Program-made: the position numbers and the translations under genes
IMG/VR virus record: IMGVR_UViG_3300004463_000226
Span: 62,001-126,000 of that record
Length of the DNA stretch: 64,000 nt
Reading direction: 5' to 3' (one strand)
DNA from: a virus
Part shown: one piece after another, positions 1 to 64,000 of the stretch
Layout: each line of letters opens with the position of its first letter
Position numbering within the stretch: position 1 is the first letter of the stretch
Notes under the pieces: generated by a model
Seen by the model: the letters and a program-made list of their open reading frames with translations, nothing else
Databases searched by the model: none
What the model was told of the DNA's origin: nothing

Positions 1-9
1 GAATATATT

Positions 10-43
10 ATTTATATTCACTATTATAATATATAGGTGATAT
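10..43 (+). promoter_or_regulatory. A+T-rich candidate promoter at window start
   Basis: A run rich in TATATT/TATAAT words lies about 80 bases ahead of the thymidylate-synthase-like gene. It resembles the TATATATTAT motif found before other transcription units here. No gene of more than a few codons is seen in bases 1-104. Whether it is a real start site is inference. Confidence 0.3.
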
Positions 44-125
44 TGCCGACTTTACGAATTAACATTTATTACCAGTAAAACAGTTATGTAAGAAATACAT
101 ATCAATGAGAGGGGAACATACTAAA

Positions 126-1073
126 ATGGGTCAATTTGATAAAGAATGGAATAGGGTATTAGAGAATATTATGTTAAATGGAGTATGGCAGAAAGAAGAA
201 CATGTCCGTGCTAAATGGGACGATGGTACTCCAGCTCCAGCTAAATTTGTTACAGGAGAAAAGATGGTATTTGATAATAGTGAAGCTCTAGTCCCAACGA
301 CTAAAGAAATTAAACGTAAGAGTCCATTACGTGAACTAAAATGGATCTGGTTCCTTAAATCAAACGTGGTTCAGAAACTTCGTGATTTGGGAAGTAGTAT
401 TTGGGATAAATGGGAAATTAAAGAAGGTGAATGGACAGGTACAATTGGTCCAGCTTACGGACATCAATTAGGTAAACAATGTAGGAAATTTCCAGTAGAA
501 AAACTTCGCTGGGAACATCTACATCCTGAGCATGCTGTTGAGTTAAGACAAATGATAGAGGATGCTTTAGCACAAGGTTTTATTATTAAATATGTAATGC
601 TGGATCAGGTAGACTTCCTCATCCAAGGTCTTCTTACTAACCCTGGTTCTCGCCGATATATTCTATCACTATGGGGTATTGAAGATCTTGACTACATGGC
701 ACTAGAACCATGTGTATGGAAGACAGGGTGGCAATATGTTGATGGTAAAATTGATTTAATAACTGGTGTACGTTCAAATGATATCTGTGTAGGAAATCCT
801 TTTAATGTGTTTCAATATCAGGTGTTATGGAATCTTATCTGTCAGGTAACAGGTCACACACCAGGGAAGATTCAATTTGATCTCGATAATCCACATATTT
901 ATGACAGACACATTCCTGAGGCTATGAAACAGTTAGTGTATCCTCAAAAAACAGCTCCAAAACTTTGGATTAATCCTGATATTAAAAACTTTTATGACTT
1001 TAATCCAGATACTGATGTTAAATTGATTGACTATGAACACGGTCCAGACCGTTACTATGAGGTGGCTGAATAA
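126..1073 (+). CDS. Thymidylate synthase-like enzyme (dUMP methylase or hydroxymethylase)
   Basis: The 315-residue protein follows the thymidylate synthase fold. An N-terminal substrate loop is followed by a GPAYG motif near residue 108, the dimer-interface double arginine (R176/R177), the nucleophile in an EPC motif (C196), an RSND motif (R216, D219), the NPFN motif whose Asn (N227) selects dUMP over dCMP, and an HIY motif (H257, Y259). It would use dUMP and methylene-tetrahydrofolate in the cytoplasm. The residues after the catalytic Cys (VWK) and before RS (Val for Gln) are unlike standard ThyA, so a pyrimidine hydroxymethylase is possible. The start at 126 is preferred over an ATG at 105 because a GAGGGGAA ribosome site lies between them. 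Its stop overlaps the next start by one base. Confidence 0.85.
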   Translation: MGQFDKEWNRVLENIMLNGVWQKEEHVRAKWDDGTPAPAKFVTGEKMVFDNSEALVPTTKEIKRKSPLRELKWIWFLKSNVVQKLRDLGSSIWDKWEIKEGEWTGTIGPAYGHQLGKQCRKFPVEKLRWEHLHPEHAVELRQMIEDALAQGFIIKYVMLDQVDFLIQGLLTNPGSRRYILSLWGIEDLDYMALEPCVWKTGWQYVDGKIDLITGVRSNDICVGNPFNVFQYQVLWNLICQVTGHTPGKIQFDLDNPHIYDRHIPEAMKQLVYPQKTAPKLWINPDIKNFYDFNPDTDVKLIDYEHGPDRYYEVAE

Positions 1074-1237
1074 TGAAATATATTCGTAGACTTATTCATA
1101 AGATGATTGTTGCATATTTATTAAAATCAGGTAAAACTTTCCACCACGGTAAGTATGAAGACGGTGGTCAGTATGTAGTATTAATGGATGAGTATCAATA
1201 TAACTTATTCACCAATTATGTAGATAACGGTTATTAA
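1073..1237 (+). CDS. Small basic hypothetical protein, 54 aa
   Basis: The ATG shares one base with the stop codon of the thymidylate-synthase-like gene (TAATG), so translation is probably coupled. The product begins MKYIRRLIHKM, with a short basic amphipathic stretch and then a polar, tyrosine-rich tail. No family is recognised. A perfect hairpin begins five bases after the stop, so this is the last gene of the two-gene unit. Confidence 0.6.
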   Translation: MKYIRRLIHKMIVAYLLKSGKTFHHGKYEDGGQYVVLMDEYQYNLFTNYVDNGY

Positions 1238-1241
1238 TTAA

Positions 1242-1269
1242 ATAGAGTATAGGGAAACCTATACTCTAT
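1242..1269 (+). terminator. Hairpin terminator after the thymidylate-synthase unit
   Basis: A perfect 12-bp stem (ATAGAGTATAGG with its complement) closes a GAAA tetraloop. It is followed by an A/T-rich run without a long T-tract. It sits directly after the 54-aa gene. Confidence 0.75.
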
Positions 1270-1328
1270 ATTATTTGTTACTATAGGTGTAACAAATATG
1301 TAGAACGAATAAGTCAATTCATATATCG

Positions 1329-1362
1329 TTTATATATTATAAAGACGTGAATCAATAATAAT
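1329..1362 (+). promoter_or_regulatory. TTTATATATTATAAAG promoter-like motif plus AATCAATAATAAT leader
   Basis: TTTATATATTATAAAG at 1329-1344 is followed at once by AATCAATAATAAT at 1350-1362 and, 15 bases later, by an AAGGAGG ribosome site. The same pair of words occurs before genes at 41592, 42303 and 44553. Promoter function is inferred from recurrence and position. Confidence 0.5.
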
Positions 1363-1389
1363 TCATAGTCTATCAAGGAGGTGAACGAT

Positions 1390-1647
1390 ATGAAAGGTTT
1401 TAATTCTGATGAGTTCTGTATTGATGATGTTCTTTCTAACCTTAAAAAGTTCAAGAAGAAAGATAAAGGTAAGAAAAAGAAAGAAAGTCATGATGAAAAA
1501 GTAGCTAGAGAAGTTGGTGAACAGCTTAAAAAGAATAAGCGTAAAGCAGCTGATGATTTAGAGCGAGAAGCTCATGAAGATCTAATGCAATACCAACGTG
1601 AAAAAGCTATTGAAGATGGAGCAATGTATGTTAATATTCCGTTGTAA
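1390..1647 (+). CDS. Highly charged lysine-rich small protein, 85 aa
   Basis: About a third of residues are Lys or Arg, concentrated between residues 18 and 60, with acidic residues after that. A mostly helical, possibly nucleic-acid-binding protein is suggested by composition only. An in-frame GTG at 1381 lies inside the AAGGAGGTG ribosome site, so the ATG at 1390 is taken as the start. No family is recognised. It is preceded by the TATATATTAT/AATCAATAATAAT leader shared with several small genes around 42-44 kb, so it may be expressed with them. Confidence 0.65.
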   Translation: MKGFNSDEFCIDDVLSNLKKFKKKDKGKKKKESHDEKVAREVGEQLKKNKRKAADDLEREAHEDLMQYQREKAIEDGAMYVNIPL

Positions 1648-1718
1648 TAAATTATTACACGGTAAACTTTATAGTAATGGTATTAACCAATTTTACTTAA
1701 TATTAGGAGGAAACTAAA

Positions 1719-2258
1719 ATGGCACAATCTTTTACTGAAGTATTCGAGGAAATTAAATCTAATCTTACAACATCTAAAGCAGGTAAAACAGTTAAATCAT
1801 TCAACCGCAGTCAATTCGACAAGCTGGCTAAAGCTTATTTGAACTCTACTGACTATACAATTGAAGTAGCTGGCACTAAAGGCGGCGAATTAGTTAAAAC
1901 TACAATTGAGCCTGTAAAAGCATTCCGCGGTATGCTTAAACGTATCTTGATCGAGTTCGGTGTGGACAAGCAAGAAGCTGAAACAATTCTTGATTCTTCT
2001 AAAGAAATCAAAAACGTTGATGGCATCTACGAACTATGTTCCGAGCTAATTTACCAGTACATGAATGCTGGTAAGAAATTCGATTTTATTACTCGCGAGG
2101 ACTTTGCTGGATCTTTAACATTGAAAGAAATCGGCGAATCTATTTCCGAGCATAAGGACATCCGCACTGGCGAGAAGTTCAAGGTTTCTAAGAAAGCACA
2201 TAAAGTGCTTGACAAAAAATCTAAAACGCCTAAATGGCTTAAAAACCGCGTAAAATAA
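1719..2258 (+). CDS. Hypothetical protein, 179 aa, with basic C-terminus and high-expression codons
   Basis: The protein has a mixed alpha/beta-looking body and a strongly basic tail from about residue 150 (many Lys). Codon choice differs from its neighbours: GGC, CGC, ATC and TTC codons are frequent. This is also seen in 27763-30024 and 37221-37820 and suggests strong expression. A strong AGGAGG ribosome site precedes it and a long terminator follows. The basic tail fits a nucleoid-associated or virion DNA-binding protein, but no family is recognised. Confidence 0.7.
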   Translation: MAQSFTEVFEEIKSNLTTSKAGKTVKSFNRSQFDKLAKAYLNSTDYTIEVAGTKGGELVKTTIEPVKAFRGMLKRILIEFGVDKQEAETILDSSKEIKNVDGIYELCSELIYQYMNAGKKFDFITREDFAGSLTLKEIGESISEHKDIRTGEKFKVSKKAHKVLDKKSKTPKWLKNRVK

Positions 2259-2325
2259 TTTTGATTAAATCGCTGCATACAGCAATCTGAAACAAGCTGC
2301 TTTTAAAACTGCAATAAACGCCTAT

Positions 2326-2362
2326 GAGATACATGACGACTGGGGAGTCCGTCATGTATCTC
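2326..2362 (+). terminator. Strong hairpin terminator with T-tract
   Basis: A perfect 13-bp stem (GAGATACATGACG and its complement) with an 11-base loop is followed by a run of T residues. It isolates the abundant-looking 179-aa gene from the next operon. Confidence 0.9.
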
Positions 2363-2396
2363 TTTATTTTTTATTTTTTGGTAAGGATGTGTAACT

Positions 2397-2720
2397 ATGT
2401 CAAATATTGTCAACTTAGATTATGCTACAAAAGTAAAATTAATGACTAATAAACAGTTACTTGAAGAAATAGAAAGAGTTGGGTACGAGACAGGTAGGTA
2501 TGCTAGAAAGCTAGATGAGACTAAGCTTAAACTTTCAATAGTATCAAAGTTATCTAATAGCTGGAAGATACATGTTCACAATATTTATGCTTGGTTAATA
2601 AATCCTGAATTATCAATCAAAAATCTTGAAAAAGAGGTTACTGTAATGGAGAAATATTGGGAGGAGTTAGTTGCTAAAAAAGAACTTATAATGAATGAAG
2701 GGGAGCGTCGAACATTATGA
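2397..2720 (+). CDS. Hypothetical protein, 107 aa, first gene of a four-gene operon
   Basis: A mainly helical, charged protein with coiled-coil-like stretches near residues 20-35 and 75-100. No family is recognised. Its stop overlaps the next ATG by four bases (ATGA), and the three following genes are joined the same way, so all four are probably made from one message ending in the hairpin at 3645. Confidence 0.7.
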   Translation: MSNIVNLDYATKVKLMTNKQLLEEIERVGYETGRYARKLDETKLKLSIVSKLSNSWKIHVHNIYAWLINPELSIKNLEKEVTVMEKYWEELVAKKELIMNEGERRTL

Positions 2721-3055
2721 TTGAAAATCTAGCTGTTGGTCGATGGGAGGTTAATGAATTTGATAAGATAGTTAAGACTTATGAAAATACCGCATTTATT
2801 CCAAACTCATTAACAGAGATAACAGTCACTCCTTATAACGGAAAATTCTATATCAAGTCAACATTAAACATGAAACGTATTTATGGTGATAAAGAGCATC
2901 CAGATATTTCTGACAGATCTATAGTTACAACTGAAGAAGAAATGTTTGATATTCTTGATTCAATATATAAGTATAATGAAAATGTTAGTACTAGCAGTCT
3001 TGATGGAATTATGGATGAACTAAAAAAATTAGATGAGGAGAATACTAAACGATGA
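2717..3055 (+). CDS. Small paralogous phage protein A, 112 aa
   Basis: It shares a pattern with the two genes downstream: an N-terminal helix, a strand pair around an (N/D)xKxYIK-type motif (residues 36-44), then an acidic TTEEEMFDILDSI-like helix and a C-terminal helix. The three look like tandem duplicates of one small alpha/beta domain. Function unknown. It overlaps both neighbours by four bases. Confidence 0.7.
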   Translation: MIENLAVGRWEVNEFDKIVKTYENTAFIPNSLTEITVTPYNGKFYIKSTLNMKRIYGDKEHPDISDRSIVTTEEEMFDILDSIYKYNENVSTSSLDGIMDELKKLDEENTKR

Positions 3056-3363
3056 AAAGACTAGTAAATATGCCTGATGAAATAGCTGAATTTGAGAATG
3101 TGCTACTATGTGGTAAACAATCAGTTTGTTTTCCTAGCCCAGTGCTAGAAGTTATCATTGTATTACATAACGATAAATATTATATAAAAGCACGACTATG
3201 CGGTGGTGTAATCTGTCCAGGATTAGAAATTCCTTCAGCTCGTGCATTATATGATACTGAGGATGAAGTTAGAGATATGCTAATCAAAGCTGCTGGACAA
3301 GATGATTATTATCATTTTGATGTTGAGGAAGTTATAGATACACTTAAGGGAGATAATCAATGA
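3052..3363 (+). CDS. Small paralogous phage protein B, 103 aa
   Basis: The second member of the trio shows HNDKYYIKARL in place of the YNGKFYIKSTL of its upstream neighbour, followed by the same TEDEVRDML-type acidic helix. Four-base overlaps at both ends imply coupled translation. No known function is recognised. Confidence 0.7.
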   Translation: MKRLVNMPDEIAEFENVLLCGKQSVCFPSPVLEVIIVLHNDKYYIKARLCGGVICPGLEIPSARALYDTEDEVRDMLIKAAGQDDYYHFDVEEVIDTLKGDNQ

Positions 3364-3638
3364 TACAGTATATATTAGATAAAGAAGGTAAAGAAAAATT
3401 TAAAAAGGTCATGGCTACTACTGAAGGAGCTTGCATAAGACCTATGACGACTCCTATTCATATAGTACGCAAAGATGAAAAGTATTATGTGAAGGAAGAG
3501 AGATTTAGAGATATAGGTAGATTGTTTATTGCTGATACAATAGAAGATGTATATCTTCTATTACAAGATTTCGGTATACCTGTCAATATTGATGCAATAA
3601 AGGCAGGTGTAATGGATAAAATAGAATCTTTAATTTAA
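3360..3638 (+). CDS. Small paralogous phage protein C, 92 aa
   Basis: The third and shortest member carries the KDEKYYVKEER strand motif and a DTIEDVYLLLQDF helix in the same order as the two upstream paralogs. It ends the operon seven bases before a terminator hairpin. Function unknown. Confidence 0.7.
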   Translation: MIQYILDKEGKEKFKKVMATTEGACIRPMTTPIHIVRKDEKYYVKEERFRDIGRLFIADTIEDVYLLLQDFGIPVNIDAIKAGVMDKIESLI

Positions 3639-3644
3639 CAAGGG

Positions 3645-3672
3645 AAGGAATGAGGATATCCTCATTCCTTCT
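3645..3672 (+). terminator. Hairpin terminator upstream of the tape measure gene
   Basis: A 12-bp perfect stem (GAAGGAATGAGG and its complement) with an ATAT loop is followed by a T-rich run. Confidence 0.9.
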
Positions 3673-3746
3673 TTTATTTTTTTGTCTTAATAATTTTTTT
3701 GTACTGAAAACAATAGAGTAATACTTTATGAAGGGAGTGAGAACTG

Positions 3747-6700
3747 ATGGCTACCAAAAAAGGATCTATCCATAAGTCAAATCCTGCACAATTAAATTGG
3801 TTTAAAAATGTAGCTAAATCATTAGGCTACACTACTACTGAATTAGTAACAAGTATTGCCCCTAGTATGGGCGAGTTTATTTCAGAAAATACTGATTACA
3901 CTAAAGAACTCTATAATGACTTACGTCAGTCTAAGAGTGCTAATAAGAAATTGTCGAATTTATTCGGCACTACAGCTCAGATGGGTATCGCTAAAGATGC
4001 ACTAAAGAATGCGATCGAAGATATCAAGTCTGGTAAGATTTACAACAAAGAGCGTCAAGAAGCAATGTATGACGTTGACATGGATGATATTGATTTAGAT
4101 GATAGTTTTGGAATGTCAGAATTCTCATTTGATGATAAAGGTGGAGATAAGGGTAGTACTGTAGAAGTAGATGATGCTTCTAAAAAGAATGAATTACCTT
4201 CTATCACCATCAAAAATATCCAACCTCCAATATCTCCAAACAATCCTATGGTCAAAGCTGTTCAACAGCAAACATCTGCTACATTAAATGCTGCTCAAGC
4301 TAATATTAATGCACAGACATCAATTGCTGCTTCACAATCATCAATGACACATAGAATTGGTACAGGGACATTAAATGGATTACAAGCCGTCAATGACAAC
4401 TTATCGTTATTGGTAAATTTCCAAAATGATTCAATGGCTAAGTATGTTGGTGCATCTCTTAAGTACTATGAAGATAGTCTGAAAGCGATGTCTGATACAT
4501 TAGCTGAATTGAAACGAGCTAATAACCCACCAGAACAAGAAAAGAAAGAAAAAGGTAAAGACCCTGTTGACAACGTTTTCTTATCTTATGGCGGGTTAAA
4601 TTTTAAAGGTTATGTGGATCAAGTTAAGAAAAACTTCGAAAGACAGTTTTCTGAAAACATGTTCTTACAACCGATCAAAATGATGTTTGAGGATACGGAT
4701 ACGCTTAAATCAATAGCGGCATCTCCATTGAGTTTTATTTCTACTAAGATCGTTACAACTCTAATTCCTCAAATGTTACAACAATCAATGCAAAATCTAG
4801 ATAAATCATTCTCTTCATTCTTCCCTGCATTAATCATGAAGATTAATAAAATGGCTACAAGTTCTTCAAATCCATTTATTCAAATCTTAGGGGAGATTTT
4901 TGGTGCTGCTTCTCGCAGTAAATCATCCGTTGATTTATCTAGATATAATCGTGGTCAAATACCATTTGATGGTGAAACTAAGAAATCTATCGTTGAAGTA
5001 ATCCCTGGTTACCTTCGTAAGATTCTTGCTGCTTTAGATGGTAAAGAAGAAGTTGCCTACGATTTAAATACTGGTACATGGAAAACTGTATCTAAGATGA
5101 AAGATGAGTTTGACTCTCTGCAAAAGATGTATACTCTCAATCCTTTCATGGGTACTATTGATACTCTTAAACAAAGATCAGAAGCATTTCAATTTAAAAA
5201 TGTTGAGGATCGTAGAAAGTTTAACGAGGGTATAGAGCAGTTTTTCATTAATATGTCTAAAAACGGAAATCCAGTAAATCCTTTTGTAAAAAGAGATAAA
5301 GATGGTCTTTCCCGTGATGAAATGGCAGAAACTTTTGACTTCGATGGAAATAAGGGTATGCAAAAGATTTTCCGTGAACTTATCCTAAGTCTATCTAAAA
5401 GTGAACAGATAAAAGTTCTGGGCGGTAAAGACATCATATCATCTCGTAAAAATGTTAGAAACTTTATGGAGAAGGCTGAAGAAGATCCTACACTTCATAA
5501 TGCTAACTTATTATTCAATGAGATGGGTTTCGATGGTCATATGAGAACTGATAAGGCTACTAAGGAAAAGAAACTTAAAAAAGGATTTGGTCTATTTAAT
5601 CCTGTTGATAAGTTTAACCTTAGTTCTCTTGACTATCTACGTAGTATTAAGACTATATTGTTACAAGGTCTTAGGGTATTTCCAGTAACAGATCTTGGTA
5701 ACAGAGGTCCTAGTATACGCCGTGGTCAAAAAATGAGAGGACATAATGCTCTTGACCCTGAAATCACCAATATCATTGAGAGATATGAAAAAGAACGTAA
5801 TTATATGCTCGATGAGGTTAGACGTAAGAAGAAAGAAGAGAATAATAAAAAGAAAGCAACTAATGGAACTGTTTCTTTAACTCCAGAAGAAATTGCTGCT
5901 CTTCCTGGGCAAGGTCAAGTATTACTAGAGAATACTCAAGACGCATCTCGTATGAGTCGTGAAGATCTTGCTAATAGAATCCAAGCTCATCAAGATTATA
6001 AGAAAACTTTACCAGAGAAAGATAATCAGAAAAAGGATATCACTCAATGGTTAGGTAAGTTCTTTAAAGGTGATAATCAGGAGAGATTTAATCTTCTTCG
6101 TGAAAAAGTCAATGGTCTACTTAGAAAACCTGCCGAGTTACTAAGGAGTGTATTCGATAAAATCGATAACTCTATGTATGATATCGTATTTGGTGTTCCA
6201 GGAGAAGAAGGACATAAGTCATTCTTTGAAAGTACATTAAATAGATTATCAGAGAAGTTTGAAGGTATGGGAGTATGGATTAAGACTAAAGTGTTTGAAC
6301 CAATTAAAGATTCTTTAATTGGTGAAGATGGTATTATCACTAAAATGAAAAATAGTGAGTTCTTCCAAAGCTTAAAAGCGAATACTAAAAAATTTGGTGA
6401 CTGGATGTTTGGTAAACCAGATGGTAAAGGTGTTCGTCGTGATGGACTTCTTGCTAATACAGGTAATAATATTCTTGATATGTGGGATGCTGCTAAGTAT
6501 TACTTCACAGGTAAAGGATATGTTAACCGTGCTGGAATTAAATTCGAAGATAACGATGAAAGCGTTCTTCGTCAAGCTAAAACTATCTTTAAAAACTTCT
6601 CTAAGGATTTAAAGCATTATTTAGTTGGTGACAAAAAGGCTACTGATGAAGATAACAAACGTGGTGTTTTATCTGGTATTCTTGGCGGATTAAAACAAGG

Positions 6701-9700
6701 TTTTGTTAACTTTAAAGATGCTATATTTGGTCCAAGTGATAGAGCTAAAAAGAATGGAGAAACTACTTTTAAAGAATTAGCTGAAAGTTTTAAGAAGAAA
6801 GCTCCTAAGGCATTGGCTTGGGGTACTGTTGGTGCTGGGTTAGGTACAGGTGTAGCTATGGCTGGAGGTATGGGACTATTGGGTTCTATATTCTTACCAG
6901 GTGGTCCTATCGGTGCAGCATTATTAGGTACTTCCCTAGGATTCTTATCTCAGTCTGATAGATTCATGAATTGGGCTTTTGGTGAAAAGAATGCTAACAA
7001 TGAACGTATTGGTGGAGTTATTAGTAAAGGGACTCAAGATTGGTTCAAGAAGAATAGAGCCTACCTTATCGGGGGTGCTATGATCGGTGCCCTTAAACCA
7101 ATTTTAGGTGTAGGCTTACTACCTAGCTTCTTACTTCCAGGCGGTCCTATCGCTGGTGCATTATTTGGGGTAGGTACTGCAATGCTAGTTCGTTCTGAAG
7201 GTTTCCAAAACTTCATGTTCGGTGAAAAAGATGCTGACGGTAAACGTACAGGAGGATTCTTATCTAGATCTTATAGTAAGATTAGAGGTAAGATGACGAA
7301 TAAAGATGGTAATAATCTTTTAGGTAATATGGGAGCTGGTGCTATTGGTGGTGCTGGTATAGCTGCTGTTATTGGTAAGATGGGATTCTTGGGTGCTATG
7401 TTAACACCAGGAGGTCTCATAGGGGGAGCTGTACTTGGAGCCGCTGCTGGGATTGCACTGTCTTCGGATCGTTGGAAAAAAGCACTTTTTGGAGAGTGGG
7501 ATGATAAAACTGGACTTCGTAAAGGTGGCTTGTTAGGTAAGTTTACTAACTGGTTCGGCTTGGAAGTTATGCATCCACTTGGAAACCAATTAAAGCAAAT
7601 TAACCTTAACTTCCAAAAATGGTTCACTGAAAAGATCTCTAATCCATTTACTGATGCAATCAACCCAATGAAACAAGCTTTCAAGAATATGACTACTGAT
7701 CTTTCTGATTTCTTTAAGAAAGGCTGGGATGGTTTCAAAGAAAAGATTGGTGAGGTATTTGAGAAAAACGTAGGTCAACCTTTTGGGCAGTTTATGAAAG
7801 AAAAGGTTATGGATCCTTTAAAAGGATTCTTATCGAAAATAATCATGGGTGTTGGTAAAATCTTTGCACCTATAGCTGAAGCTCCAGTCAAAATTCTATC
7901 TTCATTTGCTCAAGGATTCCGTAAGAATCAAGAGAAACGTGGGTTAAATAAACACATTGAAGATGGATGGGAAGAAATCACTGATTTTAAAGGTCGACGT
8001 GAACGTGGTGAAAGACTTGGTATTAAAGGATTCTTTAAGAAGTTAAATGAGATGTATTTTGATAAAGAAGCTCGTGATAACGCACGCTTCGGAGAACATG
8101 GTGCATCTTATGCTAGAGAAGACGATGCTAAGATAACTGAACGTAATAAGAGACAACAAGATAAATTTGCAAAAAGACAAGCAGAAATTGATGCTGAACG
8201 TGAAAGACTAGATAAACATCGTAAGTTGGGTCTGAGATATGACTATGATAATTTTGATGATAAAGGTCGAGATATCTCACGTATTTATAATATCCTTAAA
8301 TCAAGAAGCGGTTATAAACATTTCATGAAAAAAGATGGAGCTGGTGATCAGCTACAAAGAGATATTGGTCAACACTTAGGTGTTAACTTAATGGATTTAT
8401 TGCAGGTTAAAGATCGTGATAGCTTCAATCCAGCCGTGTTAACAAAAGGTCAAAAAGCAATTATTCGTAAGGCTCTTAAATCTGGTAGAACAGGTAGCTC
8501 TTTATTAAGCTTATTTGGAATTAAACTTCCTAAGAATGAGACTCCTGAAAAACCAGCAGGTGATGAAGTTAAATCATCTGTGGAATCAATGGCAGATAAA
8601 GTAACAGAAGCTATTAAAAATGCATCACCTATAGATGCAATTAAAGATACGTTAGTTCCTGTTGTACGTGAAACGAACAACAAGTTATCTGAAATTGCTT
8701 CAAAAATAGGTGAAGTGCTAGGTATCAATAGCAGACGTTTCAAATCTAAAAAATCAGGAGATACTTCTAACATTCCTCCACAAGATGGAGGAGAGCGCAA
8801 TATAGTTATCAGATCACCTAAGCATTTACCTAAGGTACTCAAATTCAATAGAAAGAAGAATGATGACGATTTACCATCACATGCTTCTGGTATTGATAAT
8901 GTACCACATGATAACTATATAGCTAATCTTCACCAAGGTGAAATGGTTGTTCCTGCAAAACAAGCTAATGAAATTCGTGAAGCTAATGGTCAACCTAAGG
9001 AAAAAGAAAGTACAGTAACTGGTCCTATTGATAATACTAATAGACTAGTTAATCATATGCTTCCTTCAAGTTCTATGCCTAAGAATAGAGATGGTATTTT
9101 ACGAAGAATTGCAACAGACGTTCGTACTATCGCTAGAGAAGTTTATGGGCAGTTAGATGGTGTAGGTAGCAATATTTATAAAATGAGAAAACTTCTACAA
9201 CAATCAAATGGTGTTTCTGATGAAGATTTAACAGGAAGTGCTAACCGTGACCGTGTAGGTTTCTGGGGACATCTAAAGAGAGCTATTTACAAACCATTTG
9301 ATTTTATTCGAGACAAAGTTACACAAGTTGTAGGTAACGTTCTTGATAAAGTTCGTAAATTCGGTGGAGCTATTGTTAATGTTGCTAAGACTGTAGTTAT
9401 GATTCCTGTAGATATTGTAAAAAATATCGGTAAAGGATTATGGGCTGCTACTAAAAGCATCGGTAATATGCTTCTATCTGCTGGTAAAGAGTTTGTTAAA
9501 TTACCAGGAAAACTTATTGGTGTTGTTGGCAGTGCTGTTGAGGCAGTAGGTCATGCAGTTAAAGCATTGGGACCTGCATTAGGTAAAGTAGTTGAAGGTG
9601 CTGCTGGATTAGTGAGTGGCGCTGCTAAAGGTTTAGGAAATGTACTCTCAGGAGTAGGTAAAGGTATAGGATCATTTGCTCATAACCTTGGTAAAAGTCT

Positions 9701-12700
9701 AGGGGATGTTGTAGGTGTAATAGGAACTACTACTGTTAAGTTAGTTGGTTCTGTTGGAAATCTAGTTTCCACATCATTACAATCCTTAGTAAAAGTTGGA
9801 GAATCTTTATTGTCATCTGCTGGTAAATTAATTGCTGGTACAACAAAGATGCTTGTAGATTTCTCACTCAATACAGTTCAAGCTGTTGGTAATACACTTA
9901 AAACCGTCGGAAAAACAATATTAGACGTTGTAACCTCTCCACTTAAGTTCATAGCTGGTGCAGTAGGAAAGTTATTTGGAATAGATCAACGTGAAGTAAC
10001 TGTTAAAGGCGGTCATTTAGATAGTGTTGGCGAAGTTCATATAATTCGGGATGCTCCAACAGTCGGTACTAATGATTACAGTGGAATTATCCATGCAATT
10101 AAAGAAGGATTCCATTCATTACTTCCATTACCTGTGTATGTTGTAAATGAACATCATGACGGAGGAAATCCTGACGGTGGTCCAAGTGGTCATCATAGTG
10201 GTGGACGTACACCATCTCCAGGTGGAGGAGGTAGAAGACCTCGTATAGGCAGTTCTATTAGAAGTGCATTTGGACGAACTCGTGCTGGAAGAGCAGTATC
10301 TGCTGTTTCTAACGGTATGAGAGGAGTTCGTAGTGCTATTAGTGGTGGCTTAGCTGGAGGAATGAAAGCTTCGTTAATGGGAACTTTTAAAGGTTTCATT
10401 AACAGAAGAAAAAGCAATATCAATATCGAAGACAAGTTAACTAAAATGAATATTCTTCCTGGCGCTAACGGTAATATTATTCCTTTCCCTCAACCAGGGA
10501 AAGCAATGGGTGCTTTGGGTTCTATTGTTAATTCAGTATTCGGTACAATGGCATTACCTAATATTTATGGTGGTGGTTTAATATCTGAAAAGAAAGTAGA
10601 TGTATCGGGACAAGCTCCTGTTCGTGATATTAACCATGAAACATCTGTTAGGGAAGAAAAGTCTGAAAAAGCTGCTGTAGCTGGTTTTAGGGTTGCAAAT
10701 ATAGGTTTACTATCTATGATTGAATCTAATACTCGCAGAGCGGCTGATGATCTTGATTGGATCGTAGGCTGGTTGAAGAAGTTTAAGTTCCCTGAACAGA
10801 AATGCTGCCCAATGATTATTCCTCCACTAGGAGGAGGTGGTAGCGGTGGATTCTTCGGGGGATCTCCTGGTGGTGCTGGTGGTGCAGCAACCGCGACTGG
10901 TTCAGGTGCTGGTTCAGGTGCAGGTACAAATAGCACAGGTTCAGCTGGAACTGGTGGTAATGGAGGTATGTTCATAGGACAGCCAAATAAAGAAAAAACC
11001 AAGTCTACGCCTCCAGGAACTAAAGGCGGTAAACCTATTCCAGAAGTTACAAAACCTGCTGGTCCAGTAGTAGCTCCAGTAATACCAATGTCACCTAATG
11101 ATCCTAAGAAACCTGCTACTCCAGGACAAAAACCTGGAACTCTAGTTCCTTTACCAAATACAAAACCTGAGGTTGAGAAACCTGCGGCTAAAGGTAAAAA
11201 TGGGGAAGTTATTAAATTCGAACCAAAAACACCAAATACTCCTAATGAGCATCAACAGCCATTACCAAAAGTAGCTGGTGGAGATACTTATTATCCTCCA
11301 GTACTGGATGATAATAATAAAAATAAACCAGGCGGAAATAACGGTCCTACCATGTCCCATGGCGGTAATAATAGCAATGGAAGTGGTGATAATGTATATA
11401 GATTCCCTGGTAGTAATAATGATGATGGTGGAGACTATCCGTCCTCAGATGGAGGAAATTCACGTCGTGGAGGAGGAAGCGGAAACGGTGGTAATAACGG
11501 TGGATCTGATGGAGGAGATAATACTCCTAAACCTAAGAAACGCGGTATATTTGATCGAATCAAAGGCGCTTTCAAGAAAACTCCTAACAATGTGGAGAAA
11601 TTCCCTACAGGTGGAAAAGGTGGTAAATTCGGAGCTATCAAAAATGTTGTAGGAGGACTATTAGGACTATTCAAAAAATCTGATATTCCAGACAATGTTG
11701 TTGATATGAATGGCAAACCTAAAGGCTCTGGTAAACCAACTAAAGGAGCAGATGTAATTGATATGTTCGGAGGAGACTCATCATCTCCTAAAGAAAAAGG
11801 AGGTCTTTTAAGTAAATTAAAAGGCATGTTCAGTAAATCTCCTAAACCAGATAATGTCATTGAGATGCCTAACCAAAAACCAAGTTTATTTAGTAAACTA
11901 GGTGGAATGTTTAGTAGGGGTGGTGGACAAGCTGCTGCCGCAGGTGCAAGTAAAGCTGCTGGTGGTGGACTTATCAGAGGAGCCCTTAGAGGTGCTGGAG
12001 GTTTATTAGGAAGTATCCCAGGAATGAACTTGTTAATGGGTGGAGTCGGCGGTATGATGGCTTACAACCGTACTGGGAATATATTCGGAACTGAAGATCC
12101 TACAGCGGGTCAAAAAACAGCTGCTGCTATTGGCGGTACAGCAATAGGTCTTATTCCAGGAGTTAGTTTAGTTGATGCTGTAACAGGAGGTTCAATTTCT
12201 AATGTAGCTGCTAAAGCAACATATGGAATTGGTACTGGTATCGGTAAGGCATATACTGCTATCACAGATGGCACTGCTGGGAAAGCTATAGCTAAAGGAA
12301 CCAAAGCAACTGGAAAATGGATTTCTGAGAAATCGCAACAAGCTGGATCTGCTATCGCCAAAGGCGCAAGTGCTGTAGGAGGAGCTATTGCAACTGGAGC
12401 AAGTAACGCTGGGCAATGGATTGGTGATAAAGCTCAACAAGCTGGAAATGCTATTGCTAATAGTAAATTTGGTCAAGCTGTTGGTGGAGCTGCTCAAGGT
12501 ATTGCTAACGGAGCTAAGAGTTTCTGGAATAACTCTGCAATCGGTGGCGCGGTAAATGGTTTCAGAGCAAGCAATGAACAAGTAATGCAAAACTTCGGTG
12601 TTAAAGGTGATCCTAGTAAAGTTACCACTGGCATGAAAGTTGCTAATGGTATGGCTGAAGGTCTTGAAAAACTATCTGGTGGTAAATTTGATGCTGAAAA

Positions 12701-15700
12701 ATCTATTAAGATAATCTATGGTATTGGAGTTACCTTCGAAGAGGGTTTCAAGAAAATAAAAGATAGTGTAGATAAAATGCTAGATCCATTGAAAAAAGGC
12801 TGGGATAAATTTAGTGGAGATATGAAAAAGATTGGTACTGAAGTTGCTGATCGTACGAAAAAAACTTGGGATGCTATGTCGAAAGATGCTAGTGAAACAT
12901 GGGACAAAACCAAGAAAGCAGCAAGCCTTGTCGGTAAAGCAATATCCATCGCAGCTAAGGAAAAATGGGAAAACCTCAAGAAAGATGTAGGTGATAAATG
13001 GGATAAAACTAAAACAGCAGTTAACACAGTAGTAAAATTAATACCAGGTTTAACTAAAACAGCATGGAATAAAACAAAAGATAAAGTTAAAGATGGATGG
13101 GAAGATGTTAAGAGTGCTGCTGTTGGAGTTATAAAACTTCTCCCTAAAAGTACACAGGATAAATTGTCTGAAACAGGCAAGAAACTTGAATCTGGATGGG
13201 ATGATGTTAAGACAACTGTAACTTTGGCAGGTAATACTATTAAAGTTGCATCTGGTAAGATATGGGATAAGATCGCCCAATCTACTTCTGAGGGGTGGGA
13301 AAACCTTAAGGAAGATATAGGTAAAGGTATAGATAAAATGAAAGAAAAGATTAGTGAAGGAGTCGCAGCATTAAAAGAACCTTTTACTGATCTTGGAGGT
13401 AAATTAAAGAAAAAAGCCGAAGAAGCATTAGAGAAACTTGGCTTCGGTAATGGTGTGGGTAGTTATGGAATGGGTAAACCTAAACAGAATGCTATTCGAA
13501 ACTCTGCACAGGTAAAACAAGCAGATGAGGATACTTCTGAATGGGGAGCTGGTAAAGTTAAACCTACAACCCTAAATGGTATGACATATTACTCACAAAA
13601 TGATTCTAGATGGTCAGGTAAGTCATTGACTAGCGGTGCAGGAGCTCCATCATTTGGAGATGCTGGTTGCGGTCCTACCGCAGCGGCTATGGTACTATCT
13701 TCTGTTACAGGTCAAACAGTTACACCTACAGATACACTTAGAATGGCACAAGAAGGTGGGTACGTTGACCGTGAAAAAGGAACAAGTTCGGCAATGTTCA
13801 CTGATGTGGGTTCGAAGTTTGGTGTACCTATTGTACCGTATGCTAATAATCCTAGTACTTTAAAAGAAGACTTATCTAAAAATCGTCCTGTAATTCTTCG
13901 TGGACAAGGCGGAAAAGCATTTACTAATGCTGGTCACTTTGTTGTAGCTACAGGATTAGATTCAAAAGGAAATGTACTTGTAAATGATCCTATTAGTAAA
14001 AACAGAAGTCGTGCATATAAGGCTGAAGAATTATTACAAAACACAACAAGCTCTTATGTAGCATATCCTGAATTAAGCCCGTATGCAAAACAATTCGGAG
14101 CTGGTAAGATAGGAGATAAGGCAACTGTTGAATTTGCTAGAGGAAAAGGTACAGTTGATGCTGTTATCGCTGAAGCAAAAACATGGTTAGGAGTTCCTTA
14201 TGTATTTGGTGGTACTACTAAACGAGGAGTTGACTGTTCTGGATTTACTCAGGCAGTGTTCCGAGATGCAGGTGGTATTAACCTTCCACGTACAGCTGCA
14301 CAACAAGCAACAGTAGGTGTACGTATAAGTGATAATGATATCCAGCCTGGAGATTTAGTATTCTTTGCTAACACATACAAACCTGGTATTTCACACGTTG
14401 GTATTGCTCTAGGTGGTGGTAAATTTATTGGTGCTAACGGTAATAACGTTAATATCGCAGATTATACCACAGGATACAATAAGGCACACTATAGTCACGC
14501 CCGTCGTTATAATTTACAAGGTGCTGGTTCAGGTAGCTCAAGCCCTGCTCCTACTACATCAAGTGATTCATCATCTAGTTCAGGAACATCAGCTGTAGCT
14601 ACAGCTGCTAAGGCTCTAACTGGCGCAGCATTATGGTTATGGAAACAAGATAAAGCAACTGAGACTTTCGAAACTATCACATCCAATGCTTTAACTGGAC
14701 GTCGTGATAAGGTTGACTGGACAATTCCTACTGAAGGTGGAGATGTAGCATCATCAACTGGTTCAGCCGCAGAAAGTGCAGGATCTTCTACACCAAGTAG
14801 TGGAGGATTCAATATCGATGGGTTTATTCCTAAAAATACTCAGGACGCTATTCTAAAGAAAACTGCTGAGTTAACAGCAATGAACGAAACAAATGGTAAC
14901 TACACATATGGTAAAAACGACTTCCGTGCAGGCGGAGGAAGGATTTCTCCATCAGTAGGTGTCATTCAGTGGCGTGGAAATTACGTTAGAAGCATGATGC
15001 AACAAATGCATCAGAAATTACCAAATGACCCGCGTGCAGCATATTATGCTAATCAAGTAAACTGGAATAACGATTCTCCTTGGAGCACAGGGCAGCAAAA
15101 TGATCTTGAGAAATATCTGAAAGATAACTATGCTGTAACCAAAGCAGTACAAGATGGAATGTTATTAAACCATGTTAGAGATGTCAACTTGTCTCAAGTT
15201 TACAAGCATGGTGTTGCAACAGGTAAGATTAAGAATCCATCAAGTATCGTTATGTTAGGTGAATTCGCGCAGACAGGACCAGGTAATGTTAAACCATTTA
15301 TGAATTCATTCTCTGGTGACCCTAATAGTTTCCCTCACTTTGTGAATGAATTTAGATCAGGTAAGAGCTTCTGGGGACGTCATTTAGGCATATACAATGG
15401 TCGTGTTCAGAAAGATATTAACGCATTATCTAACTGGAGTCCTGAAACAGGTAAAGGTTTTGGTAATGAAACTTCTAAAGAAGAAACTGGTTTTGGAAAC
15501 AAAGTTAAGGCAGTGTTTGGACGTGGTCCAGCATGTAACATAAAACCTTCAACAGGATTTGGTAGCAGAATCAAGAATATGTTTGGAAAAGGTTTAGATC
15601 GTGCAAAATCTTTGATTAATGTATTTGGATCTGGTGCTAAGGATGAGGTTAAAGTTACTAAATATAACGGTAAAATAATAGGAGATCAACCAACTTTCGC

Positions 15701-16166
15701 TAAAGGTTACTCTCCAGGGGAAACAGAAACAGACGTCCCTGAAGTAACAAAATCTGCTATTACTGCTATTGAGAACAGTGCATCTAGACCTACAGCTAGA
15801 GTAACTAGAACTAAGTATCCTGAATCATATGGTAAAGGATTCACTGACTCTTACATGGTTCAACAGCAGACTAAAGCTATAGTGGAAGGTAATAAAGATG
15901 CTTCTATTATTAAGCAAGCACTTGAGTTGTTAGGAGAGATTGCATACAACACTAGAACTACATCTGAAGGAATTAATCATTTATCGTCTAAACCAGCTTT
16001 CAATCAGGTAGTAACATCATCTAATGATAGAGGGAATACAACGGTGAATAGTAATTCTCAGTATAATTCCAATCCTGTCCTAGGAGCTATGCAAGGATCA
16101 CAGCCATCAGCAAAAAGTCAGAAAGATTACAATACAGCGAAAGCAATAGCTGGTGGTAGAATCTAA
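3747..16166 (+). CDS. Giant tail tape-measure protein with C39, NlpC/P60 and lysozyme-like domains
   Basis: At 4139 residues this is far longer than typical tape measures. Residues 1712-1745 show the HASGIDNVPxDxYxxxLHxGEMVVPA-type motif typical of tape measures. Residues about 1025-1250 hold three hydrophobic Gly-rich repeats, each with PGG(P/L)I and ending in a phenylalanine-rich FGE motif. A long Gly/Pro-rich linker (about 2345-2620) and Trp-spaced helical repeats (about 3000-3190) follow. Near the C-terminus lie a C39-like peptidase (C3308 in GCGPTAAAM, H3397), an NlpC/P60 domain (C3497 in DCSGF, H3550) and a lysozyme-like domain around E3714. The protein would set tail length and open the cell wall during DNA entry. 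At about 1.5 angstrom per helical residue it could span roughly 600 nm if fully extended. SH3 and baseplate genes follow. Confidence 0.93.
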   Translation: MATKKGSIHKSNPAQLNWFKNVAKSLGYTTTELVTSIAPSMGEFISENTDYTKELYNDLRQSKSANKKLSNLFGTTAQMGIAKDALKNAIEDIKSGKIYNKERQEAMYDVDMDDIDLDDSFGMSEFSFDDKGGDKGSTVEVDDASKKNELPSITIKNIQPPISPNNPMVKAVQQQTSATLNAAQANINAQTSIAASQSSMTHRIGTGTLNGLQAVNDNLSLLVNFQNDSMAKYVGASLKYYEDSLKAMSDTLAELKRANNPPEQEKKEKGKDPVDNVFLSYGGLNFKGYVDQVKKNFERQFSENMFLQPIKMMFEDTDTLKSIAASPLSFISTKIVTTLIPQMLQQSMQNLDKSFSSFFPALIMKINKMATSSSNPFIQILGEIFGAASRSKSSVDLSRYNRGQIPFDGETKKSIVEVIPGYLRKILAALDGKEEVAYDLNTGTWKTVSKMKDEFDSLQKMYTLNPFMGTIDTLKQRSEAFQFKNVEDRRKFNEGIEQFFINMSKNGNPVNPFVKRDKDGLSRDEMAETFDFDGNKGMQKIFRELILSLSKSEQIKVLGGKDIISSRKNVRNFMEKAEEDPTLHNANLLFNEMGFDGHMRTDKATKEKKLKKGFGLFNPVDKFNLSSLDYLRSIKTILLQGLRVFPVTDLGNRGPSIRRGQKMRGHNALDPEITNIIERYEKERNYMLDEVRRKKKEENNKKKATNGTVSLTPEEIAALPGQGQVLLENTQDASRMSREDLANRIQAHQDYKKTLPEKDNQKKDITQWLGKFFKGDNQERFNLLREKVNGLLRKPAELLRSVFDKIDNSMYDIVFGVPGEEGHKSFFESTLNRLSEKFEGMGVWIKTKVFEPIKDSLIGEDGIITKMKNSEFFQSLKANTKKFGDWMFGKPDGKGVRRDGLLANTGNNILDMWDAAKYYFTGKGYVNRAGIKFEDNDESVLRQAKTIFKNFSKDLKHYLVGDKKATDEDNKRGVLSGILGGLKQGFVNFKDAIFGPSDRAKKNGETTFKELAESFKKKAPKALAWGTVGAGLGTGVAMAGGMGLLGSIFLPGGPIGAALLGTSLGFLSQSDRFMNWAFGEKNANNERIGGVISKGTQDWFKKNRAYLIGGAMIGALKPILGVGLLPSFLLPGGPIAGALFGVGTAMLVRSEGFQNFMFGEKDADGKRTGGFLSRSYSKIRGKMTNKDGNNLLGNMGAGAIGGAGIAAVIGKMGFLGAMLTPGGLIGGAVLGAAAGIALSSDRWKKALFGEWDDKTGLRKGGLLGKFTNWFGLEVMHPLGNQLKQINLNFQKWFTEKISNPFTDAINPMKQAFKNMTTDLSDFFKKGWDGFKEKIGEVFEKNVGQPFGQFMKEKVMDPLKGFLSKIIMGVGKIFAPIAEAPVKILSSFAQGFRKNQEKRGLNKHIEDGWEEITDFKGRRERGERLGIKGFFKKLNEMYFDKEARDNARFGEHGASYAREDDAKITERNKRQQDKFAKRQAEIDAERERLDKHRKLGLRYDYDNFDDKGRDISRIYNILKSRSGYKHFMKKDGAGDQLQRDIGQHLGVNLMDLLQVKDRDSFNPAVLTKGQKAIIRKALKSGRTGSSLLSLFGIKLPKNETPEKPAGDEVKSSVESMADKVTEAIKNASPIDAIKDTLVPVVRETNNKLSEIASKIGEVLGINSRRFKSKKSGDTSNIPPQDGGERNIVIRSPKHLPKVLKFNRKKNDDDLPSHASGIDNVPHDNYIANLHQGEMVVPAKQANEIREANGQPKEKESTVTGPIDNTNRLVNHMLPSSSMPKNRDGILRRIATDVRTIAREVYGQLDGVGSNIYKMRKLLQQSNGVSDEDLTGSANRDRVGFWGHLKRAIYKPFDFIRDKVTQVVGNVLDKVRKFGGAIVNVAKTVVMIPVDIVKNIGKGLWAATKSIGNMLLSAGKEFVKLPGKLIGVVGSAVEAVGHAVKALGPALGKVVEGAAGLVSGAAKGLGNVLSGVGKGIGSFAHNLGKSLGDVVGVIGTTTVKLVGSVGNLVSTSLQSLVKVGESLLSSAGKLIAGTTKMLVDFSLNTVQAVGNTLKTVGKTILDVVTSPLKFIAGAVGKLFGIDQREVTVKGGHLDSVGEVHIIRDAPTVGTNDYSGIIHAIKEGFHSLLPLPVYVVNEHHDGGNPDGGPSGHHSGGRTPSPGGGGRRPRIGSSIRSAFGRTRAGRAVSAVSNGMRGVRSAISGGLAGGMKASLMGTFKGFINRRKSNINIEDKLTKMNILPGANGNIIPFPQPGKAMGALGSIVNSVFGTMALPNIYGGGLISEKKVDVSGQAPVRDINHETSVREEKSEKAAVAGFRVANIGLLSMIESNTRRAADDLDWIVGWLKKFKFPEQKCCPMIIPPLGGGGSGGFFGGSPGGAGGAATATGSGAGSGAGTNSTGSAGTGGNGGMFIGQPNKEKTKSTPPGTKGGKPIPEVTKPAGPVVAPVIPMSPNDPKKPATPGQKPGTLVPLPNTKPEVEKPAAKGKNGEVIKFEPKTPNTPNEHQQPLPKVAGGDTYYPPVLDDNNKNKPGGNNGPTMSHGGNNSNGSGDNVYRFPGSNNDDGGDYPSSDGGNSRRGGGSGNGGNNGGSDGGDNTPKPKKRGIFDRIKGAFKKTPNNVEKFPTGGKGGKFGAIKNVVGGLLGLFKKSDIPDNVVDMNGKPKGSGKPTKGADVIDMFGGDSSSPKEKGGLLSKLKGMFSKSPKPDNVIEMPNQKPSLFSKLGGMFSRGGGQAAAAGASKAAGGGLIRGALRGAGGLLGSIPGMNLLMGGVGGMMAYNRTGNIFGTEDPTAGQKTAAAIGGTAIGLIPGVSLVDAVTGGSISNVAAKATYGIGTGIGKAYTAITDGTAGKAIAKGTKATGKWISEKSQQAGSAIAKGASAVGGAIATGASNAGQWIGDKAQQAGNAIANSKFGQAVGGAAQGIANGAKSFWNNSAIGGAVNGFRASNEQVMQNFGVKGDPSKVTTGMKVANGMAEGLEKLSGGKFDAEKSIKIIYGIGVTFEEGFKKIKDSVDKMLDPLKKGWDKFSGDMKKIGTEVADRTKKTWDAMSKDASETWDKTKKAASLVGKAISIAAKEKWENLKKDVGDKWDKTKTAVNTVVKLIPGLTKTAWNKTKDKVKDGWEDVKSAAVGVIKLLPKSTQDKLSETGKKLESGWDDVKTTVTLAGNTIKVASGKIWDKIAQSTSEGWENLKEDIGKGIDKMKEKISEGVAALKEPFTDLGGKLKKKAEEALEKLGFGNGVGSYGMGKPKQNAIRNSAQVKQADEDTSEWGAGKVKPTTLNGMTYYSQNDSRWSGKSLTSGAGAPSFGDAGCGPTAAAMVLSSVTGQTVTPTDTLRMAQEGGYVDREKGTSSAMFTDVGSKFGVPIVPYANNPSTLKEDLSKNRPVILRGQGGKAFTNAGHFVVATGLDSKGNVLVNDPISKNRSRAYKAEELLQNTTSSYVAYPELSPYAKQFGAGKIGDKATVEFARGKGTVDAVIAEAKTWLGVPYVFGGTTKRGVDCSGFTQAVFRDAGGINLPRTAAQQATVGVRISDNDIQPGDLVFFANTYKPGISHVGIALGGGKFIGANGNNVNIADYTTGYNKAHYSHARRYNLQGAGSGSSSPAPTTSSDSSSSSGTSAVATAAKALTGAALWLWKQDKATETFETITSNALTGRRDKVDWTIPTEGGDVASSTGSAAESAGSSTPSSGGFNIDGFIPKNTQDAILKKTAELTAMNETNGNYTYGKNDFRAGGGRISPSVGVIQWRGNYVRSMMQQMHQKLPNDPRAAYYANQVNWNNDSPWSTGQQNDLEKYLKDNYAVTKAVQDGMLLNHVRDVNLSQVYKHGVATGKIKNPSSIVMLGEFAQTGPGNVKPFMNSFSGDPNSFPHFVNEFRSGKSFWGRHLGIYNGRVQKDINALSNWSPETGKGFGNETSKEETGFGNKVKAVFGRGPACNIKPSTGFGSRIKNMFGKGLDRAKSLINVFGSGAKDEVKVTKYNGKIIGDQPTFAKGYSPGETETDVPEVTKSAITAIENSASRPTARVTRTKYPESYGKGFTDSYMVQQQTKAIVEGNKDASIIKQALELLGEIAYNTRTTSEGINHLSSKPAFNQVVTSSNDRGNTTVNSNSQYNSNPVLGAMQGSQPSAKSQKDYNTAKAIAGGRI

Positions 16167-16178
16167 CTAATTTGAAAA

Positions 16179-16210
16179 CATAGAGATAAGAATAAAATCT
16201 TATCTCTATG
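16179..16210 (+). terminator. Hairpin terminator after the tape measure gene
   Basis: A 12-bp perfect stem (CATAGAGATAAG and its complement) with an eight-base loop and a C-T7 tail. Confidence 0.9.
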
Positions 16211-16235
16211 CTTTTTTTAAAGGAAGGTGAAAATA

Positions 16236-17948
16236 ATGGGTAAATTTAGAGTCCAAATACAAGCAACAGACCTACGTGTTCGAACAGGTCCCAGTACAAG
16301 TTACAAAGTAATAGCTAAAGTAAATACAGGAGAAACCTATACATCATCTAAACAAAGTGGAGGCTGGTATTATTTAGATGAAAAAAGTGGGTGGTCTAGT
16401 GGTCAAAGTGGATATATCAAAGTTCTAGAGGATTTAAGTGGAGGTGGAGGAACCGAAACAGTTCCTGTACCAGGACAACCAGGAGATAATACAACATCTG
16501 CTAATAGTACAGATTCTGGATCAGGACTAGATGCTAAAGTACTTGAAATGTTGAAAAATAGTGTTGCTAAAGCAGAAGCTAAGATTGATGCCTCTATGAG
16601 GTTATTTGGCAACCCTCATCAATTTACTCATACAACTGACTTTAGACCAACTGGTGGAAATTATGACCTCGGGCGTAAGTATATGGAAGCTATTATGTCA
16701 GAAGCTCCAATAGTATACTTCATGCCTGGACGACCTAACTTCTTACCTAATATTTCAGAAAGTCAGCGGGATGCAATGAAAGACTTCTTTGGTAATTTAC
16801 AACCAGAGACCAAAGATAACAGAAAGATGTTAGACTTAATTTTAGGTAATAAAGATGTTCGTTATTTTGATTTCGTTGCAGACTATGCTACATATATTAA
16901 GTATGTAAATCTATTGTGTCGTGTAGCAGCAACGTATATGGATCTAGGTGAAGAAACTGCACCAATTACAGCATTTAAGCAAAAGTATAAATGGTTTAAC
17001 TGGTCTAACTATAGATTCGAAGATTCATTTATACCTGAAAAAAGTAAAGAGCAATCTATATTCGATTTGTCTACAATTAAAGATGCTGTGATTAAAGGTA
17101 TGATGGGTAACTGGCAGCACGTTCAATTCTATGTAGACCCTAGAACATCATTCCAAGAATCAGCATCTAACCAAACAGCTGAATCTAAATTAGCTTCATT
17201 GATACAAACAGGCTCACAAACAATGAAGGAAGCACAATTTTTCTTACAAACAGGTGCAATGGGAGGAGCTGCTCAATGGTTAGCTGACTCACAAGGTTCT
17301 TGGCAAGAAGCATTAACTAAATTTGGTACGGACGGTATTCTAAAACGTTTAGGGGATGTCGGTACATCTATTATTAGTGGATCGAATATGTTATTCCCTG
17401 AAATCTGGGGCAACTCTGCTTATAATAAATCATACAACATAACTATCAACCTTACATCGCCTTATGGAGATAGAGAAAGTCTTTACCTGAATATCATTGT
17501 TCCATTAATGCATTTAATAGCATTAGCGTTACCAAGACAAACAACAGCTAACAGTTTTACTACACCATTTATTGTAAAGGTATCATCAAAAGGATGGTTC
17601 AACTGTGAGATGGGCATTATTGACAATATATCTATCGAGAAGGTCGGAGGATCATATTCAGCAAACGGTATTCCAACCGAGGTTAAAGTCAATGTTGGTA
17701 TAAAAGATCTATATAGTTCACTTATGATGACATCTAACTCATCTCCTGCATTATTCTTCGAGAATAAAGGATTGATGAACTGGTTAGCTGTTACTTGCGG
17801 CATGGATATAACGAAACCGCATTTCGAAGAGAAGTTTACTGCGATCTTAATGACATTATTTAACAGTATGGCAGATATACCAGCAGATTATGCAAATAAA
17901 ATGTTGGAGGCTTTACGTAATAAGGTAGACGGATTATTTAAGAACTAG
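16236..17948 (+). CDS. SH3-headed baseplate protein, tail-tube-initiator-like
   Basis: 570 residues. Residues 1-65 form a bacterial SH3 domain (LRVRTGPSTSYKVI, then a WYYLD strand), probably binding peptidoglycan or a tail partner. A Ser/Gly/Pro linker follows. The rest shows a YFMPGRPNFLP motif and an LTSPYGDRESLYLNI segment, a pattern I associate with virion proteins of large Bacillus phages. The minus-strand gene at 22869 has the same SH3 head and a similar FFTRPSLNL motif, so the two may be paralogs comparable to T4 gp48 and gp54, which cap the tail tube at the baseplate. That parallel is inference. The start at 16236 is chosen because the GTG at 16227 lies within the ribosome site. Confidence 0.75.
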   Translation: MGKFRVQIQATDLRVRTGPSTSYKVIAKVNTGETYTSSKQSGGWYYLDEKSGWSSGQSGYIKVLEDLSGGGGTETVPVPGQPGDNTTSANSTDSGSGLDAKVLEMLKNSVAKAEAKIDASMRLFGNPHQFTHTTDFRPTGGNYDLGRKYMEAIMSEAPIVYFMPGRPNFLPNISESQRDAMKDFFGNLQPETKDNRKMLDLILGNKDVRYFDFVADYATYIKYVNLLCRVAATYMDLGEETAPITAFKQKYKWFNWSNYRFEDSFIPEKSKEQSIFDLSTIKDAVIKGMMGNWQHVQFYVDPRTSFQESASNQTAESKLASLIQTGSQTMKEAQFFLQTGAMGGAAQWLADSQGSWQEALTKFGTDGILKRLGDVGTSIISGSNMLFPEIWGNSAYNKSYNITINLTSPYGDRESLYLNIIVPLMHLIALALPRQTTANSFTTPFIVKVSSKGWFNCEMGIIDNISIEKVGGSYSANGIPTEVKVNVGIKDLYSSLMMTSNSSPALFFENKGLMNWLAVTCGMDITKPHFEEKFTAILMTLFNSMADIPADYANKMLEALRNKVDGLFKN

Positions 17949-17958
17949 GAGATGTGAA

Positions 17959-18615
17959 ATGAATAAAAAAGAGCTTAGAGAGTATCAGGAAAAGTATGGA
18001 AATGTTCCTAGTAACTTTTTTGAAAGATTTACTCAATTAATTAACGGGTTACGTTTATCAGCTAAAGATATATCTAAGCTTCAAGAGGCTGTAAAAAAGC
18101 TACTTAAAGCTAAGTGGGAAGAGTTAAACTTTGTTATTTACTTTACACCTAAATCAACTCCCAGACCGAGATCTGGGAGGAATGGGTTCTATGTAAAAGG
18201 TGCTGCTGATAATAATAAAGCATTTAAAGACTTTATTGAAAACAGTGAACATGAGTTTGGTATTATTACAACATCAACTAAATTCATTGTAGATATTTAC
18301 TTACCTATTCCTACTCAGATGAATAGGTTAGAAAAGATCTTAGCGGAATTGAAGCTTATTAGACCTATAGTAAAACCTGACTGGGACAATGCTGGTAAGA
18401 CCTATTCCGATATGGTTCAGAAGAATTTATTACTAGAAGACTGTCTTATAATAGATGGTCGCACTAGAAAATTCTATTCTGCTAAACCAAGAATAGAAAT
18501 GAATATAAAGTACATGTTGAAATATGATTGTAAGTTTAATAAAAAGAAAGTTGAAGGTTGGAAATTCTATGAGGAACTTGAGGATAAAATATTTGAAAGA
18601 GATTCAATTGTGTAA
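17959..18615 (+). CDS. RusA-like Holliday junction resolvase
   Basis: The second half carries the RusA pattern: KPDWDNAGK (D141, D143, K147), then D151 and D161 in a LLLEDCLIIDG segment, and a closing pair of strands with a basic patch. RusA enzymes are dimeric, metal-dependent nucleases that cut four-way DNA junctions in the cytoplasm during recombination or before packaging. The 218 residues exceed E. coli RusA (about 120) because of an N-terminal helical extension of about 55 residues. It starts ten bases after the baseplate gene, so the two are probably co-transcribed. Confidence 0.8.
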   Translation: MNKKELREYQEKYGNVPSNFFERFTQLINGLRLSAKDISKLQEAVKKLLKAKWEELNFVIYFTPKSTPRPRSGRNGFYVKGAADNNKAFKDFIENSEHEFGIITTSTKFIVDIYLPIPTQMNRLEKILAELKLIRPIVKPDWDNAGKTYSDMVQKNLLLEDCLIIDGRTRKFYSAKPRIEMNIKYMLKYDCKFNKKKVEGWKFYEELEDKIFERDSIV

Positions 18616-18668
18616 CATTGTACTATTATCCATACATTCTAATAAGATGATAAAAGGAGGCGCTACTT

Positions 18669-18983
18669 ATGTCAGCAATCACGTTATTTGATAGTGGATT
18701 AATTAAATCCGCTGTCAAGACACAGTTCAAGAAAATAAAAAAGAGTGAAACAACTGTTGATAATATTCTAGATCAACTGATCACTCGATTAAATTCTAAA
18801 TTCACCGTAGTGAAGAGCGCATTCGAAATATCAATTAAAGTAGATAAAAGAAAAAATATTGAAACTGTACGAGAAGAAGTGCAGGGAATTCTAGATGAGA
18901 TTCAGGTATCTTTTGACATGAAGTACCTGTTTAAAATAAAAGTAGGACAAAATGAAATTGTCGTACGCGCAAGACGGAAATAA
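18669..18983 (+). CDS. Hypothetical protein, 104 aa
   Basis: A basic N-terminal helix (KTQFKKIKKS) is followed by alternating strand and helix segments and a C-terminal VVRARRK. An AAGGAGG ribosome site precedes it. No family is recognised. It lies at the end of the tape-measure/baseplate cluster and converges on the minus-strand baseplate operon, so a tail-completion role is possible but unsupported. Confidence 0.6.
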   Translation: MSAITLFDSGLIKSAVKTQFKKIKKSETTVDNILDQLITRLNSKFTVVKSAFEISIKVDKRKNIETVREEVQGILDEIQVSFDMKYLFKIKVGQNEIVVRARRK

Positions 18984-19013
18984 ATAGATAGTAGCGTTGG
19001 CTACTATCTATTT
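18982..19013. terminator. Bidirectional terminator between convergent operons
   Basis: A perfect 14-bp stem (AAATAGATAGTAGC and its complement) with a GTTG loop and a T-tract on the plus side sits between converging genes. Confidence 0.85.
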
Positions 19014-19019
19014 ATTTTT

Positions 19020-20150
19020 TTAGTTTAGTAATTGATGAGAAATCTTACGAATAGAATCATGTGTATAGTTTTCTAATTGAATAGTATGAGCAAGCTCCAT
19101 TAATGTATATTTAGTAATAGATTCTGCTAAAATCAAGTCCATATCAATATCAGATTGCACTGTACCATGAGATTTGGACTCCGAACCTAACTTACTGTCT
19201 TCTTCAAACTCATCGACAGTTGTATCATGTTCTTGAGCATCAACATCATAGTCATCGGAAACATCATCATCATCATTTGCATTATCCACACTAACCATTG
19301 CAAGGGCAGACTCAACTACTTCTTTAAAAGAATGACGGAATAATGAGTTAAATAATGTAGACTCCTCAACAGGAACATCTTTAATGATTGCCTGTCTAAT
19401 GGATTCCTGTACAGATTTGTCATCAGATTCTCCATTTTCAGTAGCTTCACTTTCTAGGTCTTGATATATCTCATCTTCTTTAGCTTGACGAGCCTTTTCA
19501 TCCTGCACAACAGTTAAGACTTTATTCTTAACCATGGAAGAAAGCTTCTCAATGCTGATCTTTTCCTTGTCATAGTTTAACTCATCTTTCTCATCATCAC
19601 ATAGTTCAAACTTGATAGCTGAAACGTCTAATTGACCTTCTTTAGCATCAGCCATCTTACGACGAGCTACCTTATTAGCTGTTGATTCACACACAGTTTT
19701 GATAATTTTTAAGAATGGTGACTTAGAAACTCGGTAAGCATTTTCTAATAATGCATATCCACCCTTACCATCTACATATGAGTCTACTAATGTACGCAAG
19801 TTTGTTTCTTGAGCAATGACGAAGTCTTCGTCAAGTACTAAAGATCCAGCAAACATTTCAAACAAAATATCCTTGAATACAATAGTCCGTCCTTCTTTAT
19901 TGATTTCATTAATCAAGTTAGGAATCTGAGACTCAAGAAGTTTTTTAGTATAAATATTATTCATAGCTTCTCTGTGTTCAGATTCTTTTTCAGAACGTTC
20001 CATACTTCTATCAATATCATTATAGTGCTCCAAAAGAGCTCTTTTCTGAAGATATTGATTGGCTGCAACACTAGATGTGATATTGCTATGTTCGGAGACC
20101 TTTGAAATCCCGAATGAATGACGTTGAACTTTACTGTTACCATTGAACAT
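19020..20150 (-). CDS. Acidic hypothetical protein, 376 aa, in the baseplate operon
   Basis: Residues 55-95 are helical and amphipathic. The region from about 235 to 345 is extremely acidic, including a run of Asp near residue 295. No enzyme motif is visible. It is the last gene of a minus-strand operon after the SH3 baseplate protein and the wedge protein, with 53 bases between it and the latter. An assembly chaperone or scaffold is possible from composition and context, but no family is recognised. Confidence 0.65.
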   Translation of the reverse strand: MFNGNSKVQRHSFGISKVSEHSNITSSVAANQYLQKRALLEHYNDIDRSMERSEKESEHREAMNNIYTKKLLESQIPNLINEINKEGRTIVFKDILFEMFAGSLVLDEDFVIAQETNLRTLVDSYVDGKGGYALLENAYRVSKSPFLKIIKTVCESTANKVARRKMADAKEGQLDVSAIKFELCDDEKDELNYDKEKISIEKLSSMVKNKVLTVVQDEKARQAKEDEIYQDLESEATENGESDDKSVQESIRQAIIKDVPVEESTLFNSLFRHSFKEVVESALAMVSVDNANDDDDVSDDYDVDAQEHDTTVDEFEEDSKLGSESKSHGTVQSDIDMDLILAESITKYTLMELAHTIQLENYTHDSIRKISHQLLN

Positions 20151-20203
20151 GTTTATTACTCTCCCTTCTCATTTTCAAAGTCATTGAATTACTATAATGT
20201 TTT

Positions 20204-22855
20204 TTAATTACGTATGATCTCTATATTAATATCATCTAATCCGATCGTTAAGTACTCAGGAACATAATTGCGTCGGTCTAATTTAGATAATGTATTTAAA
20301 TCGACACCTATATTTTGAATAACTTGGATAGATGAATCATACGCATTAATGTTAATAAATTGAAGATACTCAACATCCTTGAAGTTATTTCTGATTTCTC
20401 CAATTAGGTTAGATATATAAATAGCATTATATCCTTTGTTATTAATACCTTCAATGTATTCTTTAATGAATATACGTAAATCACGAATCAAGATTTCCTC
20501 AATGACACCAACAGCAGGAGAGACTTTAAAATGAATTCTAACATTCGTTTGATCCAATCTAGTACCGACAGTGTCGATAACAAAGTTTTTAGATTTACCG
20601 AATGTGTTATAGAACTTTAGATCTAGTCCATAGTTATTACTTATTTTATCTATGGCTCCTAGTAGGTAATTGTATTGAGCATACATCAGACCTAAGAAGT
20701 AATTAAATTTATCTAAGTCTTTTAACGATTTAGCTCCGACTAGAGGAGAATAAGCTAGTGCCATATAATAATCCTCTACCATTACCCCACCACCACTATC
20801 TCTCATATATGGAACGTATTTAACACTTGTTCTCATAATGTCAATAGGGGTGATGAAATTAACTTTTGTTGCTTCAGTAGTATACGTATTAGTCAATGTA
20901 TACTCTGCATAATCAGGTAAGATGTCAAACTGATGACCTATTTTTAAAAGATCATATTTAAAAAAGGCATGTATATTAACTTTACAGTTGTACATAGGAA
21001 TCAACCTTGTTTCAACATGTCCGTCATCAGGATTTTTAACATCAATAGCTCGGAAGCTTTCACCTGCCATATAATCATCAGTTTTGATAGTGGTCTCATA
21101 CGTATATACATTAGATAGACTATCGTATGATTTAAACTGGAACTCCTTATAGCAAGCTTGTACGCCAGAATCTTCTATTGATAACATTACCTTTAATCTT
21201 CCAGTAGGTACTCCAGAACCATCAAGGATAGGGCTGTCTAACTGGGAAGTAGGAATAAGATTAATGGTCATCACATAAGTGTCTTCACCGATTAATGCAT
21301 TACGTTTAATATCAAGACTGTTACAAATAAATTGATTATAAGAGTCTCCGTTTACATAACTGTAGTCAAGAGGTATCTTACTTTGAACTGAGTTCAAATA
21401 GAAACCTACGATAGTTGGATTCTTCCTGACAGTAATCAAGAATGGATTTGTGTATACGAATGGTTCGTTGAGTACATCTATATCATCCTGAACTGTTTTA
21501 CCAGTTATCAATTGGACTGTATCAACAGCATCTTGTTTATACTTAAATAGATGTCCAGCTTTTAATATATACTGATTCGCTTGCTCATATTCAATATCGA
21601 AATCTTCTTTGAGCAGATCAATATTTACAGTATTGGTAGGATAATAGTCATTATTATAGTCCATAAACAATGAGAACGCTGAGAATATACGGTCTATAGC
21701 ATCATCACGTTTCTTAACAAATAGAACCCTGTTATTATCTCTACGTTCATAGTTTGAGAAATACAACTGGAGGTCATTTTCAATATTATATGCACCAGAA
21801 GTAGAGCTCTTTTCAATAACCTTTTCACGGATATCTTCTAATGTAAGTTGATTACCTCCATTTGAACTTGATCCCTGTGTAATGGCAAATATGATAATGC
21901 CTTTGTTGTACTCATAAACCTGTGAGCTTGGTATAACTGTTATATTACTACCTGTATATTCAGGAAAGTTACCATTTTCCCCTTTTGTAGTATATATTTT
22001 AATTAAGACCTCTGAATTAAATTCTGGCTGAAAGTAGTTATCTCTCATAGTGAAAGTAATTTCAACCTTGTTAGTATCTTTCATTTTGTAATAACAGAAC
22101 GGTTGTTTAGATGGAATAGATCCATACATCAACTTCTGTAATTGAGTATAATCTTGTGCACCAGGAGCTTTGTATAGAACGTCAAATCCAGCCAATTGAT
22201 CAACGAAATCAAATGAAATTGTCGGTAGGTTGATTTTATCATTATTAATGATAGCTTCTGTTTTTCTGAATTTATTAAACTGGTGCATCTCTACAACGAT
22301 ACCTAGATACTTAGATCCATTCTGAGTAATACGAGTAGTCTTTAGATATGGATTAGTAATAGAACTCATAGAGTTTTTGTAGCTAGTATCGTATTGAGCT
22401 GTATAGATATAATCAGTAGCGTATTGTTTTGCTGTGATTATGATATCATAATCTAACATGAATTGCTTACCTTCAATGTCCATGATTAAATCAGAATCTA
22501 ATATAAATTCTGTAACCACACCATTATTAATACCACGATTAATAATATCCCTTTCATTTATAAAGAGTACTGCGACTAATGATGCTGGGCGGGCAAAAAT
22601 ATCACCAATATCTAAACCAGCAGCATAGCTATAGATTGTCTCAGGGATTTGAGCTTGGTTAGGAAACATTTCACGAACGAATGTTGATATAGCATTAAAA
22701 GTATCTTCTGTAGCTGTGGCTGTGATCTCTGTATTATAGCCCAACAACCCAACATTTGACTGGTTAGTAATCTCCATATCAAAGTACTTAGGAGCCACAT
22801 CATTTATGACAAAGTCTTTTACTGAGTATATACTAGTATAATCCTTTGAAGCCAT
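20204..22855 (-). CDS. Baseplate wedge protein, gp6/J-like
   Basis: 883 residues. The C-terminus has the baseplate J/gp6 pattern: a segment with VIEEILIRDLRIFI, a helix ending in a short GYNAIYISNLIG stretch, then KDVEYLQFININ, matching the family signature of paired helices and strands that join neighbouring wedges. The N-terminal 150 residues also fit, with an early helix reading NAISTFVREMFP. In T4 this protein forms the ring that holds the baseplate together and switches on contraction. It lies 13 bases downstream of the SH3 baseplate gene. The family call rests on pattern, not on a search. Confidence 0.65.
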   Translation of the reverse strand: MASKDYTSIYSVKDFVINDVAPKYFDMEITNQSNVGLLGYNTEITATATEDTFNAISTFVREMFPNQAQIPETIYSYAAGLDIGDIFARPASLVAVLFINERDIINRGINNGVVTEFILDSDLIMDIEGKQFMLDYDIIITAKQYATDYIYTAQYDTSYKNSMSSITNPYLKTTRITQNGSKYLGIVVEMHQFNKFRKTEAIINNDKINLPTISFDFVDQLAGFDVLYKAPGAQDYTQLQKLMYGSIPSKQPFCYYKMKDTNKVEITFTMRDNYFQPEFNSEVLIKIYTTKGENGNFPEYTGSNITVIPSSQVYEYNKGIIIFAITQGSSSNGGNQLTLEDIREKVIEKSSTSGAYNIENDLQLYFSNYERRDNNRVLFVKKRDDAIDRIFSAFSLFMDYNNDYYPTNTVNIDLLKEDFDIEYEQANQYILKAGHLFKYKQDAVDTVQLITGKTVQDDIDVLNEPFVYTNPFLITVRKNPTIVGFYLNSVQSKIPLDYSYVNGDSYNQFICNSLDIKRNALIGEDTYVMTINLIPTSQLDSPILDGSGVPTGRLKVMLSIEDSGVQACYKEFQFKSYDSLSNVYTYETTIKTDDYMAGESFRAIDVKNPDDGHVETRLIPMYNCKVNIHAFFKYDLLKIGHQFDILPDYAEYTLTNTYTTEATKVNFITPIDIMRTSVKYVPYMRDSGGGVMVEDYYMALAYSPLVGAKSLKDLDKFNYFLGLMYAQYNYLLGAIDKISNNYGLDLKFYNTFGKSKNFVIDTVGTRLDQTNVRIHFKVSPAVGVIEEILIRDLRIFIKEYIEGINNKGYNAIYISNLIGEIRNNFKDVEYLQFININAYDSSIQVIQNIGVDLNTLSKLDRRNYVPEYLTIGLDDINIEIIRN

Positions 22856-22868
22856 TTATTATCACCTC

Positions 22869-24458
22869 TTAATCTCTGAATTTTAATTTGTATAAGTGTG
22901 ACCCATCCTCTTGCTTAATGGACTGAACAAATGGAGCGCCACTTAAAGTTCTACCTGTACCCGTTACTACTGGATCATAAATTCTTCTATAAATATATGA
23001 ACCATTACTATTCATATTGAACTCAGATAGTGTTAATGGACTGAAGTCTTCTTTCATTGCATACATGTAGTTGATACCGAAACTAGGTGACCCTGCACCT
23101 GTACTTCCTTTACCCCAACTACTTGCACTTGCAGGAGTATTTAATGGGAACACTCCAAAATACTTAGCCCAGAATAATATAGTTTCTCCATCTTCAGCGC
23201 ATATGAAATAGTACACGCTTGAGGCATAATCAAGAATCTTATTCTTTATATTTAACTTTGTAGGTCTGGCTGTTCCACGATAAACCCTAGAAATATATTC
23301 TGTCCAAAGCTTGTGCGTTTTATAAACAGAATACTCATTGTCATCAATAAATTGAATTGTAAATTGACCTGCTGTATTGGACTCAATGTTATGTCGTCCA
23401 TATACTAATTTATATCCAGTAAATGTCTCTCCATGCTCTACTGTCTTAATAATCTCATCAGGTACATCAAATGATAATGCCGAGTTAGACAAGTATGGAT
23501 GGAAGCTATGACTAGCCGATAAATTATCTGTCAGAGATCTTACAACATTCGGGTTACTGTGCCAGAAATGATACATTTGTGAATCATTCTCAAACTGCGG
23601 ATGTAACGCTCCCTTAGCCATAAGGTTAAGGCTAGGTCTTGTGAAGAAAACATATGAGAATGTTTTCGTTAAATGGTGCTGGGGAAATGCTAATTTAAAA
23701 CGATTAAATCTAGTAAATAAGTCATCCCTAATATGAGGTGTCTCACCTATTATATTATAATTCTTCCGAATTATATTAAGGTTAGCCTCGACAAATTCAT
23801 AATCAAGGGTATAATCTGATACAAACATATCATCCTCAGCAAACGCCGATTCTAATTTACTAGGATCAATTTCAGTAAGCTGTTCTGTTGTTGATGTAGC
23901 TTGTTTTGCACCAAGATCTTGATATGTTAGATCTTGTATCCTATCCTCAGTTGATTTACCTGAATTATTTAAGATCTTATCAATCTCACTATAATCAGGA
24001 ATACCATTTGATACACCACTCTCGCTAATATCCTGCTCCAACACCCAGCCAGGAACACCTTCAAGACGATATGCTCTTTTAGATCGACCCAACACCCATT
24101 CTTTAACTTCTAATATCTTATGCCGTGTACCAAGCAATGCCTTGTCTATAGCTGCACCTTCAGCATAGTTTGTTGCAGTAGTCTTTATTGTTACTACATT
24201 TCCTACATTAAGAGCTTTACCATTTGTGGGTGGTTTATACTGAGATGGAGGTTGTGGGTCAAGGTTCTGTAAGAGTTTAATATAAGTCTCTATAGACCAA
24301 CCACCTTTTGCATCAATATAGTACCAACCATTTTGTTGCTTAGATGAAGTATATTGCTCGTTAACTCGGACTTGTGAAACGATCCTGTGACTTGTCCCAG
24401 GACCAGAACGTACGTTAAGAACATCACAGTTAACTATCATGATCTTAAATTTACCCAT
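22869..24458 (-). CDS. SH3-domain baseplate protein, paralog of the one at 16236
   Basis: 529 residues. Residues 1-63 are an SH3 domain nearly parallel to that at 16236 (LNVRSGPGTSHRIV, TSSKQ, WYYID). Residues about 88-150 look like a second SH3-type domain (IKTTATNYAEGAAI ... PGWVLEQDI). The remainder has YVFFTRPSLNLM and LDYASSVYYFI segments resembling tail-tube-associated baseplate proteins. It is the first gene of a three-gene minus-strand operon with the wedge protein. A structural role at the tail tip is inferred; cell-wall binding is a reasonable guess for the SH3 parts. Confidence 0.7.
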   Translation of the reverse strand: MGKFKIMIVNCDVLNVRSGPGTSHRIVSQVRVNEQYTSSKQQNGWYYIDAKGGWSIETYIKLLQNLDPQPPSQYKPPTNGKALNVGNVVTIKTTATNYAEGAAIDKALLGTRHKILEVKEWVLGRSKRAYRLEGVPGWVLEQDISESGVSNGIPDYSEIDKILNNSGKSTEDRIQDLTYQDLGAKQATSTTEQLTEIDPSKLESAFAEDDMFVSDYTLDYEFVEANLNIIRKNYNIIGETPHIRDDLFTRFNRFKLAFPQHHLTKTFSYVFFTRPSLNLMAKGALHPQFENDSQMYHFWHSNPNVVRSLTDNLSASHSFHPYLSNSALSFDVPDEIIKTVEHGETFTGYKLVYGRHNIESNTAGQFTIQFIDDNEYSVYKTHKLWTEYISRVYRGTARPTKLNIKNKILDYASSVYYFICAEDGETILFWAKYFGVFPLNTPASASSWGKGSTGAGSPSFGINYMYAMKEDFSPLTLSEFNMNSNGSYIYRRIYDPVVTGTGRTLSGAPFVQSIKQEDGSHLYKLKFRD

Positions 24459-24686
24459 AGTCTCACCTTCTATCGTTCTAAAAGTATTTTATATATTTGT
24501 TTCAATATACAAATTCTAAAGGATTTCTAAGTATATATTATTTAAGTGATAAGTAATAAAAATTAATTCATCTTGGCATAGTTTGGTATATAAATATTGA
24601 TGTCCGCCCGCATAAAATAGTAAGTTGATGAGAACCATTGAGTTGGTCAAATTCAACTATTCGCATATAATGAGGGGGAGATATTA
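24459..24686. promoter_or_regulatory. Divergent intergenic region with TATATATTAT motif
   Basis: This 228-base region separates the minus-strand baseplate operon from plus-strand genes. It holds TATATATTATTTAAGTG at about 24532, like other candidate plus-strand promoters, a second A/T-rich ATATATTTG stretch near 24490 that could serve the minus strand, and an AGTTG...CAACT inverted repeat near 24640-24657. No coding sequence is seen. Confidence 0.4.
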
Positions 24687-24857
24687 ATGTTTATTAAATT
24701 TGGTCAAACAGTCGTATACGGGATTGCTCTAGTTAATGATGTCGCTAAGAAATCAACTAAGGAGTATAAGGAGAAGGAAGCTAAGAGAAGAAGTGAGATG
24801 TCTGCATATGATCGACATAACGAGGATATGCGTAAATTCTATCGAAGCATGAGTTAG
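24687..24857 (+). CDS. Small hypothetical protein, 56 aa
   Basis: An ATG nine bases after a GAGGGGGAG ribosome site opens a 56-residue frame. The first 20 residues are weakly hydrophobic (KFGQTVVYGIALV) and the rest is a charged helix rich in Lys, Glu and Arg. The strong ribosome site and the T-rich run after the stop support a real gene. No family is recognised. Confidence 0.6.
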   Translation: MFIKFGQTVVYGIALVNDVAKKSTKEYKEKEAKRRSEMSAYDRHNEDMRKFYRSMS

Positions 24858-24974
24858 TACCATCTACCTGAGATGAATTAATTTTTTTTTGTCTTAACGT
24901 CACGTATTTCTCTAATATTTTTTTTGTTTCTAAAACATAATATTAATTAAATTATAGAAAGGTGGGTATCGTAC

Positions 24975-26618
24975 ATGGGTGTTCTCCGTGAAATCCTTGA
25001 TACTATCAGAGATTTATCTACGATGCAAAAGGGATCTATGGAAGATGTATTTAAGAAAAAGAAATACTCTTCTATATCCAAGAGAAGTCAAGAGGGTACG
25101 TTACAATTTCCAGTCATTGTATCAAAATCTTTAGATATTGATACAATTCAAATGATGACAAAGGCATTAGAACGTCAATATGCTTCATTCGTTCAGGTTA
25201 CATTAACAATGAACCCTGTTCTTAATTTAAGTGAAGACGTTAATGCTGCTGGATATCTTCGTAAATTTCATCAGAACTCTGGAACTAAAGCAGGTTTTCA
25301 TGACATTGGTAACATGGTTAAAGATGTTCTTAATGAAAACTATGTTGGGTTTGCTGATGACGTTGAACAGAAGTTCCTATTTGCTGCTGTATACGAAGGA
25401 TCAACTTCTAAAATAATTGCTTCTAATAAAGAGCAGTTACAAAGTATTCTTGAAGGGGTCAAGGAAGATATTCTTAACAACAAGTTTGTTCCTAAGGACC
25501 CTATCTATCGTTTTAAAAATGATAACCTAAATTATCACCATAACAGAATTGTTACTGAAGCAAAGGGTAGAGCTAGTGGAAGTGGTACTAGCATTAAGTA
25601 CGATGGTGATAATAGATCACAATCATATCAGGGTGATGATAAAAGACAATATGATAATAGAACATCGTATCTTGCTGGATCAACTCATGATCAACGTACA
25701 GAATATCTTGCTGGATCCACTCATGATTCTCGAAGAGAATATAAAACAGAGTATCAAAACGGTTCAAATCATGATCAGCGCGAACACTATGACTCTAGTG
25801 GTGGAACACAGAAAATTAATAACTCTAAAAATACCATCACTAAAGCTGGTAATGATGTCAACCAAACATTTACAGGAGAAATCCGAAACTTAACTCTTTC
25901 TGGTGGCGGTGGTATGAAGTTACCTGAAAAATCAAAACATGAGCTTCCTAACAATATCCTCAAGGATAACGATGCTAAGAAAGCCAATGAATTGGTTCCT
26001 ACTGTTATGCATGTTCGCACAATCCTTGTTGATAAAGAAGGCGTTAATCAAGGAAGCATGGATTTCCTTATTGGTATTAAAGCTACAATGCACCCTGTTG
26101 CATCTGAGGAAATGGTATCTAACGTATTGAACTCTGTTAAAAGTAAAAGCAGATTCTTTAATACTATTCGTTGGACAAGTGGTGAAATTAGCTTCTTTAA
26201 AGATTTCTTATTCAATGTTAAGGAAATCAAAAATGATGTTGCTGAACGTAGTGCTGGTTCTTCAGCTTGGTGGATGGCTCTTAAACGTCGTCGGGCATTA
26301 TCTAAAATGAAATCAGCCATGATGTTACCAAATCAAATTCTTCCTAATGCATCAATTGTTATGTCTATGGAAGAAGTTGAGTACATTAAATCTGAATATG
26401 GATATGATTTAATGAATCCTCTATTTACAGGCAAAATTATGAATACATTCTTCTTACTAGGCTTCGCTGTAGTAGATAATTCTACTCAAGTTGCTCACTT
26501 CTTATTTGATGGACAAATTGACTTCCAATCTGTATCGTTCACAGGATTAGAGCGTGACAACAAAAGCGGTGGTGGATCTGATATTAAAGATGTTCTTAAG
26601 CTTGTACAACGAGTATAA
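24975..26618 (+). CDS. Putative virion protein with 12-residue repeats, 547 aa
   Basis: Residues 1-200 and 315-547 look globular. They flank a low-complexity segment (about 210-275) with repeats of (T/S)(E/S)YLAGSTHDxR at a 12-residue period, then a degenerate YQNGSNHDQR copy. The repeats are also near-identical in DNA, beginning at 25668 and 25704. A Gly-rich turn precedes the second domain. It starts a five- to six-gene plus-strand virion-like block and is followed 25 bases later by a membrane-segment protein. No family is recognised; the structural role is inferred from neighbours. Confidence 0.6.
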   Translation: MGVLREILDTIRDLSTMQKGSMEDVFKKKKYSSISKRSQEGTLQFPVIVSKSLDIDTIQMMTKALERQYASFVQVTLTMNPVLNLSEDVNAAGYLRKFHQNSGTKAGFHDIGNMVKDVLNENYVGFADDVEQKFLFAAVYEGSTSKIIASNKEQLQSILEGVKEDILNNKFVPKDPIYRFKNDNLNYHHNRIVTEAKGRASGSGTSIKYDGDNRSQSYQGDDKRQYDNRTSYLAGSTHDQRTEYLAGSTHDSRREYKTEYQNGSNHDQREHYDSSGGTQKINNSKNTITKAGNDVNQTFTGEIRNLTLSGGGGMKLPEKSKHELPNNILKDNDAKKANELVPTVMHVRTILVDKEGVNQGSMDFLIGIKATMHPVASEEMVSNVLNSVKSKSRFFNTIRWTSGEISFFKDFLFNVKEIKNDVAERSAGSSAWWMALKRRRALSKMKSAMMLPNQILPNASIVMSMEEVEYIKSEYGYDLMNPLFTGKIMNTFFLLGFAVVDNSTQVAHFLFDGQIDFQSVSFTGLERDNKSGGGSDIKDVLKLVQRV

Positions 26619-26643
26619 TTTTTTTATAAAGGGGTGAAAAATA

Positions 26644-27630
26644 ATGAAACCGAATTATGCCTTTAAAATCTTATTAGAGAATGCAAGAACGTTCTCTGAT
26701 AGAAATAAAATTACTGCACTTATGGAAAACGAAGTGCAATCAGTTAATAATGCAATGGTATCTAACTTCTACAAGTCTGCATTAGAGAAAGCTCATGTAG
26801 ATTTTGAAGATATCCCTAATAGTAAAGGGGATATTACACGTTACTCTGGATATCAATCTATGGCTGAAACTCTTGATCTTATTGAGCAAATCGCTGATAA
26901 AAATAACGTCAAGATTGCTGAGATTGAAGTTATCAAAGATGCTATTAAAAACATCGCAACATATCGTGAGTCATTTGAAAAAGGATTTAGACTTGAAAAA
27001 GAGTTTATCATCCTTCAATACAATACATTGGTATATGCCTGCGTTGAAGCAACATCTATTATGATTTCTTCATATGTAGATTTTGTAAAGCGTCCTGATA
27101 GAAATGAATTTACTATTGTCAGAGACCATATTCATGGTTCTCATACATCTGTACAGAACCTAGAGAAGTTTAACTTAGCTGTTAAGCAAGGAGAATTTTC
27201 TAAAGTTTTGAATGCTGTTATCACAACAGGTGGAGATAACCTTGTTGGTATTGATGATTTAGTTGTTCCAACACTCATTATGGGTGGGGTATTAATCCTA
27301 GTTCCATTAATCCGTGAATTGATTTTTGGATTCTATTATTCTCGTATGAGAGTATCTGATTACTTAGCTCATCAGGCTACATTGCTTGAGATTAATAAAC
27401 AATCCGTCCAAGCATCTAATATGCCTGCTAAGCAGAAAAATGAAGTAATCAAAAAACAAGCACATCAAATTCAAAAGCTACGCAAAATGTCTGATACTAT
27501 CCGTGTTGATAAATCTATGGCAGATAGCAAAGCTACAGTCGAATTGAATAAAGAAAATAAAGGTTGGACTATTGATGAAGTTAAGTCTCAAGCAGCTTCA
27601 ACCGACTCAAATGGTTTCCAATTACTATAA
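26644..27630 (+). CDS. Putative virion-associated protein with one membrane segment, 328 aa
   Basis: The protein is mostly helical and carries a single long hydrophobic stretch at about residues 208-232 (LIMGGVLILVPLI), followed by a charged coiled-coil-like tail rich in Gln and Lys. It is preceded by an AAAGGGGTG ribosome site and probably shares a message with the gene before it. It could be a membrane-interacting or ejected protein, but no family is recognised. Confidence 0.55.
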   Translation: MKPNYAFKILLENARTFSDRNKITALMENEVQSVNNAMVSNFYKSALEKAHVDFEDIPNSKGDITRYSGYQSMAETLDLIEQIADKNNVKIAEIEVIKDAIKNIATYRESFEKGFRLEKEFIILQYNTLVYACVEATSIMISSYVDFVKRPDRNEFTIVRDHIHGSHTSVQNLEKFNLAVKQGEFSKVLNAVITTGGDNLVGIDDLVVPTLIMGGVLILVPLIRELIFGFYYSRMRVSDYLAHQATLLEINKQSVQASNMPAKQKNEVIKKQAHQIQKLRKMSDTIRVDKSMADSKATVELNKENKGWTIDEVKSQAASTDSNGFQLL

Positions 27631-27762
27631 TTCATTTCATTTAGAATAAAATTTTTTAACAATAAAATAGCAGAATAAAATAATAAATACCGTAAAAAGT
27701 ATTATTATTAAATTGGCTATTGCAAACATAAATATAAAAATATTGAGAAAGGTGGCAAAACC

Positions 27763-28911
27763 ATGAGTATTTTTGGTGGATCTAAATCTACTTCTACTGC
27801 TGTACCAGCAACTCAGATTCCTGTCTATGAAGGATATGACCAAGAGGTTAACGGCGATATCATCGCTCTTCAAGAAAGCTTGGAGGACCAGATGGCTATC
27901 ATTGAAGCAATTCACACTCTTGACATGGAAGAGATTGCTTTACGCAGCGATGTTAAGGTAATGGAGGCAAGCGGCTCTTCTGAAGCTGAAATTGCATCTC
28001 GTTACCAAGATTACTCCGTTGTTACAGAAAGCATGGTTAAGAATGCTTGGGATAAAATCAAGAAATTCTTTGCTAAGCTTTGGGGTAAAATTAAAGCTTT
28101 CTTCAAATCTGCTGTTCAAATGTTTGACAGCCTTTGGATGAGCTCTAAAAAATTTATTGAAAAATATGAAGGCGAATTAAAGCGCCGCGATCTTACTGGC
28201 TTCAAATACAAAATGTTCGTTTACAAGAACATTGATGGTGCGAAGTTCATGGATATGAAAGTTCCTCAAGAAGCAAATAAACTTCTTGAAACTGCTAAAG
28301 TTATCGCTGAGTCTCGTGAACAAATGAGCCCTGGTGCGGCTGGCGCAGAAGGAGCTACAAAAGGACAACGTAACCAACGTCTATATGATGAGGTTGCTAA
28401 ACTTAAAGAACAAAAAGAAGAAATGCTTGATGCATATCGTCGCCAATGTGTTGAAGGACTAGGCGCTGGTTCAGGATCTTTGAGTGCATCTCAATTTGAT
28501 AAAGTATTGTATGCTGGTTTCCGTAACGGTGCATATGGTAAAGATGCAATGAAAGAAGAGCCAGTTACTATCTCTCAAATCATTGAAGATATCAAATCTG
28601 CTGGTGACGGTAAAGCAAAAGCTGAAGCATTCTCTAAAACTGTTGATGAGGAATTTAGCCGCATCATCAAAGAAATGGAACAGCTTGAATCTAAATCTAA
28701 AGAATCTGGTGTAGAGAAGAAAGACGGCTATGACGCTAAGCATAATGAGAAAGTTATCTCTGCTGCTCAAGGTTACGCTTCTCTATTCAGTGGCTATAAG
28801 GATATTCACCTTACAGTATTCCGTGCTTGGAAAACAGCTTTTGCTGAACGTAACACAGCTTACAAACAATGTGCTGCTGCGGCTTTACGTTACAAGCCTA
28901 AAAAAGACTAA
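27763..28911 (+). CDS. Tandem virion paralog 1, with candidate prohead-protease site
   Basis: The 382-residue protein is the first of four related genes. It starts MSIFGGS like the next one. The first 89 residues are acidic and end in VVTE|S, then comes an amphipathic basic helix (KNAWDKIKKFFAKLWGKIK). T4 prohead protease gp21 cuts after LxE/IxE-type sites, and the other three paralogs have a similar site at the same place. This suggests an N-terminal capsid-targeting piece removed on maturation, as in T4 internal proteins. Frequent GGC, CGC and TTC codons suggest high expression. Function after cleavage is unknown. Confidence 0.7.
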   Translation: MSIFGGSKSTSTAVPATQIPVYEGYDQEVNGDIIALQESLEDQMAIIEAIHTLDMEEIALRSDVKVMEASGSSEAEIASRYQDYSVVTESMVKNAWDKIKKFFAKLWGKIKAFFKSAVQMFDSLWMSSKKFIEKYEGELKRRDLTGFKYKMFVYKNIDGAKFMDMKVPQEANKLLETAKVIAESREQMSPGAAGAEGATKGQRNQRLYDEVAKLKEQKEEMLDAYRRQCVEGLGAGSGSLSASQFDKVLYAGFRNGAYGKDAMKEEPVTISQIIEDIKSAGDGKAKAEAFSKTVDEEFSRIIKEMEQLESKSKESGVEKKDGYDAKHNEKVISAAQGYASLFSGYKDIHLTVFRAWKTAFAERNTAYKQCAAAALRYKPKKD

Positions 28912-28947
28912 TATAAACTTTACCTTATAAAAAGGAGGATAATGCAC

Positions 28948-30024
28948 ATGTCTATTTTCGGTGGTTCTAGAACACAAACTACTCCAGTAGTTGAAGCATA
29001 TGACGGTTTCGTAGGTGATGATTTAGCAGGCATGCAGACTATCGTTCATGAAGCTGCTCAAGACCTATTCCGTCTTCGCGCAGGGATGTATATCTCTGAT
29101 ATCATTATGGAAGAGCAAGTCCTTGAAGGACTTTCTACTCCAGAAGTGCTTATGGAAGGTTTCGTTAAAGATTCCTTCGGTAAGCTTAAAAATGCCGTTA
29201 TGAAGTTATGGGCTAAGGTTAAAGCTTGGTTTGCTAAAGCTAAGAAAAACCTTATCATCTTCTTCACATCTGGTGAAAAATTCATCAACAAATTCAAAAC
29301 AGAAATCGAAGGTAAAGCTTCTGGCGGATTCCGCTATGAAGGCTACCATTACGATATGTCTGCTGGTGATTCAGCAGTTAAACATGCTGAAGATGTATTT
29401 GAAAAAGTCGTTGACTTAAATGCAAATACTATCGACAGCCAACATGGTGACCTAACTAATGAAGGTAACCATAAAGAGAAATTCAATATCTCTGAAGAAA
29501 AAACTGACCACATCAAAAAAGCGGGCGCTGATGACATGAGCACATTGCTTAAAAACATCGCTAAAGCATACCGCAAGGATAAAGTTAGTAAAGATTCTTT
29601 CAAAGACTTTAACGGTAACTCCAAAGGCGAATTAATCGGCTTTGTTGCTAACGGTAAACAACAAATTAAAGATCTTGAAAACTACCAAAAGATGCTTGAT
29701 GACCGCTTTGAGCGTGTAACATCTGCAATCGACCGTGCAAAAGCTAAAATCCAAGGTGCTGAGGCAACTAGTGATGAAGCTGAAACATCAAAACGCGGAA
29801 AAGCTGTGAGCTATGCTCAACATAAAGTTGAAATGGCTCAATTCGGATTATCTTCCCTTACACAGCTCATTTCTGCTAAAATCGATATCCGTAAGGAAGC
29901 AGCTAAAGAAGCTGAAAAAGTACTTAAATCTTTCCTTCATTACAAAGAGCCTGTTAAAGAGAGCTTTGGTGGTTATGAAGGTACTGGGGAATCCGTACTT
30001 GAAGCAGCAATGCGCCATATCTAA
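28948..30024 (+). CDS. Tandem virion paralog 2, with candidate prohead-protease site
   Basis: 358 residues from the ATG at 28948. The ATG at 28942 is only three bases from the AGGAGG site and is less likely. It shares the MSIFGGS start with paralog 1. VLE|G at residue 60 and VLME|G at residue 70 are followed by FVKDSFGKLKNAVMKLW, the same amphipathic basic helix. It has high-expression codon use. A VLE|A word also occurs near the C-terminus. It probably makes an internal-head or core protein, inferred from the processing-like sites. Confidence 0.7.
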   Translation: MSIFGGSRTQTTPVVEAYDGFVGDDLAGMQTIVHEAAQDLFRLRAGMYISDIIMEEQVLEGLSTPEVLMEGFVKDSFGKLKNAVMKLWAKVKAWFAKAKKNLIIFFTSGEKFINKFKTEIEGKASGGFRYEGYHYDMSAGDSAVKHAEDVFEKVVDLNANTIDSQHGDLTNEGNHKEKFNISEEKTDHIKKAGADDMSTLLKNIAKAYRKDKVSKDSFKDFNGNSKGELIGFVANGKQQIKDLENYQKMLDDRFERVTSAIDRAKAKIQGAEATSDEAETSKRGKAVSYAQHKVEMAQFGLSSLTQLISAKIDIRKEAAKEAEKVLKSFLHYKEPVKESFGGYEGTGESVLEAAMRHI

Positions 30025-30033
30025 TTAACACAA

Positions 30034-30067
30034 ATATACTAGATGACCTCATAGTCATCTAGTATAT
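30034..30067 (+). terminator. Hairpin terminator between paralogs 2 and 3
   Basis: A 14-bp perfect stem (ATATACTAGATGAC and its complement) with a CTCATA loop and a T6 tail separates the two strongly expressed paralogs from the two less biased ones. Confidence 0.9.
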
Positions 30068-30117
30068 TTTTTGCGTCATAAACAAATTAGTAAGAGTATA
30101 AGTAAAGGAGTGGAAAT

Positions 30118-31200
30118 ATGTTAATAGGTAATGTATTTACAAACAAACCTACCTCTAATAGTGTAACTAAACTAAGCTATGAAAGTGCTGATTTTGATTA
30201 CACAAACAGACTGTTAGAACAGAACCTCTGGATGGAAGACTCTTATTTCAATATTGTCCGTGAGCATATGATGGTTACACATCTAGCCTTAAAGGATGAT
30301 AATGTAGATATTCTTCAAGAGGGATTTTCTGACTTTATGAGGTCTGCTGGAGAGTTCTTTAAAAATCTTCTAGAGAAGTTTAAAGAATTCATGTCAAGAG
30401 TATTCATGTACATCTATGCTTATATGGGAAATTTCGAGAAGTTTCTCATGAAGTATAAAGATAAGTTACATTCATTGAATCCTGATTTTAATATCAGTGG
30501 ATATGATTATAGCTTTAGTACGGGTGTACCAAATCTTGAAAAAGTTAAGCATATTGTAATGGATTACAACAATCAGCTTAATGAAGTTCAAAAACAAACT
30601 AAGCGTGATATAGTAGCTACTCGCGCCGAGGTATTATCTGCTGATAGAATGAACAGTATTAGATCCTATACACTTGGTCAAGCAACACCTATATCTAAGG
30701 AAGAATTCTTATCAGCATCTAAGAAATCTTATCGCAATGGAGCGTCATCCACTACAGATAAGCATATTGATAAATCTCGTTTAATTCGAGCTATTGATGA
30801 TTATCCCAATATCAAAAAGCTCAAGAAAGAGTGTGAGAAAGAAAAGAATGATGTTATTGATTTGATTGAAAGCCTTAAGGATTTCTTCAATAAAAGTACA
30901 TCTGTTCATTATAAAGGTGAGAATAAAACAATTTATGTTAACAGTGCAGAATTAAATGCTGATGGTACTGCTGTTAATAAAGGAACTCAGACTGAGCTTA
31001 ATTATAGTATTGATCGTGTAGAAATTATCAATCTATTCTACAATATAAAGTTTGCTGAAGCCAAAGAAATCGGAGCTATTGCTACTACGGCAATTACTGA
31101 GAAGGTAAATGCTCTAAAAGAGTATTTGAAGTTTACTCAAGACATCATCCGTGAATCTTTAGGTTTCAAAGAATCACCACAAGAAGGAGGTACTAAGTGA
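30118..31200 (+). CDS. Tandem virion paralog 3, with candidate prohead-protease site
   Basis: 360 residues. It keeps the layout of paralogs 1 and 2 with little identity: an acidic N-terminal part, ILQE|G at residue 68, an amphipathic helix (FMRSAGEFFKNLLEKFKEF), then a globular body starting with a GYDY motif comparable to GYHY in paralog 2. Codon use is ordinary. Its stop overlaps the next gene's ATG (TGATG), so the two are translationally coupled. Confidence 0.65.
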   Translation: MLIGNVFTNKPTSNSVTKLSYESADFDYTNRLLEQNLWMEDSYFNIVREHMMVTHLALKDDNVDILQEGFSDFMRSAGEFFKNLLEKFKEFMSRVFMYIYAYMGNFEKFLMKYKDKLHSLNPDFNISGYDYSFSTGVPNLEKVKHIVMDYNNQLNEVQKQTKRDIVATRAEVLSADRMNSIRSYTLGQATPISKEEFLSASKKSYRNGASSTTDKHIDKSRLIRAIDDYPNIKKLKKECEKEKNDVIDLIESLKDFFNKSTSVHYKGENKTIYVNSAELNADGTAVNKGTQTELNYSIDRVEIINLFYNIKFAEAKEIGAIATTAITEKVNALKEYLKFTQDIIRESLGFKESPQEGGTK

Positions 31201-32306
31201 TGACAGATTATACTATTCCTACACTGGAATTTCATCTGCGCTTAAATACGTCTATGCATGAAATTCTATTTGAACAAATGGAAGCAGAGTCAGAGTTTAT
31301 TCTTTCTTGTTTGGAGAATATGCAGATTGTTACTGAAGCGGAAGTTCAAGACAAGAAATCTAAACAAGGTATCTTCCAGAGAATCATCAACTTTATCAAG
31401 AAACTATTTACATCATTTGCTGATAAAGCCAAGTTAATTGAACAGGCTAATAGAAAATGGATGGATGAAAATCTAGCAAAGTTAGATAATATTAACTTTG
31501 ACGGTCTTGAAATTGAAATGGTTCCGTTCTGGATAATGAATAGCGCTGGCTCTAAACGAGGTAGAGAAGAAGGAACTAAAATTGCAAATTCTCTAGGATC
31601 TGCAATGAAAAAAGGTAAGTATAAGGATATGGATCTATTAAAGAAAGATTATCTCAGTAACTACATGAAAGAAGGAGACTTCACTGCTGGGATAAAAAAC
31701 TATCTTCGTTATGGTAGTGCTAATGGAGATAAACCTGTTAAATTAGTAGGTCGGGACTTAAAGAAGAAAGTTTTAGGTGAAATGCGACCATATTGTGACA
31801 AGTATAAAAACGAAGCTGCTGAAGCTATCAAAGGCATGTCTGAAGCCATAAATAAAATTGCTAGTGCGGTAGATAAAGAAGTCGATCGTCGTGAGCTGAA
31901 GCCTACAAGTGAAAGCTTCTGTATGATTGAGGGAATGCCTTATAATAAGACTGAACTTATCTACTGTGAGAACTTTATTGTTATGGAAGCTGATGAAGGT
32001 AAGAAAGAAGATACTACAGGTAAATTAGTTGATAATACTTCTAATAAAGAAGTAGAAGAAAGAAAAGCAGCTACAGATGTCGGTATACGCGACCATGGAT
32101 CTAAGCAAGCAGCTAAGTTAGTAGGTAATGCTGAAAAAGCAAATGATGATGTTCTAATAGCTACTAAGAATGCTCTTCAAATCATGCAAACTATAGCAGC
32201 TGCTCAAATGACAGTTGCCGAAGAAGCATATCATGCATACTTAAGTGCTATTAAGCAGATTGTATCTGCCAGAGGACCTAAATCTTCTTCTGAAGAAAAT
32301 AAATAA
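31200..32306 (+). CDS. Tandem virion paralog 4, with candidate prohead-protease site
   Basis: 368 residues from the ATG at 31200, nine to ten bases after an AGGAGG site. The GTG at 31197 overlaps the upstream stop. IVTE|A at residue 46 precedes a basic amphipathic helix (IFQRIINFIKKLFTSF). It has the shortest N-terminal piece of the four. The C-terminal half is Lys/Glu/Ala-rich and helical. Grouping with paralogs 1-3 rests on layout and the cleavage-like word. Confidence 0.6.
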   Translation: MTDYTIPTLEFHLRLNTSMHEILFEQMEAESEFILSCLENMQIVTEAEVQDKKSKQGIFQRIINFIKKLFTSFADKAKLIEQANRKWMDENLAKLDNINFDGLEIEMVPFWIMNSAGSKRGREEGTKIANSLGSAMKKGKYKDMDLLKKDYLSNYMKEGDFTAGIKNYLRYGSANGDKPVKLVGRDLKKKVLGEMRPYCDKYKNEAAEAIKGMSEAINKIASAVDKEVDRRELKPTSESFCMIEGMPYNKTELIYCENFIVMEADEGKKEDTTGKLVDNTSNKEVEERKAATDVGIRDHGSKQAAKLVGNAEKANDDVLIATKNALQIMQTIAAAQMTVAEEAYHAYLSAIKQIVSARGPKSSSEENK

Positions 32307-32329
32307 TGGATAGGGAATCCCCTATCCAT
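32306..32329. terminator. Bidirectional hairpin terminator
   Basis: A 10-bp stem (ATGGATAGGG and its complement) with an AATC loop, T6 on the plus side, between converging genes. Confidence 0.85.
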
Positions 32330-32334
32330 CTTTT

Positions 32335-33588
32335 TTATTTCTTAAATAAACAATGCGCTTTTGCTTTGAAATGGTCACCTTCATTATTGATAAATACTGT
32401 GGATTTCACTAGACGATAATTACCACTATATAGTTTATTAATAGAACCATCTTCAAACTTGTATGAATATTCCTTGTTCGGAGCTATGGCTTCAAAGTCT
32501 ATATCCTCTAATGCCACTTGTATGATCTGTTTATTAGACTCGATCTCTGATTGCTCTGCATATACAGCAAAAGGATTATTAAACTTGTCTATCATAACTT
32601 TGTATGTTCCTGCACCTCGCTGTATAGCATTTGTTTTAAAATCAATAGAATAACCATTAGAAGGATTTATTATAATACGATGATTACCATCTATCTGGTC
32701 TTGTATAATTGATGCACTATTCATTTTGATATCTGTAGGTCTAACATTAATAAATGTAGTTGATCCTTCTTCATCAAAAAAAGAACCAGTTGTGTATTGG
32801 TGAGGGTTTTTACTGTCGCGTATATTAAATATGACTTTTGTATACTCACCTTTTCTCCAAGCAGTACATTTGGTTGACTTGCTCAAGATATATAAACACG
32901 GAATATCAAAAAAAATAATAGCTCCTTTATAATAGAATCCATATTGACTTTCATAGTGTTGAAGATTCCCTTGAAGTGTTAATGGAGGTACAACCATTTC
33001 CGTATAGATATTTGTGTTATCTAACGGAGTCATTAACGTCTTATTGAATCCTGCACTAGCTAATATATAAGCTAGTACATCTGTAACTGTTGCTTGTGTG
33101 ACCACAGTGTTTATAATGTTCTTTGAACGTATTAAATCATCTTCTTTGAATAAGTAGAAGCTCATTTGATTTCCTCCCACAGTAATAGGAGTTAAACCTC
33201 TTGAGCTATCTGCACTATTAATCTTAGCAGCTTCATCGAATAATGCTTTATCTAAGAACGGAGTGTTATCATCCATAAACGTAACAAAGACATCATTAAA
33301 TACATCTTTCTTCATAGTCAATGTGCTGTGTTCATCATATACATATTTCTGAACTCTCAGTCTAAATTTGACAGAGGTGTTATTTAGTATAACCTTGTGA
33401 TAGAGCTCAGTATTAAGAGAAACATCCAATTTTATAATAGGAAACATCTCTGTATCATAGTTTCTCTCTATCGTTAGACCCACGACTAATTTACCATCCA
33501 GAGTATAATGTATACCATCTGATGGGAAAATAATATCAAGAGATTCTACCACATAACGGTAGAATCTCGTAGAAGTAGGTGTAGTCAT
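32335..33588 (-). CDS. Baseplate hub-like virion protein, 417 aa
   Basis: A beta-rich protein. Residues about 225-255 show LQHYESQYGFYYKGAIIFFD followed by an YILS motif, a pattern I associate with hub and late-control-D-like proteins of large Gram-positive phages, where the chain turns into the spike-binding ring. There is no enzyme motif. It follows the degenerate nuclease gene by 15 bases and ends just before a shared terminator. It would sit at the centre of the baseplate, analogous to T4 gp27, if the call is right. Confidence 0.55.
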   Translation of the reverse strand: MTTPTSTRFYRYVVESLDIIFPSDGIHYTLDGKLVVGLTIERNYDTEMFPIIKLDVSLNTELYHKVILNNTSVKFRLRVQKYVYDEHSTLTMKKDVFNDVFVTFMDDNTPFLDKALFDEAAKINSADSSRGLTPITVGGNQMSFYLFKEDDLIRSKNIINTVVTQATVTDVLAYILASAGFNKTLMTPLDNTNIYTEMVVPPLTLQGNLQHYESQYGFYYKGAIIFFDIPCLYILSKSTKCTAWRKGEYTKVIFNIRDSKNPHQYTTGSFFDEEGSTTFINVRPTDIKMNSASIIQDQIDGNHRIIINPSNGYSIDFKTNAIQRGAGTYKVMIDKFNNPFAVYAEQSEIESNKQIIQVALEDIDFEAIAPNKEYSYKFEDGSINKLYSGNYRLVKSTVFINNEGDHFKAKAHCLFKK

Positions 33589-33603
33589 TTAGCATCCTTC
33601 CTC

Positions 33604-34695
33604 TCATAAGAATATATCCTTGGGCTTTTTCTTCTTTATAAGACTGTTTGCCCCAGTTAACTCTAATAAGTAGATAGGATTATTTTTGAAATACTGGTCA
33701 TTGATTCTTTTCAAAGCAGTATTATCGAACTTATCGACAAGTTGTTCTGTTATAGAATACAAGTCTTTAATATTCAACATTGCAAATTGAGTATCAATAT
33801 CTGTGCAATAGAAATTAGTCAGAAGTAGTCCCACATATTCTTTTTTAATTATACTAGAAAGAATATTGATACTGGTCACATCTTTACCAATTACCTCACT
33901 ATCAATTGCTGACTTTATTGTCTTTAATAAACTAGCTAATCCGATACGTTTTATCTTTTCTATATTACGATGCTTGTCTCCTAATAAAGATAAGATAAAT
34001 GGATAGAAATGGCTACCGACAGATACATCGTTAACAATCTTATCCTCAAGTTTAAGAACCCTAATAAGATTATTCTTATCTACAATATAACTTTCATCTT
34101 GCTTAGGGCGAATAATATAATAGTCTTTATTCACATATTGATAGTCATATCTATCGCTAGATAGAATAAAATTAACTTCATTAGCTGGTGTATCTTTCTT
34201 AATTATGTGAGGTACGAGAGAAGATTCTATAGAATCTGCCTCTATAAGATATACCCCCTCCACATACTCTAGTATAATCTTTACGAAGGGTAAGACATTA
34301 TCTAAGCTATTACTAAGAATTGTTGTTCTAGTATCTTTTGTGAATCTATGCTGATAGTTCTTACGAAAATCGGGATGAATAGATCTATTCTTATATACAG
34401 TTTTAAATGGATGGTTTATATAAAGATAAATCTTGGAATATATCTTATTCTTAGTAAAGAATAAACGGTAATGCGCTGCTAGATTTATTATATTACTAAT
34501 CATCTCATAAGACTTTTCTTCTGTTCGAACCTTTAGGTACTCATCAATATTAGCATTAGCTAGTTTATTGATAATTGGTTCAAGGTTAATAAAAAGGTTT
34601 ACCCGCGTATCACGGGTAAACTCTGTACAATGTTTAGTGATTAATTCATCAAGTTTTGCGAATTTGACTTTAAACATGTTAAATAGTGCATCCAT
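33604..34695 (-). CDS. Degenerate FEN/PIN-fold protein (inactive 5'-nuclease-like)
   Basis: The order of motifs matches flap-endonuclease-type 5'-3' exonucleases: a first strand VNLFINLEPI (residues 32-41, Asn where catalytic Asp is expected), IEADSIESSL (151-160; E152, D154), ILSSDRYDYQYVN (177-189), then a helix-hairpin-like LSLLGDKHRNIEKIKRIG (235-252) where the second metal-binding Asp of GDxxDN is Arg243. Loss of several metal ligands suggests a structural or DNA-binding role instead of cutting. It lies between a small gene and the hub-like gene. The fold call is from pattern only. Confidence 0.5.
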   Translation of the reverse strand: MDALFNMFKVKFAKLDELITKHCTEFTRDTRVNLFINLEPIINKLANANIDEYLKVRTEEKSYEMISNIINLAAHYRLFFTKNKIYSKIYLYINHPFKTVYKNRSIHPDFRKNYQHRFTKDTRTTILSNSLDNVLPFVKIILEYVEGVYLIEADSIESSLVPHIIKKDTPANEVNFILSSDRYDYQYVNKDYYIIRPKQDESYIVDKNNLIRVLKLEDKIVNDVSVGSHFYPFILSLLGDKHRNIEKIKRIGLASLLKTIKSAIDSEVIGKDVTSINILSSIIKKEYVGLLLTNFYCTDIDTQFAMLNIKDLYSITEQLVDKFDNTALKRINDQYFKNNPIYLLELTGANSLIKKKKPKDIFL

Positions 34696-34699
34696 GGAA

Positions 34700-34963
34700 T
34701 CATTCCTCTGTTACATTTTTTATTTCCCATAGTTTAGCTTTAATAGACCATTTGTATTCTTCATTAACAAATGGATTTTCTAAAGCTATATATTTAACCT
34801 CAGGGTCATCAGTAAAGATAAAAACGTCTGAAACTTTAATATCTTTCATGCGGCAACTCGTCCATACACCATCTACTTTTCTTTCCATTGAACGTAATGG
34901 TTCTGGATTCATTTCAGCCATTTCTTCAGGTGTCTTTCCTAGTTCTATATGACGTGGCGGCAT
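34700..34963 (-). CDS. Small hypothetical protein, 87 aa
   Basis: It starts MPPRHIELGKTPEEM at 34963, nine bases after a GGAGATG ribosome site; an upstream in-frame start at 34996 has no comparable site. It is charged, with no membrane segment and no recognised family. It lies in an operon between the DEDD exonuclease and the FEN-like gene, four bases before the latter. Confidence 0.6.
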   Translation of the reverse strand: MPPRHIELGKTPEEMAEMNPEPLRSMERKVDGVWTSCRMKDIKVSDVFIFTDDPEVKYIALENPFVNEEYKWSIKAKLWEIKNVTEE

Positions 34964-34979
34964 ACAATCATCTCCTTTA

Positions 34980-35570
<591 letters not shown>

Positions 35571-35609
35571 CTAATAAAGTATTTATAAAAAATTCGGATT
35601 CTGTTGTAT

Positions 35610-35987
35610 TTATTTAGTTGCTTCTGGAATTTCGTTTTCATCTTTTGGGTACGGTGCATACTTAGTAAAAATAGTCACCATATCTGTAGGCATAGCTTTC
35701 GGATGAATTACATTTGCGGGGAAAGTAGCGGCTACTTTCCACCCTTTTTCATATCTTTCTGTAAACGACTTATCGTAAACAGGGAAACCATTTGTAATTA
35801 ACCAATCAAATTCAATCAGTTTGTGTTTCCCCTTTAACGTTTTATAAACAGGTTCTCTATCTTCCATAACTGCAATAATCAACTCCATGCCGTTGTACAT
35901 TCCGCACATGTAATCATCCATATTCCAGTTTCCTTTTTGCCCTTGAACTTCTAACAATTCTTTTGCTTGTTTTAACTTCTCATTCAT
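35610..35987 (-). CDS. Hypothetical phage protein, 125 aa
   Basis: The segment YMCGMYNGMELIIAVM followed by a short acidic turn resembles a small-protein pattern frequent in Bacillus phages. No function is known to me. The rest has an aromatic-rich WLITNGFP region. A GGAGGAATG ribosome site precedes the start. Confidence 0.65.
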   Translation of the reverse strand: MNEKLKQAKELLEVQGQKGNWNMDDYMCGMYNGMELIIAVMEDREPVYKTLKGKHKLIEFDWLITNGFPVYDKSFTERYEKGWKVAATFPANVIHPKAMPTDMVTIFTKYAPYPKDENEIPEATK

Positions 35988-36040
35988 TTTTCATTCCTCC
36001 ATTTTGTTATAGAATCGAATATTGTTCGGAATGCGAAAGA

Positions 36041-36250
36041 TTACCTAAGATACTCATCAAATTCCGTTTTGGTTTTACCAGTTATTTCTCGGTATGCTAA
36101 ATCTAATGTTACGGTGTCTGAATACAAGGTAACTCCATTAAATTTAGCAACAACCAATTTCCCTTTTTCTCGATAACTCAACAATTCATTAACAACTTGT
36201 TCTATGGTGCTTCCTGGTAAAAACTCCACATGATTATACTTTTTATCCAT
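36041..36250 (-). CDS. Small hypothetical protein, 69 aa
   Basis: The start at 36250 follows AAGGAGG by about eight bases; a TTG two codons earlier is less well placed. It is predicted alpha/beta, with KGKLVVAKFNGVTLYSD as a strand-turn-strand. No family is recognised. It lies between independent-looking small genes on the minus strand. Confidence 0.6.
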   Translation of the reverse strand: MDKKYNHVEFLPGSTIEQVVNELLSYREKGKLVVAKFNGVTLYSDTVTLDLAYREITGKTKTEFDEYLR

Positions 36251-36324
36251 TCTCAATTCCTCCTTTGTTTTATATTGTTATTTGTTTATAGTGTGACCAG
36301 ATAAAGTTTTTATAATAAAAAGAC

Positions 36325-36345
36325 AGATAGTGGAAACCACTATCT
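36325..36345 (-). terminator. Minus-strand hairpin terminator
   Basis: A 9-bp stem (AGATAGTGG and complement on the plus strand) with an AAA loop. On the minus strand it is followed by a T-rich run after the DUF1523 gene. Confidence 0.75.
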
Positions 36346-36346
36346 A

Positions 36347-36745
36347 TCATTTCACTTCTTTATATTCAAGGATGTTTTCATACATCGAGAAGAACGGTAT
36401 CCTGTATCCAACCACATCAAATTCATATGTCTTGCCCTTTTTAATATCAGCAAATACATCAGAGGAATCAAATTTCAATCTAAACAAAGAATCTTCATTG
36501 GATAACACTCTAACATCACCGTCTTTATCCTCAGTGAATATTAAATAATTATCAGAGTCCCCTTTACGTTTAACCTGTTTATCAGTTACGGTTGATACAT
36601 ATGTACTCTTGTGGAAAAATGAAGAGACTGATACTCCAACAGGGACTACAATAAGGGTTACAATGCATAAAACAAGTACCCCTATCATTGCTGTGAACAA
36701 ATCAAATTTCAACTTACGTTTCTTATACCGATTTCTCAATTTCAT
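36347..36745 (-). CDS. DUF1523-type membrane-anchored protein, 132 aa
   Basis: A basic N-terminus (KKRKLK) is followed by one membrane segment at about residues 16-40 and an external-looking domain. The YVSTVTDKQVKRKGDSDNYL segment, then a NEDSLFRLKFDSSD motif and a closing GYRIPFFSMYENIL, match the pattern of DUF1523, a family of unknown function common in phages. It likely resides in the host membrane. Confidence 0.75.
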   Translation of the reverse strand: MKLRNRYKKRKLKFDLFTAMIGVLVLCIVTLIVVPVGVSVSSFFHKSTYVSTVTDKQVKRKGDSDNYLIFTEDKDGDVRVLSNEDSLFRLKFDSSDVFADIKKGKTYEFDVVGYRIPFFSMYENILEYKEVK

Positions 36746-36761
36746 ATTTATATCTCCCTTA

Positions 36762-37118
36762 TTATAAGTCTAGATTTACATATAATGGACCATCATCAAA
36801 GTAAGTATCATTGACTGGAGCCTTTACTGTAAATCTTGATTTCTTTTTATCTACTGCTTTATTTAATGATTCTAAACTTCCATAATCGTGTTCCAATAAA
36901 ATATCAACGAGTCGATCAGCTTCTTCATCAGATAAACTAATTCCTTTCTTTGGGTCATTTTTTGCCATATTAATATTGCGTATATCTAAAGTTGCTGGAT
37001 TACCATTCCATGAGATTCTGGCTACGGCTTTAACCCAATCATTCTTATCATTTTCTTTTAATACACCAATAACTTCTTCTATCTCAGAAGTAAATTCATC
37101 TTTGTTGAACTTGGGCAT
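36762..37118 (-). CDS. PC4/YdbC-like single-stranded DNA-binding protein
   Basis: 118 residues. Residues about 25-75 follow the bacterial PC4-type pattern of Bacillus YdbC: strands around VARISWNGNPATLDIRN, a loop with DPKKGISLSDEEADRLVDIL and a closing helix. These dimers bind single-stranded DNA and may act in transcription or replication. The start at 37118 is chosen because a GTG at 37127 is inside the GGAGGTG site. The C-terminal 35 residues are extra compared with YdbC. Confidence 0.65.
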   Translation of the reverse strand: MPKFNKDEFTSEIEEVIGVLKENDKNDWVKAVARISWNGNPATLDIRNINMAKNDPKKGISLSDEEADRLVDILLEHDYGSLESLNKAVDKKKSRFTVKAPVNDTYFDDGPLYVNLDL

Positions 37119-37190
37119 TTTTTCCACCTCCTTCTAAATAATTGTACAGAGGCTTGTATTTAATTACTAGGAACATAGATAAAAAAAGAA

Positions 37191-37210
37191 GGATATGCTA
37201 TTGCATATCC
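37191..37210 (-). terminator. Minus-strand hairpin terminator
   Basis: An 8-bp stem (GGATATGC and complement) with a TATT loop, followed on the minus strand by a T-rich run, ends the 199-aa gene. Confidence 0.8.
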
Positions 37211-37220
37211 CTCCCTTTTA

Positions 37221-37820
37221 TTAATCTTCGTAGCGATCAATAATGCTCGCAAAGCGGTCGAAGCTGTCATCGTTACGATCAACATGACGGTCTTGTTTGA
37301 TAACAGTCATGATAGAACGTCCTCTCTTGAACTTCATAACCTCAGTAACTGTCAATTGATAGTTACGGCGATCAGATGATAGCATCAACGCTAAGATCTT
37401 GAAGATGTCAAGAACGATGAATACAAGCTTCTGTCCAGAATCATATTGCAGTTTCAAATCCTTGCAGATAGGCACCAATGCTTTTCTCATTTTCTCGCTT
37501 GCTTTCCAGCCGCCCATATCCATTTTACGACGGATAGCTTCAGATACACGTTGATTGCTGTTATTAGAGAATACATCTTCGCTGCGTTGATCAAAGAATG
37601 CATAAGCCTTTACTTGCGGGTTACGGTTACCGTCACGAACAACGCTTAGGCGTACTGCTGCAACACCATCAATTTTGTGCACTGTATTTAAATAGTTATA
37701 TACGAAGTTTTCAATCGCTTCGTTTTCAATGTTGTATACAACTGCTACTGGCTCGATTGCCACAGAAGTATCAGTGATAGATTTTCTTACTTGATTACGG
37801 TTTTGGTTTTGTTGAGACAT
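37221..37820 (-). CDS. Apparently highly expressed hypothetical protein, 199 aa
   Basis: A Gln/Asn-rich N-terminus is followed by an alpha/beta body (residues 25-180) and an Asp/Arg-rich tail. Codon use is enriched in GGC, CGC, ATC and TTC compared with neighbours. The gene has its own TATATATTAT-type motif upstream and its own terminator, so it is a monocistronic, strongly expressed unit. No family is recognised; an abundant nucleic-acid-binding or structural role is a guess. Confidence 0.65.
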   Translation of the reverse strand: MSQQNQNRNQVRKSITDTSVAIEPVAVVYNIENEAIENFVYNYLNTVHKIDGVAAVRLSVVRDGNRNPQVKAYAFFDQRSEDVFSNNSNQRVSEAIRRKMDMGGWKASEKMRKALVPICKDLKLQYDSGQKLVFIVLDIFKILALMLSSDRRNYQLTVTEVMKFKRGRSIMTVIKQDRHVDRNDDSFDRFASIIDRYED

Positions 37821-37885
37821 TTTAGTTTCCTCCTAGATAATCAATTAATTTTTTGTTGCACCAACTATAATAATGTATTGATACT

Positions 37886-37902
37886 CTTTAATAATATATA
37901 AA
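37886..37902 (-). promoter_or_regulatory. Minus-strand TTTATATATTATTAAAG promoter-like motif
   Basis: Read on the minus strand this is TTTATATATTATTAAAG, matching the plus-strand motif at 1329, 41548 and 44486, about 70 bases before the 199-aa gene. It shows that the motif tracks gene direction. Confidence 0.5.
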
Positions 37903-37952
37903 CAAATTTCTTGTTTATTTTTTTACTAGAATGTTACATGCTGAATTTTTTA

Positions 37953-39026
37953 TTATTTCTTAAATACGTGTGCACCGATAACTGCACTTGTCTCTAAACC
38001 ATCAAGCCATCTAGATGTGGCTGTCCTGGGATTGTAGAAGTACAGGCTACCATTCAATCTGTTACTGCTGTGAATGGCTTCTTGTACAGCACGTTTACTT
38101 TCTTCATCTGCTGGTCTATTAATAGCTCCATTATTTACTGGAGAAAATTGACCACGTTGATAGATTACACCTCGAATAGAATTTGGGAACTTTCCACTAT
38201 CAACACGATTAAGAACGACTATTGCCACAGCGACCTTACCTTGAAATGGTTCACCTTTTGCTTCAGCATTAACTAATCTAGCTAATAGATCTAAATCAGA
38301 CGCTGAGTATCCACTTGAACTCGGCTGGGTTTCATTCTTATTGGTATTGATATTGTTACGGGAATTTACATTGCTAACTGGAACAACTGGTTTAGGTTGT
38401 TCAAATACTGGTTGTGGTTTTGGTTTAGATTGTTGAGCTTGCCATAATTCAGCAGCTTTCATTGGATCTAAGAATGTTACATACTTACCATTAATATAGC
38501 CTCCACCTTTTAATGAATACCATCCATTAGATTCTTGCTTATCAATTTCAACAATCCAGCCTTGTACTAATGTGTCAACGATCTTGGAATCGGCATTAGG
38601 TTGTTGACGTACATTTAGATATGCTGTGTTTACTTGATAGAATGGTAATGAGTCTCCTTGAATTTCCTCAGGAGTTTCTTCAATTTTTGCTTCTGTTGGA
38701 GGTGTATCGAATTTAGATATAACCTTAGCCTCAACAGGTTCTTCTGGTACTTCTATATCCACCTTAAGAGTATCTTCCTCTGGGTTTTCTTCTTTTACGA
38801 TTGGAGGAACGATTATGCTATCACTAGGTGTGATTACTTCTGGTTCTTTATTATTTTCAGGAGTAGTTTCTTCTTTACGAGTCGAAGTTGATTCCTCCGT
38901 TACTTGAGCTTGAGCGTGTACAGGAATAATGCTTTTAGGTGTGATTGTAGCGAATCCTAGTGAGATTGTCAATGTTGACACCATTGCCGAGTAAAATCCT
39001 AAACGTTTGAAGTTATTTTTATTCAT
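37953..39026 (-). CDS. Secreted SleB-type cell wall hydrolase with SH3 domain
   Basis: 357 residues. The first 40 are a signal peptide (basic start, hydrophobic core, a likely cut after HAQA). An acidic Glu/Pro-rich region and an SH3 domain (about 125-185, LNVRQQPNADSKI ... GWYSL) precede a C-terminal SleB/Hydrolase_2 domain with LLARLVNAEAKGEPF and an AVVLNRV-type helix; the Glu of NAEA is the expected catalytic residue. SleB enzymes are lytic transglycosylases that degrade spore cortex or wall. The start at 39026 follows GAGGAGAG; the upstream frame to 39077 lacks a ribosome site. It is probably exported by the infected host for lysis or wall remodelling. Confidence 0.85.
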   Translation of the reverse strand: MNKNNFKRLGFYSAMVSTLTISLGFATITPKSIIPVHAQAQVTEESTSTRKEETTPENNKEPEVITPSDSIIVPPIVKEENPEEDTLKVDIEVPEEPVEAKVISKFDTPPTEAKIEETPEEIQGDSLPFYQVNTAYLNVRQQPNADSKIVDTLVQGWIVEIDKQESNGWYSLKGGGYINGKYVTFLDPMKAAELWQAQQSKPKPQPVFEQPKPVVPVSNVNSRNNINTNKNETQPSSSGYSASDLDLLARLVNAEAKGEPFQGKVAVAIVVLNRVDSGKFPNSIRGVIYQRGQFSPVNNGAINRPADEESKRAVQEAIHSSNRLNGSLYFYNPRTATSRWLDGLETSAVIGAHVFKK

Positions 39027-39158
39027 GATTATATTCTCTCCTCTTTGTTTTATCTCTCGTCCGATTCCTTCTTTCATCTATGTAAATAGGCAACTGCCTT
39101 ATACATATGTTCAGGGAAAATTAAAAGATATCGGAATACTGATACGTAGCAAATAATA

Positions 39159-39186
39159 AATAGAGTACTCGTTTGAGTACTCTATT
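39159..39186 (-). terminator. Minus-strand hairpin terminator
   Basis: A 12-bp perfect stem (AATAGAGTACTC and complement) with a GTTT loop overlaps the stop codon of the 121-aa gene, with an A/T run downstream on the minus strand. Confidence 0.8.
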
Positions 39187-39547
39187 TTTCATCATGCACC
39201 TCAATATTGAGGATTAAATACTTTCCTGAGTAGGTTCTTAATTCTTCCAACAAATCATGTCCACCAACAATGAATTCTTCATCAGTCCACAGATAACCAG
39301 TGTACTCTGAATAATGTGCTTCATAGTCAACTTTAGCAAGACCAGTTATTGATATTACTGATATTAACTGGGCTTCTTCAAGAGTCATTTCTTTATCAGA
39401 AATATAATAAGTCACATTGATCAATTTCTTATGAATACCTTCATCCTCTAAAAGCTCTGCCAAAGGTTCTCCATTCAACAGAACTATATCATCAGCTTCA
39501 CCATAACAACCTTCTTTTAAAAATCCAGTAAATTGCTTTGTCTCCAT
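39182..39547 (-). CDS. Small phage protein with C-terminal GGHDLLEEL motif, 121 aa
   Basis: The C-terminal GGHDLLEELRTYSGKYLIL segment fits a small-protein family seen in Bacillus phages, without known function. The N-terminal half carries alternating acidic strands. It lies 17 bases downstream of the 635-aa gene and ends in a terminator, so it is the second gene of a two-gene operon. Confidence 0.65.
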   Translation of the reverse strand: METKQFTGFLKEGCYGEADDIVLLNGEPLAELLEDEGIHKKLINVTYYISDKEMTLEEAQLISVISITGLAKVDYEAHYSEYTGYLWTDEEFIVGGHDLLEELRTYSGKYLILNIEVHDEK

Positions 39548-39564
39548 AGTTTCCCTCCGAATAA

Positions 39565-41472
39565 TTAGCTTAGAATAATTGTCTGGAATAAACGTTTCAT
39601 TCCAACAATATCTTTTTTCTTAAATCCAACTGTTATCTTACCATAGTCACTTGATTCATAGTAAGTTGTGAAATCAAACCCTGGTTCAGCTTTAACAACT
39701 TCTTTAAGATATGTTTTAAAATCATTGATAGCAAACATTCTTGCTTTCTCCATATCTTTCTTAACTTCAGGATCGATTCCTTTAGAACCATATAACCGTC
39801 TTTCAATCTTATTAAGAAGATCAAATAAGAAAGCCAGGTTCGTTTTCATTCCATCATAATTCTTAGCCTTAAAGTTTTGGATAAGTACTTTATGATTCTC
39901 AGAGTATTCATCCATATAAGATTTCTTAGGTTTGAATGAAAACTTAATTCCCCCGTCTTCATCAAAACTAATTCCTTCAGTGACACATCTAGTATCACAG
40001 ATTCTACCGATAGTTATTTTAGTAGCCGCCATCTTATCTGACTTATCGAATCTCTCAGGATCACAGATTAAGTTAGATATTTTTAACATCTCTTTACCAC
40101 ATTCGTATAGTTTAATCATTATCAATTCCCCAGATGTTTTTGTTTTACCTAGGAGATAAAGCTTGTCTTTACATAGTCCGTAGAACACATCCTCTCTGTT
40201 TCTATCTTTACCCACATACAATCTTTCAAATTTGTTTAACTCACTAAAAGCTAATAGTTCTGATGACTGAACACATATGCAATAATTTTTATTGTATAGT
40301 GGAATATTTCCTCTTCGTAATGATCCTTCAAGGTATCCGATGATTGATAATATTTCACGATCCTCACGATCAATAATATTCGTAAAGAATCTAGAGTTAT
40401 TAAAGCTATCATCTCCTGAATTCATATCACGTTCCAATAGTATAATATCTATTTGAGATTTCAGTTCATTTTTCAGAACCTTGAGATAATCAATACTATT
40501 GACAAAATTCATATTAGATCCTACTAAACTAAACACCTCAGTTTGTTTATTAATAATTGTAGGATCATAGTCATTATGACAACGTTTGATGATTATCGGA
40601 GTAAACTGAAGTATAGCCTGATGCATCATTTCCAACGCATTCTTATAATTATTATCTGGCTCACTTAACTTAGATACTGCACATAATTCAATCTTTAACT
40701 CCGTTGTAACCTCCAATAACTTACGTACTACATAATAGTTATTGCACTGTAAAGATAGTGTCATATCATCAATGAGTTTTAATTTCTCCTTAAACTTATT
40801 GACACTATCTGGATTCTGTGACATAGGGATTTCTTTTAGATAAAAGAATAAATCCTCAAATACATTGGTTATTAAGCAATGTGTTGAGAAATCAATTGTT
40901 GGAAAATTATACTTTAAGAATCCAAATAACATATCATATGCTTGTTTCATTGCATTGTTAACATGTGTAACTGGATTGATAAGATGTTCTTGACCAGCAG
41001 CATTATATATCTTTTGAAATGTTTTATAGTCAAGAAGCATTCTTTGAATCTCTTTCTCTATTTCAAGAAGATGAATTATCGTTGGAGTAATAAACAGCTT
41101 ATTCATTACTCTGTTAATAGCAACACGAAATTCTCCCTGAATAAGATTAGTGATATTAAGAATTTCATCAGAACCAATCTCAACTAGACGCTGAAACTGA
41201 AAGTCCATATATGTTGATTCTTTTACAATATTCTTATCAGCATATTTATAGAATAAACTATCCTTAGAAATAGATAGTTGCATTCCTAGCTTCTTAGCCT
41301 GAGCATTGATATTTTTTGATAATTCATTACGTTGCCCAGGAGGACAAAACTTAAAATATTGAATAGCTTTACGTACATGGGCTTCATCTATTAAAGGATA
41401 CTTTCTATCCTTAGGAAGACCAAAGACTTCATTAGGTAATTCTCTACGATCTCTTGCAGATAATTTAGCCAC
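39565..41472 (-). CDS. Large phage protein with DUF6582-like N-terminus, 635 aa
   Basis: Residues 1-60 (KLSARDRRELPNEVFGLP, then YPLIDEAHVRKAIQYF) match a short domain often called DUF6582, found at one end of many phage head-related or unassigned proteins. The remaining 570 residues are mostly helical with no motif I recognise. GTG at 41472, six bases after GGGAGGT, is the best start; the ATG at 41487 overlaps that site. A virion or head-assembly role is possible but not shown. Confidence 0.6.
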   Translation of the reverse strand: MAKLSARDRRELPNEVFGLPKDRKYPLIDEAHVRKAIQYFKFCPPGQRNELSKNINAQAKKLGMQLSISKDSLFYKYADKNIVKESTYMDFQFQRLVEIGSDEILNITNLIQGEFRVAINRVMNKLFITPTIIHLLEIEKEIQRMLLDYKTFQKIYNAAGQEHLINPVTHVNNAMKQAYDMLFGFLKYNFPTIDFSTHCLITNVFEDLFFYLKEIPMSQNPDSVNKFKEKLKLIDDMTLSLQCNNYYVVRKLLEVTTELKIELCAVSKLSEPDNNYKNALEMMHQAILQFTPIIIKRCHNDYDPTIINKQTEVFSLVGSNMNFVNSIDYLKVLKNELKSQIDIILLERDMNSGDDSFNNSRFFTNIIDREDREILSIIGYLEGSLRRGNIPLYNKNYCICVQSSELLAFSELNKFERLYVGKDRNREDVFYGLCKDKLYLLGKTKTSGELIMIKLYECGKEMLKISNLICDPERFDKSDKMAATKITIGRICDTRCVTEGISFDEDGGIKFSFKPKKSYMDEYSENHKVLIQNFKAKNYDGMKTNLAFLFDLLNKIERRLYGSKGIDPEVKKDMEKARMFAINDFKTYLKEVVKAEPGFDFTTYYESSDYGKITVGFKKKDIVGMKRLFQTIILS

Positions 41473-41591
41473 GGTTATACCTCCCATTTGATTTTATATA
41501 CATGTTCATTTGTGTATTTTTATGTGTCAGTAAACTCATGGAAGTAATTTATATATTATAATAGTGAAATCAATAATAAGGAGTGATTGAT
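41473..41591. promoter_or_regulatory. Divergent promoter region, with TTTATATATTATAATAG and leader motif
   Basis: It separates the minus-strand 635-aa gene from a plus-strand regulator cluster. TTTATATATTATAATAG at 41548-41564 and AATCAATAATAA at 41568-41579 lead directly into the GGAG ribosome site of the HTH gene. The spacing is the same as at 1329. No clear mirror-image motif is seen for the minus strand. Confidence 0.5.
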
Positions 41592-41816
41592 GTGGGTAAC
41601 AATGAATACGTTAAAAAACATATTGCTGAAATAATTAAAAAAGAATTAAAATGTAAAGGGTTAAGCTATAGAGAAGCCGCTAATCGTATTGAGAATTTTA
41701 GTTATACTCAACTTACAAGAATTACAGGAAGTAAAAATTACAGCATTAGTACACTAGGTAAGGTACTAGAATTATTAGATTTGGAAATTATAATAAAAGA
41801 GAAAGGTGATAATTAA
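41592..41816 (+). CDS. Small HTH DNA-binding protein (XRE-like), 74 aa
   Basis: Residues 17-65 form a five-helix HTH pattern: CKGLSYREAANRI, then a recognition segment FSYTQLTRITGS, then ISTLGKVLELL. This is like Cro/XRE-type repressors. A GTG at 41592, eight bases after AAGGAG, is the likely start; a GTG at 41583 overlaps the site. It probably binds operator DNA. Its stop overlaps the next start by one base, so it is made with the ribbon-helix-helix-like protein. Confidence 0.7.
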   Translation: MGNNEYVKKHIAEIIKKELKCKGLSYREAANRIENFSYTQLTRITGSKNYSISTLGKVLELLDLEIIIKEKGDN

Positions 41817-42172
41817 TGCCTGATTGTAACGGAGAGTATTCTATCAAAATATCTTTATCTGAAAGTGAGTATGAAGACTTAAAGAACAAATGCAAGACTA
41901 TGGAAGTAACTATAAAGCATCTACTAAATAAATCAATAAGATATGCTATTAAAGACTTCGAAACCAATAGATGTATACGTAGAAGTCACAAAATAGAACT
42001 ACGTGTTGATGATTCGGTGAAACACTATAGCTTCAAAATAAAGGATGATCATTATCATAAACTAAAAGATATAGCTGATCTTTTTAATGCGAATGTAAAG
42101 GAAATAGTTACATATATTATTTCTTATTACCCATCAGTTGTTTTTGAAGTATATAAAAAGGAGATTGAATAA
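41816..42172 (+). CDS. Double ribbon-helix-helix-like regulator, 118 aa
   Basis: The protein appears to contain two copies of a strand-helix-helix unit. The first is at 7-43 (YSIKISLSESEYEDLKNKC ... VTIKHLLNKSIRYA) and the second at 68-105 (YSFKIKDDHYHKLKDIADL ... VKEIVTYIISYY). Arc/MetJ-type proteins use this unit as a dimer; a tandem copy would form a single-chain DNA-binding unit. The first base of its ATG is the last base of the HTH gene. Regulation of phage genes is inferred. Confidence 0.55.
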   Translation: MPDCNGEYSIKISLSESEYEDLKNKCKTMEVTIKHLLNKSIRYAIKDFETNRCIRRSHKIELRVDDSVKHYSFKIKDDHYHKLKDIADLFNANVKEIVTYIISYYPSVVFEVYKKEIE

Positions 42173-42191
42173 GAAGCAATAGCTTCTTATT
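42168..42191 (+). terminator. Hairpin terminator
   Basis: A 10-bp stem (AATAAGAAGC and complement) with an AATA loop and T7 ends the two-gene regulator unit. Confidence 0.9.
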
Positions 42192-42236
42192 TTTTTCTAC
42201 GATCCTAAGTAAACCGTAAATTTAATATCAATAATT

Positions 42237-42286
42237 ACATATTATAATAGTGAATATAAATAATTATATTCGTAATCAATAATAAT
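42237..42286 (+). promoter_or_regulatory. ACATATTATAATAG motif and AATCAATAATAAT leader
   Basis: ATATTATAATAG at about 42239-42250 and AATCAATAATAAT at 42274-42286 precede a GGGGG ribosome site and the zinc-motif gene. A GATCCTAAG word lies about 38 bases upstream, as GGTCCTGAG does before 44486. Confidence 0.45.
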
Positions 42287-42302
42287 TTGGGGGTATTTAA
42301 TT

Positions 42303-42674
42303 ATGAAACTTGCTAAAGAAAACAAATCAATTACTAGAACTCTTGAGGGTAAAGAACTTGAAAAGGTTCAAGAGATGCGTGATGATCTTCATTCAGAAGA
42401 TGATATATGTATAGAATGTGCTATTGAGTCTGAAGAAGCTGGTCATGATGTTTTATGTGTAGAATGTCAACGTGAAGAAGAACGTGCTCATGACGCATGG
42501 TGTGATTATATGGATTCTTTATTTGAAGCAAAAGAAGCTGAGGAGGAAGCTAAACGTAGAAGCAGACTTCTTAATCCAGCTCTTCTTACTTCTTGTATGA
42601 CAATTGACGTTATGACTATGTGTTTAAAATCATCCCGCATAATGCTTAATGCAATTAATCAGGTATGTAAATGA
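42303..42674 (+). CDS. Small protein with two CxxC motifs, 123 aa
   Basis: CIECAIE and CVECQRE, separated by 12 residues (about residues 37-55), can form a zinc ribbon. Acidic and basic helices flank them. The C-terminal 30 residues are moderately hydrophobic and Met/Cys-rich. No family is recognised. Its stop overlaps the next ATG (ATGA). A nucleic-acid or protein adaptor role is a guess. Confidence 0.6.
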   Translation: MKLAKENKSITRTLEGKELEKVQEMRDDLHSEDDICIECAIESEEAGHDVLCVECQREEERAHDAWCDYMDSLFEAKEAEEEAKRRSRLLNPALLTSCMTIDVMTMCLKSSRIMLNAINQVCK

Positions 42675-42826
42675 TAATATTAAAAATCCTGCTGAGAATA
42701 GTCTATAAGATTATTAGGGATATAAAAGTAATGATAGTATTCAGTAATAGAGTAGACTATCATACTAGAAAACTTCGTAGAAATGTATTCTATCATATTT
42801 TAAGATGGCTTACTGGAAGAGGGTAG
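42671..42826 (+). CDS. Small basic protein, 51 aa
   Basis: It is coupled to the zinc-motif gene by an ATGA overlap. Residues 1-24 are hydrophobic and basic (ILKILLRIVYKIIRDI), and residues 30-51 are rich in Arg. It may be membrane-associated by composition. Its stop codon lies inside the terminator stem that ends the unit. No family is recognised. Confidence 0.5.
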   Translation: MIILKILLRIVYKIIRDIKVMIVFSNRVDYHTRKLRRNVFYHILRWLTGRG

Positions 42827-42839
42827 ATAATTCTACCCT
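42820..42839 (+). terminator. Hairpin terminator overlapping a stop codon
   Basis: An 8-bp stem (AGGGTAGA and complement) with a TAAT loop and a T-rich tail. Confidence 0.8.
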
Positions 42840-42885
42840 TATTTTTTGTTTGATCCTAATCAATAATAATTGGAGTGATAAGAAT

Positions 42886-43164
42886 ATGGAAAACGTTATT
42901 AATAGAAAATATTCTCAAATTAAAGGTGACTTATTAGATGAGCTTCAACGTTTATTGGAAATTGCTTTAAGAAAAGGATTTCGTCAAAAAGAAATTTATG
43001 TATGGTTTAAATCCGCGCAACAAGATATAATAGATAGCTTTATTTTTACTGCAAGCATTACTAGCCCATTAGAATATGCTAAGCAGGCTGATTTATCTTT
43101 ATATTCTTTAGAAGGATTGCTTAGAAATACCCTGCTAAGATTGAAGCGTAAACTTAGTAACTAA
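42886..43164 (+). CDS. Small helical hypothetical protein, 92 aa
   Basis: An all-helical protein with a basic middle (LRKGFRQKEIYVWFKSA) that could be a DNA-binding helix. Its start follows TGGAGTG, and AATCAATAATAAT lies just upstream at 42858-42870. No family is recognised. Confidence 0.6.
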   Translation: MENVINRKYSQIKGDLLDELQRLLEIALRKGFRQKEIYVWFKSAQQDIIDSFIFTASITSPLEYAKQADLSLYSLEGLLRNTLLRLKRKLSN

Positions 43165-43228
43165 TAGATTCAAATAACTTTTTATTATTCATTAAACATC
43201 ACTGTGAAACAGGAAAGCGGGGAAAACC

Positions 43229-44101
43229 ATGCCAAACATTATTCTTAGACAATATACAAAAAATATTCTTCCTAATGAAAGAAATAAAAATAGATTAGAT
43301 GAGTTACAAGAGGTAATTGAAGGTAAGCTAAATGAAGGACAAGATATTGAAACTATATTGAGTCCTCTTAATGAAGAAGATAAAGATCTTGTTAATAAAA
43401 TTATTATCAAGAATGAATTTAAATCAATGTCAGCATATGCTAAATTTATAGGGGTTACCGCTGAATCGGTTAGAAGGAGATTATTAAAAATTAGATATCG
43501 TATACAGAAAGATATCAATAGAAATCGTGATCCAAAAGAAATAGAAGAAATGGTTGAACATATTAAAATGATTCAAACACAACCAAAACCTTTAAAAGTT
43601 AACCCTAATTGGATTGTTGACTATGATGAAAGGTATCAATTTAATAGGAATATGGAACATGAACTTACTCAAAAGATCGAAGATATTATGAATAAGGGAG
43701 CTGAATTAGGATATACTTTAAAACAATTAATTCATTATATTAAAAGAAAAGAATATAGAGTGTTACAGGAACTTTTACTCGAAACTACTGATTATTATCG
43801 CGACCACACACATAGGTTATTAAGAGAAGGTTCTGAAGATATGAAAGATTTATTAATAACGATTGCTATGAAGATTTGTCTATCAATAGCAGATGATTTC
43901 ATTCCTAAGTTTAAGAATCAAGCTGAAGTCGGAGGATACATAGAAGACGCAGGCTGGTACTCAGGAAGATTTTTAGATGCCAATACGATAATATATGATA
44001 TGTTTTATGAATGGTTTTATCATTCAGATATTACTAAAACAAAGAACTTAATGTGTATTACATCTAGCCTTGCAGATCAATTGGATATGGAGGATAAATA
44101 A
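43229..44101 (+). CDS. Protein with sigma-region-4-like HTH, 290 aa
   Basis: Residues about 48-98 read as a region-4-type HTH: EDKDLVNKIIIKNEF, then SMSAYAKFIGVTAESVRRRLLKI, ending in a basic RYRIQKDINRNR. The remaining 190 residues are helical, with a conserved-looking AGWYSGRFLD turn. Because the phage appears to encode its own RNA polymerase, a promoter-recognition or anti-sigma role is worth considering, but no sigma region 2 is visible. It starts after a GCGGGGA ribosome site. Confidence 0.5.
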   Translation: MPNIILRQYTKNILPNERNKNRLDELQEVIEGKLNEGQDIETILSPLNEEDKDLVNKIIIKNEFKSMSAYAKFIGVTAESVRRRLLKIRYRIQKDINRNRDPKEIEEMVEHIKMIQTQPKPLKVNPNWIVDYDERYQFNRNMEHELTQKIEDIMNKGAELGYTLKQLIHYIKRKEYRVLQELLLETTDYYRDHTHRLLREGSEDMKDLLITIAMKICLSIADDFIPKFKNQAEVGGYIEDAGWYSGRFLDANTIIYDMFYEWFYHSDITKTKNLMCITSSLADQLDMEDK

Positions 44102-44102
44102 T

Positions 44103-44261
44103 ATGTGTAAATACGACGAACCATTTGGACCAACTGATGTGCTTATTAAAAGACTTGATAAACTCAATGAAGAATCACTAAAAGAACTTAGACGTATGTC
44201 AGATAAACATATATTATCTAAAGAAGAACTAACAAAATTAAAAGGGGAGGGTACAAAGTGA
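44103..44261 (+). CDS. Small hypothetical protein, 52 aa
   Basis: It starts MCKYDEPFGP after a TGGAGG site lying inside the upstream gene's end. It is charged and helical. Its stop overlaps the next gene's GTG start by four bases. No family is recognised. Confidence 0.5.
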   Translation: MCKYDEPFGPTDVLIKRLDKLNEESLKELRRMSDKHILSKEELTKLKGEGTK

Positions 44262-44410
44262 ATCTATATAAGGTAATATTAGAAGATGGTGATATAAAAT
44301 ATGTAACAACTAACCTGTCATTAGATAATGTATATGCTGAATTAAGAAAGATGTATGGTACAGTTGATATTGAATATTTAGGCACAACAATAAATATTAC
44401 TAGATTCTAG
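44258..44410 (+). CDS. Small hypothetical protein, 50 aa
   Basis: A GTG start inside GTGA overlaps the upstream stop, with an AGGGGAGG ribosome site nearby. The product is beta-strand-rich (YKVILEDGDIKYV). It ends one base before the terminator hairpin. The overlap and ribosome site support it; no family is recognised. Confidence 0.5.
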   Translation: MNLYKVILEDGDIKYVTTNLSLDNVYAELRKMYGTVDIEYLGTTINITRF

Positions 44411-44411
44411 G

Positions 44412-44442
44412 AATAAGAGTAGGGAATTTCCCTACTCTTATT
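44412..44442 (+). terminator. Hairpin terminator
   Basis: A 13-bp perfect stem (AATAAGAGTAGGG and complement) with a five-base loop and T7. Confidence 0.9.
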
Positions 44443-44485
44443 TTTTTGTGCGGTCCTGAGAGAAATCGTATATTTATGTATACCA

Positions 44486-44536
44486 TTTATATATTATATA
44501 AGTAGATATAGATAATATATCAAAATCAATAATAAT
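44486..44536 (+). promoter_or_regulatory. TTTATATATTATATAAG motif and AATCAATAATAAT leader
   Basis: TTTATATATTATATAAG at 44486-44502 and AATCAATAATAAT at 44524-44536 run directly into the GGAGAGG ribosome site of the first metalloprotease gene. This is another clear pairing of the two words. Confidence 0.5.
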
Positions 44537-44552
44537 GGAGAGGATGATTTAA

Positions 44553-45137
44553 ATGCTAACATTTAGCAAAGTATTAAAAGCAAATCACAATGGAGTTACT
44601 ATGAGAAGTTTGTACACTGAGTTTGAAGGATATAAAGTTGTCTTTAGTGAATCTATTCCATTAGCAGCAGCTGTTCGCACATATTTTGATTTAAGTGCTC
44701 CAATGGTTATGGTATCAGCATATTTCATGGAACTTCCAGAGAATATTCAGAAGTTTATTCTTTATCATGAAATTGCTCACATTATCAACGGTGATGTTGC
44801 TGAGGTTGAGGCTGATGTCACTAGAGATAATATTCCTACACAAGATAATGTTAATAATGCGTTCAGTAAACATTATGAGGAAAGAATGAATTGTGAAGGA
44901 GTAGATCCAAGAGAAGTTATGGCAGATCTATATGCATTATCCAGAACGGATATTACAACGGCTCTTGAAGCTTTAGAAGAGATTTCTAAGTTCATTGCTG
45001 AGTATTATAATTATTATATTTTAACAATCCAAGATGAAGCTGCAACTAAAGAGAATAAGAAAAGATTGTCTGAGGCTTTAGTTGAAATTAACATTCGTGC
45101 TGAGCAAATCAAATTATCTGAAACATCTGTAGGTTAA
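44553..45137 (+). CDS. HExxH zinc metalloprotease, module copy 1
   Basis: 194 residues with YHEIAHIINGDV (H72, E73, H76 as zinc ligands and base) and a downstream EVMADLYAL (E121/D125) as likely third ligand, the layout of small ImmA/IrrE-like or gluzincin peptidases. The N-terminal part is a beta sheet starting with LTFSKVLKANHNG. A second copy lies at 47035 with the same QKF(I/A)xYHEIxHIxNGDV core. It probably cleaves a host or phage protein in the cytoplasm; the substrate is unknown. A paralogous partner gene follows 37 bases later. Confidence 0.75.
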   Translation: MLTFSKVLKANHNGVTMRSLYTEFEGYKVVFSESIPLAAAVRTYFDLSAPMVMVSAYFMELPENIQKFILYHEIAHIINGDVAEVEADVTRDNIPTQDNVNNAFSKHYEERMNCEGVDPREVMADLYALSRTDITTALEALEEISKFIAEYYNYYILTIQDEAATKENKKRLSEALVEINIRAEQIKLSETSVG

Positions 45138-45174
45138 TCACAAACAAATTAAAACATAAAAGGTGGAAACTAAC

Positions 45175-45657
45175 ATGGTTAAGAAAAATGGTATAATTTA
45201 TACATTTGATATGGATTCAAAAACATTTGAGCACTTTGTAAAAGAAAGATTAGGTTCTCTTGTAATGGCTATTAGATTACATCCAACTAGACTCCCTGTT
45301 AATGTAATAGACGAGCATATGACAACATATTTATTTGTAGAACCTGCTAGAGGTATAATATATAATACAGAGGGTGCATCTGTTAGAAAAGCATTTATGC
45401 CTGATGATGAAGTTGTTGAAAAGGTTTATACCATGACAAAAATCTCTAAGGAAAAGCAACCTAAATTTAAAGTTGGTGGTAGTAGGAATTCCCTCATACC
45501 ATTTATTGTATTGTCCACAACCAGAATCTTAAAACTATATATTACTGAAAAGTATAAAGGTAATTTTGATAAAGAAGATTATAATTTATCAATAACTAAT
45601 TGTAGAAAACATTCTGACAAAGATATTGATTTTAAAGTGAATATCATAAAGGCATAA
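45175..45657 (+). CDS. Partner protein of metalloprotease, module copy 1
   Basis: 160 residues. The C-terminal 50 (FIVLSTTRILKLYI ... LSITNCRKHSDKDIDFKVNII) align by eye with those of the gene at 46482 (FIELSLFKVLAEYI ... LVIEEYKMEGLHDITFAIRVV). The N-terminal halves are also alike (FEHFVKERL / IERFVKKSL). This is a paralogous pair, each next to one metalloprotease copy. Function is unknown; an inhibitor, adaptor or substrate of the protease is inferred. The start at 45175 avoids a GTG inside the ribosome site. Confidence 0.6.
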   Translation: MVKKNGIIYTFDMDSKTFEHFVKERLGSLVMAIRLHPTRLPVNVIDEHMTTYLFVEPARGIIYNTEGASVRKAFMPDDEVVEKVYTMTKISKEKQPKFKVGGSRNSLIPFIVLSTTRILKLYITEKYKGNFDKEDYNLSITNCRKHSDKDIDFKVNIIKA

Positions 45658-45688
45658 ATAAGGAGTAGGAATTTCCTACTCCTTATTT
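45656..45688 (+). terminator. Hairpin terminator after module copy 1
   Basis: A 15-bp perfect stem (AAATAAGGAGTAGGA and complement) with an ATT loop and T-rich tail. Confidence 0.9.
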
Positions 45689-45715
45689 TTTCTAATAAAA
45701 CGTGAGGTGATTATA

Positions 45716-46411
45716 ATGTCAAAGAAAAGATTTATCATTCGTCGTACTGTAATATCTTCAATGGATACTTTGATTTCGTCTATGGTAGCAATGTCATTTT
45801 CAAAGCTTATATTTGATAACTTCATTACAGGAGTTATTTTATTTCAGTTATACCAATTAGCAAATACAGCGGTATCAATGGTATGGACTGGATACCTAAC
45901 ATCTGATAGAACTAGATCAATAAGATTACAGAAGAAATTCTTACCATATTATAACAAGTTTAAAATGTTTAATGTGGTGATAAGAGCTATTCAATTAGCT
46001 ATAGTAATTACAACAGGATTCGAATACCTAATGCCAATGTTATTTGCAGTTATTATCTTCACTCCTATTAACTCAATGATAAATGCTGTAGAGTCAAGAG
46101 TTGAAGTTGTTATACTTGATTCTGACAGCATGGAAGATTTAACTCATTTACAACAACGTAAATCTTTGTTTACTGGAATGGCTGGTATGATAGGTATTGG
46201 ATTATCATCTGTTGTTTTATATACATTTGATATGTCAGTATTCCCATTATGGTTCTGTATCTCAGGTATGATGGTTGTTGGTTTCTTAGATGATATTGAA
46301 TGTAGCAAATATATTAATCGCTACAGAGACAGTTTGATTAAATACTATGATGAAAAACATGAGGAGATGAAAACTAAAGATGTCTACAATGAAGTCATTG
46401 TTGATGCGTAA
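45716..46411 (+). CDS. Multi-pass membrane protein between two metalloprotease modules
   Basis: 231 residues with about four to six hydrophobic segments (roughly 10-30, 36-58, 85-110, 112-130, 148-168, 172-190) and a cytoplasmic-looking acidic tail. The layout is like a short transporter or an EbsA/MFS-like fragment, but no family is recognised. It sits alone between terminators at 45656 and 46411 and between the two protease/partner pairs. The start at 45716 follows GTGAGGTG. Confidence 0.6.
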   Translation: MSKKRFIIRRTVISSMDTLISSMVAMSFSKLIFDNFITGVILFQLYQLANTAVSMVWTGYLTSDRTRSIRLQKKFLPYYNKFKMFNVVIRAIQLAIVITTGFEYLMPMLFAVIIFTPINSMINAVESRVEVVILDSDSMEDLTHLQQRKSLFTGMAGMIGIGLSSVVLYTFDMSVFPLWFCISGMMVVGFLDDIECSKYINRYRDSLIKYYDEKHEEMKTKDVYNEVIVDA

Positions 46412-46440
46412 AATACGAGTAGAACTTCCTACTCGTATTT
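46411..46440 (+). terminator. Hairpin terminator after the membrane-protein gene
   Basis: A 12-bp stem (AAATACGAGTAG and complement) with a six-base loop, beginning at the last base of the stop codon. Confidence 0.85.
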
Positions 46441-46481
46441 TCTGTTTGATCAATACTATAAAAGAAAAGGTGGTAGTTGAT

Positions 46482-47048
46482 ATGTTTAACAAATTAAAAA
46501 GATTGGTAACTCGATCCACACGTTCTACAGTTTCAAATGAGATTATTGACAGCAGGTTTACAATTCACAGCTCTACAATAGAAAGATTCGTTAAGAAGAG
46601 TCTTCCTGATGTAGATATTAGTTCAGTAAAGGTTAGTATAACACAAAAACCTTACACAAGTAAGTTGCTCGATACACAGGTATATTTGTTTATAAATCAC
46701 ACTCCAGACCAATTAGATACCAAGGAGTATGGTGATATATCTATCATTAATTATATTCCTGATGCTAAAATGATCACTACATTGAAGCCATATATTCATG
46801 ATTGCTATAATGGTGATGTTAGTTTTACTATAGGAAGAGCATTATCGACGCAATATGTATTTATTGAGCTATCTTTATTCAAAGTATTGGCAGAATATAT
46901 TAATGATACTCTGGACATTGCTTATGATGTGAAAAAGCACAGTCTAGTTATTGAAGAATATAAGATGGAGGGGTTGCATGACATTACATTTGCAATCCGT
47001 GTAGTTGATAAAAAGAAAGTAGGAGGAAAGAAATATGCTAGTGTTTGA
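46482..47048 (+). CDS. Partner protein of metalloprotease, module copy 2
   Basis: 188 residues from the ATG after AAAAGGTGG. It is the paralog of the 45175 gene in its C-terminal region. Here it lies upstream of its protease gene and overlaps it by 14 bases, the reverse order to copy 1. The N-terminus is basic (MFNKLKRLVTRSTRS). Function unknown. Confidence 0.6.
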   Translation: MFNKLKRLVTRSTRSTVSNEIIDSRFTIHSSTIERFVKKSLPDVDISSVKVSITQKPYTSKLLDTQVYLFINHTPDQLDTKEYGDISIINYIPDAKMITTLKPYIHDCYNGDVSFTIGRALSTQYVFIELSLFKVLAEYINDTLDIAYDVKKHSLVIEEYKMEGLHDITFAIRVVDKKKVGGKKYASV

Positions 47049-47601
47049 TAAAGTAAGAACTGTTACTCTAACAGATGGTGAAGTTGCTGAAGTCAAGTAT
47101 TGTGAGTTTGAAGGACATCCTGTAGTATATCTTAAAGGCAAACCTTGTATTGCTGCTGCTGGTATGACCGTATTTGAAAGAAACCTCCCTACTATTATAG
47201 TATCCGATCTATTTCTTGATGCTCCAGAACATCTTCAGAAATTTGCAATATATCACGAAATAGGTCATATCGAGAATGGAGATGTCGAGCCTGTAACAGA
47301 AGAAAATCGTATTAAGTCTAAAGATGAATATCGTGAACGTATGAGAGAATATACAAAATATCGATTAACAAATATAGATGAGAGGGAGTTGAAAGCTGAT
47401 TTATATGCTGCTAAAATTGTCGGTTTAGAGAATAGTTTGCTTGCTCTAGGCGCATTGAAAGAAAGTTATATGGACAGACATAGAGAGTTTCGTGATAACA
47501 ATGATGATGAGAAGAAAATAGCATACCATAAAAAGCTTACTAATCTTGCTTTAATGGAACTGTATGCTCGTATTGATTACGTAGCAAAAATGATAGGGTA
47601 G
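47035..47601 (+). CDS. HExxH zinc metalloprotease, module copy 2
   Basis: 188 residues. H74, E75 and H78 in IYHEIGHIENGDV match copy 1 at 44553, as do the beta N-terminus and the DERELKADLYAAKI third-ligand helix. It is closely linked to its partner gene by overlap and ends in a bidirectional terminator. The two proteases share the core but differ over the rest, so the duplication is old. Confidence 0.75.
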   Translation: MLVFDKVRTVTLTDGEVAEVKYCEFEGHPVVYLKGKPCIAAAGMTVFERNLPTIIVSDLFLDAPEHLQKFAIYHEIGHIENGDVEPVTEENRIKSKDEYRERMREYTKYRLTNIDERELKADLYAAKIVGLENSLLALGALKESYMDRHREFRDNNDDEKKIAYHKKLTNLALMELYARIDYVAKMIG

Positions 47602-47620
47602 AATATACCCTATCATTTTT
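47586..47620. terminator. Bidirectional hairpin terminator
   Basis: A 15-bp perfect stem (AAAAATGATAGGGTA and complement) with a GAATA loop at a convergent junction; it gives a T-tract on both strands. Confidence 0.9.
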
Positions 47621-48631
47621 TTATACAAGTTTGTATCTTATTTGGTGTGTAAGAGACTCCACTTTTTTAGGATCATAGTTTTTTAATAATCCTCTTGTAA
47701 CCAAGTGGAAATCTTTATGTTTAGCAAAGTCATAAGGCTTAACTAGACTATAGTGTCGGTCGAAATACTCTCGTCCAGAATTTAGAACAGTTGTAACAAA
47801 TCCGCTACAGAAATACGCATCATCTCGTTCACTAATTTTACCAAATTGGTGTAAGAATAGTCCTGTAAAGTCATATTTAAAGTTTTCCTTATTGTCTTTA
47901 AAGTATTGGAGTTTCTGCTCCATTAATTCTTTTTCTTCTTTAGTAACAAATGTTACGTAAAGAGAATAAGTTGCTGTATCGGCTACATCTTCATATAGAC
48001 CAGCATTTCTACTCTCTTTTACGAATACTCCAATCAATGGATTATTCTTATACTTTCTACCAAAGCTATACATGTTTTCTAATCCAGTGTCAAATGAAAT
48101 ACTTGAGTGACTATATGGATTCTTAGTTACCGCCTTAATAGCATTAGATAGAACTGTTCCAGAGTGACTCAGTACCACATATACAGGATATAGTTCCTCA
48201 ACATGATTAGATGATTCAGTCAGAGGAACATGTGCCCATTCCCACTTATATGTCTCAGCAACATGGTTACCATATTTGTATTGTAATGGTTTATCAATAG
48301 CTTCCCCTACTTTTATTTTACCAACAACTTTGAGCTTAACAGGTGTAGTTACCCAAACCTCACCAGTTAAACTTGCATCGGGAACTTCATTATTAGTTAT
48401 TTTCCTTATTTCAATAGCGTCATAGTTTTCTGGTTCATGGACAAAGAACTCTTTACCTGAGAGATTGGTAGCCATTCCCACTAGGCAACCATCTATTGTA
48501 GGAGCAAAAGATGATCTACCTGTTCTACCCTCCTCATAACCATTCTTAGTCAAATAGTTAACTGGTATTCTAGGATGTAATGTTTGACCATTAAGATTAG
48601 ATTCACTTAAATGAAATATCTTCTCATGCAT
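47621..48631 (-). CDS. NlpC/P60-superfamily (YiiX-like) hydrolase-type protein, 336 aa
   Basis: Residues 150-310 follow the YiiX/NlpC permuted papain-like layout: a HSSISFD motif (catalytic His region) is followed by MYSFGRKYKNNPLIG and then YFCSGFVTTVL with the catalytic Cys. The N-terminal 130 residues (HLSESNLNGQTLHPRIP, NYLTKNGYEEG) form a separate beta domain that I have seen paired with this fold in Firmicutes and their phages. It could cut a peptide or lipid bond; target unknown. It follows the zinc-finger/nuclease gene by 17 bases. The start at 48631 is preferred to a GTG one codon earlier. Confidence 0.65.
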   Translation of the reverse strand: MHEKIFHLSESNLNGQTLHPRIPVNYLTKNGYEEGRTGRSSFAPTIDGCLVGMATNLSGKEFFVHEPENYDAIEIRKITNNEVPDASLTGEVWVTTPVKLKVVGKIKVGEAIDKPLQYKYGNHVAETYKWEWAHVPLTESSNHVEELYPVYVVLSHSGTVLSNAIKAVTKNPYSHSSISFDTGLENMYSFGRKYKNNPLIGVFVKESRNAGLYEDVADTATYSLYVTFVTKEEKELMEQKLQYFKDNKENFKYDFTGLFLHQFGKISERDDAYFCSGFVTTVLNSGREYFDRHYSLVKPYDFAKHKDFHLVTRGLLKNYDPKKVESLTHQIRYKLV

Positions 48632-48648
48632 CACGCTCCCTTCTTCTA

Positions 48649-49740
48649 CTATTGAAAAGACCCTGTAGCCAAACGATTAAGAACCTCTTTTTTCATATCA
48701 CGAATACCATTAGCTAAAGTTACACTAAATTCAGTAGTATTATTCATCATACCAGCATACTCAGCATTCATGATATCTAATAAATAATGTAATTCATCTT
48801 TAGTTGCATCTGGATGAGCGATCTGTCTATAATGATTCATCAAGACTTCTTTACGCTCAAATAATTTTACATCCTTTGATGTAGGATTAAATGCACCGTA
48901 TTTTTTCTGATTCTCAATTTCTCTTAATGAGATGTCACCCATAGATTCAAGAACCACATCTGTTGTAGACTCGGCTAAGATAAATACTGGCTCATCTAGC
49001 GTTCCTTTATCAGCAAACTCCTTCTTCTTTCTCATCATGAAGTCAAACATTGTGTCATAATTTTTATTAACAATTTTAATGTAACTGAACTCTTTCTGAC
49101 TCATCATGACATCATCTTTTAATTTCTCTTTTACCTTATCCACACCTTGAATCTTATGATGTGTATTCGGGTTATCTCCACCATCTTTAATCTCGATTTC
49201 TAAGTTAAGAGATGGAATAAATATATCTGGGATATAAAACTTCTCTTGACCTTCATAAATGTAATAATACGTGTGTGGTGAAGGTGACATAATATCGTCT
49301 GATTCAAAGTGCATAAACACATCTAGGAACTGTAGAAAGTCTAATTCATAAGATCCCGTATAAGGAACCTTTCTGTTGTCGCTCCATTCATATTCACCAG
49401 ATATAGAACGATTAGCTAACATTTTACGTTGCTGCTCTGGGTCGTTTAGTAAATGAACTCTACCATACTTACCAATCATTCTTTCTTTAAATTCTTTCTT
49501 GTACTTTTCCTTACAAGCTTCCATTTCACAGAACCGTGCATATTTATTAGTTGCACTATTCCATTTAGTGGGCATTTTACAAACTACGCAATTACCATGT
49601 TCTTTTCCTGTTTTAGTGTAATAATAATATTGTGCCGCAGTAAAGTCTTTAGGAATAGATTCATGGTGCTCTGTTTCCAAATGCCCGTATAAATCTTCTT
49701 GCTCGTTAAACTTGTCATTACAAATAGGACATTTATACAT
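48649..49740 (-). CDS. Zinc-finger protein with PD-(D/E)xK nuclease-like domain, 363 aa
   Basis: An N-terminal C2H2 finger (C4, C7, H20, H25) is followed by a second Cys cluster (CVVC ... FCEMEAC, residues about 52-78). Residues 125-185 then carry the nuclease-like order SYELDFLQFLD, then YIPDIFIPSLNLEIEIKDG, fitting the D-ExK core of Vsr/PD-(D/E)xK enzymes. The C-terminal 120 residues are helical. It may be a homing or DNA-processing endonuclease. A head-related role is also possible given the virion neighbours. It sits upstream of the NlpC/P60-like gene in a two-gene operon. Confidence 0.6.
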   Translation of the reverse strand: MYKCPICNDKFNEQEDLYGHLETEHHESIPKDFTAAQYYYYTKTGKEHGNCVVCKMPTKWNSATNKYARFCEMEACKEKYKKEFKERMIGKYGRVHLLNDPEQQRKMLANRSISGEYEWSDNRKVPYTGSYELDFLQFLDVFMHFESDDIMSPSPHTYYYIYEGQEKFYIPDIFIPSLNLEIEIKDGGDNPNTHHKIQGVDKVKEKLKDDVMMSQKEFSYIKIVNKNYDTMFDFMMRKKKEFADKGTLDEPVFILAESTTDVVLESMGDISLREIENQKKYGAFNPTSKDVKLFERKEVLMNHYRQIAHPDATKDELHYLLDIMNAEYAGMMNNTTEFSVTLANGIRDMKKEVLNRLATGSFQ

Positions 49741-49786
49741 ATCTATTATACCTCCAACAGTAATATGTTAATTTAATGTTTTCGAA

Positions 49787-49803
49787 TATATATTATTTAT
49801 ATG
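49787..49803 (+). promoter_or_regulatory. TATATATTATTTATATG promoter-like motif
   Basis: The motif lies about 14 bases ahead of the frame-disrupted gene, in a 76-base divergent intergenic region. It matches the TATATATTAT core seen elsewhere. Confidence 0.4.
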
Positions 49804-49816
49804 AGGTGATATAATA

Positions 49817-50349
49817 ATGGAAAAGCAATTACATACTACAACGGAAGAAATACTAAAAAGAAAGGTTCCTCCAGTTAAGAATTTTCATGGTCTAGGAAAC
49901 CTGAGCATGGCACAGGTTTCTGGACTTCTACATATATTGAAGGACAAGGATCTGAATGGACAGACTTTGCAGTAGAAGATAATGGATGGGAACATCATAA
50001 GCAAGGATTCATCCTTACTCCAAAAAAGGATGCTCGAATTTTACATATCACATCTAAGAAGTCTGTTGATTTCTTATATGAAAATTATCTTTGTCAAGAT
50101 TTGATGCATAAGAGTTTATCAGAAGTTATTAAACCTATAGACTTTGAAAAACTTGCTAAAGATTATGACGGATTACATGTTCTTGGTAGATATGTTGCTG
50201 ACTTTGATCCTGATTTTGAGGATGATGGTGTACTGTTTAGAAGGCATCGTATGGATATAACTTTCCATAGTTGGGATGTAGAGTCAACAGTATGGTTCAG
50301 ATGGTGTTTTGAAGATGAGGTTGAAAAATATGTGTATAAGAGGGAATGA
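49817..50349 (+). pseudogene. Frame-disrupted gene (GFW-motif protein)
   Basis: A good ATG after GAGGTGAT opens a 52-codon frame that stops near 49975. The continuation in the next frame (about 49879-50349) encodes a consistent sequence: WSRKPEHGTGFWTSTY, a TPKKDARILHITS segment, DFEKLAKDYDGLHV and a WDVESTVWFRW motif. This resembles a bacterial family with a GLWxS motif. No start codon is available in that frame upstream of 50098. The two frames could join by a -1 slip at TTT (49883-85). Programmed shift, decay and sequence error cannot be separated here. Confidence 0.55.
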
Positions 50350-50402
50350 TTTCCCCCTTTTTTGACGTCGTACATATAATTAAAATTAGTGGAGGTGTTT
50401 AT

Positions 50403-50978
50403 ATGATATTTGGTAATATAAACAGTGTAGTAGAAAGTGTTAAGATTACACCAGAATCCAATCCAGACGGATTGATGGTGGATGGTGTATGGAACTCAAT
50501 TGAGTGGATGGATACGCAACCGTTTAGATTAAGAAGTGAGCTTCTTGTCATAAAAGATAATAAAATATTCTTACAACTTAGAGACAAACCTGATCAGTAT
50601 AATAGAAGATATAAGATACCAGGAGGAGGGACTGAACCAGGAGTTAGTTTAATAGACCAAGCTAAAAAAGAATGTGAAGAAGAGGCTCGTATTAAAACAA
50701 AGAATGTTGTTGATACAGGAATAGTATTTACAACAAACTATGGAGAGAATTATCCTGAGTGGCAAGTCAAAGATTTACATCCTCGTGGTTTAAAATATGA
50801 AGGGGTCATAACTCATGTGTTAGTTGGTTGGTATGATGGTAAATACACAGGGCATGTTCATGAAAAGGATAAAGATGAGAAGATGATTAGGGATGGAAAG
50901 TTTTATGATATATCTAATATCAAGTATTTATTGAGCAAGACTCATATAGATGCACTTAAGAGAGTAAATGTTATTTAA
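50403..50978 (+). CDS. Nudix hydrolase, 191 aa
   Basis: Residues 74-96 carry the Nudix box (GGGTEPGVSLIDQAKKECEEEA), with the KECEEE acidic cluster that binds metal; the Arg of the classic REUxEE motif is Lys. Nudix enzymes cleave X-linked nucleoside diphosphates such as nucleotide sugars, ADP-ribose or damaged dNTPs. The start at 50403 follows GGAGGTG; an upstream frame start at 50346 lacks a ribosome site. It stands alone, closed by a terminator. Confidence 0.8.
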   Translation: MIFGNINSVVESVKITPESNPDGLMVDGVWNSIEWMDTQPFRLRSELLVIKDNKIFLQLRDKPDQYNRRYKIPGGGTEPGVSLIDQAKKECEEEARIKTKNVVDTGIVFTTNYGENYPEWQVKDLHPRGLKYEGVITHVLVGWYDGKYTGHVHEKDKDEKMIRDGKFYDISNIKYLLSKTHIDALKRVNVI

Positions 50979-50980
50979 TG

Positions 50981-51002
50981 ATAAAGGACACTAGTCCTTT
51001 AT
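50981..51002 (+). terminator. Hairpin terminator
   Basis: A 9-bp stem (ATAAAGGAC and complement) with an ACTA loop and T8. Confidence 0.9.
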
Positions 51003-51080
51003 TTTTTTTGTATAAATTCGTATATTATATTTTACTTTAACTACATTTTATTAAAATATACAGTTTTGCGAGGTGATATC

Positions 51081-51509
51081 TTGGCTTTCAAGTATGAAGT
51101 AGGATTTGGTCTAGATAATTTCCAAAAGGCTAAAATTCTAAATGCTAAAGAATCAGTAGTTCAGATGATCCTCAACATGTTTATGATGCGTCCAGGGAAC
51201 ATGCCTTCAATGCCGCATTTAGGAATTAATATTCAAAGCTATCTGTATAGGCAAGATGGTGATGTTGATTTAGAAGGTTTAAGAACTAAGATTTTTTCAA
51301 ATTGTACCGATCTACTATCATTCTTAACCTTTGGTGACATCAAAGTATTCTTTGCACCATACAATGGTCAATCTGTTCTTGTGACAGTTATTCCTATTCA
51401 GGGCTTGGAGTCTTCTGCGAGCGACGTCTTAATGGTAGGATTTACAAAGGACACTAACAATGATCTCTTGTTCAGCTATAAATTTGAGCAGGGACAAATA
51501 TTCAATTAA
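51081..51509 (+). CDS. Baseplate wedge protein, gp25/GPW-like
   Basis: 142 residues. The core RPGNMPSMPHLGINIQSYLY (from about residue 38), followed by an acidic helix, matches the gp25/GPW family, which joins wedge arms to the sheath in contractile tails. The family usually runs 110-150 residues. A TTG start at 51081, nine bases after AGGTGAT, is preferred: a TTG at 51066 lies ahead of the site. It is followed 18 bases later by the gp26-like gene. Confidence 0.75.
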   Translation: MAFKYEVGFGLDNFQKAKILNAKESVVQMILNMFMMRPGNMPSMPHLGINIQSYLYRQDGDVDLEGLRTKIFSNCTDLLSFLTFGDIKVFFAPYNGQSVLVTVIPIQGLESSASDVLMVGFTKDTNNDLLFSYKFEQGQIFN

Positions 51510-51527
51510 AGGAGGACATGAACGAAT

Positions 51528-53359
51528 ATGTCAGATCAAAATTTTACTCCAGATTTAACGCAAATGGTACAAAATGAGCAACAGCGCGTGCAAATGCAAC
51601 AACCTATTACAGGACAAGTTCCTCAACAACCAGTGGTGCAACAGGCTGTTTATCAAGCACCCCAGCAACAAATTATTACAAATGTGATTGGTGATCAGCA
51701 ATTAGCTCGTCCAGTATTACCACAAGATGGTATTATTACATCACCAGCATCATCTCCTTCATCAGGTCTAGTTATCAATGATGCTGAACTTGTTACTCCT
51801 AAAGAGAATCATCCTATTCCAGGGGAACTATCTGAAGAAACATTGTCTAACATTCAGCAATATATGGATGATGTAGAAGGCTCTGATGAAGATATTATGA
51901 GAAATATCGAGCAACGTATGGCATTAGCAGTACAGCCACCAAACGTGGATGAAGAAGCGTTCTATGCACAACAAGAACAGCAAGAAGCACAACAGCCAAA
52001 GAAACAAGAAGCTGCTGAAGAAGATACTAGATCTATAGAAGAGATTGCTCAAGAGCGTGAAGATAAGTTCAATGAAGCTATTGTTCTTATTGATAAGCTC
52101 GGCGGTGGAACTAATATTAACTTCACAGCTGAAGAGCGTGAGAAACTTCAACACGCTAAAACTATTAGATTAAATGAAATTGAAACAGTAGACATCAAGA
52201 AGTTCAAGACTAAAAAATCCAAAACAAATGTTGCCAACATCTTGAAACGTCAACCATCTGTTAATACAACACCAATCGTATTACCTGCTTCAGGCTATAC
52301 GGCATCAGTTAAGGGTCTCTCTACTTATGAAATTATTTCATTAATGCAAAGTACAGAGAATCCATTAATTGACAGTGAAACAAAATGGTCAGTTCTTCAC
52401 AGCAAACTAGTTAACACTAGTATCGGTGAATTGAACTTTAATGATTTCTTACGGGCAACATCATCAACTGATTACAACATGATTATCTTCGGACTATTGT
52501 GTGCAACATACCCAGCTGATGATAAATTACCAGTTAACTGTGTTAACCCTAAATGCGGTAAACCATTTGAGCATGATTACAATGTACGTAGCTTGATTCG
52601 TGCAGAGAAAATGACGGATCGTCTAAAAGAAATGGTAGTTAGAACAGTAGATGCATCTCATACTGAAGAGACAGCTAAACAAGCTCATGCAGATTCTTTA
52701 GTAGGAAAAGTTGAAACTATCACACTACCATCTAGCGGCTATGTACTTGATCTTTATGTACAATCAGCTCATGAATTAATTTATAACTCAGTTAAAGCTA
52801 TGAGCGAAAACACTGATGATAAGCTTAGACAAGCTGGAGTTATGGCTACTGTTGTTAAAACAGCATTTATTCCTGACCCAGATGCTCCAGGCGAATACTT
52901 TGAAATTGATGATGCTGCTGAGATTACACAAGTTGTATACAGCTTAGACAATAAAGATATTCTAGTATTGTCTAAACAAAGCGAACTTCTATTAGAAGAC
53001 ATTGCATTTGATTTCGGTCTAATGAATGTTAAATGTCCTCATTGCGGAGACTATCGTGAAGAAGTACCGTTCGACATTGAATCCATACTTTTTTACCGAT
53101 ATCAACAGGAGATGAATACGAGCGTCGAATAGATCAATTCTACTCTTTCTACGACGAAATGCTTGAACTCTTCAAGGGTCAGATGACCCTTGAAGAGATT
53201 CAATATGGTCTGTCATATAAAGAGGCTCTGAGATTTCGAGATACTCGTATTAAACGATTAAAAAAGGAAAAAGAAGAAATGGAGCTAGAGCGACAGGCTG
53301 AGGCGGAAAGACACGCACGGGAGGCTGCTCGTAATAAAATTATCCTCCCGAACAAGTAA
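51528..53359 (+). CDS. gp26-like baseplate hub assembly chaperone, with probable -1 frameshift to a gp51-like extension
   Basis: The zero-frame product (51528-53132, 534 aa) has a Gln/Pro-rich N-terminus, then the T4 gp26-like pattern with LPASGYTASVKGLSTYEI, a FLRATSSTDYNMIIF-like helix and a zinc pair CVNPKC ... CPHC. It stops at 53132. The -1 frame is open from 53081 to 53359 and encodes GDEYERRIDQFYSFYDEML, then MTLEEIQYGLSYKEALRFR and a charged tail: a recognisable partner domain with no start codon near its beginning. A T6 run at 53088-53096 allows a Phe tRNA to slip from TTT to TTT. A 53159 ATG could start a shorter separate product, but the coding signal begins before it. Confidence 0.72.
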
Positions 53360-53401
53360 ACCCCTACCTGTTGATATCGTATTAATGAGAGGGGTATAAA
53401 A

Positions 53402-53791
53402 ATGGACACAATGGTCGAGGTATTTAATCAGTTAACTCATAATGAGTTAGCTGGTTTTTCTTTATTTGAATCTCTGTTAGGGGATCATTATGAGAAATTC
53501 AGGTATTATTATCAGAGTACTAAGAATATTCCCAAGAGTACAACTAAAAGTGTTAAAGGTATTTCTTGTTTCTGTAGCGATGATGGTATAGTTGTTGAGA
53601 CAGCTTTTAAAACTGATAAGGGATGTAATGAATATCTTTCTTATCTACAGCCGTTTATACTATATCCAAATAATGATTACTTCCGTTTCAATGCAGAAAT
53701 TAGAGGAGGTAAAAAATTAAACATCTCAATAGAGAATAAAAGTATCTCTAGGGAGGATGAAATATATGAAGATAGATTTAATTCCTACTAA
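53402..53791 (+). CDS. Hypothetical protein, 129 aa, upstream of RNA polymerase beta'
   Basis: An alpha/beta protein with a Cys-containing SCFCSDDG segment and an aromatic-rich LQPFILYPNNDYFRF strand. It follows GAGAGGGG and overlaps the polymerase gene start by 26 bases, so the two are likely translated together. No family is recognised. A polymerase-associated role is possible only from its position. Confidence 0.6.
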   Translation: MDTMVEVFNQLTHNELAGFSLFESLLGDHYEKFRYYYQSTKNIPKSTTKSVKGISCFCSDDGIVVETAFKTDKGCNEYLSYLQPFILYPNNDYFRFNAEIRGGKKLNISIENKSISREDEIYEDRFNSY

Positions 53792-55355
53792 AAAATTTAT
53801 TGTAGCGAATGGTCTTAAAGAGGTAAGTAACTCTATCTTATTCGAAAAAGGAAGTATCCCTACAACGGATGGTTTATTATCAACTGATATCTTTGGAGTA
53901 TCCGTTAGACAGCGACGTGAAACATATGCTTTCATTAGGCTAAATGGACATTTCTTACATCCATTTATTTACAAGTTACTTAAGCGTATGAATCGTAACT
54001 TTGAGTCTATTGTATACGGAAGAAAGAAGTTTATTATTGATAGTAAAGGGCAATTGGTTGAAGATGAAAAAGGTCAATCAGGTTTAGAGTTCTTATATAA
54101 GAACTGGGATAATATTAACTTCCAAAAAAATAACAGTACGATTCGTAATGAACGTATTGATGTATTAAATTCTTATGATAAGAATACAATCTTTACAGAG
54201 TTCTGGGTTGTAATTCCAGCATTCTATCGTGACGTAAACTTACAGTCATCAGCACAAGGGAAAGTTTCTCACCATGAAATAAACGATAAGTATGCTAAAC
54301 TCATTCGTTTTGCCCAAGCACTAAATAATGATAACAATTTTGACTTTGTATTAAACCAAACTAGAGCAAAAGTTCAAGAGTGTTTGGTCGAGATCTATGA
54401 CTTACTTAAAGGAAAACTGGAGAAGAAACACGGTCTAATTCGTAAATCCCTTCTAGGAAAGTCTATAGACTATGGTTCTCGGTCGGTTATCTCAGCTCCT
54501 GTATTTAACTCAAATACACCTGAGGAAATGAATATTGACTTCTATCACTGTGGAGTTCCATTAGCACAATGCTGTTCACTATTTACTCCATTCATTGTTG
54601 CATGGGTAAAAAGGTTTTTCCAGCGTGAGATAGAAAAGATAGGATCTAAATATCCTGTTAAGAGAAAAGATGGTACGATTGAATACATTCAGCTTAAAGA
54701 TCCAGCTCTTTATTTTAATGAAGAGTATATTAAGAAACAAATTGATCGTTTTGTATTCAGTCCAACTGACCGTTTTGATCCAATTGAATTACCTGTTGAA
54801 GATAAAAACTTTACAGGAAAAGTATACTTAACATTCTCTGGTCGATTCTATGACCATAAGAAACCAGAAACAGAATCTCCATTAACACAACGTCCAGCTA
54901 CATGGTGTGATGTATTATATCAGGCTGCTGTTGATGTAACATCTGATAAAATGGTATGGATAACTCGTTATCCACTACTAGATTACTTTGGTATGTTACC
55001 AAATAAGATATCTGTTCTAAGTACACATAAAACACAAGCTATGTATGTTGGTGGCAAACTGTATACTCACTATCCTATAGTAGATACAACTCTATCTAAA
55101 GATAGATTATCCATCAACTTCATTGATACCGTAACTATGTCTAACCTATACCTTGCAGGATTGGGTGGTGACTACGACGGAGACCAAGTAACACTAAAAG
55201 GTGTTTATTCACAAGAAGCATGTGCTGAAGCAGAAAAAATCATGAAGTCTAAAGCTCATATCTTGAGTATCTATGGACAAAACATGCGTAAGACAACAAA
55301 TGAAGGTGTACAGACATTATACATGCTCACTAAGTTTGACAATAAGGCGGGATAA
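53766..55355 (+). CDS. Phage RNA polymerase beta' subunit, N-terminal half
   Basis: 529 residues. The order of landmarks matches bacterial beta': an N-terminal clamp part (TTDGLLSTDIFGV), a LRKGKRVDYSGRSV-like GKSIDYGSRSVISAP, then FYHCGVPLAQCCSLFTPFIV, and the catalytic double-psi barrel loop GGDYDGDQV (D469, D471, D473). It ends shortly after the NILSP-like and LYMLTK segments, exactly where beta' is split in phiKZ-type jumbo phages. The other half and beta are not in this window. The start at 53766 is preferred over 53757, which touches the ribosome site. Confidence 0.88.
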   Translation: MKIDLIPTKKFIVANGLKEVSNSILFEKGSIPTTDGLLSTDIFGVSVRQRRETYAFIRLNGHFLHPFIYKLLKRMNRNFESIVYGRKKFIIDSKGQLVEDEKGQSGLEFLYKNWDNINFQKNNSTIRNERIDVLNSYDKNTIFTEFWVVIPAFYRDVNLQSSAQGKVSHHEINDKYAKLIRFAQALNNDNNFDFVLNQTRAKVQECLVEIYDLLKGKLEKKHGLIRKSLLGKSIDYGSRSVISAPVFNSNTPEEMNIDFYHCGVPLAQCCSLFTPFIVAWVKRFFQREIEKIGSKYPVKRKDGTIEYIQLKDPALYFNEEYIKKQIDRFVFSPTDRFDPIELPVEDKNFTGKVYLTFSGRFYDHKKPETESPLTQRPATWCDVLYQAAVDVTSDKMVWITRYPLLDYFGMLPNKISVLSTHKTQAMYVGGKLYTHYPIVDTTLSKDRLSINFIDTVTMSNLYLAGLGGDYDGDQVTLKGVYSQEACAEAEKIMKSKAHILSIYGQNMRKTTNEGVQTLYMLTKFDNKAG

Positions 55356-55358
55356 TAA

Positions 55359-55535
55359 ATGAAATCTCTTGAAGAATATTTAAAAGAGAATAATGACATG
55401 GGGATTATTGACCATAGAATCCGAGTCATTGTCAATAAAGATGGGAATCCAGAGTTTTATATACATGCCCTTGGACATGATAGTGATACTCTTGATTTTA
55501 AGGTAGAAGGAAATATACTCATACCTAAACGCTAG
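55359..55535 (+). CDS. Small hypothetical protein, 58 aa
   Basis: It begins three bases after the polymerase stop. It has an acidic N-terminal helix (KSLEEYLKENND) and beta strands with a short HALGHDSDTL turn. It ends nine bases before a terminator hairpin. The tight packing supports it; no family is recognised. Confidence 0.55.
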   Translation: MKSLEEYLKENNDMGIIDHRIRVIVNKDGNPEFYIHALGHDSDTLDFKVEGNILIPKR

Positions 55536-55544
55536 TTAACAAAT

Positions 55545-55571
55545 TGACAGGTAGGACTTTCCTACCTGTCA
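55545..55571 (+). terminator. Hairpin terminator after the RNA polymerase operon
   Basis: An 11-bp stem (TGACAGGTAGG and complement) with a five-base loop and downstream T7. Confidence 0.85.
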
Positions 55572-55624
55572 TATATTATTTTTTTATAAACACTATCCTA
55601 AATAGATAGAGGGAGATGAGAAAC

Positions 55625-55912
55625 ATGGAAAAACAATTTCCACTATTAGTAGAAGGTACTAAGTATCAAATCTATAGAAAAGGTGGATTCATAATTACAC
55701 AGGATCTCTGGTTCCTTAAGGAAGACGAAGATTTTCTTGATTTTGATCTAAGAAATGGATCCACATATATGTCTATTTGTAAGGAAGATTTGATTGATGT
55801 TGAATGCCTTGTTAAAGGAAATTCTACACGTCCAATCCCTGTAGGTAAAGTTATCTATCGTGCTAAGAGAGCTGATGGATCTCTCCTTAGTATCATGAGA
55901 ATAGCAGAATAG
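55625..55912 (+). CDS. Small paralogous protein, array member 1, 95 aa
   Basis: The start at 55625 follows GGGAGATG. It opens with LVEGTKYQIYRKGGFIITQ, comparable to LNEGDSYTLYKRKSAEQCT in member 2 and LEVNERYLIVERHSRVTV in member 3. It lacks the C-terminal half of the other members. Function unknown. Confidence 0.6.
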   Translation: MEKQFPLLVEGTKYQIYRKGGFIITQDLWFLKEDEDFLDFDLRNGSTYMSICKEDLIDVECLVKGNSTRPIPVGKVIYRAKRADGSLLSIMRIAE

Positions 55913-55940
55913 CAAAATTAGTATGTTCCTCCAATGTGAA

Positions 55941-55956
55941 TATATATTATAAAGGT
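55941..55956 (+). promoter_or_regulatory. TATATATTATAAAGGT promoter-like motif
   Basis: The core matches the other TATATATTAT sites, about 44 bases before array member 2. Confidence 0.4.
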
Positions 55957-55999
55957 GTAGTACCAAAATAATATATTATGCATTGGAGGAATTTACTTA

Positions 56000-56479
56000 A
56001 TGGAAACAGGGTTACTTAAACTAAACGAGGGAGACTCTTATACGCTGTATAAGCGAAAGTCAGCCGAACAATGTACAATTAATGATGTTAAATTATTGGT
56101 GTATGATGTCACTAGACCTGTATTTATTGACACTGATGGAAACAAGATTCCTATTGATTTCACTGATATGGAGCGACTGATATATGTTGGTGCATATAGA
56201 AAGTGTGCAGAAGGATATGCATTTCTTCATTACATCATTCTCATGAATGATAATTCTTATTATGAAATTTACTCTAGTATTGGTGATGTGACATATGGAC
56301 GCATTGAATGTTCTGAGGGTGAAGAGTTAATTGTGAAGGATGCTGATCAGGAAGATTATCCTGAGCATGCTGCTATGATCCTAGAGAAAAATGATACTGT
56401 CATAAGCTGCTGTGTTGTTGATAGAGAAGAAGCTAAAGAACTTATTAAAATTTTAACAGTGTTTGTCGGGGAAGAATAA
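56000..56479 (+). CDS. Paralogous acidic protein, array member 2, 159 aa
   Basis: A beta-rich body with DNSYYEIYSSIGDVTYGRI (about 90-108), then VKDADQEDYPEHAAM and a final helix EEAKELIKILTVF. The same order occurs in members 3 and 4. Ribosome site TTGGAGGA. No function is known. These look like small acidic phage proteins expressed together. Confidence 0.65.
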   Translation: METGLLKLNEGDSYTLYKRKSAEQCTINDVKLLVYDVTRPVFIDTDGNKIPIDFTDMERLIYVGAYRKCAEGYAFLHYIILMNDNSYYEIYSSIGDVTYGRIECSEGEELIVKDADQEDYPEHAAMILEKNDTVISCCVVDREEAKELIKILTVFVGEE

Positions 56480-56510
56480 AAATACTAAAACAAATCGGAG
56501 GGAATAAATT

Positions 56511-57134
56511 ATGAAAAACATGTTTGATGGATTAGAAGTTAATGAAAGATATTTAATTGTTGAGCGTCATAGTAGAGTTACAGTAAAATCAACATTTGTT
56601 GATGTTGAAAGTATCTCTGATGATGGAATTGTATTTGTAGATATGGACGATAACATGTTCTCTTGGGAAAAGAATGATATCCTGAGAGTTCATACTATTT
56701 TCGATGATGTAGAGGCTCCAGATAATGATCATCGTAAGTATAGTAGACTTATGTATGTTGTATGTAAGGAAGACGGTACTTATATTGAATTATATGGTAG
56801 TACTGGCTACATTAGCTTTGGTAAATTGGTAACTGATGCTAGTGAAGAAATCGAAGTTGATGAATCTGATAGACCAGGTTGCGTTGACATATCAATTGAA
56901 GATGAAGACGGCGATCATGCAGTAGGAACCTTTAATGTGGAAGAAGCTAAACAAGTTATTACTATGCTGCAAGATTTTGTCGATTACGCTGAGAAAGAAT
57001 TTGGAAAGAAATCCAATGATGTAATAGATTCGGAAGAAGTTAGACCTGAAGAAGATTGTGTATCTGAAACAACTGAATCAGAGAAAATGGTTTTAGATAT
57101 TGAATCCTATGATCCGAAAGATATCTTAAAATAA
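56511..57134 (+). CDS. Paralogous acidic protein, array member 3, 207 aa
   Basis: The longest of the array. It shares EDGTYIELYGSTGYISFGKL, DESDRPGCVDISI and EEAKQVITMLQDFV with the neighbours, then has a 50-residue acidic tail ending in PKDILK. Start after GGAGGGAATA. Function unknown. Confidence 0.65.
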   Translation: MKNMFDGLEVNERYLIVERHSRVTVKSTFVDVESISDDGIVFVDMDDNMFSWEKNDILRVHTIFDDVEAPDNDHRKYSRLMYVVCKEDGTYIELYGSTGYISFGKLVTDASEEIEVDESDRPGCVDISIEDEDGDHAVGTFNVEEAKQVITMLQDFVDYAEKEFGKKSNDVIDSEEVRPEEDCVSETTESEKMVLDIESYDPKDILK

Positions 57135-57168
57135 AAAAATATAACTTCTGAACACGGGGGAATAGATG

Positions 57169-57681
57169 ATGAAAGAAATGTTTAAAGGTTTTCACTACAC
57201 ATATAAGTATCTTGTTGTAATTCATGATGGAGGTATATTAAAGCATGATATTATAACATTTAATCATAAAGATGATGAATCTATTTTGTTTAATAGAATA
57301 GATGGTGTCGATGTTGAATGGTGTAAGGATGAAATTGTAAGATTTATTAACTGCTCAGAAACATTTAAAATGTCAATAAGTAGTACTTATCCCATGCATA
57401 AAAAATTAATAGCTGCCATGTATCTGAATGATGGGACTTTTATTGAGTTCTTTGATAGAGTAGAAGCTAAAGATTATGGTAATGTGCAGGGAATAGGTTC
57501 TGAAGATTTAATAAATGTTAAAGAATCAGAAGAATATCCTGGCTTTGCAGTAATAACAGTGGATGATGAAACCGATCAAGCAAATCCTACAATAACTGTA
57601 GATGGTGCTGAGAGACTTATTCATATTCTGCAAGAATTTGTAAACGATCATAAAGTAATCGAAGAGACAGAAAGCAAGTAA
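57169..57681 (+). CDS. Paralogous acidic protein, array member 4, 170 aa
   Basis: It begins MKEMFKGFHY, like MKNMFDGLEV in member 3, so the second of two adjacent ATGs is taken as the start. NDGTFIEFFDRVEAKDYGNV and ERLIHILQEFV match the others. Ribosome site CGGGGGAA. Function unknown. Confidence 0.65.
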   Translation: MKEMFKGFHYTYKYLVVIHDGGILKHDIITFNHKDDESILFNRIDGVDVEWCKDEIVRFINCSETFKMSISSTYPMHKKLIAAMYLNDGTFIEFFDRVEAKDYGNVQGIGSEDLINVKESEEYPGFAVITVDDETDQANPTITVDGAERLIHILQEFVNDHKVIEETESK

Positions 57682-57742
57682 TAAATTACATCATAGAATA
57701 AACTAAACCCTACAAACATATTAAACATTGGAGGCAGACAGC

Positions 57743-57817
57743 ATGAATCTTTATAATATCGGTGACGAGGATTTCGACTTTGTATGGGAAGGCGAAACGA
57801 TCGGCATAGAAGTTTGA
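57743..57817 (+). CDS. 24-residue microprotein candidate
   Basis: An ATG eight bases after TTGGAGGCA opens a short frame encoding an acidic peptide (MNLYNIGDEDFDFVWEG ...), ending nine bases before a strong hairpin. Codons are more G/C-ending than in the neighbours. The ribosome site, distinctive composition and following terminator-like stem support translation, but at this length confidence is limited. Confidence 0.4.
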   Translation: MNLYNIGDEDFDFVWEGETIGIEV

Positions 57818-57826
57818 ATAAATAAT

Positions 57827-57857
57827 CCATATGCGGGATATAAGCTCCCGCATATGG
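57827..57857 (+). terminator. Strong hairpin after the microORF
   Basis: A perfect 12-bp stem (CCATATGCGGGA and complement) with a seven-base loop, followed by an A/T-rich run with no long T-tract. Confidence 0.7.
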
Positions 57858-57948
57858 TTATATATAAACTTCGAAGATATTGTAAGGAAAGATTGTAGGG
57901 AAAGAAAACGGGGGCAATGTAGAAATGTGTAATGAAGTGCAACGAGAA
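57858..57948. other. Short non-coding stretch between hairpins
   Basis: No convincing ORF is seen on either strand. It contains a CGGGGGCA ribosome-site-like word followed at once by ATG TAG. It may be the remnant of a gene or part of a small RNA bracketed by the two hairpins; I cannot tell. Confidence 0.25.
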
Positions 57949-57982
57949 TAAAGGATATACCACATAGGTGATATATCCTTTA
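57949..57982. terminator. Bidirectional hairpin terminator
   Basis: An imperfect inverted repeat built on an 11-bp stem (TAAAGGATATA and complement) with T8 on the plus side, just before the minus-strand virion-like operon end. Confidence 0.8.
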
Positions 57983-57988
57983 TTTTTT

Positions 57989-58429
57989 TTACTTATTAGC
58001 TACTTTATCAGGTTGTGGTTTTTGTTTTCCACTATTCTTACCTGACTCTTTAGTTGTGGTTTGTGTACTTTCAGCAGCCGTTTTCTCAGCAGCTTTTACA
58101 GCCTCTTCAGCTTCTTTTTTTGCCGCTTCTTCGGCTAAACGAGCAGCTTCAGCCGCTTCTTGTTTTTCTTTTTCTTCAGCTTCTAAACGAGCCTTTTCGG
58201 CTTCATCAGCAGATGCTCCACTGTTATCTTGGTCAAAATTAACAGTAGTTAATTCGACTTGAGTACCATCAGGAAGTACTTCAATTACTCTGTATCCGTT
58301 TAATACTAAGATACCGATTGTACGGATATCTTTCGGAATTGGAGTTGTGATAGGTCCATATACTCCACCGATAGGGAAAATTGGACGCTGTTCTGGTAAT
58401 ATAATACGTTTTTCTTTGATTTCAGCCAT
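57989..58429 (-). CDS. Putative virion protein with Ala/Glu/Lys-rich coiled coil, 146 aa
   Basis: Residues 1-65 (LPEQRPIFPIGGVYGPI ... TIGILVLNGYRVIEVLPDGTQVELT) form a compact beta-like domain. Residues 75-125 are an uninterrupted helix of Ala, Glu and Lys, then a polar tail follows. This resembles small head-decoration or fibre-type proteins, but no family is recognised. The start at 58429 is used because AAGGAGGAAAG lies between it and an upstream frame start. It is the third gene of the operon. Confidence 0.55.
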   Translation of the reverse strand: MAEIKEKRIILPEQRPIFPIGGVYGPITTPIPKDIRTIGILVLNGYRVIEVLPDGTQVELTTVNFDQDNSGASADEAEKARLEAEEKEKQEAAEAARLAEEAAKKEAEEAVKAAEKTAAESTQTTTKESGKNSGKQKPQPDKVANK

Positions 58430-58442
58430 GATTCTTTCCTCC

Positions 58443-58694
58443 TTAAATTTGGGTTTCAAATAAACTTTCAGCTAGTGATTCGACCTGATTCATGATCTCA
58501 TCATCTTGATCATCATATTCAGGAATCTTTTCTGCAAGACTCTTAACATCAGGATCATTTTCTGCACCAATAGCTGCAAATGCAAAATCATCAAGAAGAG
58601 AACCTTTAAGATCATCTGCATTAACAGACATAGACTCTAAAAGAAATTCTGACATCTCTTGACGTTGAATCTCCCGCTTAAGATTTGTTAGCAT
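58443..58694 (-). CDS. Small acidic protein, 83 aa
   Basis: It begins MLTNLKREIQRQEM; a GTG at 58703 falls inside the AGAGGTG ribosome site. It is rich in Asp/Glu, with an FLLE|S word similar to the prohead-protease-like sites. A scaffold or core protein is possible but not supported further. It is followed 13 bases later by the coiled-coil protein. Confidence 0.55.
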   Translation of the reverse strand: MLTNLKREIQRQEMSEFLLESMSVNADDLKGSLLDDFAFAAIGAENDPDVKSLAEKIPEYDDQDDEIMNQVESLAESLFETQI

Positions 58695-58740
58695 CCTTTT
58701 CACCTCTCATCTCAATATTTTAATGTAATGTTTCAATAAA

Positions 58741-59937
58741 TTAACTTATAGACATAAACTTATTATAACTATCCCGTAAAATGTATAGGAGTATAGGAAT
58801 AAGAACATATGATTCTCTATCATATCCTATATAGTCATAATAGTTCTTCAATGTGTTAACATCCAACTCATACATATTTGTCAAAGTGTTATTGAAGAAT
58901 GCCACTATAGTTTTTACTACCACGTTCTCATTAGTAAGATCTCCTGGTGTAATGATATTATCAATAATCTCAGAACGAATATATGGTTCAGTAGCTGTAA
59001 GGTCAAATATCACACTTCTAACATTTGCTGTTCTATAAAACGAAAATACAGAGGTTGGATTTGTTAAATATCCCCTAGTAAATAAAACAGGCTTAACTAG
59101 ATTTTTTTTGGATTCTGCTAGAGCTCGGTAGATACTACCATAGTATTCTAACATAGTTGTTTTTGTGCGGTCCTCGTTAGTTAAATAGATAGTATCTAAT
59201 GACCGAGGATTATTGAATAGATTAAACTTGTTGATAAACTCTGCAAGATACTTATCATACAAGATTACACCATCCTCAGTATATAAAAAACTATTATATT
59301 TATTATCATAAAATAGTACTTTATACTGATCAGCCAATCCAGTGTAAATTTCATTGATTGCTAGTAACTGACCGATATCGTCACTAAGAACCAAAGCTTT
59401 TTCTTTAGTCCCTATGTTATCAACAATACAATTGAACTTATCTCTTGTCTGACTGAGTAGATATTCCTTCTGCTCTTCATCTAGTGATTTGACAGTAAAG
59501 GATATCTTATAGAAGTTATTACTCTTAATAGTATCATAACTAACTTCTGTTATCATAAAGAGATAATTTTGATTAAGATAAGAAATAGTGAATAAATCAT
59601 TTGGTAAAGGTTTAACTGTATTTGGTAATATAGTTGCTTCACCATCATAACTTGAATCTAAACCTTGAAGCTCATCACTTAATCCAAGTACAATCTGATC
59701 AATACCATAAATAGGTAAATCTTTTACTTCACTAAATCTTATAGGGGAATTTGGTCCAAGAATCCTTTCAACCCCACCAAAACCAGTATCTGTTACAGAC
59801 TCAATATTATTGATATTGTAATAGGTTACATATGTTGGAGTAGACTCTAGGAAACGAGTATATGGAGAAGAAATCCTTTCCTCATGGAGGAATATATTGT
59901 CATTGACAAACTTCTTCTCATCAAATAAGAATCCCAT
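58741..59937 (-). CDS. Putative virion structural protein, 398 aa
   Basis: Residues about 100-155 (PLPNDLFTISYLNQNYLFMITEV, then a second strand set ending in FTVKSL) are reminiscent of tail- or neck-completion proteins of large phages. The rest is mixed helical and aromatic-rich. It leads the minus-strand operon with the two small proteins. A structural role is inferred from context and composition; no family is firmly recognised. Confidence 0.5.
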   Translation of the reverse strand: MGFLFDEKKFVNDNIFLHEERISSPYTRFLESTPTYVTYYNINNIESVTDTGFGGVERILGPNSPIRFSEVKDLPIYGIDQIVLGLSDELQGLDSSYDGEATILPNTVKPLPNDLFTISYLNQNYLFMITEVSYDTIKSNNFYKISFTVKSLDEEQKEYLLSQTRDKFNCIVDNIGTKEKALVLSDDIGQLLAINEIYTGLADQYKVLFYDNKYNSFLYTEDGVILYDKYLAEFINKFNLFNNPRSLDTIYLTNEDRTKTTMLEYYGSIYRALAESKKNLVKPVLFTRGYLTNPTSVFSFYRTANVRSVIFDLTATEPYIRSEIIDNIITPGDLTNENVVVKTIVAFFNNTLTNMYELDVNTLKNYYDYIGYDRESYVLIPILLYILRDSYNKFMSIS

Positions 59938-60018
59938 ATTGACACCACCTTTCTAGTTTATGTAATTGTTTCATTGTGAAATTTAACAATGTAGTAACAC
60001 CAAGAAAGGATGATACTT

Positions 60019-60498
60019 ATGGGGAAGAAAGTAAAAGCACACAAATCATTTCGTAGTCTATTCGAAGTAGTCCAGTATCCAGAGCATGATGAAAGAAAGG
60101 AGTCATCGGTATTTAAAAAAACTAAGAAAAGACTTAAGAAAGATGGTCATTATAAATGCTATATTTGTGGATCTACTGAAGAACTACAAGTACACCATTA
60201 TGGTGGCGAGTGGGCATTGTCAGAGGTACTTGACCTGAATAAACTTAAGTCATTCTTAGAAGAATGGGATGTTTATGGATATGGTAGACTATTGAGAGAT
60301 GTACCATTAGACTCTGTAGACGATGTTAGAAACGCAATGGTATTGTGTCAAGAACATCATACAGGTGGTATGAAAGACGGAAGTGCTAATGGAGTACACA
60401 ACATCACATTCCCTGCATGGATTTCTCAAAAACTAGTTAAGGATGGAAAAGTATCTGTCCCTGACGAGGACGAGGAATTTGATGCTATTAAAGATTAA
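60019..60498 (+). CDS. HNH-type zinc protein, 159 aa
   Basis: C47 and C50 in YKCYICGS, then the LQVHHYGGEWA motif (H59, H60), an internal spacer and MVLCQEHHTG make an HNH-like zinc site of split form. A basic N-terminal helix (KKTKKRLKKDG) may bind DNA. HNH nucleases cut DNA; the last catalytic pattern is not canonical, so activity is uncertain. The start at 60019 is chosen since 60010 directly abuts the GAAAGG site. It heads an operon with the GH15 gene. Confidence 0.65.
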   Translation: MGKKVKAHKSFRSLFEVVQYPEHDERKESSVFKKTKKRLKKDGHYKCYICGSTEELQVHHYGGEWALSEVLDLNKLKSFLEEWDVYGYGRLLRDVPLDSVDDVRNAMVLCQEHHTGGMKDGSANGVHNITFPAWISQKLVKDGKVSVPDEDEEFDAIKD

Positions 60499-60548
60499 TC
60501 CTACAACAAAGTTGTAAATGGGTGATTATATTACTAGGAGGTTTTATC

Positions 60549-61604
60549 ATGTACAAATTATTACAGAGTCATGACGTTCTTAGTAAACTCCGTTCACCAC
60601 ATCATGGTTTATATCGCGCATCATTGTCAGGAGATTACAATTTTGTTTGGTTGAGAGATTGCTTCTATGAAGTATATCCATATCTATTCAGTAACTGTGG
60701 AAAGTATGAACAGACCTTCCATAGTCTTTTAGACTTACTCTTGAGACTTGAGTGGAAAATAGACCTTCATACTCGACAGAGACCTAGAGAAGAGTTTGAG
60801 TACATTCATGCAAAATACAATGCTATTACTCTCGATGAAGTTACCGAGAGATGGGGACATGCTCAGCACGACGCTGTCGGTGCAATACTCTTCGGTATTG
60901 GTCAAGGTGTTAAAGCAGGTAAAAAAATTATTCGTGATGAAAATGATCACAGATTGGTACAGAAGTTAGTATCATATTTAGGATGTTGTCGGTATTGGGA
61001 AGATCCTGATAACGGAATGTGGGAAGAGTGGCGTGAGATTCATTCATCTAGCATTGGAGCATGTATTGCTGGTCTTCAAGCGGTACGTGATATTGTTTTT
61101 GTTCCTAGAGAACTTATCACAGAAGGATACAAAGCGCTAATTAATTTGTTCCCATATGAAAGTAACGATCGTAAAGCTGACTTAGCCCAGCTTAGCTTGA
61201 TTTATCCATATCAAGTATTTATTGCTGATGATGCTAAGGTTATTGTAGATCGTGTTGAAAAAATGCTGCTTCGTGAAAGAGGAGTTATTCGTTATAAGGG
61301 TGACTCATATTACTCTACTATCGAACACAAAGGTAGACATTTATCATTAGAAGAGTACTACGGTACAGAAGCTGAATGGACATTTGGTTTACCTTGGTTA
61401 GCTCTATGTCATATGGAGTTAGGAAACTTTGACAAAGCCAATGAATATATTAAACGGACTGAAGAAGTAATGCTTGAAGACGGAAGTTTACCAGAGCTAT
61501 ACTTTGCTAATAGTCCAATGTATAACGGGAATACTCCACTCGGCTGGTCTAACGCTATGTATATCTTAGCGAAAGAAAGATTCATTGAACACATTTGCCA
61601 TTAA
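60549..61604 (+). CDS. GH15-family glucoamylase-like glycoside hydrolase, 351 aa
   Basis: An (alpha/alpha)6-type enzyme. SGDYNFVWLRD (28-37), RWGHAQHDAVGAILFG (101-116), YWEDPDNGMWEEWRE (149-163; the general acid is probably E159 or E160), and DGSLPELY (311-318; general base E316), then NTPLGWSNAM, follow the GH15 order. GH15 includes glucoamylases and phosphorylase-kinase-like enzymes acting on alpha-glucans or trehalose. No signal peptide is seen, so it would act inside the cell. Starting after GGAGGTT, it is flanked by HNH and glutaredoxin genes. Confidence 0.78.
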   Translation: MYKLLQSHDVLSKLRSPHHGLYRASLSGDYNFVWLRDCFYEVYPYLFSNCGKYEQTFHSLLDLLLRLEWKIDLHTRQRPREEFEYIHAKYNAITLDEVTERWGHAQHDAVGAILFGIGQGVKAGKKIIRDENDHRLVQKLVSYLGCCRYWEDPDNGMWEEWREIHSSSIGACIAGLQAVRDIVFVPRELITEGYKALINLFPYESNDRKADLAQLSLIYPYQVFIADDAKVIVDRVEKMLLRERGVIRYKGDSYYSTIEHKGRHLSLEEYYGTEAEWTFGLPWLALCHMELGNFDKANEYIKRTEEVMLEDGSLPELYFANSPMYNGNTPLGWSNAMYILAKERFIEHICH

Positions 61605-61667
61605 TTGTAAAAAAATACAAATATTGGAACATGTAAGTATATGAATATTCTATTGGAGGTTAGTCAA

Positions 61668-61925
61668 ATGAGTGAAGTAAAAGAAACAAAAATTGTGGTG
61701 TATTCAAAAAATAATTGTCCTAACTGCGACCAAGTTAAGTGGGCTCTAAAAAACACTGGATTCGAGTTTGTTGAAAAGAACATCGAACATCCAGTTGATG
61801 GAGCAGAAAACAAAGCAGCGTTTGACAAATATGGATATATCGCAGCACCTGTAACAGTATTCCCTAATGGAACTGTTCTTGCAGGATTTGACCATGGTGC
61901 ATTTGCAACAGCCTTAGGATTTTAA
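61668..61925 (+). CDS. Glutaredoxin/NrdH-like redoxin, 85 aa
   Basis: A short thioredoxin fold with CPNC near residues 17-20, then a VEKNIEH strand, a cis-Pro-type APVTVF motif and a GFDHGAF helix, as in NrdH and bacterial glutaredoxins that reduce ribonucleotide reductase. The ATG at 61668 follows TTGGAGGT. It probably keeps thiols reduced during phage DNA synthesis. The four-base gap to the HNH/GH15 operon's next ORF suggests one message. Confidence 0.8.
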   Translation: MSEVKETKIVVYSKNNCPNCDQVKWALKNTGFEFVEKNIEHPVDGAENKAAFDKYGYIAAPVTVFPNGTVLAGFDHGAFATALGF

Positions 61926-61926
61926 T

Positions 61927-62097
61927 ATGACTGAAGATACTTTTAAGTATGTAAACTTTTCGAAAGATGAAGAGAAAGAAGCTTTAGAGTATGTCGGTAG
62001 ATTAATAAAATTCAATGGCTACAGGCAACTGTCTGATAGCAATGCCTATGTTGAAGGCACTAGAGTTATCTGTCTATTATTGTCAGATAAAATGTAA
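61927..62097 (+). CDS. Small hypothetical protein, 56 aa
   Basis: It begins one base after the redoxin stop. It has an acidic helix (FSKDEEKEALEYV) and a beta tail. No family is recognised. The adjacency and the terminator right after it support a gene. Confidence 0.5.
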   Translation: MTEDTFKYVNFSKDEEKEALEYVGRLIKFNGYRQLSDSNAYVEGTRVICLLLSDKM

Positions 62098-62103
62098 AAA
62101 AAT

Positions 62104-62146
62104 GAGAGAATTAGCTATAGGAACTTTATCCTTAGCTAATTCTCTC
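62104..62146. terminator. Bidirectional hairpin terminator
   Basis: A 14-bp stem (GAGAGAATTAGCTA and complement) with a 15-base loop overlaps the last codons of the minus-strand primase gene at a convergent boundary. Confidence 0.75.
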
Positions 62147-63169
62147 TTTGTAAATTTTTATGTCTTTCTTAGGAAATCCATAATCTTTTTTCTTCTCATT
62201 ATAGAATAGATTAACTTTGTTAACCCATGGACTTATTTCTTTTTCAAGAGCCTTATAGAAACCAGGATGCCTATCATTATCTGAATAAATATTTACGTCC
62301 ACATTATCTATAACACCCATCTTAATAAAATACTTTATAACTGTAATGTAACCAGCACCACACATAGCTGAATAAATCATGTTTTTCTTTTCTTTGTTGT
62401 ACAGGTGATAGTAAACACCGAGTATATCAAAGACACCTTCTGCCATATTAATGGTTATTTTCTTATTAGTGAGTAGATCTACTTGGTTAGGAATTGTATA
62501 GAACTTTCTAGTATTATCTAGGTTCTTAAAGATACTATATTTCTCATATCTTTTATACGGGGATTCATAAACTTGTCTGAAGTTTATGAATTCATTTTTT
62601 GACGTCAAGAATCCTAGATAATCATCATGTAGTGCTTTAGCCTTCTTAGGATCAACTGTTAGTCTCTCAATATCATTATATTTAAGAAACTGTCCTAATT
62701 GGAATATTGATTTAAGTTCTACCATTTCCTCAAATGTAGTTTTTATTCCTAATCTACTCTCAAAGTATTTCTTCTTGAATATGTTTCTTGCATCATCTGG
62801 ATCTGGTGATGGTACTTTGAAATCAAATTCATTATTAATAACTCCAAGATGATATTTCATATTCTTCATAGCCACTTTATTATAACGTATAAGTCCACTA
62901 TTTAAACTTAAATCATTGATATCTAATGAACGTAATACAGAAGGTGTGAGGATACCTGATGTATCGCACCTATGGCACATAAACAATACAGGTTCATCCT
63001 CACTCATATTTACCTTGATATACAAATGCGTACTCTCAGCGCTTTTACGACTATCACCACAGAATGTACAACGAATAGCAACGAGGGAATCGTTGACTTT
63101 GTGTCTTGGATGTATACCCATCAACTCTTCCCATAATGCTATCTTAAACTCTTCTGTGTTAGTTCTCAT
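62132..63169 (-). CDS. DnaG-type DNA primase, compact
   Basis: 345 residues. A zinc site (C34, C37, C65, C68; CTFCGDS ... FMCHRC) is followed by a Toprim core with MAEGVFDILGVYY (catalytic Glu) and VNIYSDNDRHPGF (Asp pair). It would make RNA primers for lagging-strand synthesis. It is shorter than bacterial DnaG and lacks the C-terminal helicase-binding domain. The start shares one base with the upstream ATPase stop (TAATG), so expression is coupled. Confidence 0.85.
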   Translation of the reverse strand: MRTNTEEFKIALWEELMGIHPRHKVNDSLVAIRCTFCGDSRKSAESTHLYIKVNMSEDEPVLFMCHRCDTSGILTPSVLRSLDINDLSLNSGLIRYNKVAMKNMKYHLGVINNEFDFKVPSPDPDDARNIFKKKYFESRLGIKTTFEEMVELKSIFQLGQFLKYNDIERLTVDPKKAKALHDDYLGFLTSKNEFINFRQVYESPYKRYEKYSIFKNLDNTRKFYTIPNQVDLLTNKKITINMAEGVFDILGVYYHLYNKEKKNMIYSAMCGAGYITVIKYFIKMGVIDNVDVNIYSDNDRHPGFYKALEKEISPWVNKVNLFYNEKKKDYGFPKKDIKIYKERIS

Positions 63170-64000
63170 TAAAACTCATCATCGTCATCGTAGTCATCAT
63201 CCATGACAGGTGCACTTACTTTAATACGACGACCATGTTTGTATGCTTCATGAGCTTCAGCATGTTCAGCTTTGTTGTTATTGATTGTTTCGCTGGTTTT
63301 CTCTAGTGCTTCTTCGATACTCATATCTGGATTAAGAGCTAATAGATATTGAGTACCAGTCATGATTTCTTTCAAGCTTGCCATTGGTAAATCATCGCTG
63401 AACTTAGTAAACAATTCAACTACTGCTTTATTAGAATCCTTCTTACTGTCATCTTTAAACGTTTTGTACTCAGCTAACAACTCACCAATCTTACGGCTTT
63501 CAAAGAATGCGCGACGAGTTGCTTCGGATGGATTACCGATTTTATAAGTACGGTCAAAGCGTCCAGAACGATTCATAAAGGCTGGATCAATCTGCTCAGG
63601 GTAGTTAGTAGTACCAATGAAATATACGCCTGATTTGATATCTACACCGTCCAGAATGTTAAGGAAATCAGAACGATTAGAAGATGTGATCAGGGAATCT
63701 AAGTCTTCAATGATAATAATGGCTTGCTTCCCGTCAAGAGATTTAATCAACGCCGACAAGATACGTGTTACATTATTAACGTTCGGGTTGATTACAATTT
63801 TACTGATGCCCTCTATAGAGCGAATGATTTCACGGATCATAGAACTTTTTCCGTTACCTGGAGTACCATATAAGATAATACCTCGCTTATAGGCAATCTC
63901 CATTTTGTCATACATTGTTTTTGTTTCTTTCTTGAAGAATGTGAAGATGTCTTGCATAACTTGAACGATTGTAGATTCCTCATCAAAGACGAGCTTCTCT
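63169..64000 (-). CDS. AAA+ ATPase, 3' part complete, N-terminus beyond window
   Basis: Walker A GTPGNGKSS, Walker B IIIIEDLDSL and a second-region-of-homology stretch (GTTNYPEQID, then NRSGRFDR) define a classic AAA+ module. The frame stays open to 64000 upstream of the first ATG (63957), which has no ribosome site, so the true start is outside. The C-terminus is acidic (DDDYDDDDEF). It may be a helicase loader, clamp loader or remodelling ATPase; it is linked to the primase gene. Confidence 0.8.
   Translation of the reverse strand, partial: EKLVFDEESTIVQVMQDIFTFFKKETKTMYDKMEIAYKRGIILYGTPGNGKSSMIREIIRSIEGISKIVINPNVNNVTRILSALIKSLDGKQAIIIIEDLDSLITSSNRSDFLNILDGVDIKSGVYFIGTTNYPEQIDPAFMNRSGRFDRTYKIGNPSEATRRAFFESRKIGELLAEYKTFKDDSKKDSNKAVVELFTKFSDDLPMASLKEIMTGTQYLLALNPDMSIEEALEKTSETINNNKAEHAEAHEAYKHGRRIKVSAPVMDDDYDDDDEF

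Follow-up and report, generated by a model that had tools for sequence, protein, structure and literature searches.

A four-gene array in a relative of Bacillus phages AR9 and PBS1 probably encodes processed internal head proteins

What is made by the four tandem genes at positions 27763-32306 of the window, the 64,000-nt stretch analysed here (positions 62001-126000 of a 234,335-bp jumbo-phage record)? A sequence-only reading had described their products as virion-like paralogs, each with an apparent prohead-protease site, and proposed a new set of internal-head or ejected proteins. GC content is 34%, and many of the phage's proteins match those of Bacillus phage AR9, among them two multisubunit RNA polymerase gene sets, terminase, capsid protein, protease and tape measure. 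The nearest named phages found were AR9, PBS1 and BpSp (Takahashivirus), most of the virion genes showing ~25-35% protein identity. The phage is a jumbo phage related to AR9 and PBS1.

Four diverged paralogs

All four open reading frames are present as first described, and all lie on the plus strand. W1 (27763..28911), the first of the internal-head-like paralogs, encodes 382 aa, with a predicted leader of residues 1-89 and a predicted mature part of residues 90-382 (33.1 kDa, pI 9.4). W2 (28942..30024) encodes 360 aa, or 358 from its second ATG (predicted leader 1-72; mature part 73-360, 32.2 kDa, pI 9.0), and W3 (30118..31200) also encodes 360 aa (predicted leader 1-68; mature part 69-360, 33.5 kDa, pI 8.8). 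W4 (31197..32306), whose start overlaps the W3 stop, encodes 369 aa from a GTG with the next ATG at 31200 (predicted leader 1-47; mature part 48-369, 36.0 kDa, pI 8.8). The leaders, of 47-89 residues, are acidic (pI 4.1-4.6) and end in aliphatic-x-E; the mature parts have pI 8.8-9.4.

Paralogy was borne out by profiles built from orthologs only, which replaced iterated profiles whose mutual matches of 99.8-100% among W1-W4 we dropped as circular. HHalign probabilities were 99.7% for W1-W2, 97.9% for W1-W3, 97.8% for W2-W3 and 95.1% for W1-W4, the last over 140 columns; the same profiles gave no direct match between W2 and W4 or between W3 and W4. These sequence comparisons join W1, W2 and W3 firmly, and W4, the most divergent, by way of W1. 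In BLASTP, W1 and W2 share 30.6% identity (E 4e-15). W3 is nearest to AR9 gp215 and BpSp Gp272 (BLASTP to AR9_215, E 1e-5) and matches phrog_26049, a virion structural protein, with E 9.5e-5. When W1 and W3 were compared by tblastn with 50,697 phage records, no meaningful match appeared, so the relationship is visible only through profile, position and fold.

We collected 35 related loci from IMG/VR using the neighbouring gp213-like protein as bait, so the array itself played no part in their selection. Complete loci among them mostly have ~2-6 genes in a run at the array position, bordered by a gp214-like gene and often by a minus-strand gp217-like gene. One of them has both W1 and W2 genes, with sites AVLE↓A and PLVE↓N (arrows mark predicted cuts). 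At the same locus in Staphylococcus phage PB50 (L109:11662-14119) there are three short genes, and IVTE↓A or FVLE↓S together with a basic amphipathic helix occurs in two of the three; the inner-body locus seems to extend to Staphylococcus jumbo phages. Fusobacterium phage genes at the locus gave no match to the array profiles.

Predicted cleavage sites and the prohead protease

The four proposed sites, VVTE↓S (E89), VLME↓G (E70), ILQE↓G (E68) and IVTE↓A (E46), are correctly numbered, where E70 of W2 is counted from the second ATG (E72 from the first) and E46 of W4 from the next ATG (E47 from the GTG); most orthologs start at these second possible start codons. The predicted P1 codons lie on the plus strand at 28027..28029 (W1 E89), 29155..29157 (W2 E72), 30319..30321 (W3 E68) and 31335..31337 (W4 E47). 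When 88 array proteins from related phages are aligned, just two columns come out as nearly invariant, Met1 and W1 E89. All W1 orthologs have xVxE or xLxE↓[SGA]; W2 orthologs mostly have xLLE, with aliphatic-x-E in 7/7; W3 orthologs have ILxE or IIxE↓[GS], and W4 orthologs xVxE or xLxE↓[ASE], the site being kept in 7/7 for each.

How much weight can the motif bear? The strict form [VI][VIL]xE[SGA] occurs twice per protein in W1-W4 against 0.13-0.18 expected from shuffled sequences, and W1 has six [VIL]xE[SGA] sites against 1.6 expected from shuffling, a test that is partly circular as the motif was drawn in part from these very sites. As a control, nine neighbouring proteins (~4,230 aa) contain four conserved aliphatic-x-E[SGA] columns, against seven in W1-W4 (1,471 aa). 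Because the neighbours also have such columns, the motif by itself proves nothing, and the case rests on three things: its constant placement before a helix, the protease and the capsid protein. One further protein in the window, of 376 aa (19020-20150, minus strand), has aliphatic-x-E[SGA] at E73 and E343, conserved in eight genomes.

The helix proposed to follow each site, amphipathic and basic, is amphipathic in all four proteins. Its basic character is clear for W1, W2 and W4, but W3 has a net charge of only +1 over its first 40 mature residues. Structure models of W1 (pLDDT 82.4, pTM 0.80) and W3 (pLDDT 79.9, pTM 0.78) are both mainly helical. The AlphaFold model of W1 places E89 within a continuous helix (residues 74-141), so the site must unwind, or the cut must precede folding.

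That position within a helix would also suit proteins that are never cut: head or tail structural proteins, tape-measure-like for example, in which the Glu is conserved because it helps the helix start to fold. The conserved aliphatic-x-E columns of other proteins fit such a reading too, as does a weak match of W1 to a tape-measure family (phrog_28, E 1e-3). Against it, the ortholog groups keep an aliphatic P3 and a small P1' along with the Glu, and the motif is found in the capsid protein as well. A distinct homologue of the AR9 tape measure lies at 3747-16166; for this reason, and because the helical matches are weak, we rejected a tape-measure identity for the array. The homologue has 4,139 aa against 1,925 aa in AR9, a difference that points to a tail of much greater length or to an extra domain.

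Fusions of W3- and W4-like proteins bear on the same point. In at least two related loci, homologues of W3 and W4 form one protein of 907 aa (L032:17019-19742) or 740 aa (L037:14141-16363), and two less certain cases lie at L049:14853-17222 and L040:14265-16754; all are possible head polyproteins. Each fusion retains aliphatic-x-E↓[GD] directly before the second amphipathic helix (VVTE↓G at E394 in L037; YITE↓G at E463 is another example). A site at this inner junction would be needless unless the junction were cut, a further hint of real cleavage and a further point against uncleaved structural proteins, which we regard as extremely unlikely. Processing after the conserved Glu is the reading we prefer.

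T4 gp21 cuts after aliphatic-x-E (LxE/IxE-type) sites, and the sequence-only reading had proposed looking for a matching protease elsewhere in the genome. We found one: a 278-aa prohead protease of S77/S80 type at genome positions 155059-155895 on the minus strand. It scores 32.4 bits against PF03420 (Peptidase_S77, T4 gp21; cut-off 27) and 30.8 bits against PF20034 (Peptidase_S80, phiKZ gp175; cut-off 23.4), and its H83, S143 and D170 are kept in 22/22 proteases, phiKZ gp175 among them. The protease itself has LIME↓A close to the N-terminus and a second such site, ILTE↓G (E253), close to the C-terminus; by analogy, the second brings to mind SPN3US gp245, which undergoes C-terminal autocleavage.

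In the capsid protein, IVKE↓S at E104 aligns with ILQE↓S of AR9 and is kept in 8/8 close homologues; the array motif thus stands at the point expected for removal of a capsid leader, a likely mature N-terminus whose assignment relies solely on conservation among relatives. We dropped an attempt to place the SPN3US capsid cut ATE-130 on this protein, as the alignment was unreliable. A 737-aa portal candidate lacks the strict motif that would mark an SPN3US-like portal leader. Between the protease and capsid genes, two genes (genome 155990-157869; L011:11990-13869) contain VVSE↓S, ILTE↓G and IILE↓A, the second encoding a very acidic protein of 220 aa; both are candidate scaffold/core substrates of the protease.

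There is a second alternative for the array itself. W1-W4 might belong to the scaffold or core and, like T4 gp22, be degraded by the protease and lost from the head, leaving no mature form. Acidic leaders and adjoining head genes agree with this, and so do multiple conserved aliphatic-x-E sites: besides the predicted sites W1 E89, W2 E72 and W4 E47, possible extra cuts on the plus strand include W1 E48 within the leader (IIE↓A, 27904..27906), W2 E354 near the C-terminus (SVLE↓A, 30001..30003) and W4 E264 between the core and C-terminal helices (IVME↓A, 31986..31988), each kept in 7/7 orthologs. Beyond the first site, however, the mature parts of 290-320 residues have few more conserved sites. 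The fate of counterparts in other phages, given below, also speaks against this alternative.

Gene order, fold and relatives

The array lies in a conserved gene order. The order and strands (-, -, +, +, array) are those of phiKZ gp87, gp88, gp89, gp90 and gp92-gp96 and of SPN3US gp48-gp54, and AR9 and BpSp have the same gene order at the locus. On the minus strand are an AR9 gp211-like gene (20204..22855; counterpart of SPN3US gp48 and phiKZ gp87), with an HHalign probability of 97.1% to SPN3US gp48, and a divergently transcribed AR9 gp212-like virion gene (22869..24458; phrog_21400, E 1.1e-46), with 96.7% and 95.4% to phiKZ gp88 and SPN3US gp49. On the plus strand, an AR9 gp213-like and phiKZ gp89-like virion gene (24975..26618; phrog_23804, E 3.6e-42; 91.4% to phiKZ gp89) marks the cluster start, followed by an AR9 gp214-like virion gene (26644..27630; phrog_23545, E 1.4e-30) at the position of phiKZ gp90 and SPN3US gp51. 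Profile comparison thus supports three of the four flanking proteins (HHalign 91-97%); the fourth, the 328-aa gp214-like protein, gave no HHalign profile match to phiKZ gp90 or SPN3US gp51. The gp213-like protein has IVTE↓A at E195, a site not kept in its orthologs, followed by a low-complexity linker with repeat units such as EYLAGSTHDQRTEYLAGSTHDSR.

Family searches point the same way at borderline scores. The best-ranking Pfam family is PF12699 (phiKZ_IP): W1 reaches 25.1 bits (E 1.2e-5), just below the curated 27-bit cut-off, W2-W4 had no PF12699 match in the Pfam search, and 13/88 array members match at E<=0.01 (best E 4e-6). Direct HHalign comparison with single phiKZ proteins was insignificant, and with SPN3US gp54 it gave only 49.9%; residues 94-179 of the W1 profile align with gp54 138-228. 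In BFVD, W1 matches virion proteins of 201phi2-1, PhiEaH1 and Psa21 and an "internal head protein" of ctLnO19, and W3 matches mostly phiKZ-like jumbo-phage proteins together with AR9 proteins. These matches, mostly to phiKZ-like virion or internal-head proteins, have E-values of 1e-5 to 1e-2 and modest TM-scores (about 0.2-0.65, mostly 0.23-0.54), and all-helical folds match readily. Searches of the PDB by fold and sequence returned only coiled coils and designed bundles, with no solved relative. According to a published comparison, AR9 and BpSp have few homologs of the essential and structural proteins of SPN3US that are easy to detect (PMC5105663).

The direct relatives of the array are AR9 gp215/gp216 and BpSp Gp272/Gp273, which share its locus and match its profiles; they differ in having only two genes there and, in gp215 and Gp272, a long acidic C-terminal tail. 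AR9 gp215 carries a virion-protein annotation, and BpSp Gp272 was detected in mature virions by mass spectrometry with 11 peptides and 31% coverage (PMC4870245). Outside the cluster, AR9 gp095 (NC_031039 79052-79858, minus strand), an annotated virion structural protein, matches an array profile with E 7e-7, a placement like that of phiKZ gp162/gp163.

A close likeness in kind is to the SPN3US ejection proteins gp53 and gp54, two paralogs at the same cluster position that are cut after Glu, with an acidic leader, a basic mature part of ~30 kDa and a mature helix (GWKETLKDLFER / SLWDDIKAFLQR) of the same kind as the array's. Their mature N-termini were determined by mass spectrometry as (E)GWKETLKDLFER and (E)SLWDDIK (PMC10052503). 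They differ from the array in their A-x-E motif, in leaders of 125 and 137 residues, and in being two rather than four. In phiKZ, the inner-body proteins gp93, gp94, gp95, gp162 and gp163 (PF12699) and the cluster gp89-gp97 also include tandem, highly diverged paralogs of variable number at the same position, the protease is of the same family, and gp93-gp95, read from their sequences, also have a leader ending in x-E and then a helix (SLE↓D, SQE↓E, STE↓D). The published P3 for phiKZ prohead cleavage is S, A or G (S/A/G-x-E; PMC10449902); the array, unlike phiKZ, has V, I or L at P3, nearer to T4 specificity, its leaders look shorter, and we identified no equivalent of gp97.

T4 itself offers a mechanistic analogy: IPI-IPIII and Alt have an N-terminal leader that is cut after aliphatic-x-E by the S77 protease gp21, and are then ejected. 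Their leaders have 10-20 residues and they are not an array of this fold; no sequence relation was seen, and no homologue of T4 internal proteins was found among the Pfam or PHROG matches of the array.

In both phiKZ and SPN3US, genes at the array position include processed internal-head proteins that persist in the head. This persistence, together with Gp272 in BpSp virions and the annotation of AR9 gp215, argues against degraded scaffold proteins, a reading that we consider very unlikely. Gene order, the sub-threshold PF12699 match, the detection of orthologs in virions and, at modest TM-scores, fold comparison all support the internal-head reading and its phiKZ inner-body analogy. We conclude that W1-W4 are highly likely to be processed internal head proteins of the phiKZ inner-body type, in a divergent form belonging to relatives of AR9 and PBS1. 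The set first proposed as new is therefore upheld as a set and not as a novelty: it is rather a divergent set of a known kind.

Proposed maturation and significance

We suggest that W1-W4 are made as precursors, and that the acidic leader would bring each into the prohead core. The S77/S80-type protease that the phage itself encodes would then cut after the Glu of aliphatic-x-E, yielding a basic, mostly helical protein of 32-36 kDa with an amphipathic helix at its start, which may be retained in the head with the DNA. An acidic leader on a basic mature part fits this scheme, the leader steering to the prohead core and the mature protein staying with DNA. Since phiKZ delivers gp93, gp94, gp95 and gp163 into its host by injection (PMC10449902), ejection of W1-W4 is, by analogy, also rather likely.

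Our literature search found no inner body credited to AR9/PBS1-like jumbo phages. We would give about an even chance to the broader proposal that these phages build an inner body from a locally duplicated, fast-diverging array; that their protease is specific for aliphatic-x-E and not S/A/G-x-E; and that in several lineages the W3-W4 pair is made as a polyprotein and split by the prohead protease in the head.

Few parts of giant phages are as poorly understood as their inner-body and ejected proteins, and most work on these has been done in phiKZ and SPN3US, phages of Gram-negative hosts. A probable processed cluster in the AR9/PBS1 group gives this locus a testable function across many jumbo phages, and cuts predicted to the residue define exact peptides for mass spectrometry of AR9, PBS1 and the Staphylococcus jumbo phages. 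It further suggests an origin of processed internal proteins before the two phage groups split.

Follow-up and report, generated by a model that had tools for sequence, protein, structure and literature searches.

Five genes in a variable island

The window analysed here is a stretch of 64,000 nucleotides, bases 62001-126000 of a 234,335-base virus record (~234 kb, a jumbo phage). The window has an RNA polymerase beta'-type gene at 53757 that shares 35-40% identity with those of the AR9/PBS1, BpSp, Staphylococcus S6 and Listeria LPJP1 jumbo phages and 58-76% with those of uncultivated kin, a likeness that relates the record to AR9/PBS1-type phages. The same gene appears interrupted in several kin (L034-L039, L041), with split frames or match spans exceeding the length of the protein, and is annotated in three pieces in AR9. 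No tRNA genes were found in the window.

Five genes, each with a ribosome-binding site at its start, make up the stretch considered here: two putative metalloproteases, a partner gene next to each, and a membrane gene in the middle (Table 1). A sequence-only reading had placed a protease-partner pair at 44553/45175 and a partner-protease pair at 46482/47035 with a membrane protein between them, and these coordinates are correct. It had also described a mirrored duplication. The gene order is indeed reversed in the second copy, but the five genes share the + strand; what is seen is thus a reversal of gene order, and an inverted duplication is rejected.

Table 1. Features of the protease/partner stretch and the conserved relative of the partners (window coordinates)
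Feature	Position	Strand	Description
Conserved single-copy partner-family member	37221..37820	-	199 aa; early-promoter motif 80 bp upstream
Terminator-type hairpin	44409..44445	+	-21.9 kcal/mol, z -6.3, then U run; separates the stretch from preceding genes
Early-promoter motif ATTTATATATTAT	44485..44497	+	68 bp before protease 1; AR9 consensus AAATATATATTAT-6N-G
Protease 1	44553..45137	+	194 aa, gluzincin-type; YHEIAH, then REVMAD
Partner 1	45175..45657	+	160 aa; divergent paralogue (by sequence) of conserved gene 37221-37820
Terminator-type hairpin after partner 1	45656..45688	+	-20.4 kcal/mol, z -6.4
Membrane protein	45716..46411	+	about four hydrophobic segments; homologues in G006 and G014
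Terminator-type hairpin after membrane gene	46410..46441	+	-15.9 kcal/mol, z -6.6
Partner 2	46482..47048	+	188 aa; paralogue (by sequence) of partner 1; 14-bp overlap with protease 2
Protease 2	47035..47601	+	188 aa, gluzincin-type; YHEIGH, then RELKAD; AF2 model pLDDT 85.8
Terminator-type hairpin closing the stretch	47586..47620	+	-18.9 kcal/mol, z -6.6

The stretch belongs to a variable island flanked by two conserved genes, occupying in both the window and the related record G002 the slot between a 640-aa gene and an endonuclease gene. Gene content of the island varies from phage to phage, and tandem paralogues of other small genes are often present in the islands of kin. The remaining island in the window (41583-44261) holds small genes, some of them encoding proteins judged by eye to be HTH-like or ribbon-helix-like, and one for a 290-aa protein that gave a weak match of sigma-factor type. 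Downstream (47621-49740), endonuclease-like and papain-like genes, the latter assigned by eye, are separate in the window and in L060, and form one long frame (549-1515 aa) in L023, L055, L056, L057, L059 and L061.

Early promoters of AR9 follow the consensus AAATATATATTAT-6N-G (PMC5312081). The window has nine occurrences of the core of this motif, TATATATTAT, where 1.25 would be expected; none of 100 shuffles reached that count, and eight of the nine are intergenic; an identical scan of an AR9 stretch returned exactly its two annotated early promoters. One core lies 65 bp before protease 1 (the distance in Table 1 refers to the 13-base element), where an equally good match arises in 24 of 1500 random stretches. 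The core also precedes the conserved partner gene by 72-91 bp in all nine copies examined, the window copy included. Another early-promoter motif, at 55941, stands in front of three tandem paralogous genes of 159, 207 and 171 aa (56000-57681; ~30% identity, E 2e-11 and 1e-14). Before partner 1, the membrane gene, partner 2 and protease 2 no early motif is better than in random stretches, the best one before partner 2 having five mismatches of 13, and the late-promoter motif AACA-6N-TA/G was not found upstream of any of the five genes. The partner 2-protease 2 unit would thus need read-through or another promoter.

Four hairpins (z -6.3 to -6.6) delimit protease 1-partner 1, the membrane gene, and partner 2-protease 2. 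Their positions make it likely that each protease is cotranscribed with its partner. One early promoter could serve the whole stretch if the terminators leak, or the later units could have separate promoters of their own; we infer that the second unit is also expressed early. The membrane gene, which the sequence-only reading placed between the two pairs, is bounded by hairpins on both sides. Its homologues in G006 (39%) and G014 (45%) are sited beyond the endonuclease gene and have neither protease nor partner with them. We therefore rejected it as a third component: it is an independent neighbour of the two pairs.

Two putative zincins and their partner family

The two proteases share 32% identity (about 32-33%) over 188 aa (E 3e-26) and on this alignment are paralogues, in agreement with the sequence-only reading. 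The HExxH motif and the later ExxAD motif are intact in both, and H74, E75, H78 and E118 (protease 2 numbering) are invariant across three short homologues. Gluzincins carry HExxH on one helix and a glutamate ligand on a later one. A structure model of protease 2, built from a three-sequence alignment, has this order: the helix at 65-80 carries HExxH and the helix at 116-129 carries the ExxAD glutamate. Motif residues and helix placement thus assign the proteins to the broad class of gluzincin-type zinc metalloproteases, with metal binding predicted, and the intact metal-site motifs and predicted fold suggest that both are catalytically active. No membrane-helix-like segments were found in the two proteases or in the two island partners.

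Assignment within the class differs between fold and sequence. The best long structural alignments of the protease 2 model, covering most of its length, are to M48-type peptidases (BepA 6ait, Z 8.3 over 139 residues at 3.8 A; 3c37, Z 7.5; Ste24, Z 7.2), but many short helical-bundle matches reach similar Z, so the fold search supports the gluzincin class and not one family. The ExxAD third-ligand motif is also shared with M48 proteins (BepA, Ste24 and small relatives). Unlike these, the window proteases have no membrane helices or TPR domain, and in the PF01435 search protease 1 scores 12.7 bits against a cut-off of 20.3, with protease 2 not listed. The closest named sequence matches, on the other hand, are IrrE/ImmA-type (M78; PprI, CapP), with which the window proteases share HExxH, an NGD shortly after and a later ExxA motif, as well as the format of a small soluble zincin with a second protein encoded alongside. 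The CapP profile matches protease 2 at E 2e-4 and the G002 copy at E 1e-4, and weak matches to ImmA/IrrE proteins were obtained in a plasmid collection. In a bacterial genome search, a Lachnospiraceae assembly gave one IrrE/ImmA-type protein, adjoining a restriction-modification-like gene and matching mainly around HExxH. Yet PF06114 scores are 17.0 and 16.6 bits, below the curated cut-off of 22; the adjoining partners match no helix-turn-helix repressor domain in Pfam, NCBIfam or PHROGs, the nearest small HTH-like ORF (by eye) being at 41583-41816; and none of the five island proteins matches CapH, the counterpart of CapP. We therefore use the broad label gluzincin-type for the proteases and place them in neither M48 nor M78. 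PHROG 87, whose function is its name alone ('metallo-protease'), matches protease 2 weakly (E 4.6e-5) and protease 1 only at E 0.013. A PDB sequence search returned chance rows only, and homologues of protease 1, protease 2 and the G002 protease were not found in named phages, where all matches were at chance level.

The partners are more divergent. Pairwise BLASTP gives no match between them and is blind to the likeness; a search of the phage's own genome nevertheless aligns them at E 2.5e-5, with 22% identity (about 21-22%) over 161 aa. The shuffle z is 9.0, with none of 500 shuffles as high, compared with -1.8 to 0.6 for control pairs (partner-protease and partner-membrane). The partner pair also aligns with its single-copy relative in hhalign (probability 96%, E 2.6e-9; protease control 0.1%), whereas a search with a profile built only from the single-copy proteins picks up partner 2 at E 4e-4 and partner 1 at no better than E 2.4. 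By these sequence comparisons the two partners are divergent paralogues, as the sequence-only reading held, and homologous to the single-copy gene at 37221-37820. Neither of the findings that this reading named as contrary to it, unrelated partners or proteases lacking a metal site, was made: the partners prove homologous, and both proteases retain their metal-site residues. In a phylogenetic tree the two partners group together, apart from the single-copy proteins (97/98 support); the branches are long, which leaves their exact origin unsure.

The partner 2 model, of middling quality (pLDDT 73), is alpha/beta, with a strand-helix-strand-strand order in each half. A PDB fold search with it gave no match above Z 5.1, so that an adaptor role for the partners has no structural support; a viral structure library gave three phage proteins, the best at E 8e-5. 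The partner family is absent from all libraries searched, and partner 2 and the conserved partner have only chance-level matches in named phages. Pfam, NCBIfam and PHROGs profile searches found no helix-turn-helix or other DNA-binding domain in the partners, and the partner 2 model has no helix-turn-helix-like run of helices.

Distribution among related phages

We scanned whole records of kin with profiles, including 14 records of near kin. Nine have one partner-family match each (G002, G006, G008, G009, G010, G013, G014, G015 and G017), among them all six records above 160 kb with polymerase identity of 58% or more; the five without a match (G005, G007, G011, G012, G019) are all fragments, of 20-152 kb. 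In all eight kin whose surroundings were read, the partner gene is orthologous in place to the single-copy window gene, and in seven of them a PC4-like gene adjoins it. The partner family is conserved in related viruses and probably expressed early in infection.

A protease match was found in only one of these nine records, G002, as a single copy in the same slot as the window island, where neither a partner nor a membrane gene adjoins it and no early motif lies shortly upstream. From its first start, this frame has ~36 fewer N-terminal residues than the window copies. Just before it ends a 104-aa frame (L023:11995-12309), perhaps a truncated gene, whose start resembles a signal peptide and which contains GYIVTNEHVV, a motif of trypsin-like protease type. 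G016, a more distant record, has a weak protease match inside a 1487-aa frame, and a 102-kb phage contig encodes a 494-aa relative (L003:7623-9107) with a long insertion between HExxH and an ExxAD-like motif. Whole-record profile searches of AR9, BpSp, S6, LPJP1 and others found no protease and no partner, a weak negative for proteins this divergent. On these distributions, the protease, partner and membrane families assort independently.

The sequence-only reading had proposed a duplicated two-component unit and a synteny search for single-copy versions. That search yields a lone protease in G002 and the partner in nine kin, but no adjoining pair elsewhere. Two cotranscribed pairs are likely from the hairpins and, in the second copy, the 14-bp overlap; a conserved unit is unsupported, since the G002 protease has no adjoining partner, eight of nine partner-carrying kin have no protease match and AR9-type phages have neither. 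The third partner-family gene of the window, at 37221-37820 on the - strand, has no protease adjoining. Protease/partner adjacency is seen in one genome, a count to be read as a lower bound.

Possible roles of the protease/partner pairs

Patchy, copy-variable zincins of jumbo phages have been argued to target host proteins (Iyer et al. 2021; PMC7824862). The SprT-like and ArdC-like zincins discussed there resemble the window proteases in limited distribution, copy-number differences and proposed cutting of host proteins; they differ in family, and the window zincins have in addition a companion gene, likely cotranscribed, that would be drawn from a conserved early protein. The explanation we prefer, tentatively, is that the locus is an early accessory island with two host-cutting zincins, each cotranscribed with a recruited early protein that serves as adaptor or control. 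The phage would make the two cytoplasmic proteases soon after infection; they would most likely cut host proteins, with the partner, kin of the phage's own early protein, binding the protease and supplying target choice or control. With two diverged pairs, a single phage could act on two targets. A cytoplasmic zincin of patchy copy number, in variable surroundings and with an early-promoter motif, agrees with a protease aimed at the host, so the host-directed role suggested by the sequence-only reading is plausible, though the host target itself, like protease-partner contact, is something we infer. Such contact is suggested by cotranscription and by the derivation of the partner from a conserved early protein, and the two families are adjacent twice despite the reversed order; against this, the pairing is known from one genome only. 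In such contact the partner may be an adaptor, which we prefer, a substrate or an inhibitor.

In PprI-DdrO and CapP-CapH, the protease cuts a specific repressor (PMC10904395). The partner could likewise be the protease's own substrate or inhibitor, keeping it silent or being cut to release activity. The nearest named sequence matches of the window proteases are of this repressor-cutting type (IrrE/ImmA/CapP), and tight coupling of partner 2 with protease 2 would fit; but partners without a DNA-binding domain or helix-turn-helix-like helices, and a G002 protease that stands without an adjoining partner, make this somewhat unlikely. It is equally somewhat doubtful that protease and partner have unrelated jobs, as early accessory genes that are neighbours by chance and were duplicated with their surroundings. 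The independent distributions among kin favour such an origin, as do the tandem paralogues of small genes in kin islands and at window 56000-57681, which indicate that duplication is common here; yet the genes have stayed adjacent through long divergence (33% and about 21% identity) and reordering, and each pair seems to form one transcription unit. A role of the proteases in processing virion or replication proteins of the phage itself is very unlikely: virion processing has been proposed as the function of a zincin that one jumbo phage group conserves (PMC7824862), but enzymes of that kind are kept throughout a virion type, whereas here one in nine partner-carrying kin has the protease, and protease 1 bears an early-promoter motif.

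Returning to the host-directed pairs that we prefer, a broader extension, in which a duplicated early protein supplies the adaptor and diverging paired copies gain new protein targets, seems unlikely. The arrangement itself is real, modestly unusual and known from a single genome. Most early genes of jumbo phages have no known function, and host-directed activities are expected among them. Patchy, copy-variable zincins in jumbo phages are already known; what would be new, if functional, is their pairing with a recruited early protein. The locus offers a testable case, with two zincins with intact motifs, each beside kin of a protein whose gene follows an early-promoter motif. If the partner does not steer or restrain the protease, the locus would be an ordinary gene duplication in an early island; if it does either, it would provide a lead to the function of the conserved single-copy protein encoded at 37221-37820.

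Follow-up and report, generated by a model that had tools for sequence, protein, structure and literature searches.

We report here a phage gene that is very probably decoded as two proteins, a gp26-like short form and a gp51-like long form of one chaperone, through a conserved programmed -1 frameshift. The gene lies in a stretch of 64,000 nucleotides (the window) that spans bases 62001-126000 of virus record IMGVR_UViG_3300004463_000226, which is 234,335 bases long. The locus is best explained by a programmed -1 frameshift, because the slip site and the -1 open reading frame (ORF) are conserved together, control genes lack this arrangement, and the -1 frame is under constraint in relatives. 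Comparative sequence tests support a -1 frameshift, with the exception of a search for stimulatory elements. We infer ribosomal slippage as the route, its efficiency and the functions of the two products. The class of mechanism is already known.

The short form has a poorly conserved N-terminal part, a core with two zinc-ribbon-like CxxC sites and, after the slip site, a tail of 12 codons that runs to the frame-0 stop (Table 1). An initial annotation had placed the end of this gp26-like frame at 53132, which is the last base of its TAG codon, and had described a -1 frame that is open from 53081 and has no start codon near its beginning. This frame is indeed open over 53081-53356 and ends with TAA at 53357-53359, and its first ATG, GTG or TTG begins at 53159. 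A run of six T is present where the same annotation had proposed that TTT at 53091-53093 re-pairs one base back, and the site differs, as it had recognized, from the canonical X XXY YYZ heptamer. The -1 extension comprises a helix bearing the LELFKGQMTLEEI motif, followed by a charged tail. The ATG at 53159 sits within this conserved helix of the -1 domain and has no Shine-Dalgarno (SD) site, its best duplex being +0.4 kcal/mol, whereas the median for 20 ATG starts on the plus strand of the window is -9.35 kcal/mol. The predicted tryptic junction peptide is EEVPFDIESILFLPISTGDEYER for the long form and EEVPFDIESILFYR for the short form. No phage tRNAs were found in the window, and an Rfam scan for known RNA elements gave sub-threshold chance matches only.

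Table 1. Features at and around the frame junction in the window, and last codons of gp26-type genes in T4-like phages
Feature	Position	Strand	Details
Upstream ORF	51066..51509	+	Occupies gp25 position of relatives
Short-form ORF, frame 0	51528-53132	+	ATG 51528, TAG 53130-53132; 534 aa
Slip site CTT TTT (frame 0)	53088..53093	+	NTT TTY kept in 36/36 distinct junctions
T6 run	53089-53094	+	Frame-0 reading ATA CTT TTT TAC
-1-frame extension	53093..53359	+	88 codons after slip; predicted long form 610 aa
First -1-frame start codon	53159..53161	+	ATG; no ATG/GTG/TTG earlier in -1 frame
RNA polymerase beta-type gene	53757-55355		PHROG 2986, E 7.8e-98
gp26-type last codons, phiAS5 and DSL-LC02			GAT TTT TTC GCC TGA
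gp26-type last codons, S-PM2			TCT TTT TTC GCA TAA
gp26-type last codons, Cr30			GAT TTT TTT CTT TGA
gp26-type last codons, Det7			ATT TTC ATT TAA

Relatives of the window protein are found in jumbo phages of the AR9/PBS1, phiR1-37 and S6 types. With the frame-0 protein as the query, tblastn matched 25 phage records, and the alignments end at residue 522-528 in 24 of them, where the slip falls at residue 522, and at residue 372 in one. The homologue in Erwinia phage Wellington widens the family to 235 records, phiKZ among them. A search for related loci using the frame-0 protein alone was unproductive, as were searches from alignments whose divergence was too great to yield patterns and tblastn with the 89-aa -1 part by itself. 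We took 49 junctions, from the window, 19 named phages and 29 IMG/VR contigs, spanning AR9-, phiR1-37-, S6- and phiKZ-type phages; 13 were dropped as near-identical, leaving 36 distinct junctions. Listeria phage LPJP1 was excluded because its record ends at the site: it is linearized inside the homologous gene, just past CTT TTT, and for this reason neither form is annotated.

A run of at least four T lies within the overlap of the 0 and -1 frames in all 49 junctions. The initial annotation had suggested looking for the same run and frame in related phages, and all 36 distinct junctions combine an in-phase NTT TTY with a -1 ORF that extends at least 190 nt beyond the stop (range 191-467 nt). 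This conservation strongly supports its proposal that a single message yields a short and an extended form. The site reads TTTTTT in 15 junctions, CTTTTT in 12, TTTTTC in seven and CTTTTC in two, and a canonical T TTT TTY heptamer is present in 16 of the 36, the window not among them. All share TT followed by the Phe codon TTY, which allows the Phe-tRNA to re-pair one base back. By contrast, NTT TTY together with a long -1 extension occurs in none of 52 other window genes and none of 172 neighbor genes in the fetched loci, although 8/52 and 24/172, respectively, have a -1 extension that reaches 190 nt or more without the full combination. The arrangement at the homologous junctions is thus not due to chance. 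A +1 frameshift was rejected as a candidate, the +1 frame reaching 190 nt past the stop in only one of the 36 junctions.

Substitutions were tallied by -1-frame codon position between the frame-0 stop and the first start codon in pairs of relatives. Positions 1/2/3 differ at 30/20/74 of 184 each in 10 AR9-like pairs and at 20/18/53 of 121 each in eight phiKZ-like pairs. The excess at position 3 is weaker in cyanophage pairs (0.29/0.33/0.58), in which starts are nearby in many loci. By this measure, the stretch of the -1 frame ahead of its first start codon is constrained at the protein level in relatives; this is established for the relatives rather than for the window, since the window has no close relative.

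These tallies bear on the possibility that the -1 ORF is a small gene of its own, translated into a second protein from an internal start or by stop-start coupling, which we regard as unlikely. Annotators have indeed put a second gene at this place, with varying starts: S-PM2 (L177:2220-2393) is annotated with a 57-aa 'gp51' that begins 2 nt after the stop, and 42 of 80 cyanophage-type loci have a start codon no more than 12 nt from the stop. However, 38 of these 80 loci have no such start, and in 31 of the 36 jumbo-phage junctions there is none between the slip site and 18 nt past the stop. In the jumbo-phage junctions, the first -1-frame starts are located downstream at a median distance of 53 nt and have weak SD sequences, and the codons 5' of them are those found to be constrained. 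A separate gene would also leave the invariant slip site unexplained.

Transcriptional slippage on the T-run, which would generate a mixed mRNA population (+1 U) for normal translation, is very improbable in our view. Runs of up to T8 do occur in BpSp, RAY, AH06 and JM-2012, and these phages have RNA polymerases of their own. However, AH12 and L038 (CTTTTC) have no more than T4 at this place, and AR9, phiR1-37 and S6 have T5. Runs of T4-T5 are shorter than those known to support transcriptional slippage. Moreover, the conserved feature is the codon phase (NTT TTY), as is expected of tRNA re-pairing. The chance of a sequencing or assembly error, or of a decaying gene in the contig, is negligible: the window does come from a single metagenome-derived virus record, but an error in it is excluded by the conservation of the same arrangement in 36/36 junctions, including the complete genomes of AR9, phiKZ, SPN3US and RAY.

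Programmed -1 frameshift sites are commonly, but not universally, accompanied by stimulators such as an SD-like element or a downstream structure. An SD-like element (GGAGG-type) upstream of the slip site was present in only 1/36 jumbo-phage junctions and not in the window, with no enrichment, and downstream structure was not above control (mean z -0.38 vs -0.22; window z 0.06). In the T4-like group, an SD-like element lies 5' of the slip site in 52/80 loci, and downstream structure has a mean z of -1.62 over 77 loci, compared with -0.47 in the control. At bacterial Z_ZZN tetramer sites, a single P-site tRNA slips by -1, and the predicted slip in the window is of this kind, with U UUY read by one P-site tRNA.

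Profile-profile and fold matches support the placement of the window gene in the T4 gp26/gp51 family. The two T4 proteins are listed as hub assembly chaperones in Table 2 of a published account (PMC3004832), which describes gp51 as required yet absent from the particle and the place of gp26 as disputed. Both match PF12322 (gp26, E 8.8e-64; gp51, E 3.9e-52) and each other (blastp 2e-6; profile E 2.6e-21), and they are therefore paralogues, with gp51 continuing for about 48 residues past the domain that it shares with gp26. The initial annotation had described the window gene as a fusion of gp26-like and gp51-like proteins. The frameshift-extended form is strongly supported, but fusion is not an entirely accurate term: since T4 gp51 consists of a gp26 paralogue that is extended at its C terminus, the -1 part corresponds to the gp51 extension only.

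The window protein had no T4_baseplate match in Pfam at E<=1 and stays below the gathering score for PF12322. A profile of 33 T4-type sequences compared with one of 45 jumbo-phage sequences gave Prob 93.4 and E 2.6e-7 over 209 columns, with matching zinc sites, whereas reversed or column-shuffled profile controls gave E 0.097 to 0.87. The T4-type profile reached Prob 90 against the AR9-like subset and Prob 21.5 against the phiKZ-like subset alone, and smaller first alignments of T4-type with jumbo-phage sequences gave Prob 21 only; AR9-like and phiKZ-like profiles match each other with Prob 98 and E 2.8e-13. An AlphaFold model of window residues 238-534 (pLDDT 84.7, pTM 0.82) retrieved T4-like baseplate hub assembly proteins from BFVD (e.g. 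E 6.9e-10, TM 0.60/0.65), and a PDB fold search with it gave no match. The term gp26-like is thus supported at the level of profile and fold. The window protein differs from T4 gp26/gp51 in a large N-terminal addition, in its similarity being below Pfam detection, and in that T4 has two divergent genes. The hhalign comparison offers only weak, suggestive evidence of homology between the jumbo-phage -1 extension and the gp51 tail (Prob 9-15, E 0.0017-0.0034; E 0.099 to 0.82 in controls). A weak match of the -1 part to Pfam Phage_TAC_19 (E 0.015, below cut-off) is not relied on.

Among T4-like phages, phiAS5, DSL-LC02, S-PM2, Cr30 and Det7 have a single gp26-type gene with a -1 extension (Table 1). 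We assembled a homology-based set of cyanophage-type gp26 loci, the best 80 of at least 588 IMG/VR homologues. T TTT TTY is present at the gene end in all of these best 80. In 78 the -1 frame extends 120 nt or more, and the sequence stretches of the other two end there; none has a +1 extension of that length. As exemplified by S-PM2, these phages share with the window the gene order and the place of the second ORF in the -1 frame, but they differ in being annotated with two genes, in the canonical heptamer throughout the set examined (T TTT TTC in S-PM2), and in an upstream SD-like element.

An HMM was built from 80 predicted long forms, 76 from IMG/VR loci and 4 from named phages, after exclusion of 4 of the 80 IMG/VR loci (two with different spacing and two ending just after the stop). 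It was searched against 414 ORFs from four phages in which genes 26 and 51 are separate, and matched only gp26- and gp51-type genes, including all four gp51, and left phiAS4 gp26 unmatched. T4 gp51 aligns across the junction (E 6.5e-10), whereas T4 gp26 aligns at positions 7-239 only, that is, with the short form. An HMM of the extension alone matches the C termini of gp51 of T4 (1.3e-6), phiAS4 (1e-11) and EC-F2 (4e-8), with no match to DLP3 gp51. Because the predicted T4-like long form aligns gp51 across the junction, the short form is the counterpart of gp26 and the whole long form that of gp51. The annotation of S-PM2 hides this relationship, since its 'gp51' is the C-terminal extension only and T4 gp51 a full gp26 paralogue plus extension. 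T4 gp26 retains Phe-Phe at the slip position, but these residues are coded TTC TTT, which does not permit slippage of this kind. Two clean genes in relatives, which the initial annotation had regarded as evidence against a frameshift, do occur in T4-type phages, but the second is a full-length paralogue; this is consistent with the two forms having been split and does not refute frameshifting elsewhere.

The slip motif alone is not proof. Among the matches listed in a scan for the pattern GATTTTTTCGCNTGA (at least 120 stretches), many are genes ending ...LEDFFA, usually with an ATG overlapping the stop, which resemble phage DNA polymerases. Such genes in L059, L066, L068, L070 and others end with TLEDFFA or similar, encoded with GATTTTTTCGC(A)TGA and having the same U UUU UUC; this is perhaps a look-alike slip site that arises from a clamp-binding C terminus. 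Because of such look-alikes, the counts given above were drawn from the homology-based set. Genes in L083, L098, L123 and L142, which may represent a further gp26-like branch, end with SDFFA; their -1 extension is of a different type, and an ATG overlaps the stop.

In the decoding that we propose, most ribosomes would terminate at 53130 and release the 534-aa gp26-like short form. In a minority, the P-site Phe-tRNA would slip from TTT at 53091-53093 to 53090-53092, the next codon would be TTA at 53093-53095, and translation would end 88 codons on, giving a gp51-like long form of 610 aa with an alpha-helical C-terminal extension. For phiKZ, the predicted -1 product of PHIKZ077 would join MLSTFF to YFGGLEVKPDGVVNDLR. 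By analogy, the domain common to both forms may bind the hub/tape-measure complex during assembly, and the extension, which is rarer, may recruit a further partner. The T4 counterparts of the two forms would be encoded by the duplicated genes 26 and 51.

Tail assembly chaperones of the lambda gpG/gpGT type, with their programmed -1 frameshift, were reportedly treated by Xu, Hendrix and Duda in 2004. Lambda gpG/gpGT resembles the window gene as a tail-assembly gene with a short form and a rarer -1 extended form, a slippery run near its 3' end and a second ORF without a start. It differs in that the window gene is not beside a tape-measure gene; in addition, the jumbo-phage sites are often non-canonical, and none of our general searches brought up a sequence link. 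In lambda, the tape measure is described as the binding partner of gpG, and the tube protein as that of the -1 extension of gpGT (PMC5009743), and the division of labor that we infer for the two forms is analogous.

We consider it reasonably likely that ancestral gp26/gp51 was one -1 frameshift gene, which cyanophages, Ackermannviridae-type phages and phiKZ/AR9-type jumbo phages have kept, and that in the T-even lineage a duplication of this gene was accompanied by loss of its slip site. The replacement of the G/GT frameshift by two paralogous genes is an idea already published for other genes, in a main text without gp26/gp51. If our proposal is correct, gp26/gp51 would be the tail-assembly chaperone pair of both the T4 and the phiKZ/AR9 phage worlds, and duplication in T-even phages would have turned a ratio set by frameshifting into two genes. 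It could then be tested whether T4 gp26 and gp51 are a gpG/gpGT-like pair whose short and long forms became separate when the gene was duplicated. Our analysis also points to a likely function of a conserved gene that is 'hypothetical' in most phiKZ- and AR9-type records, corrects its 3' end, where annotation would have missed the long form, and adds a large set of candidate frameshift sites, some of them minimal U UUY sites with no evident stimulators. Our searches of the open-licence PMC literature yielded no description of frameshifting in genes of the gp26/gp51 or phiKZ type, nor of the gene family, the breadth, the minimal site or the link to T4 gp26/gp51.

The upstream ORF of the window had no family match, and blastp of it against AR9_g232 was unproductive; PF04965 was found below threshold in four of eight upstream proteins scanned, that of the window not among the four. 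On the 3' side, the window gene is followed by a small ORF and then the gene for an RNA polymerase beta subunit, with no tape-measure gene adjacent. In T4-like Cr30, two small ORFs come next and then an annotated tape measure. A 4139-aa ORF at 3747-16166 of the window is perhaps a tape measure, with apparent NlpC/P60-type and lytic motifs close to its end. Tandem sets of four and three ORFs that resemble mutual paralogues are present at 27763-32306 and 56000-57681, respectively.
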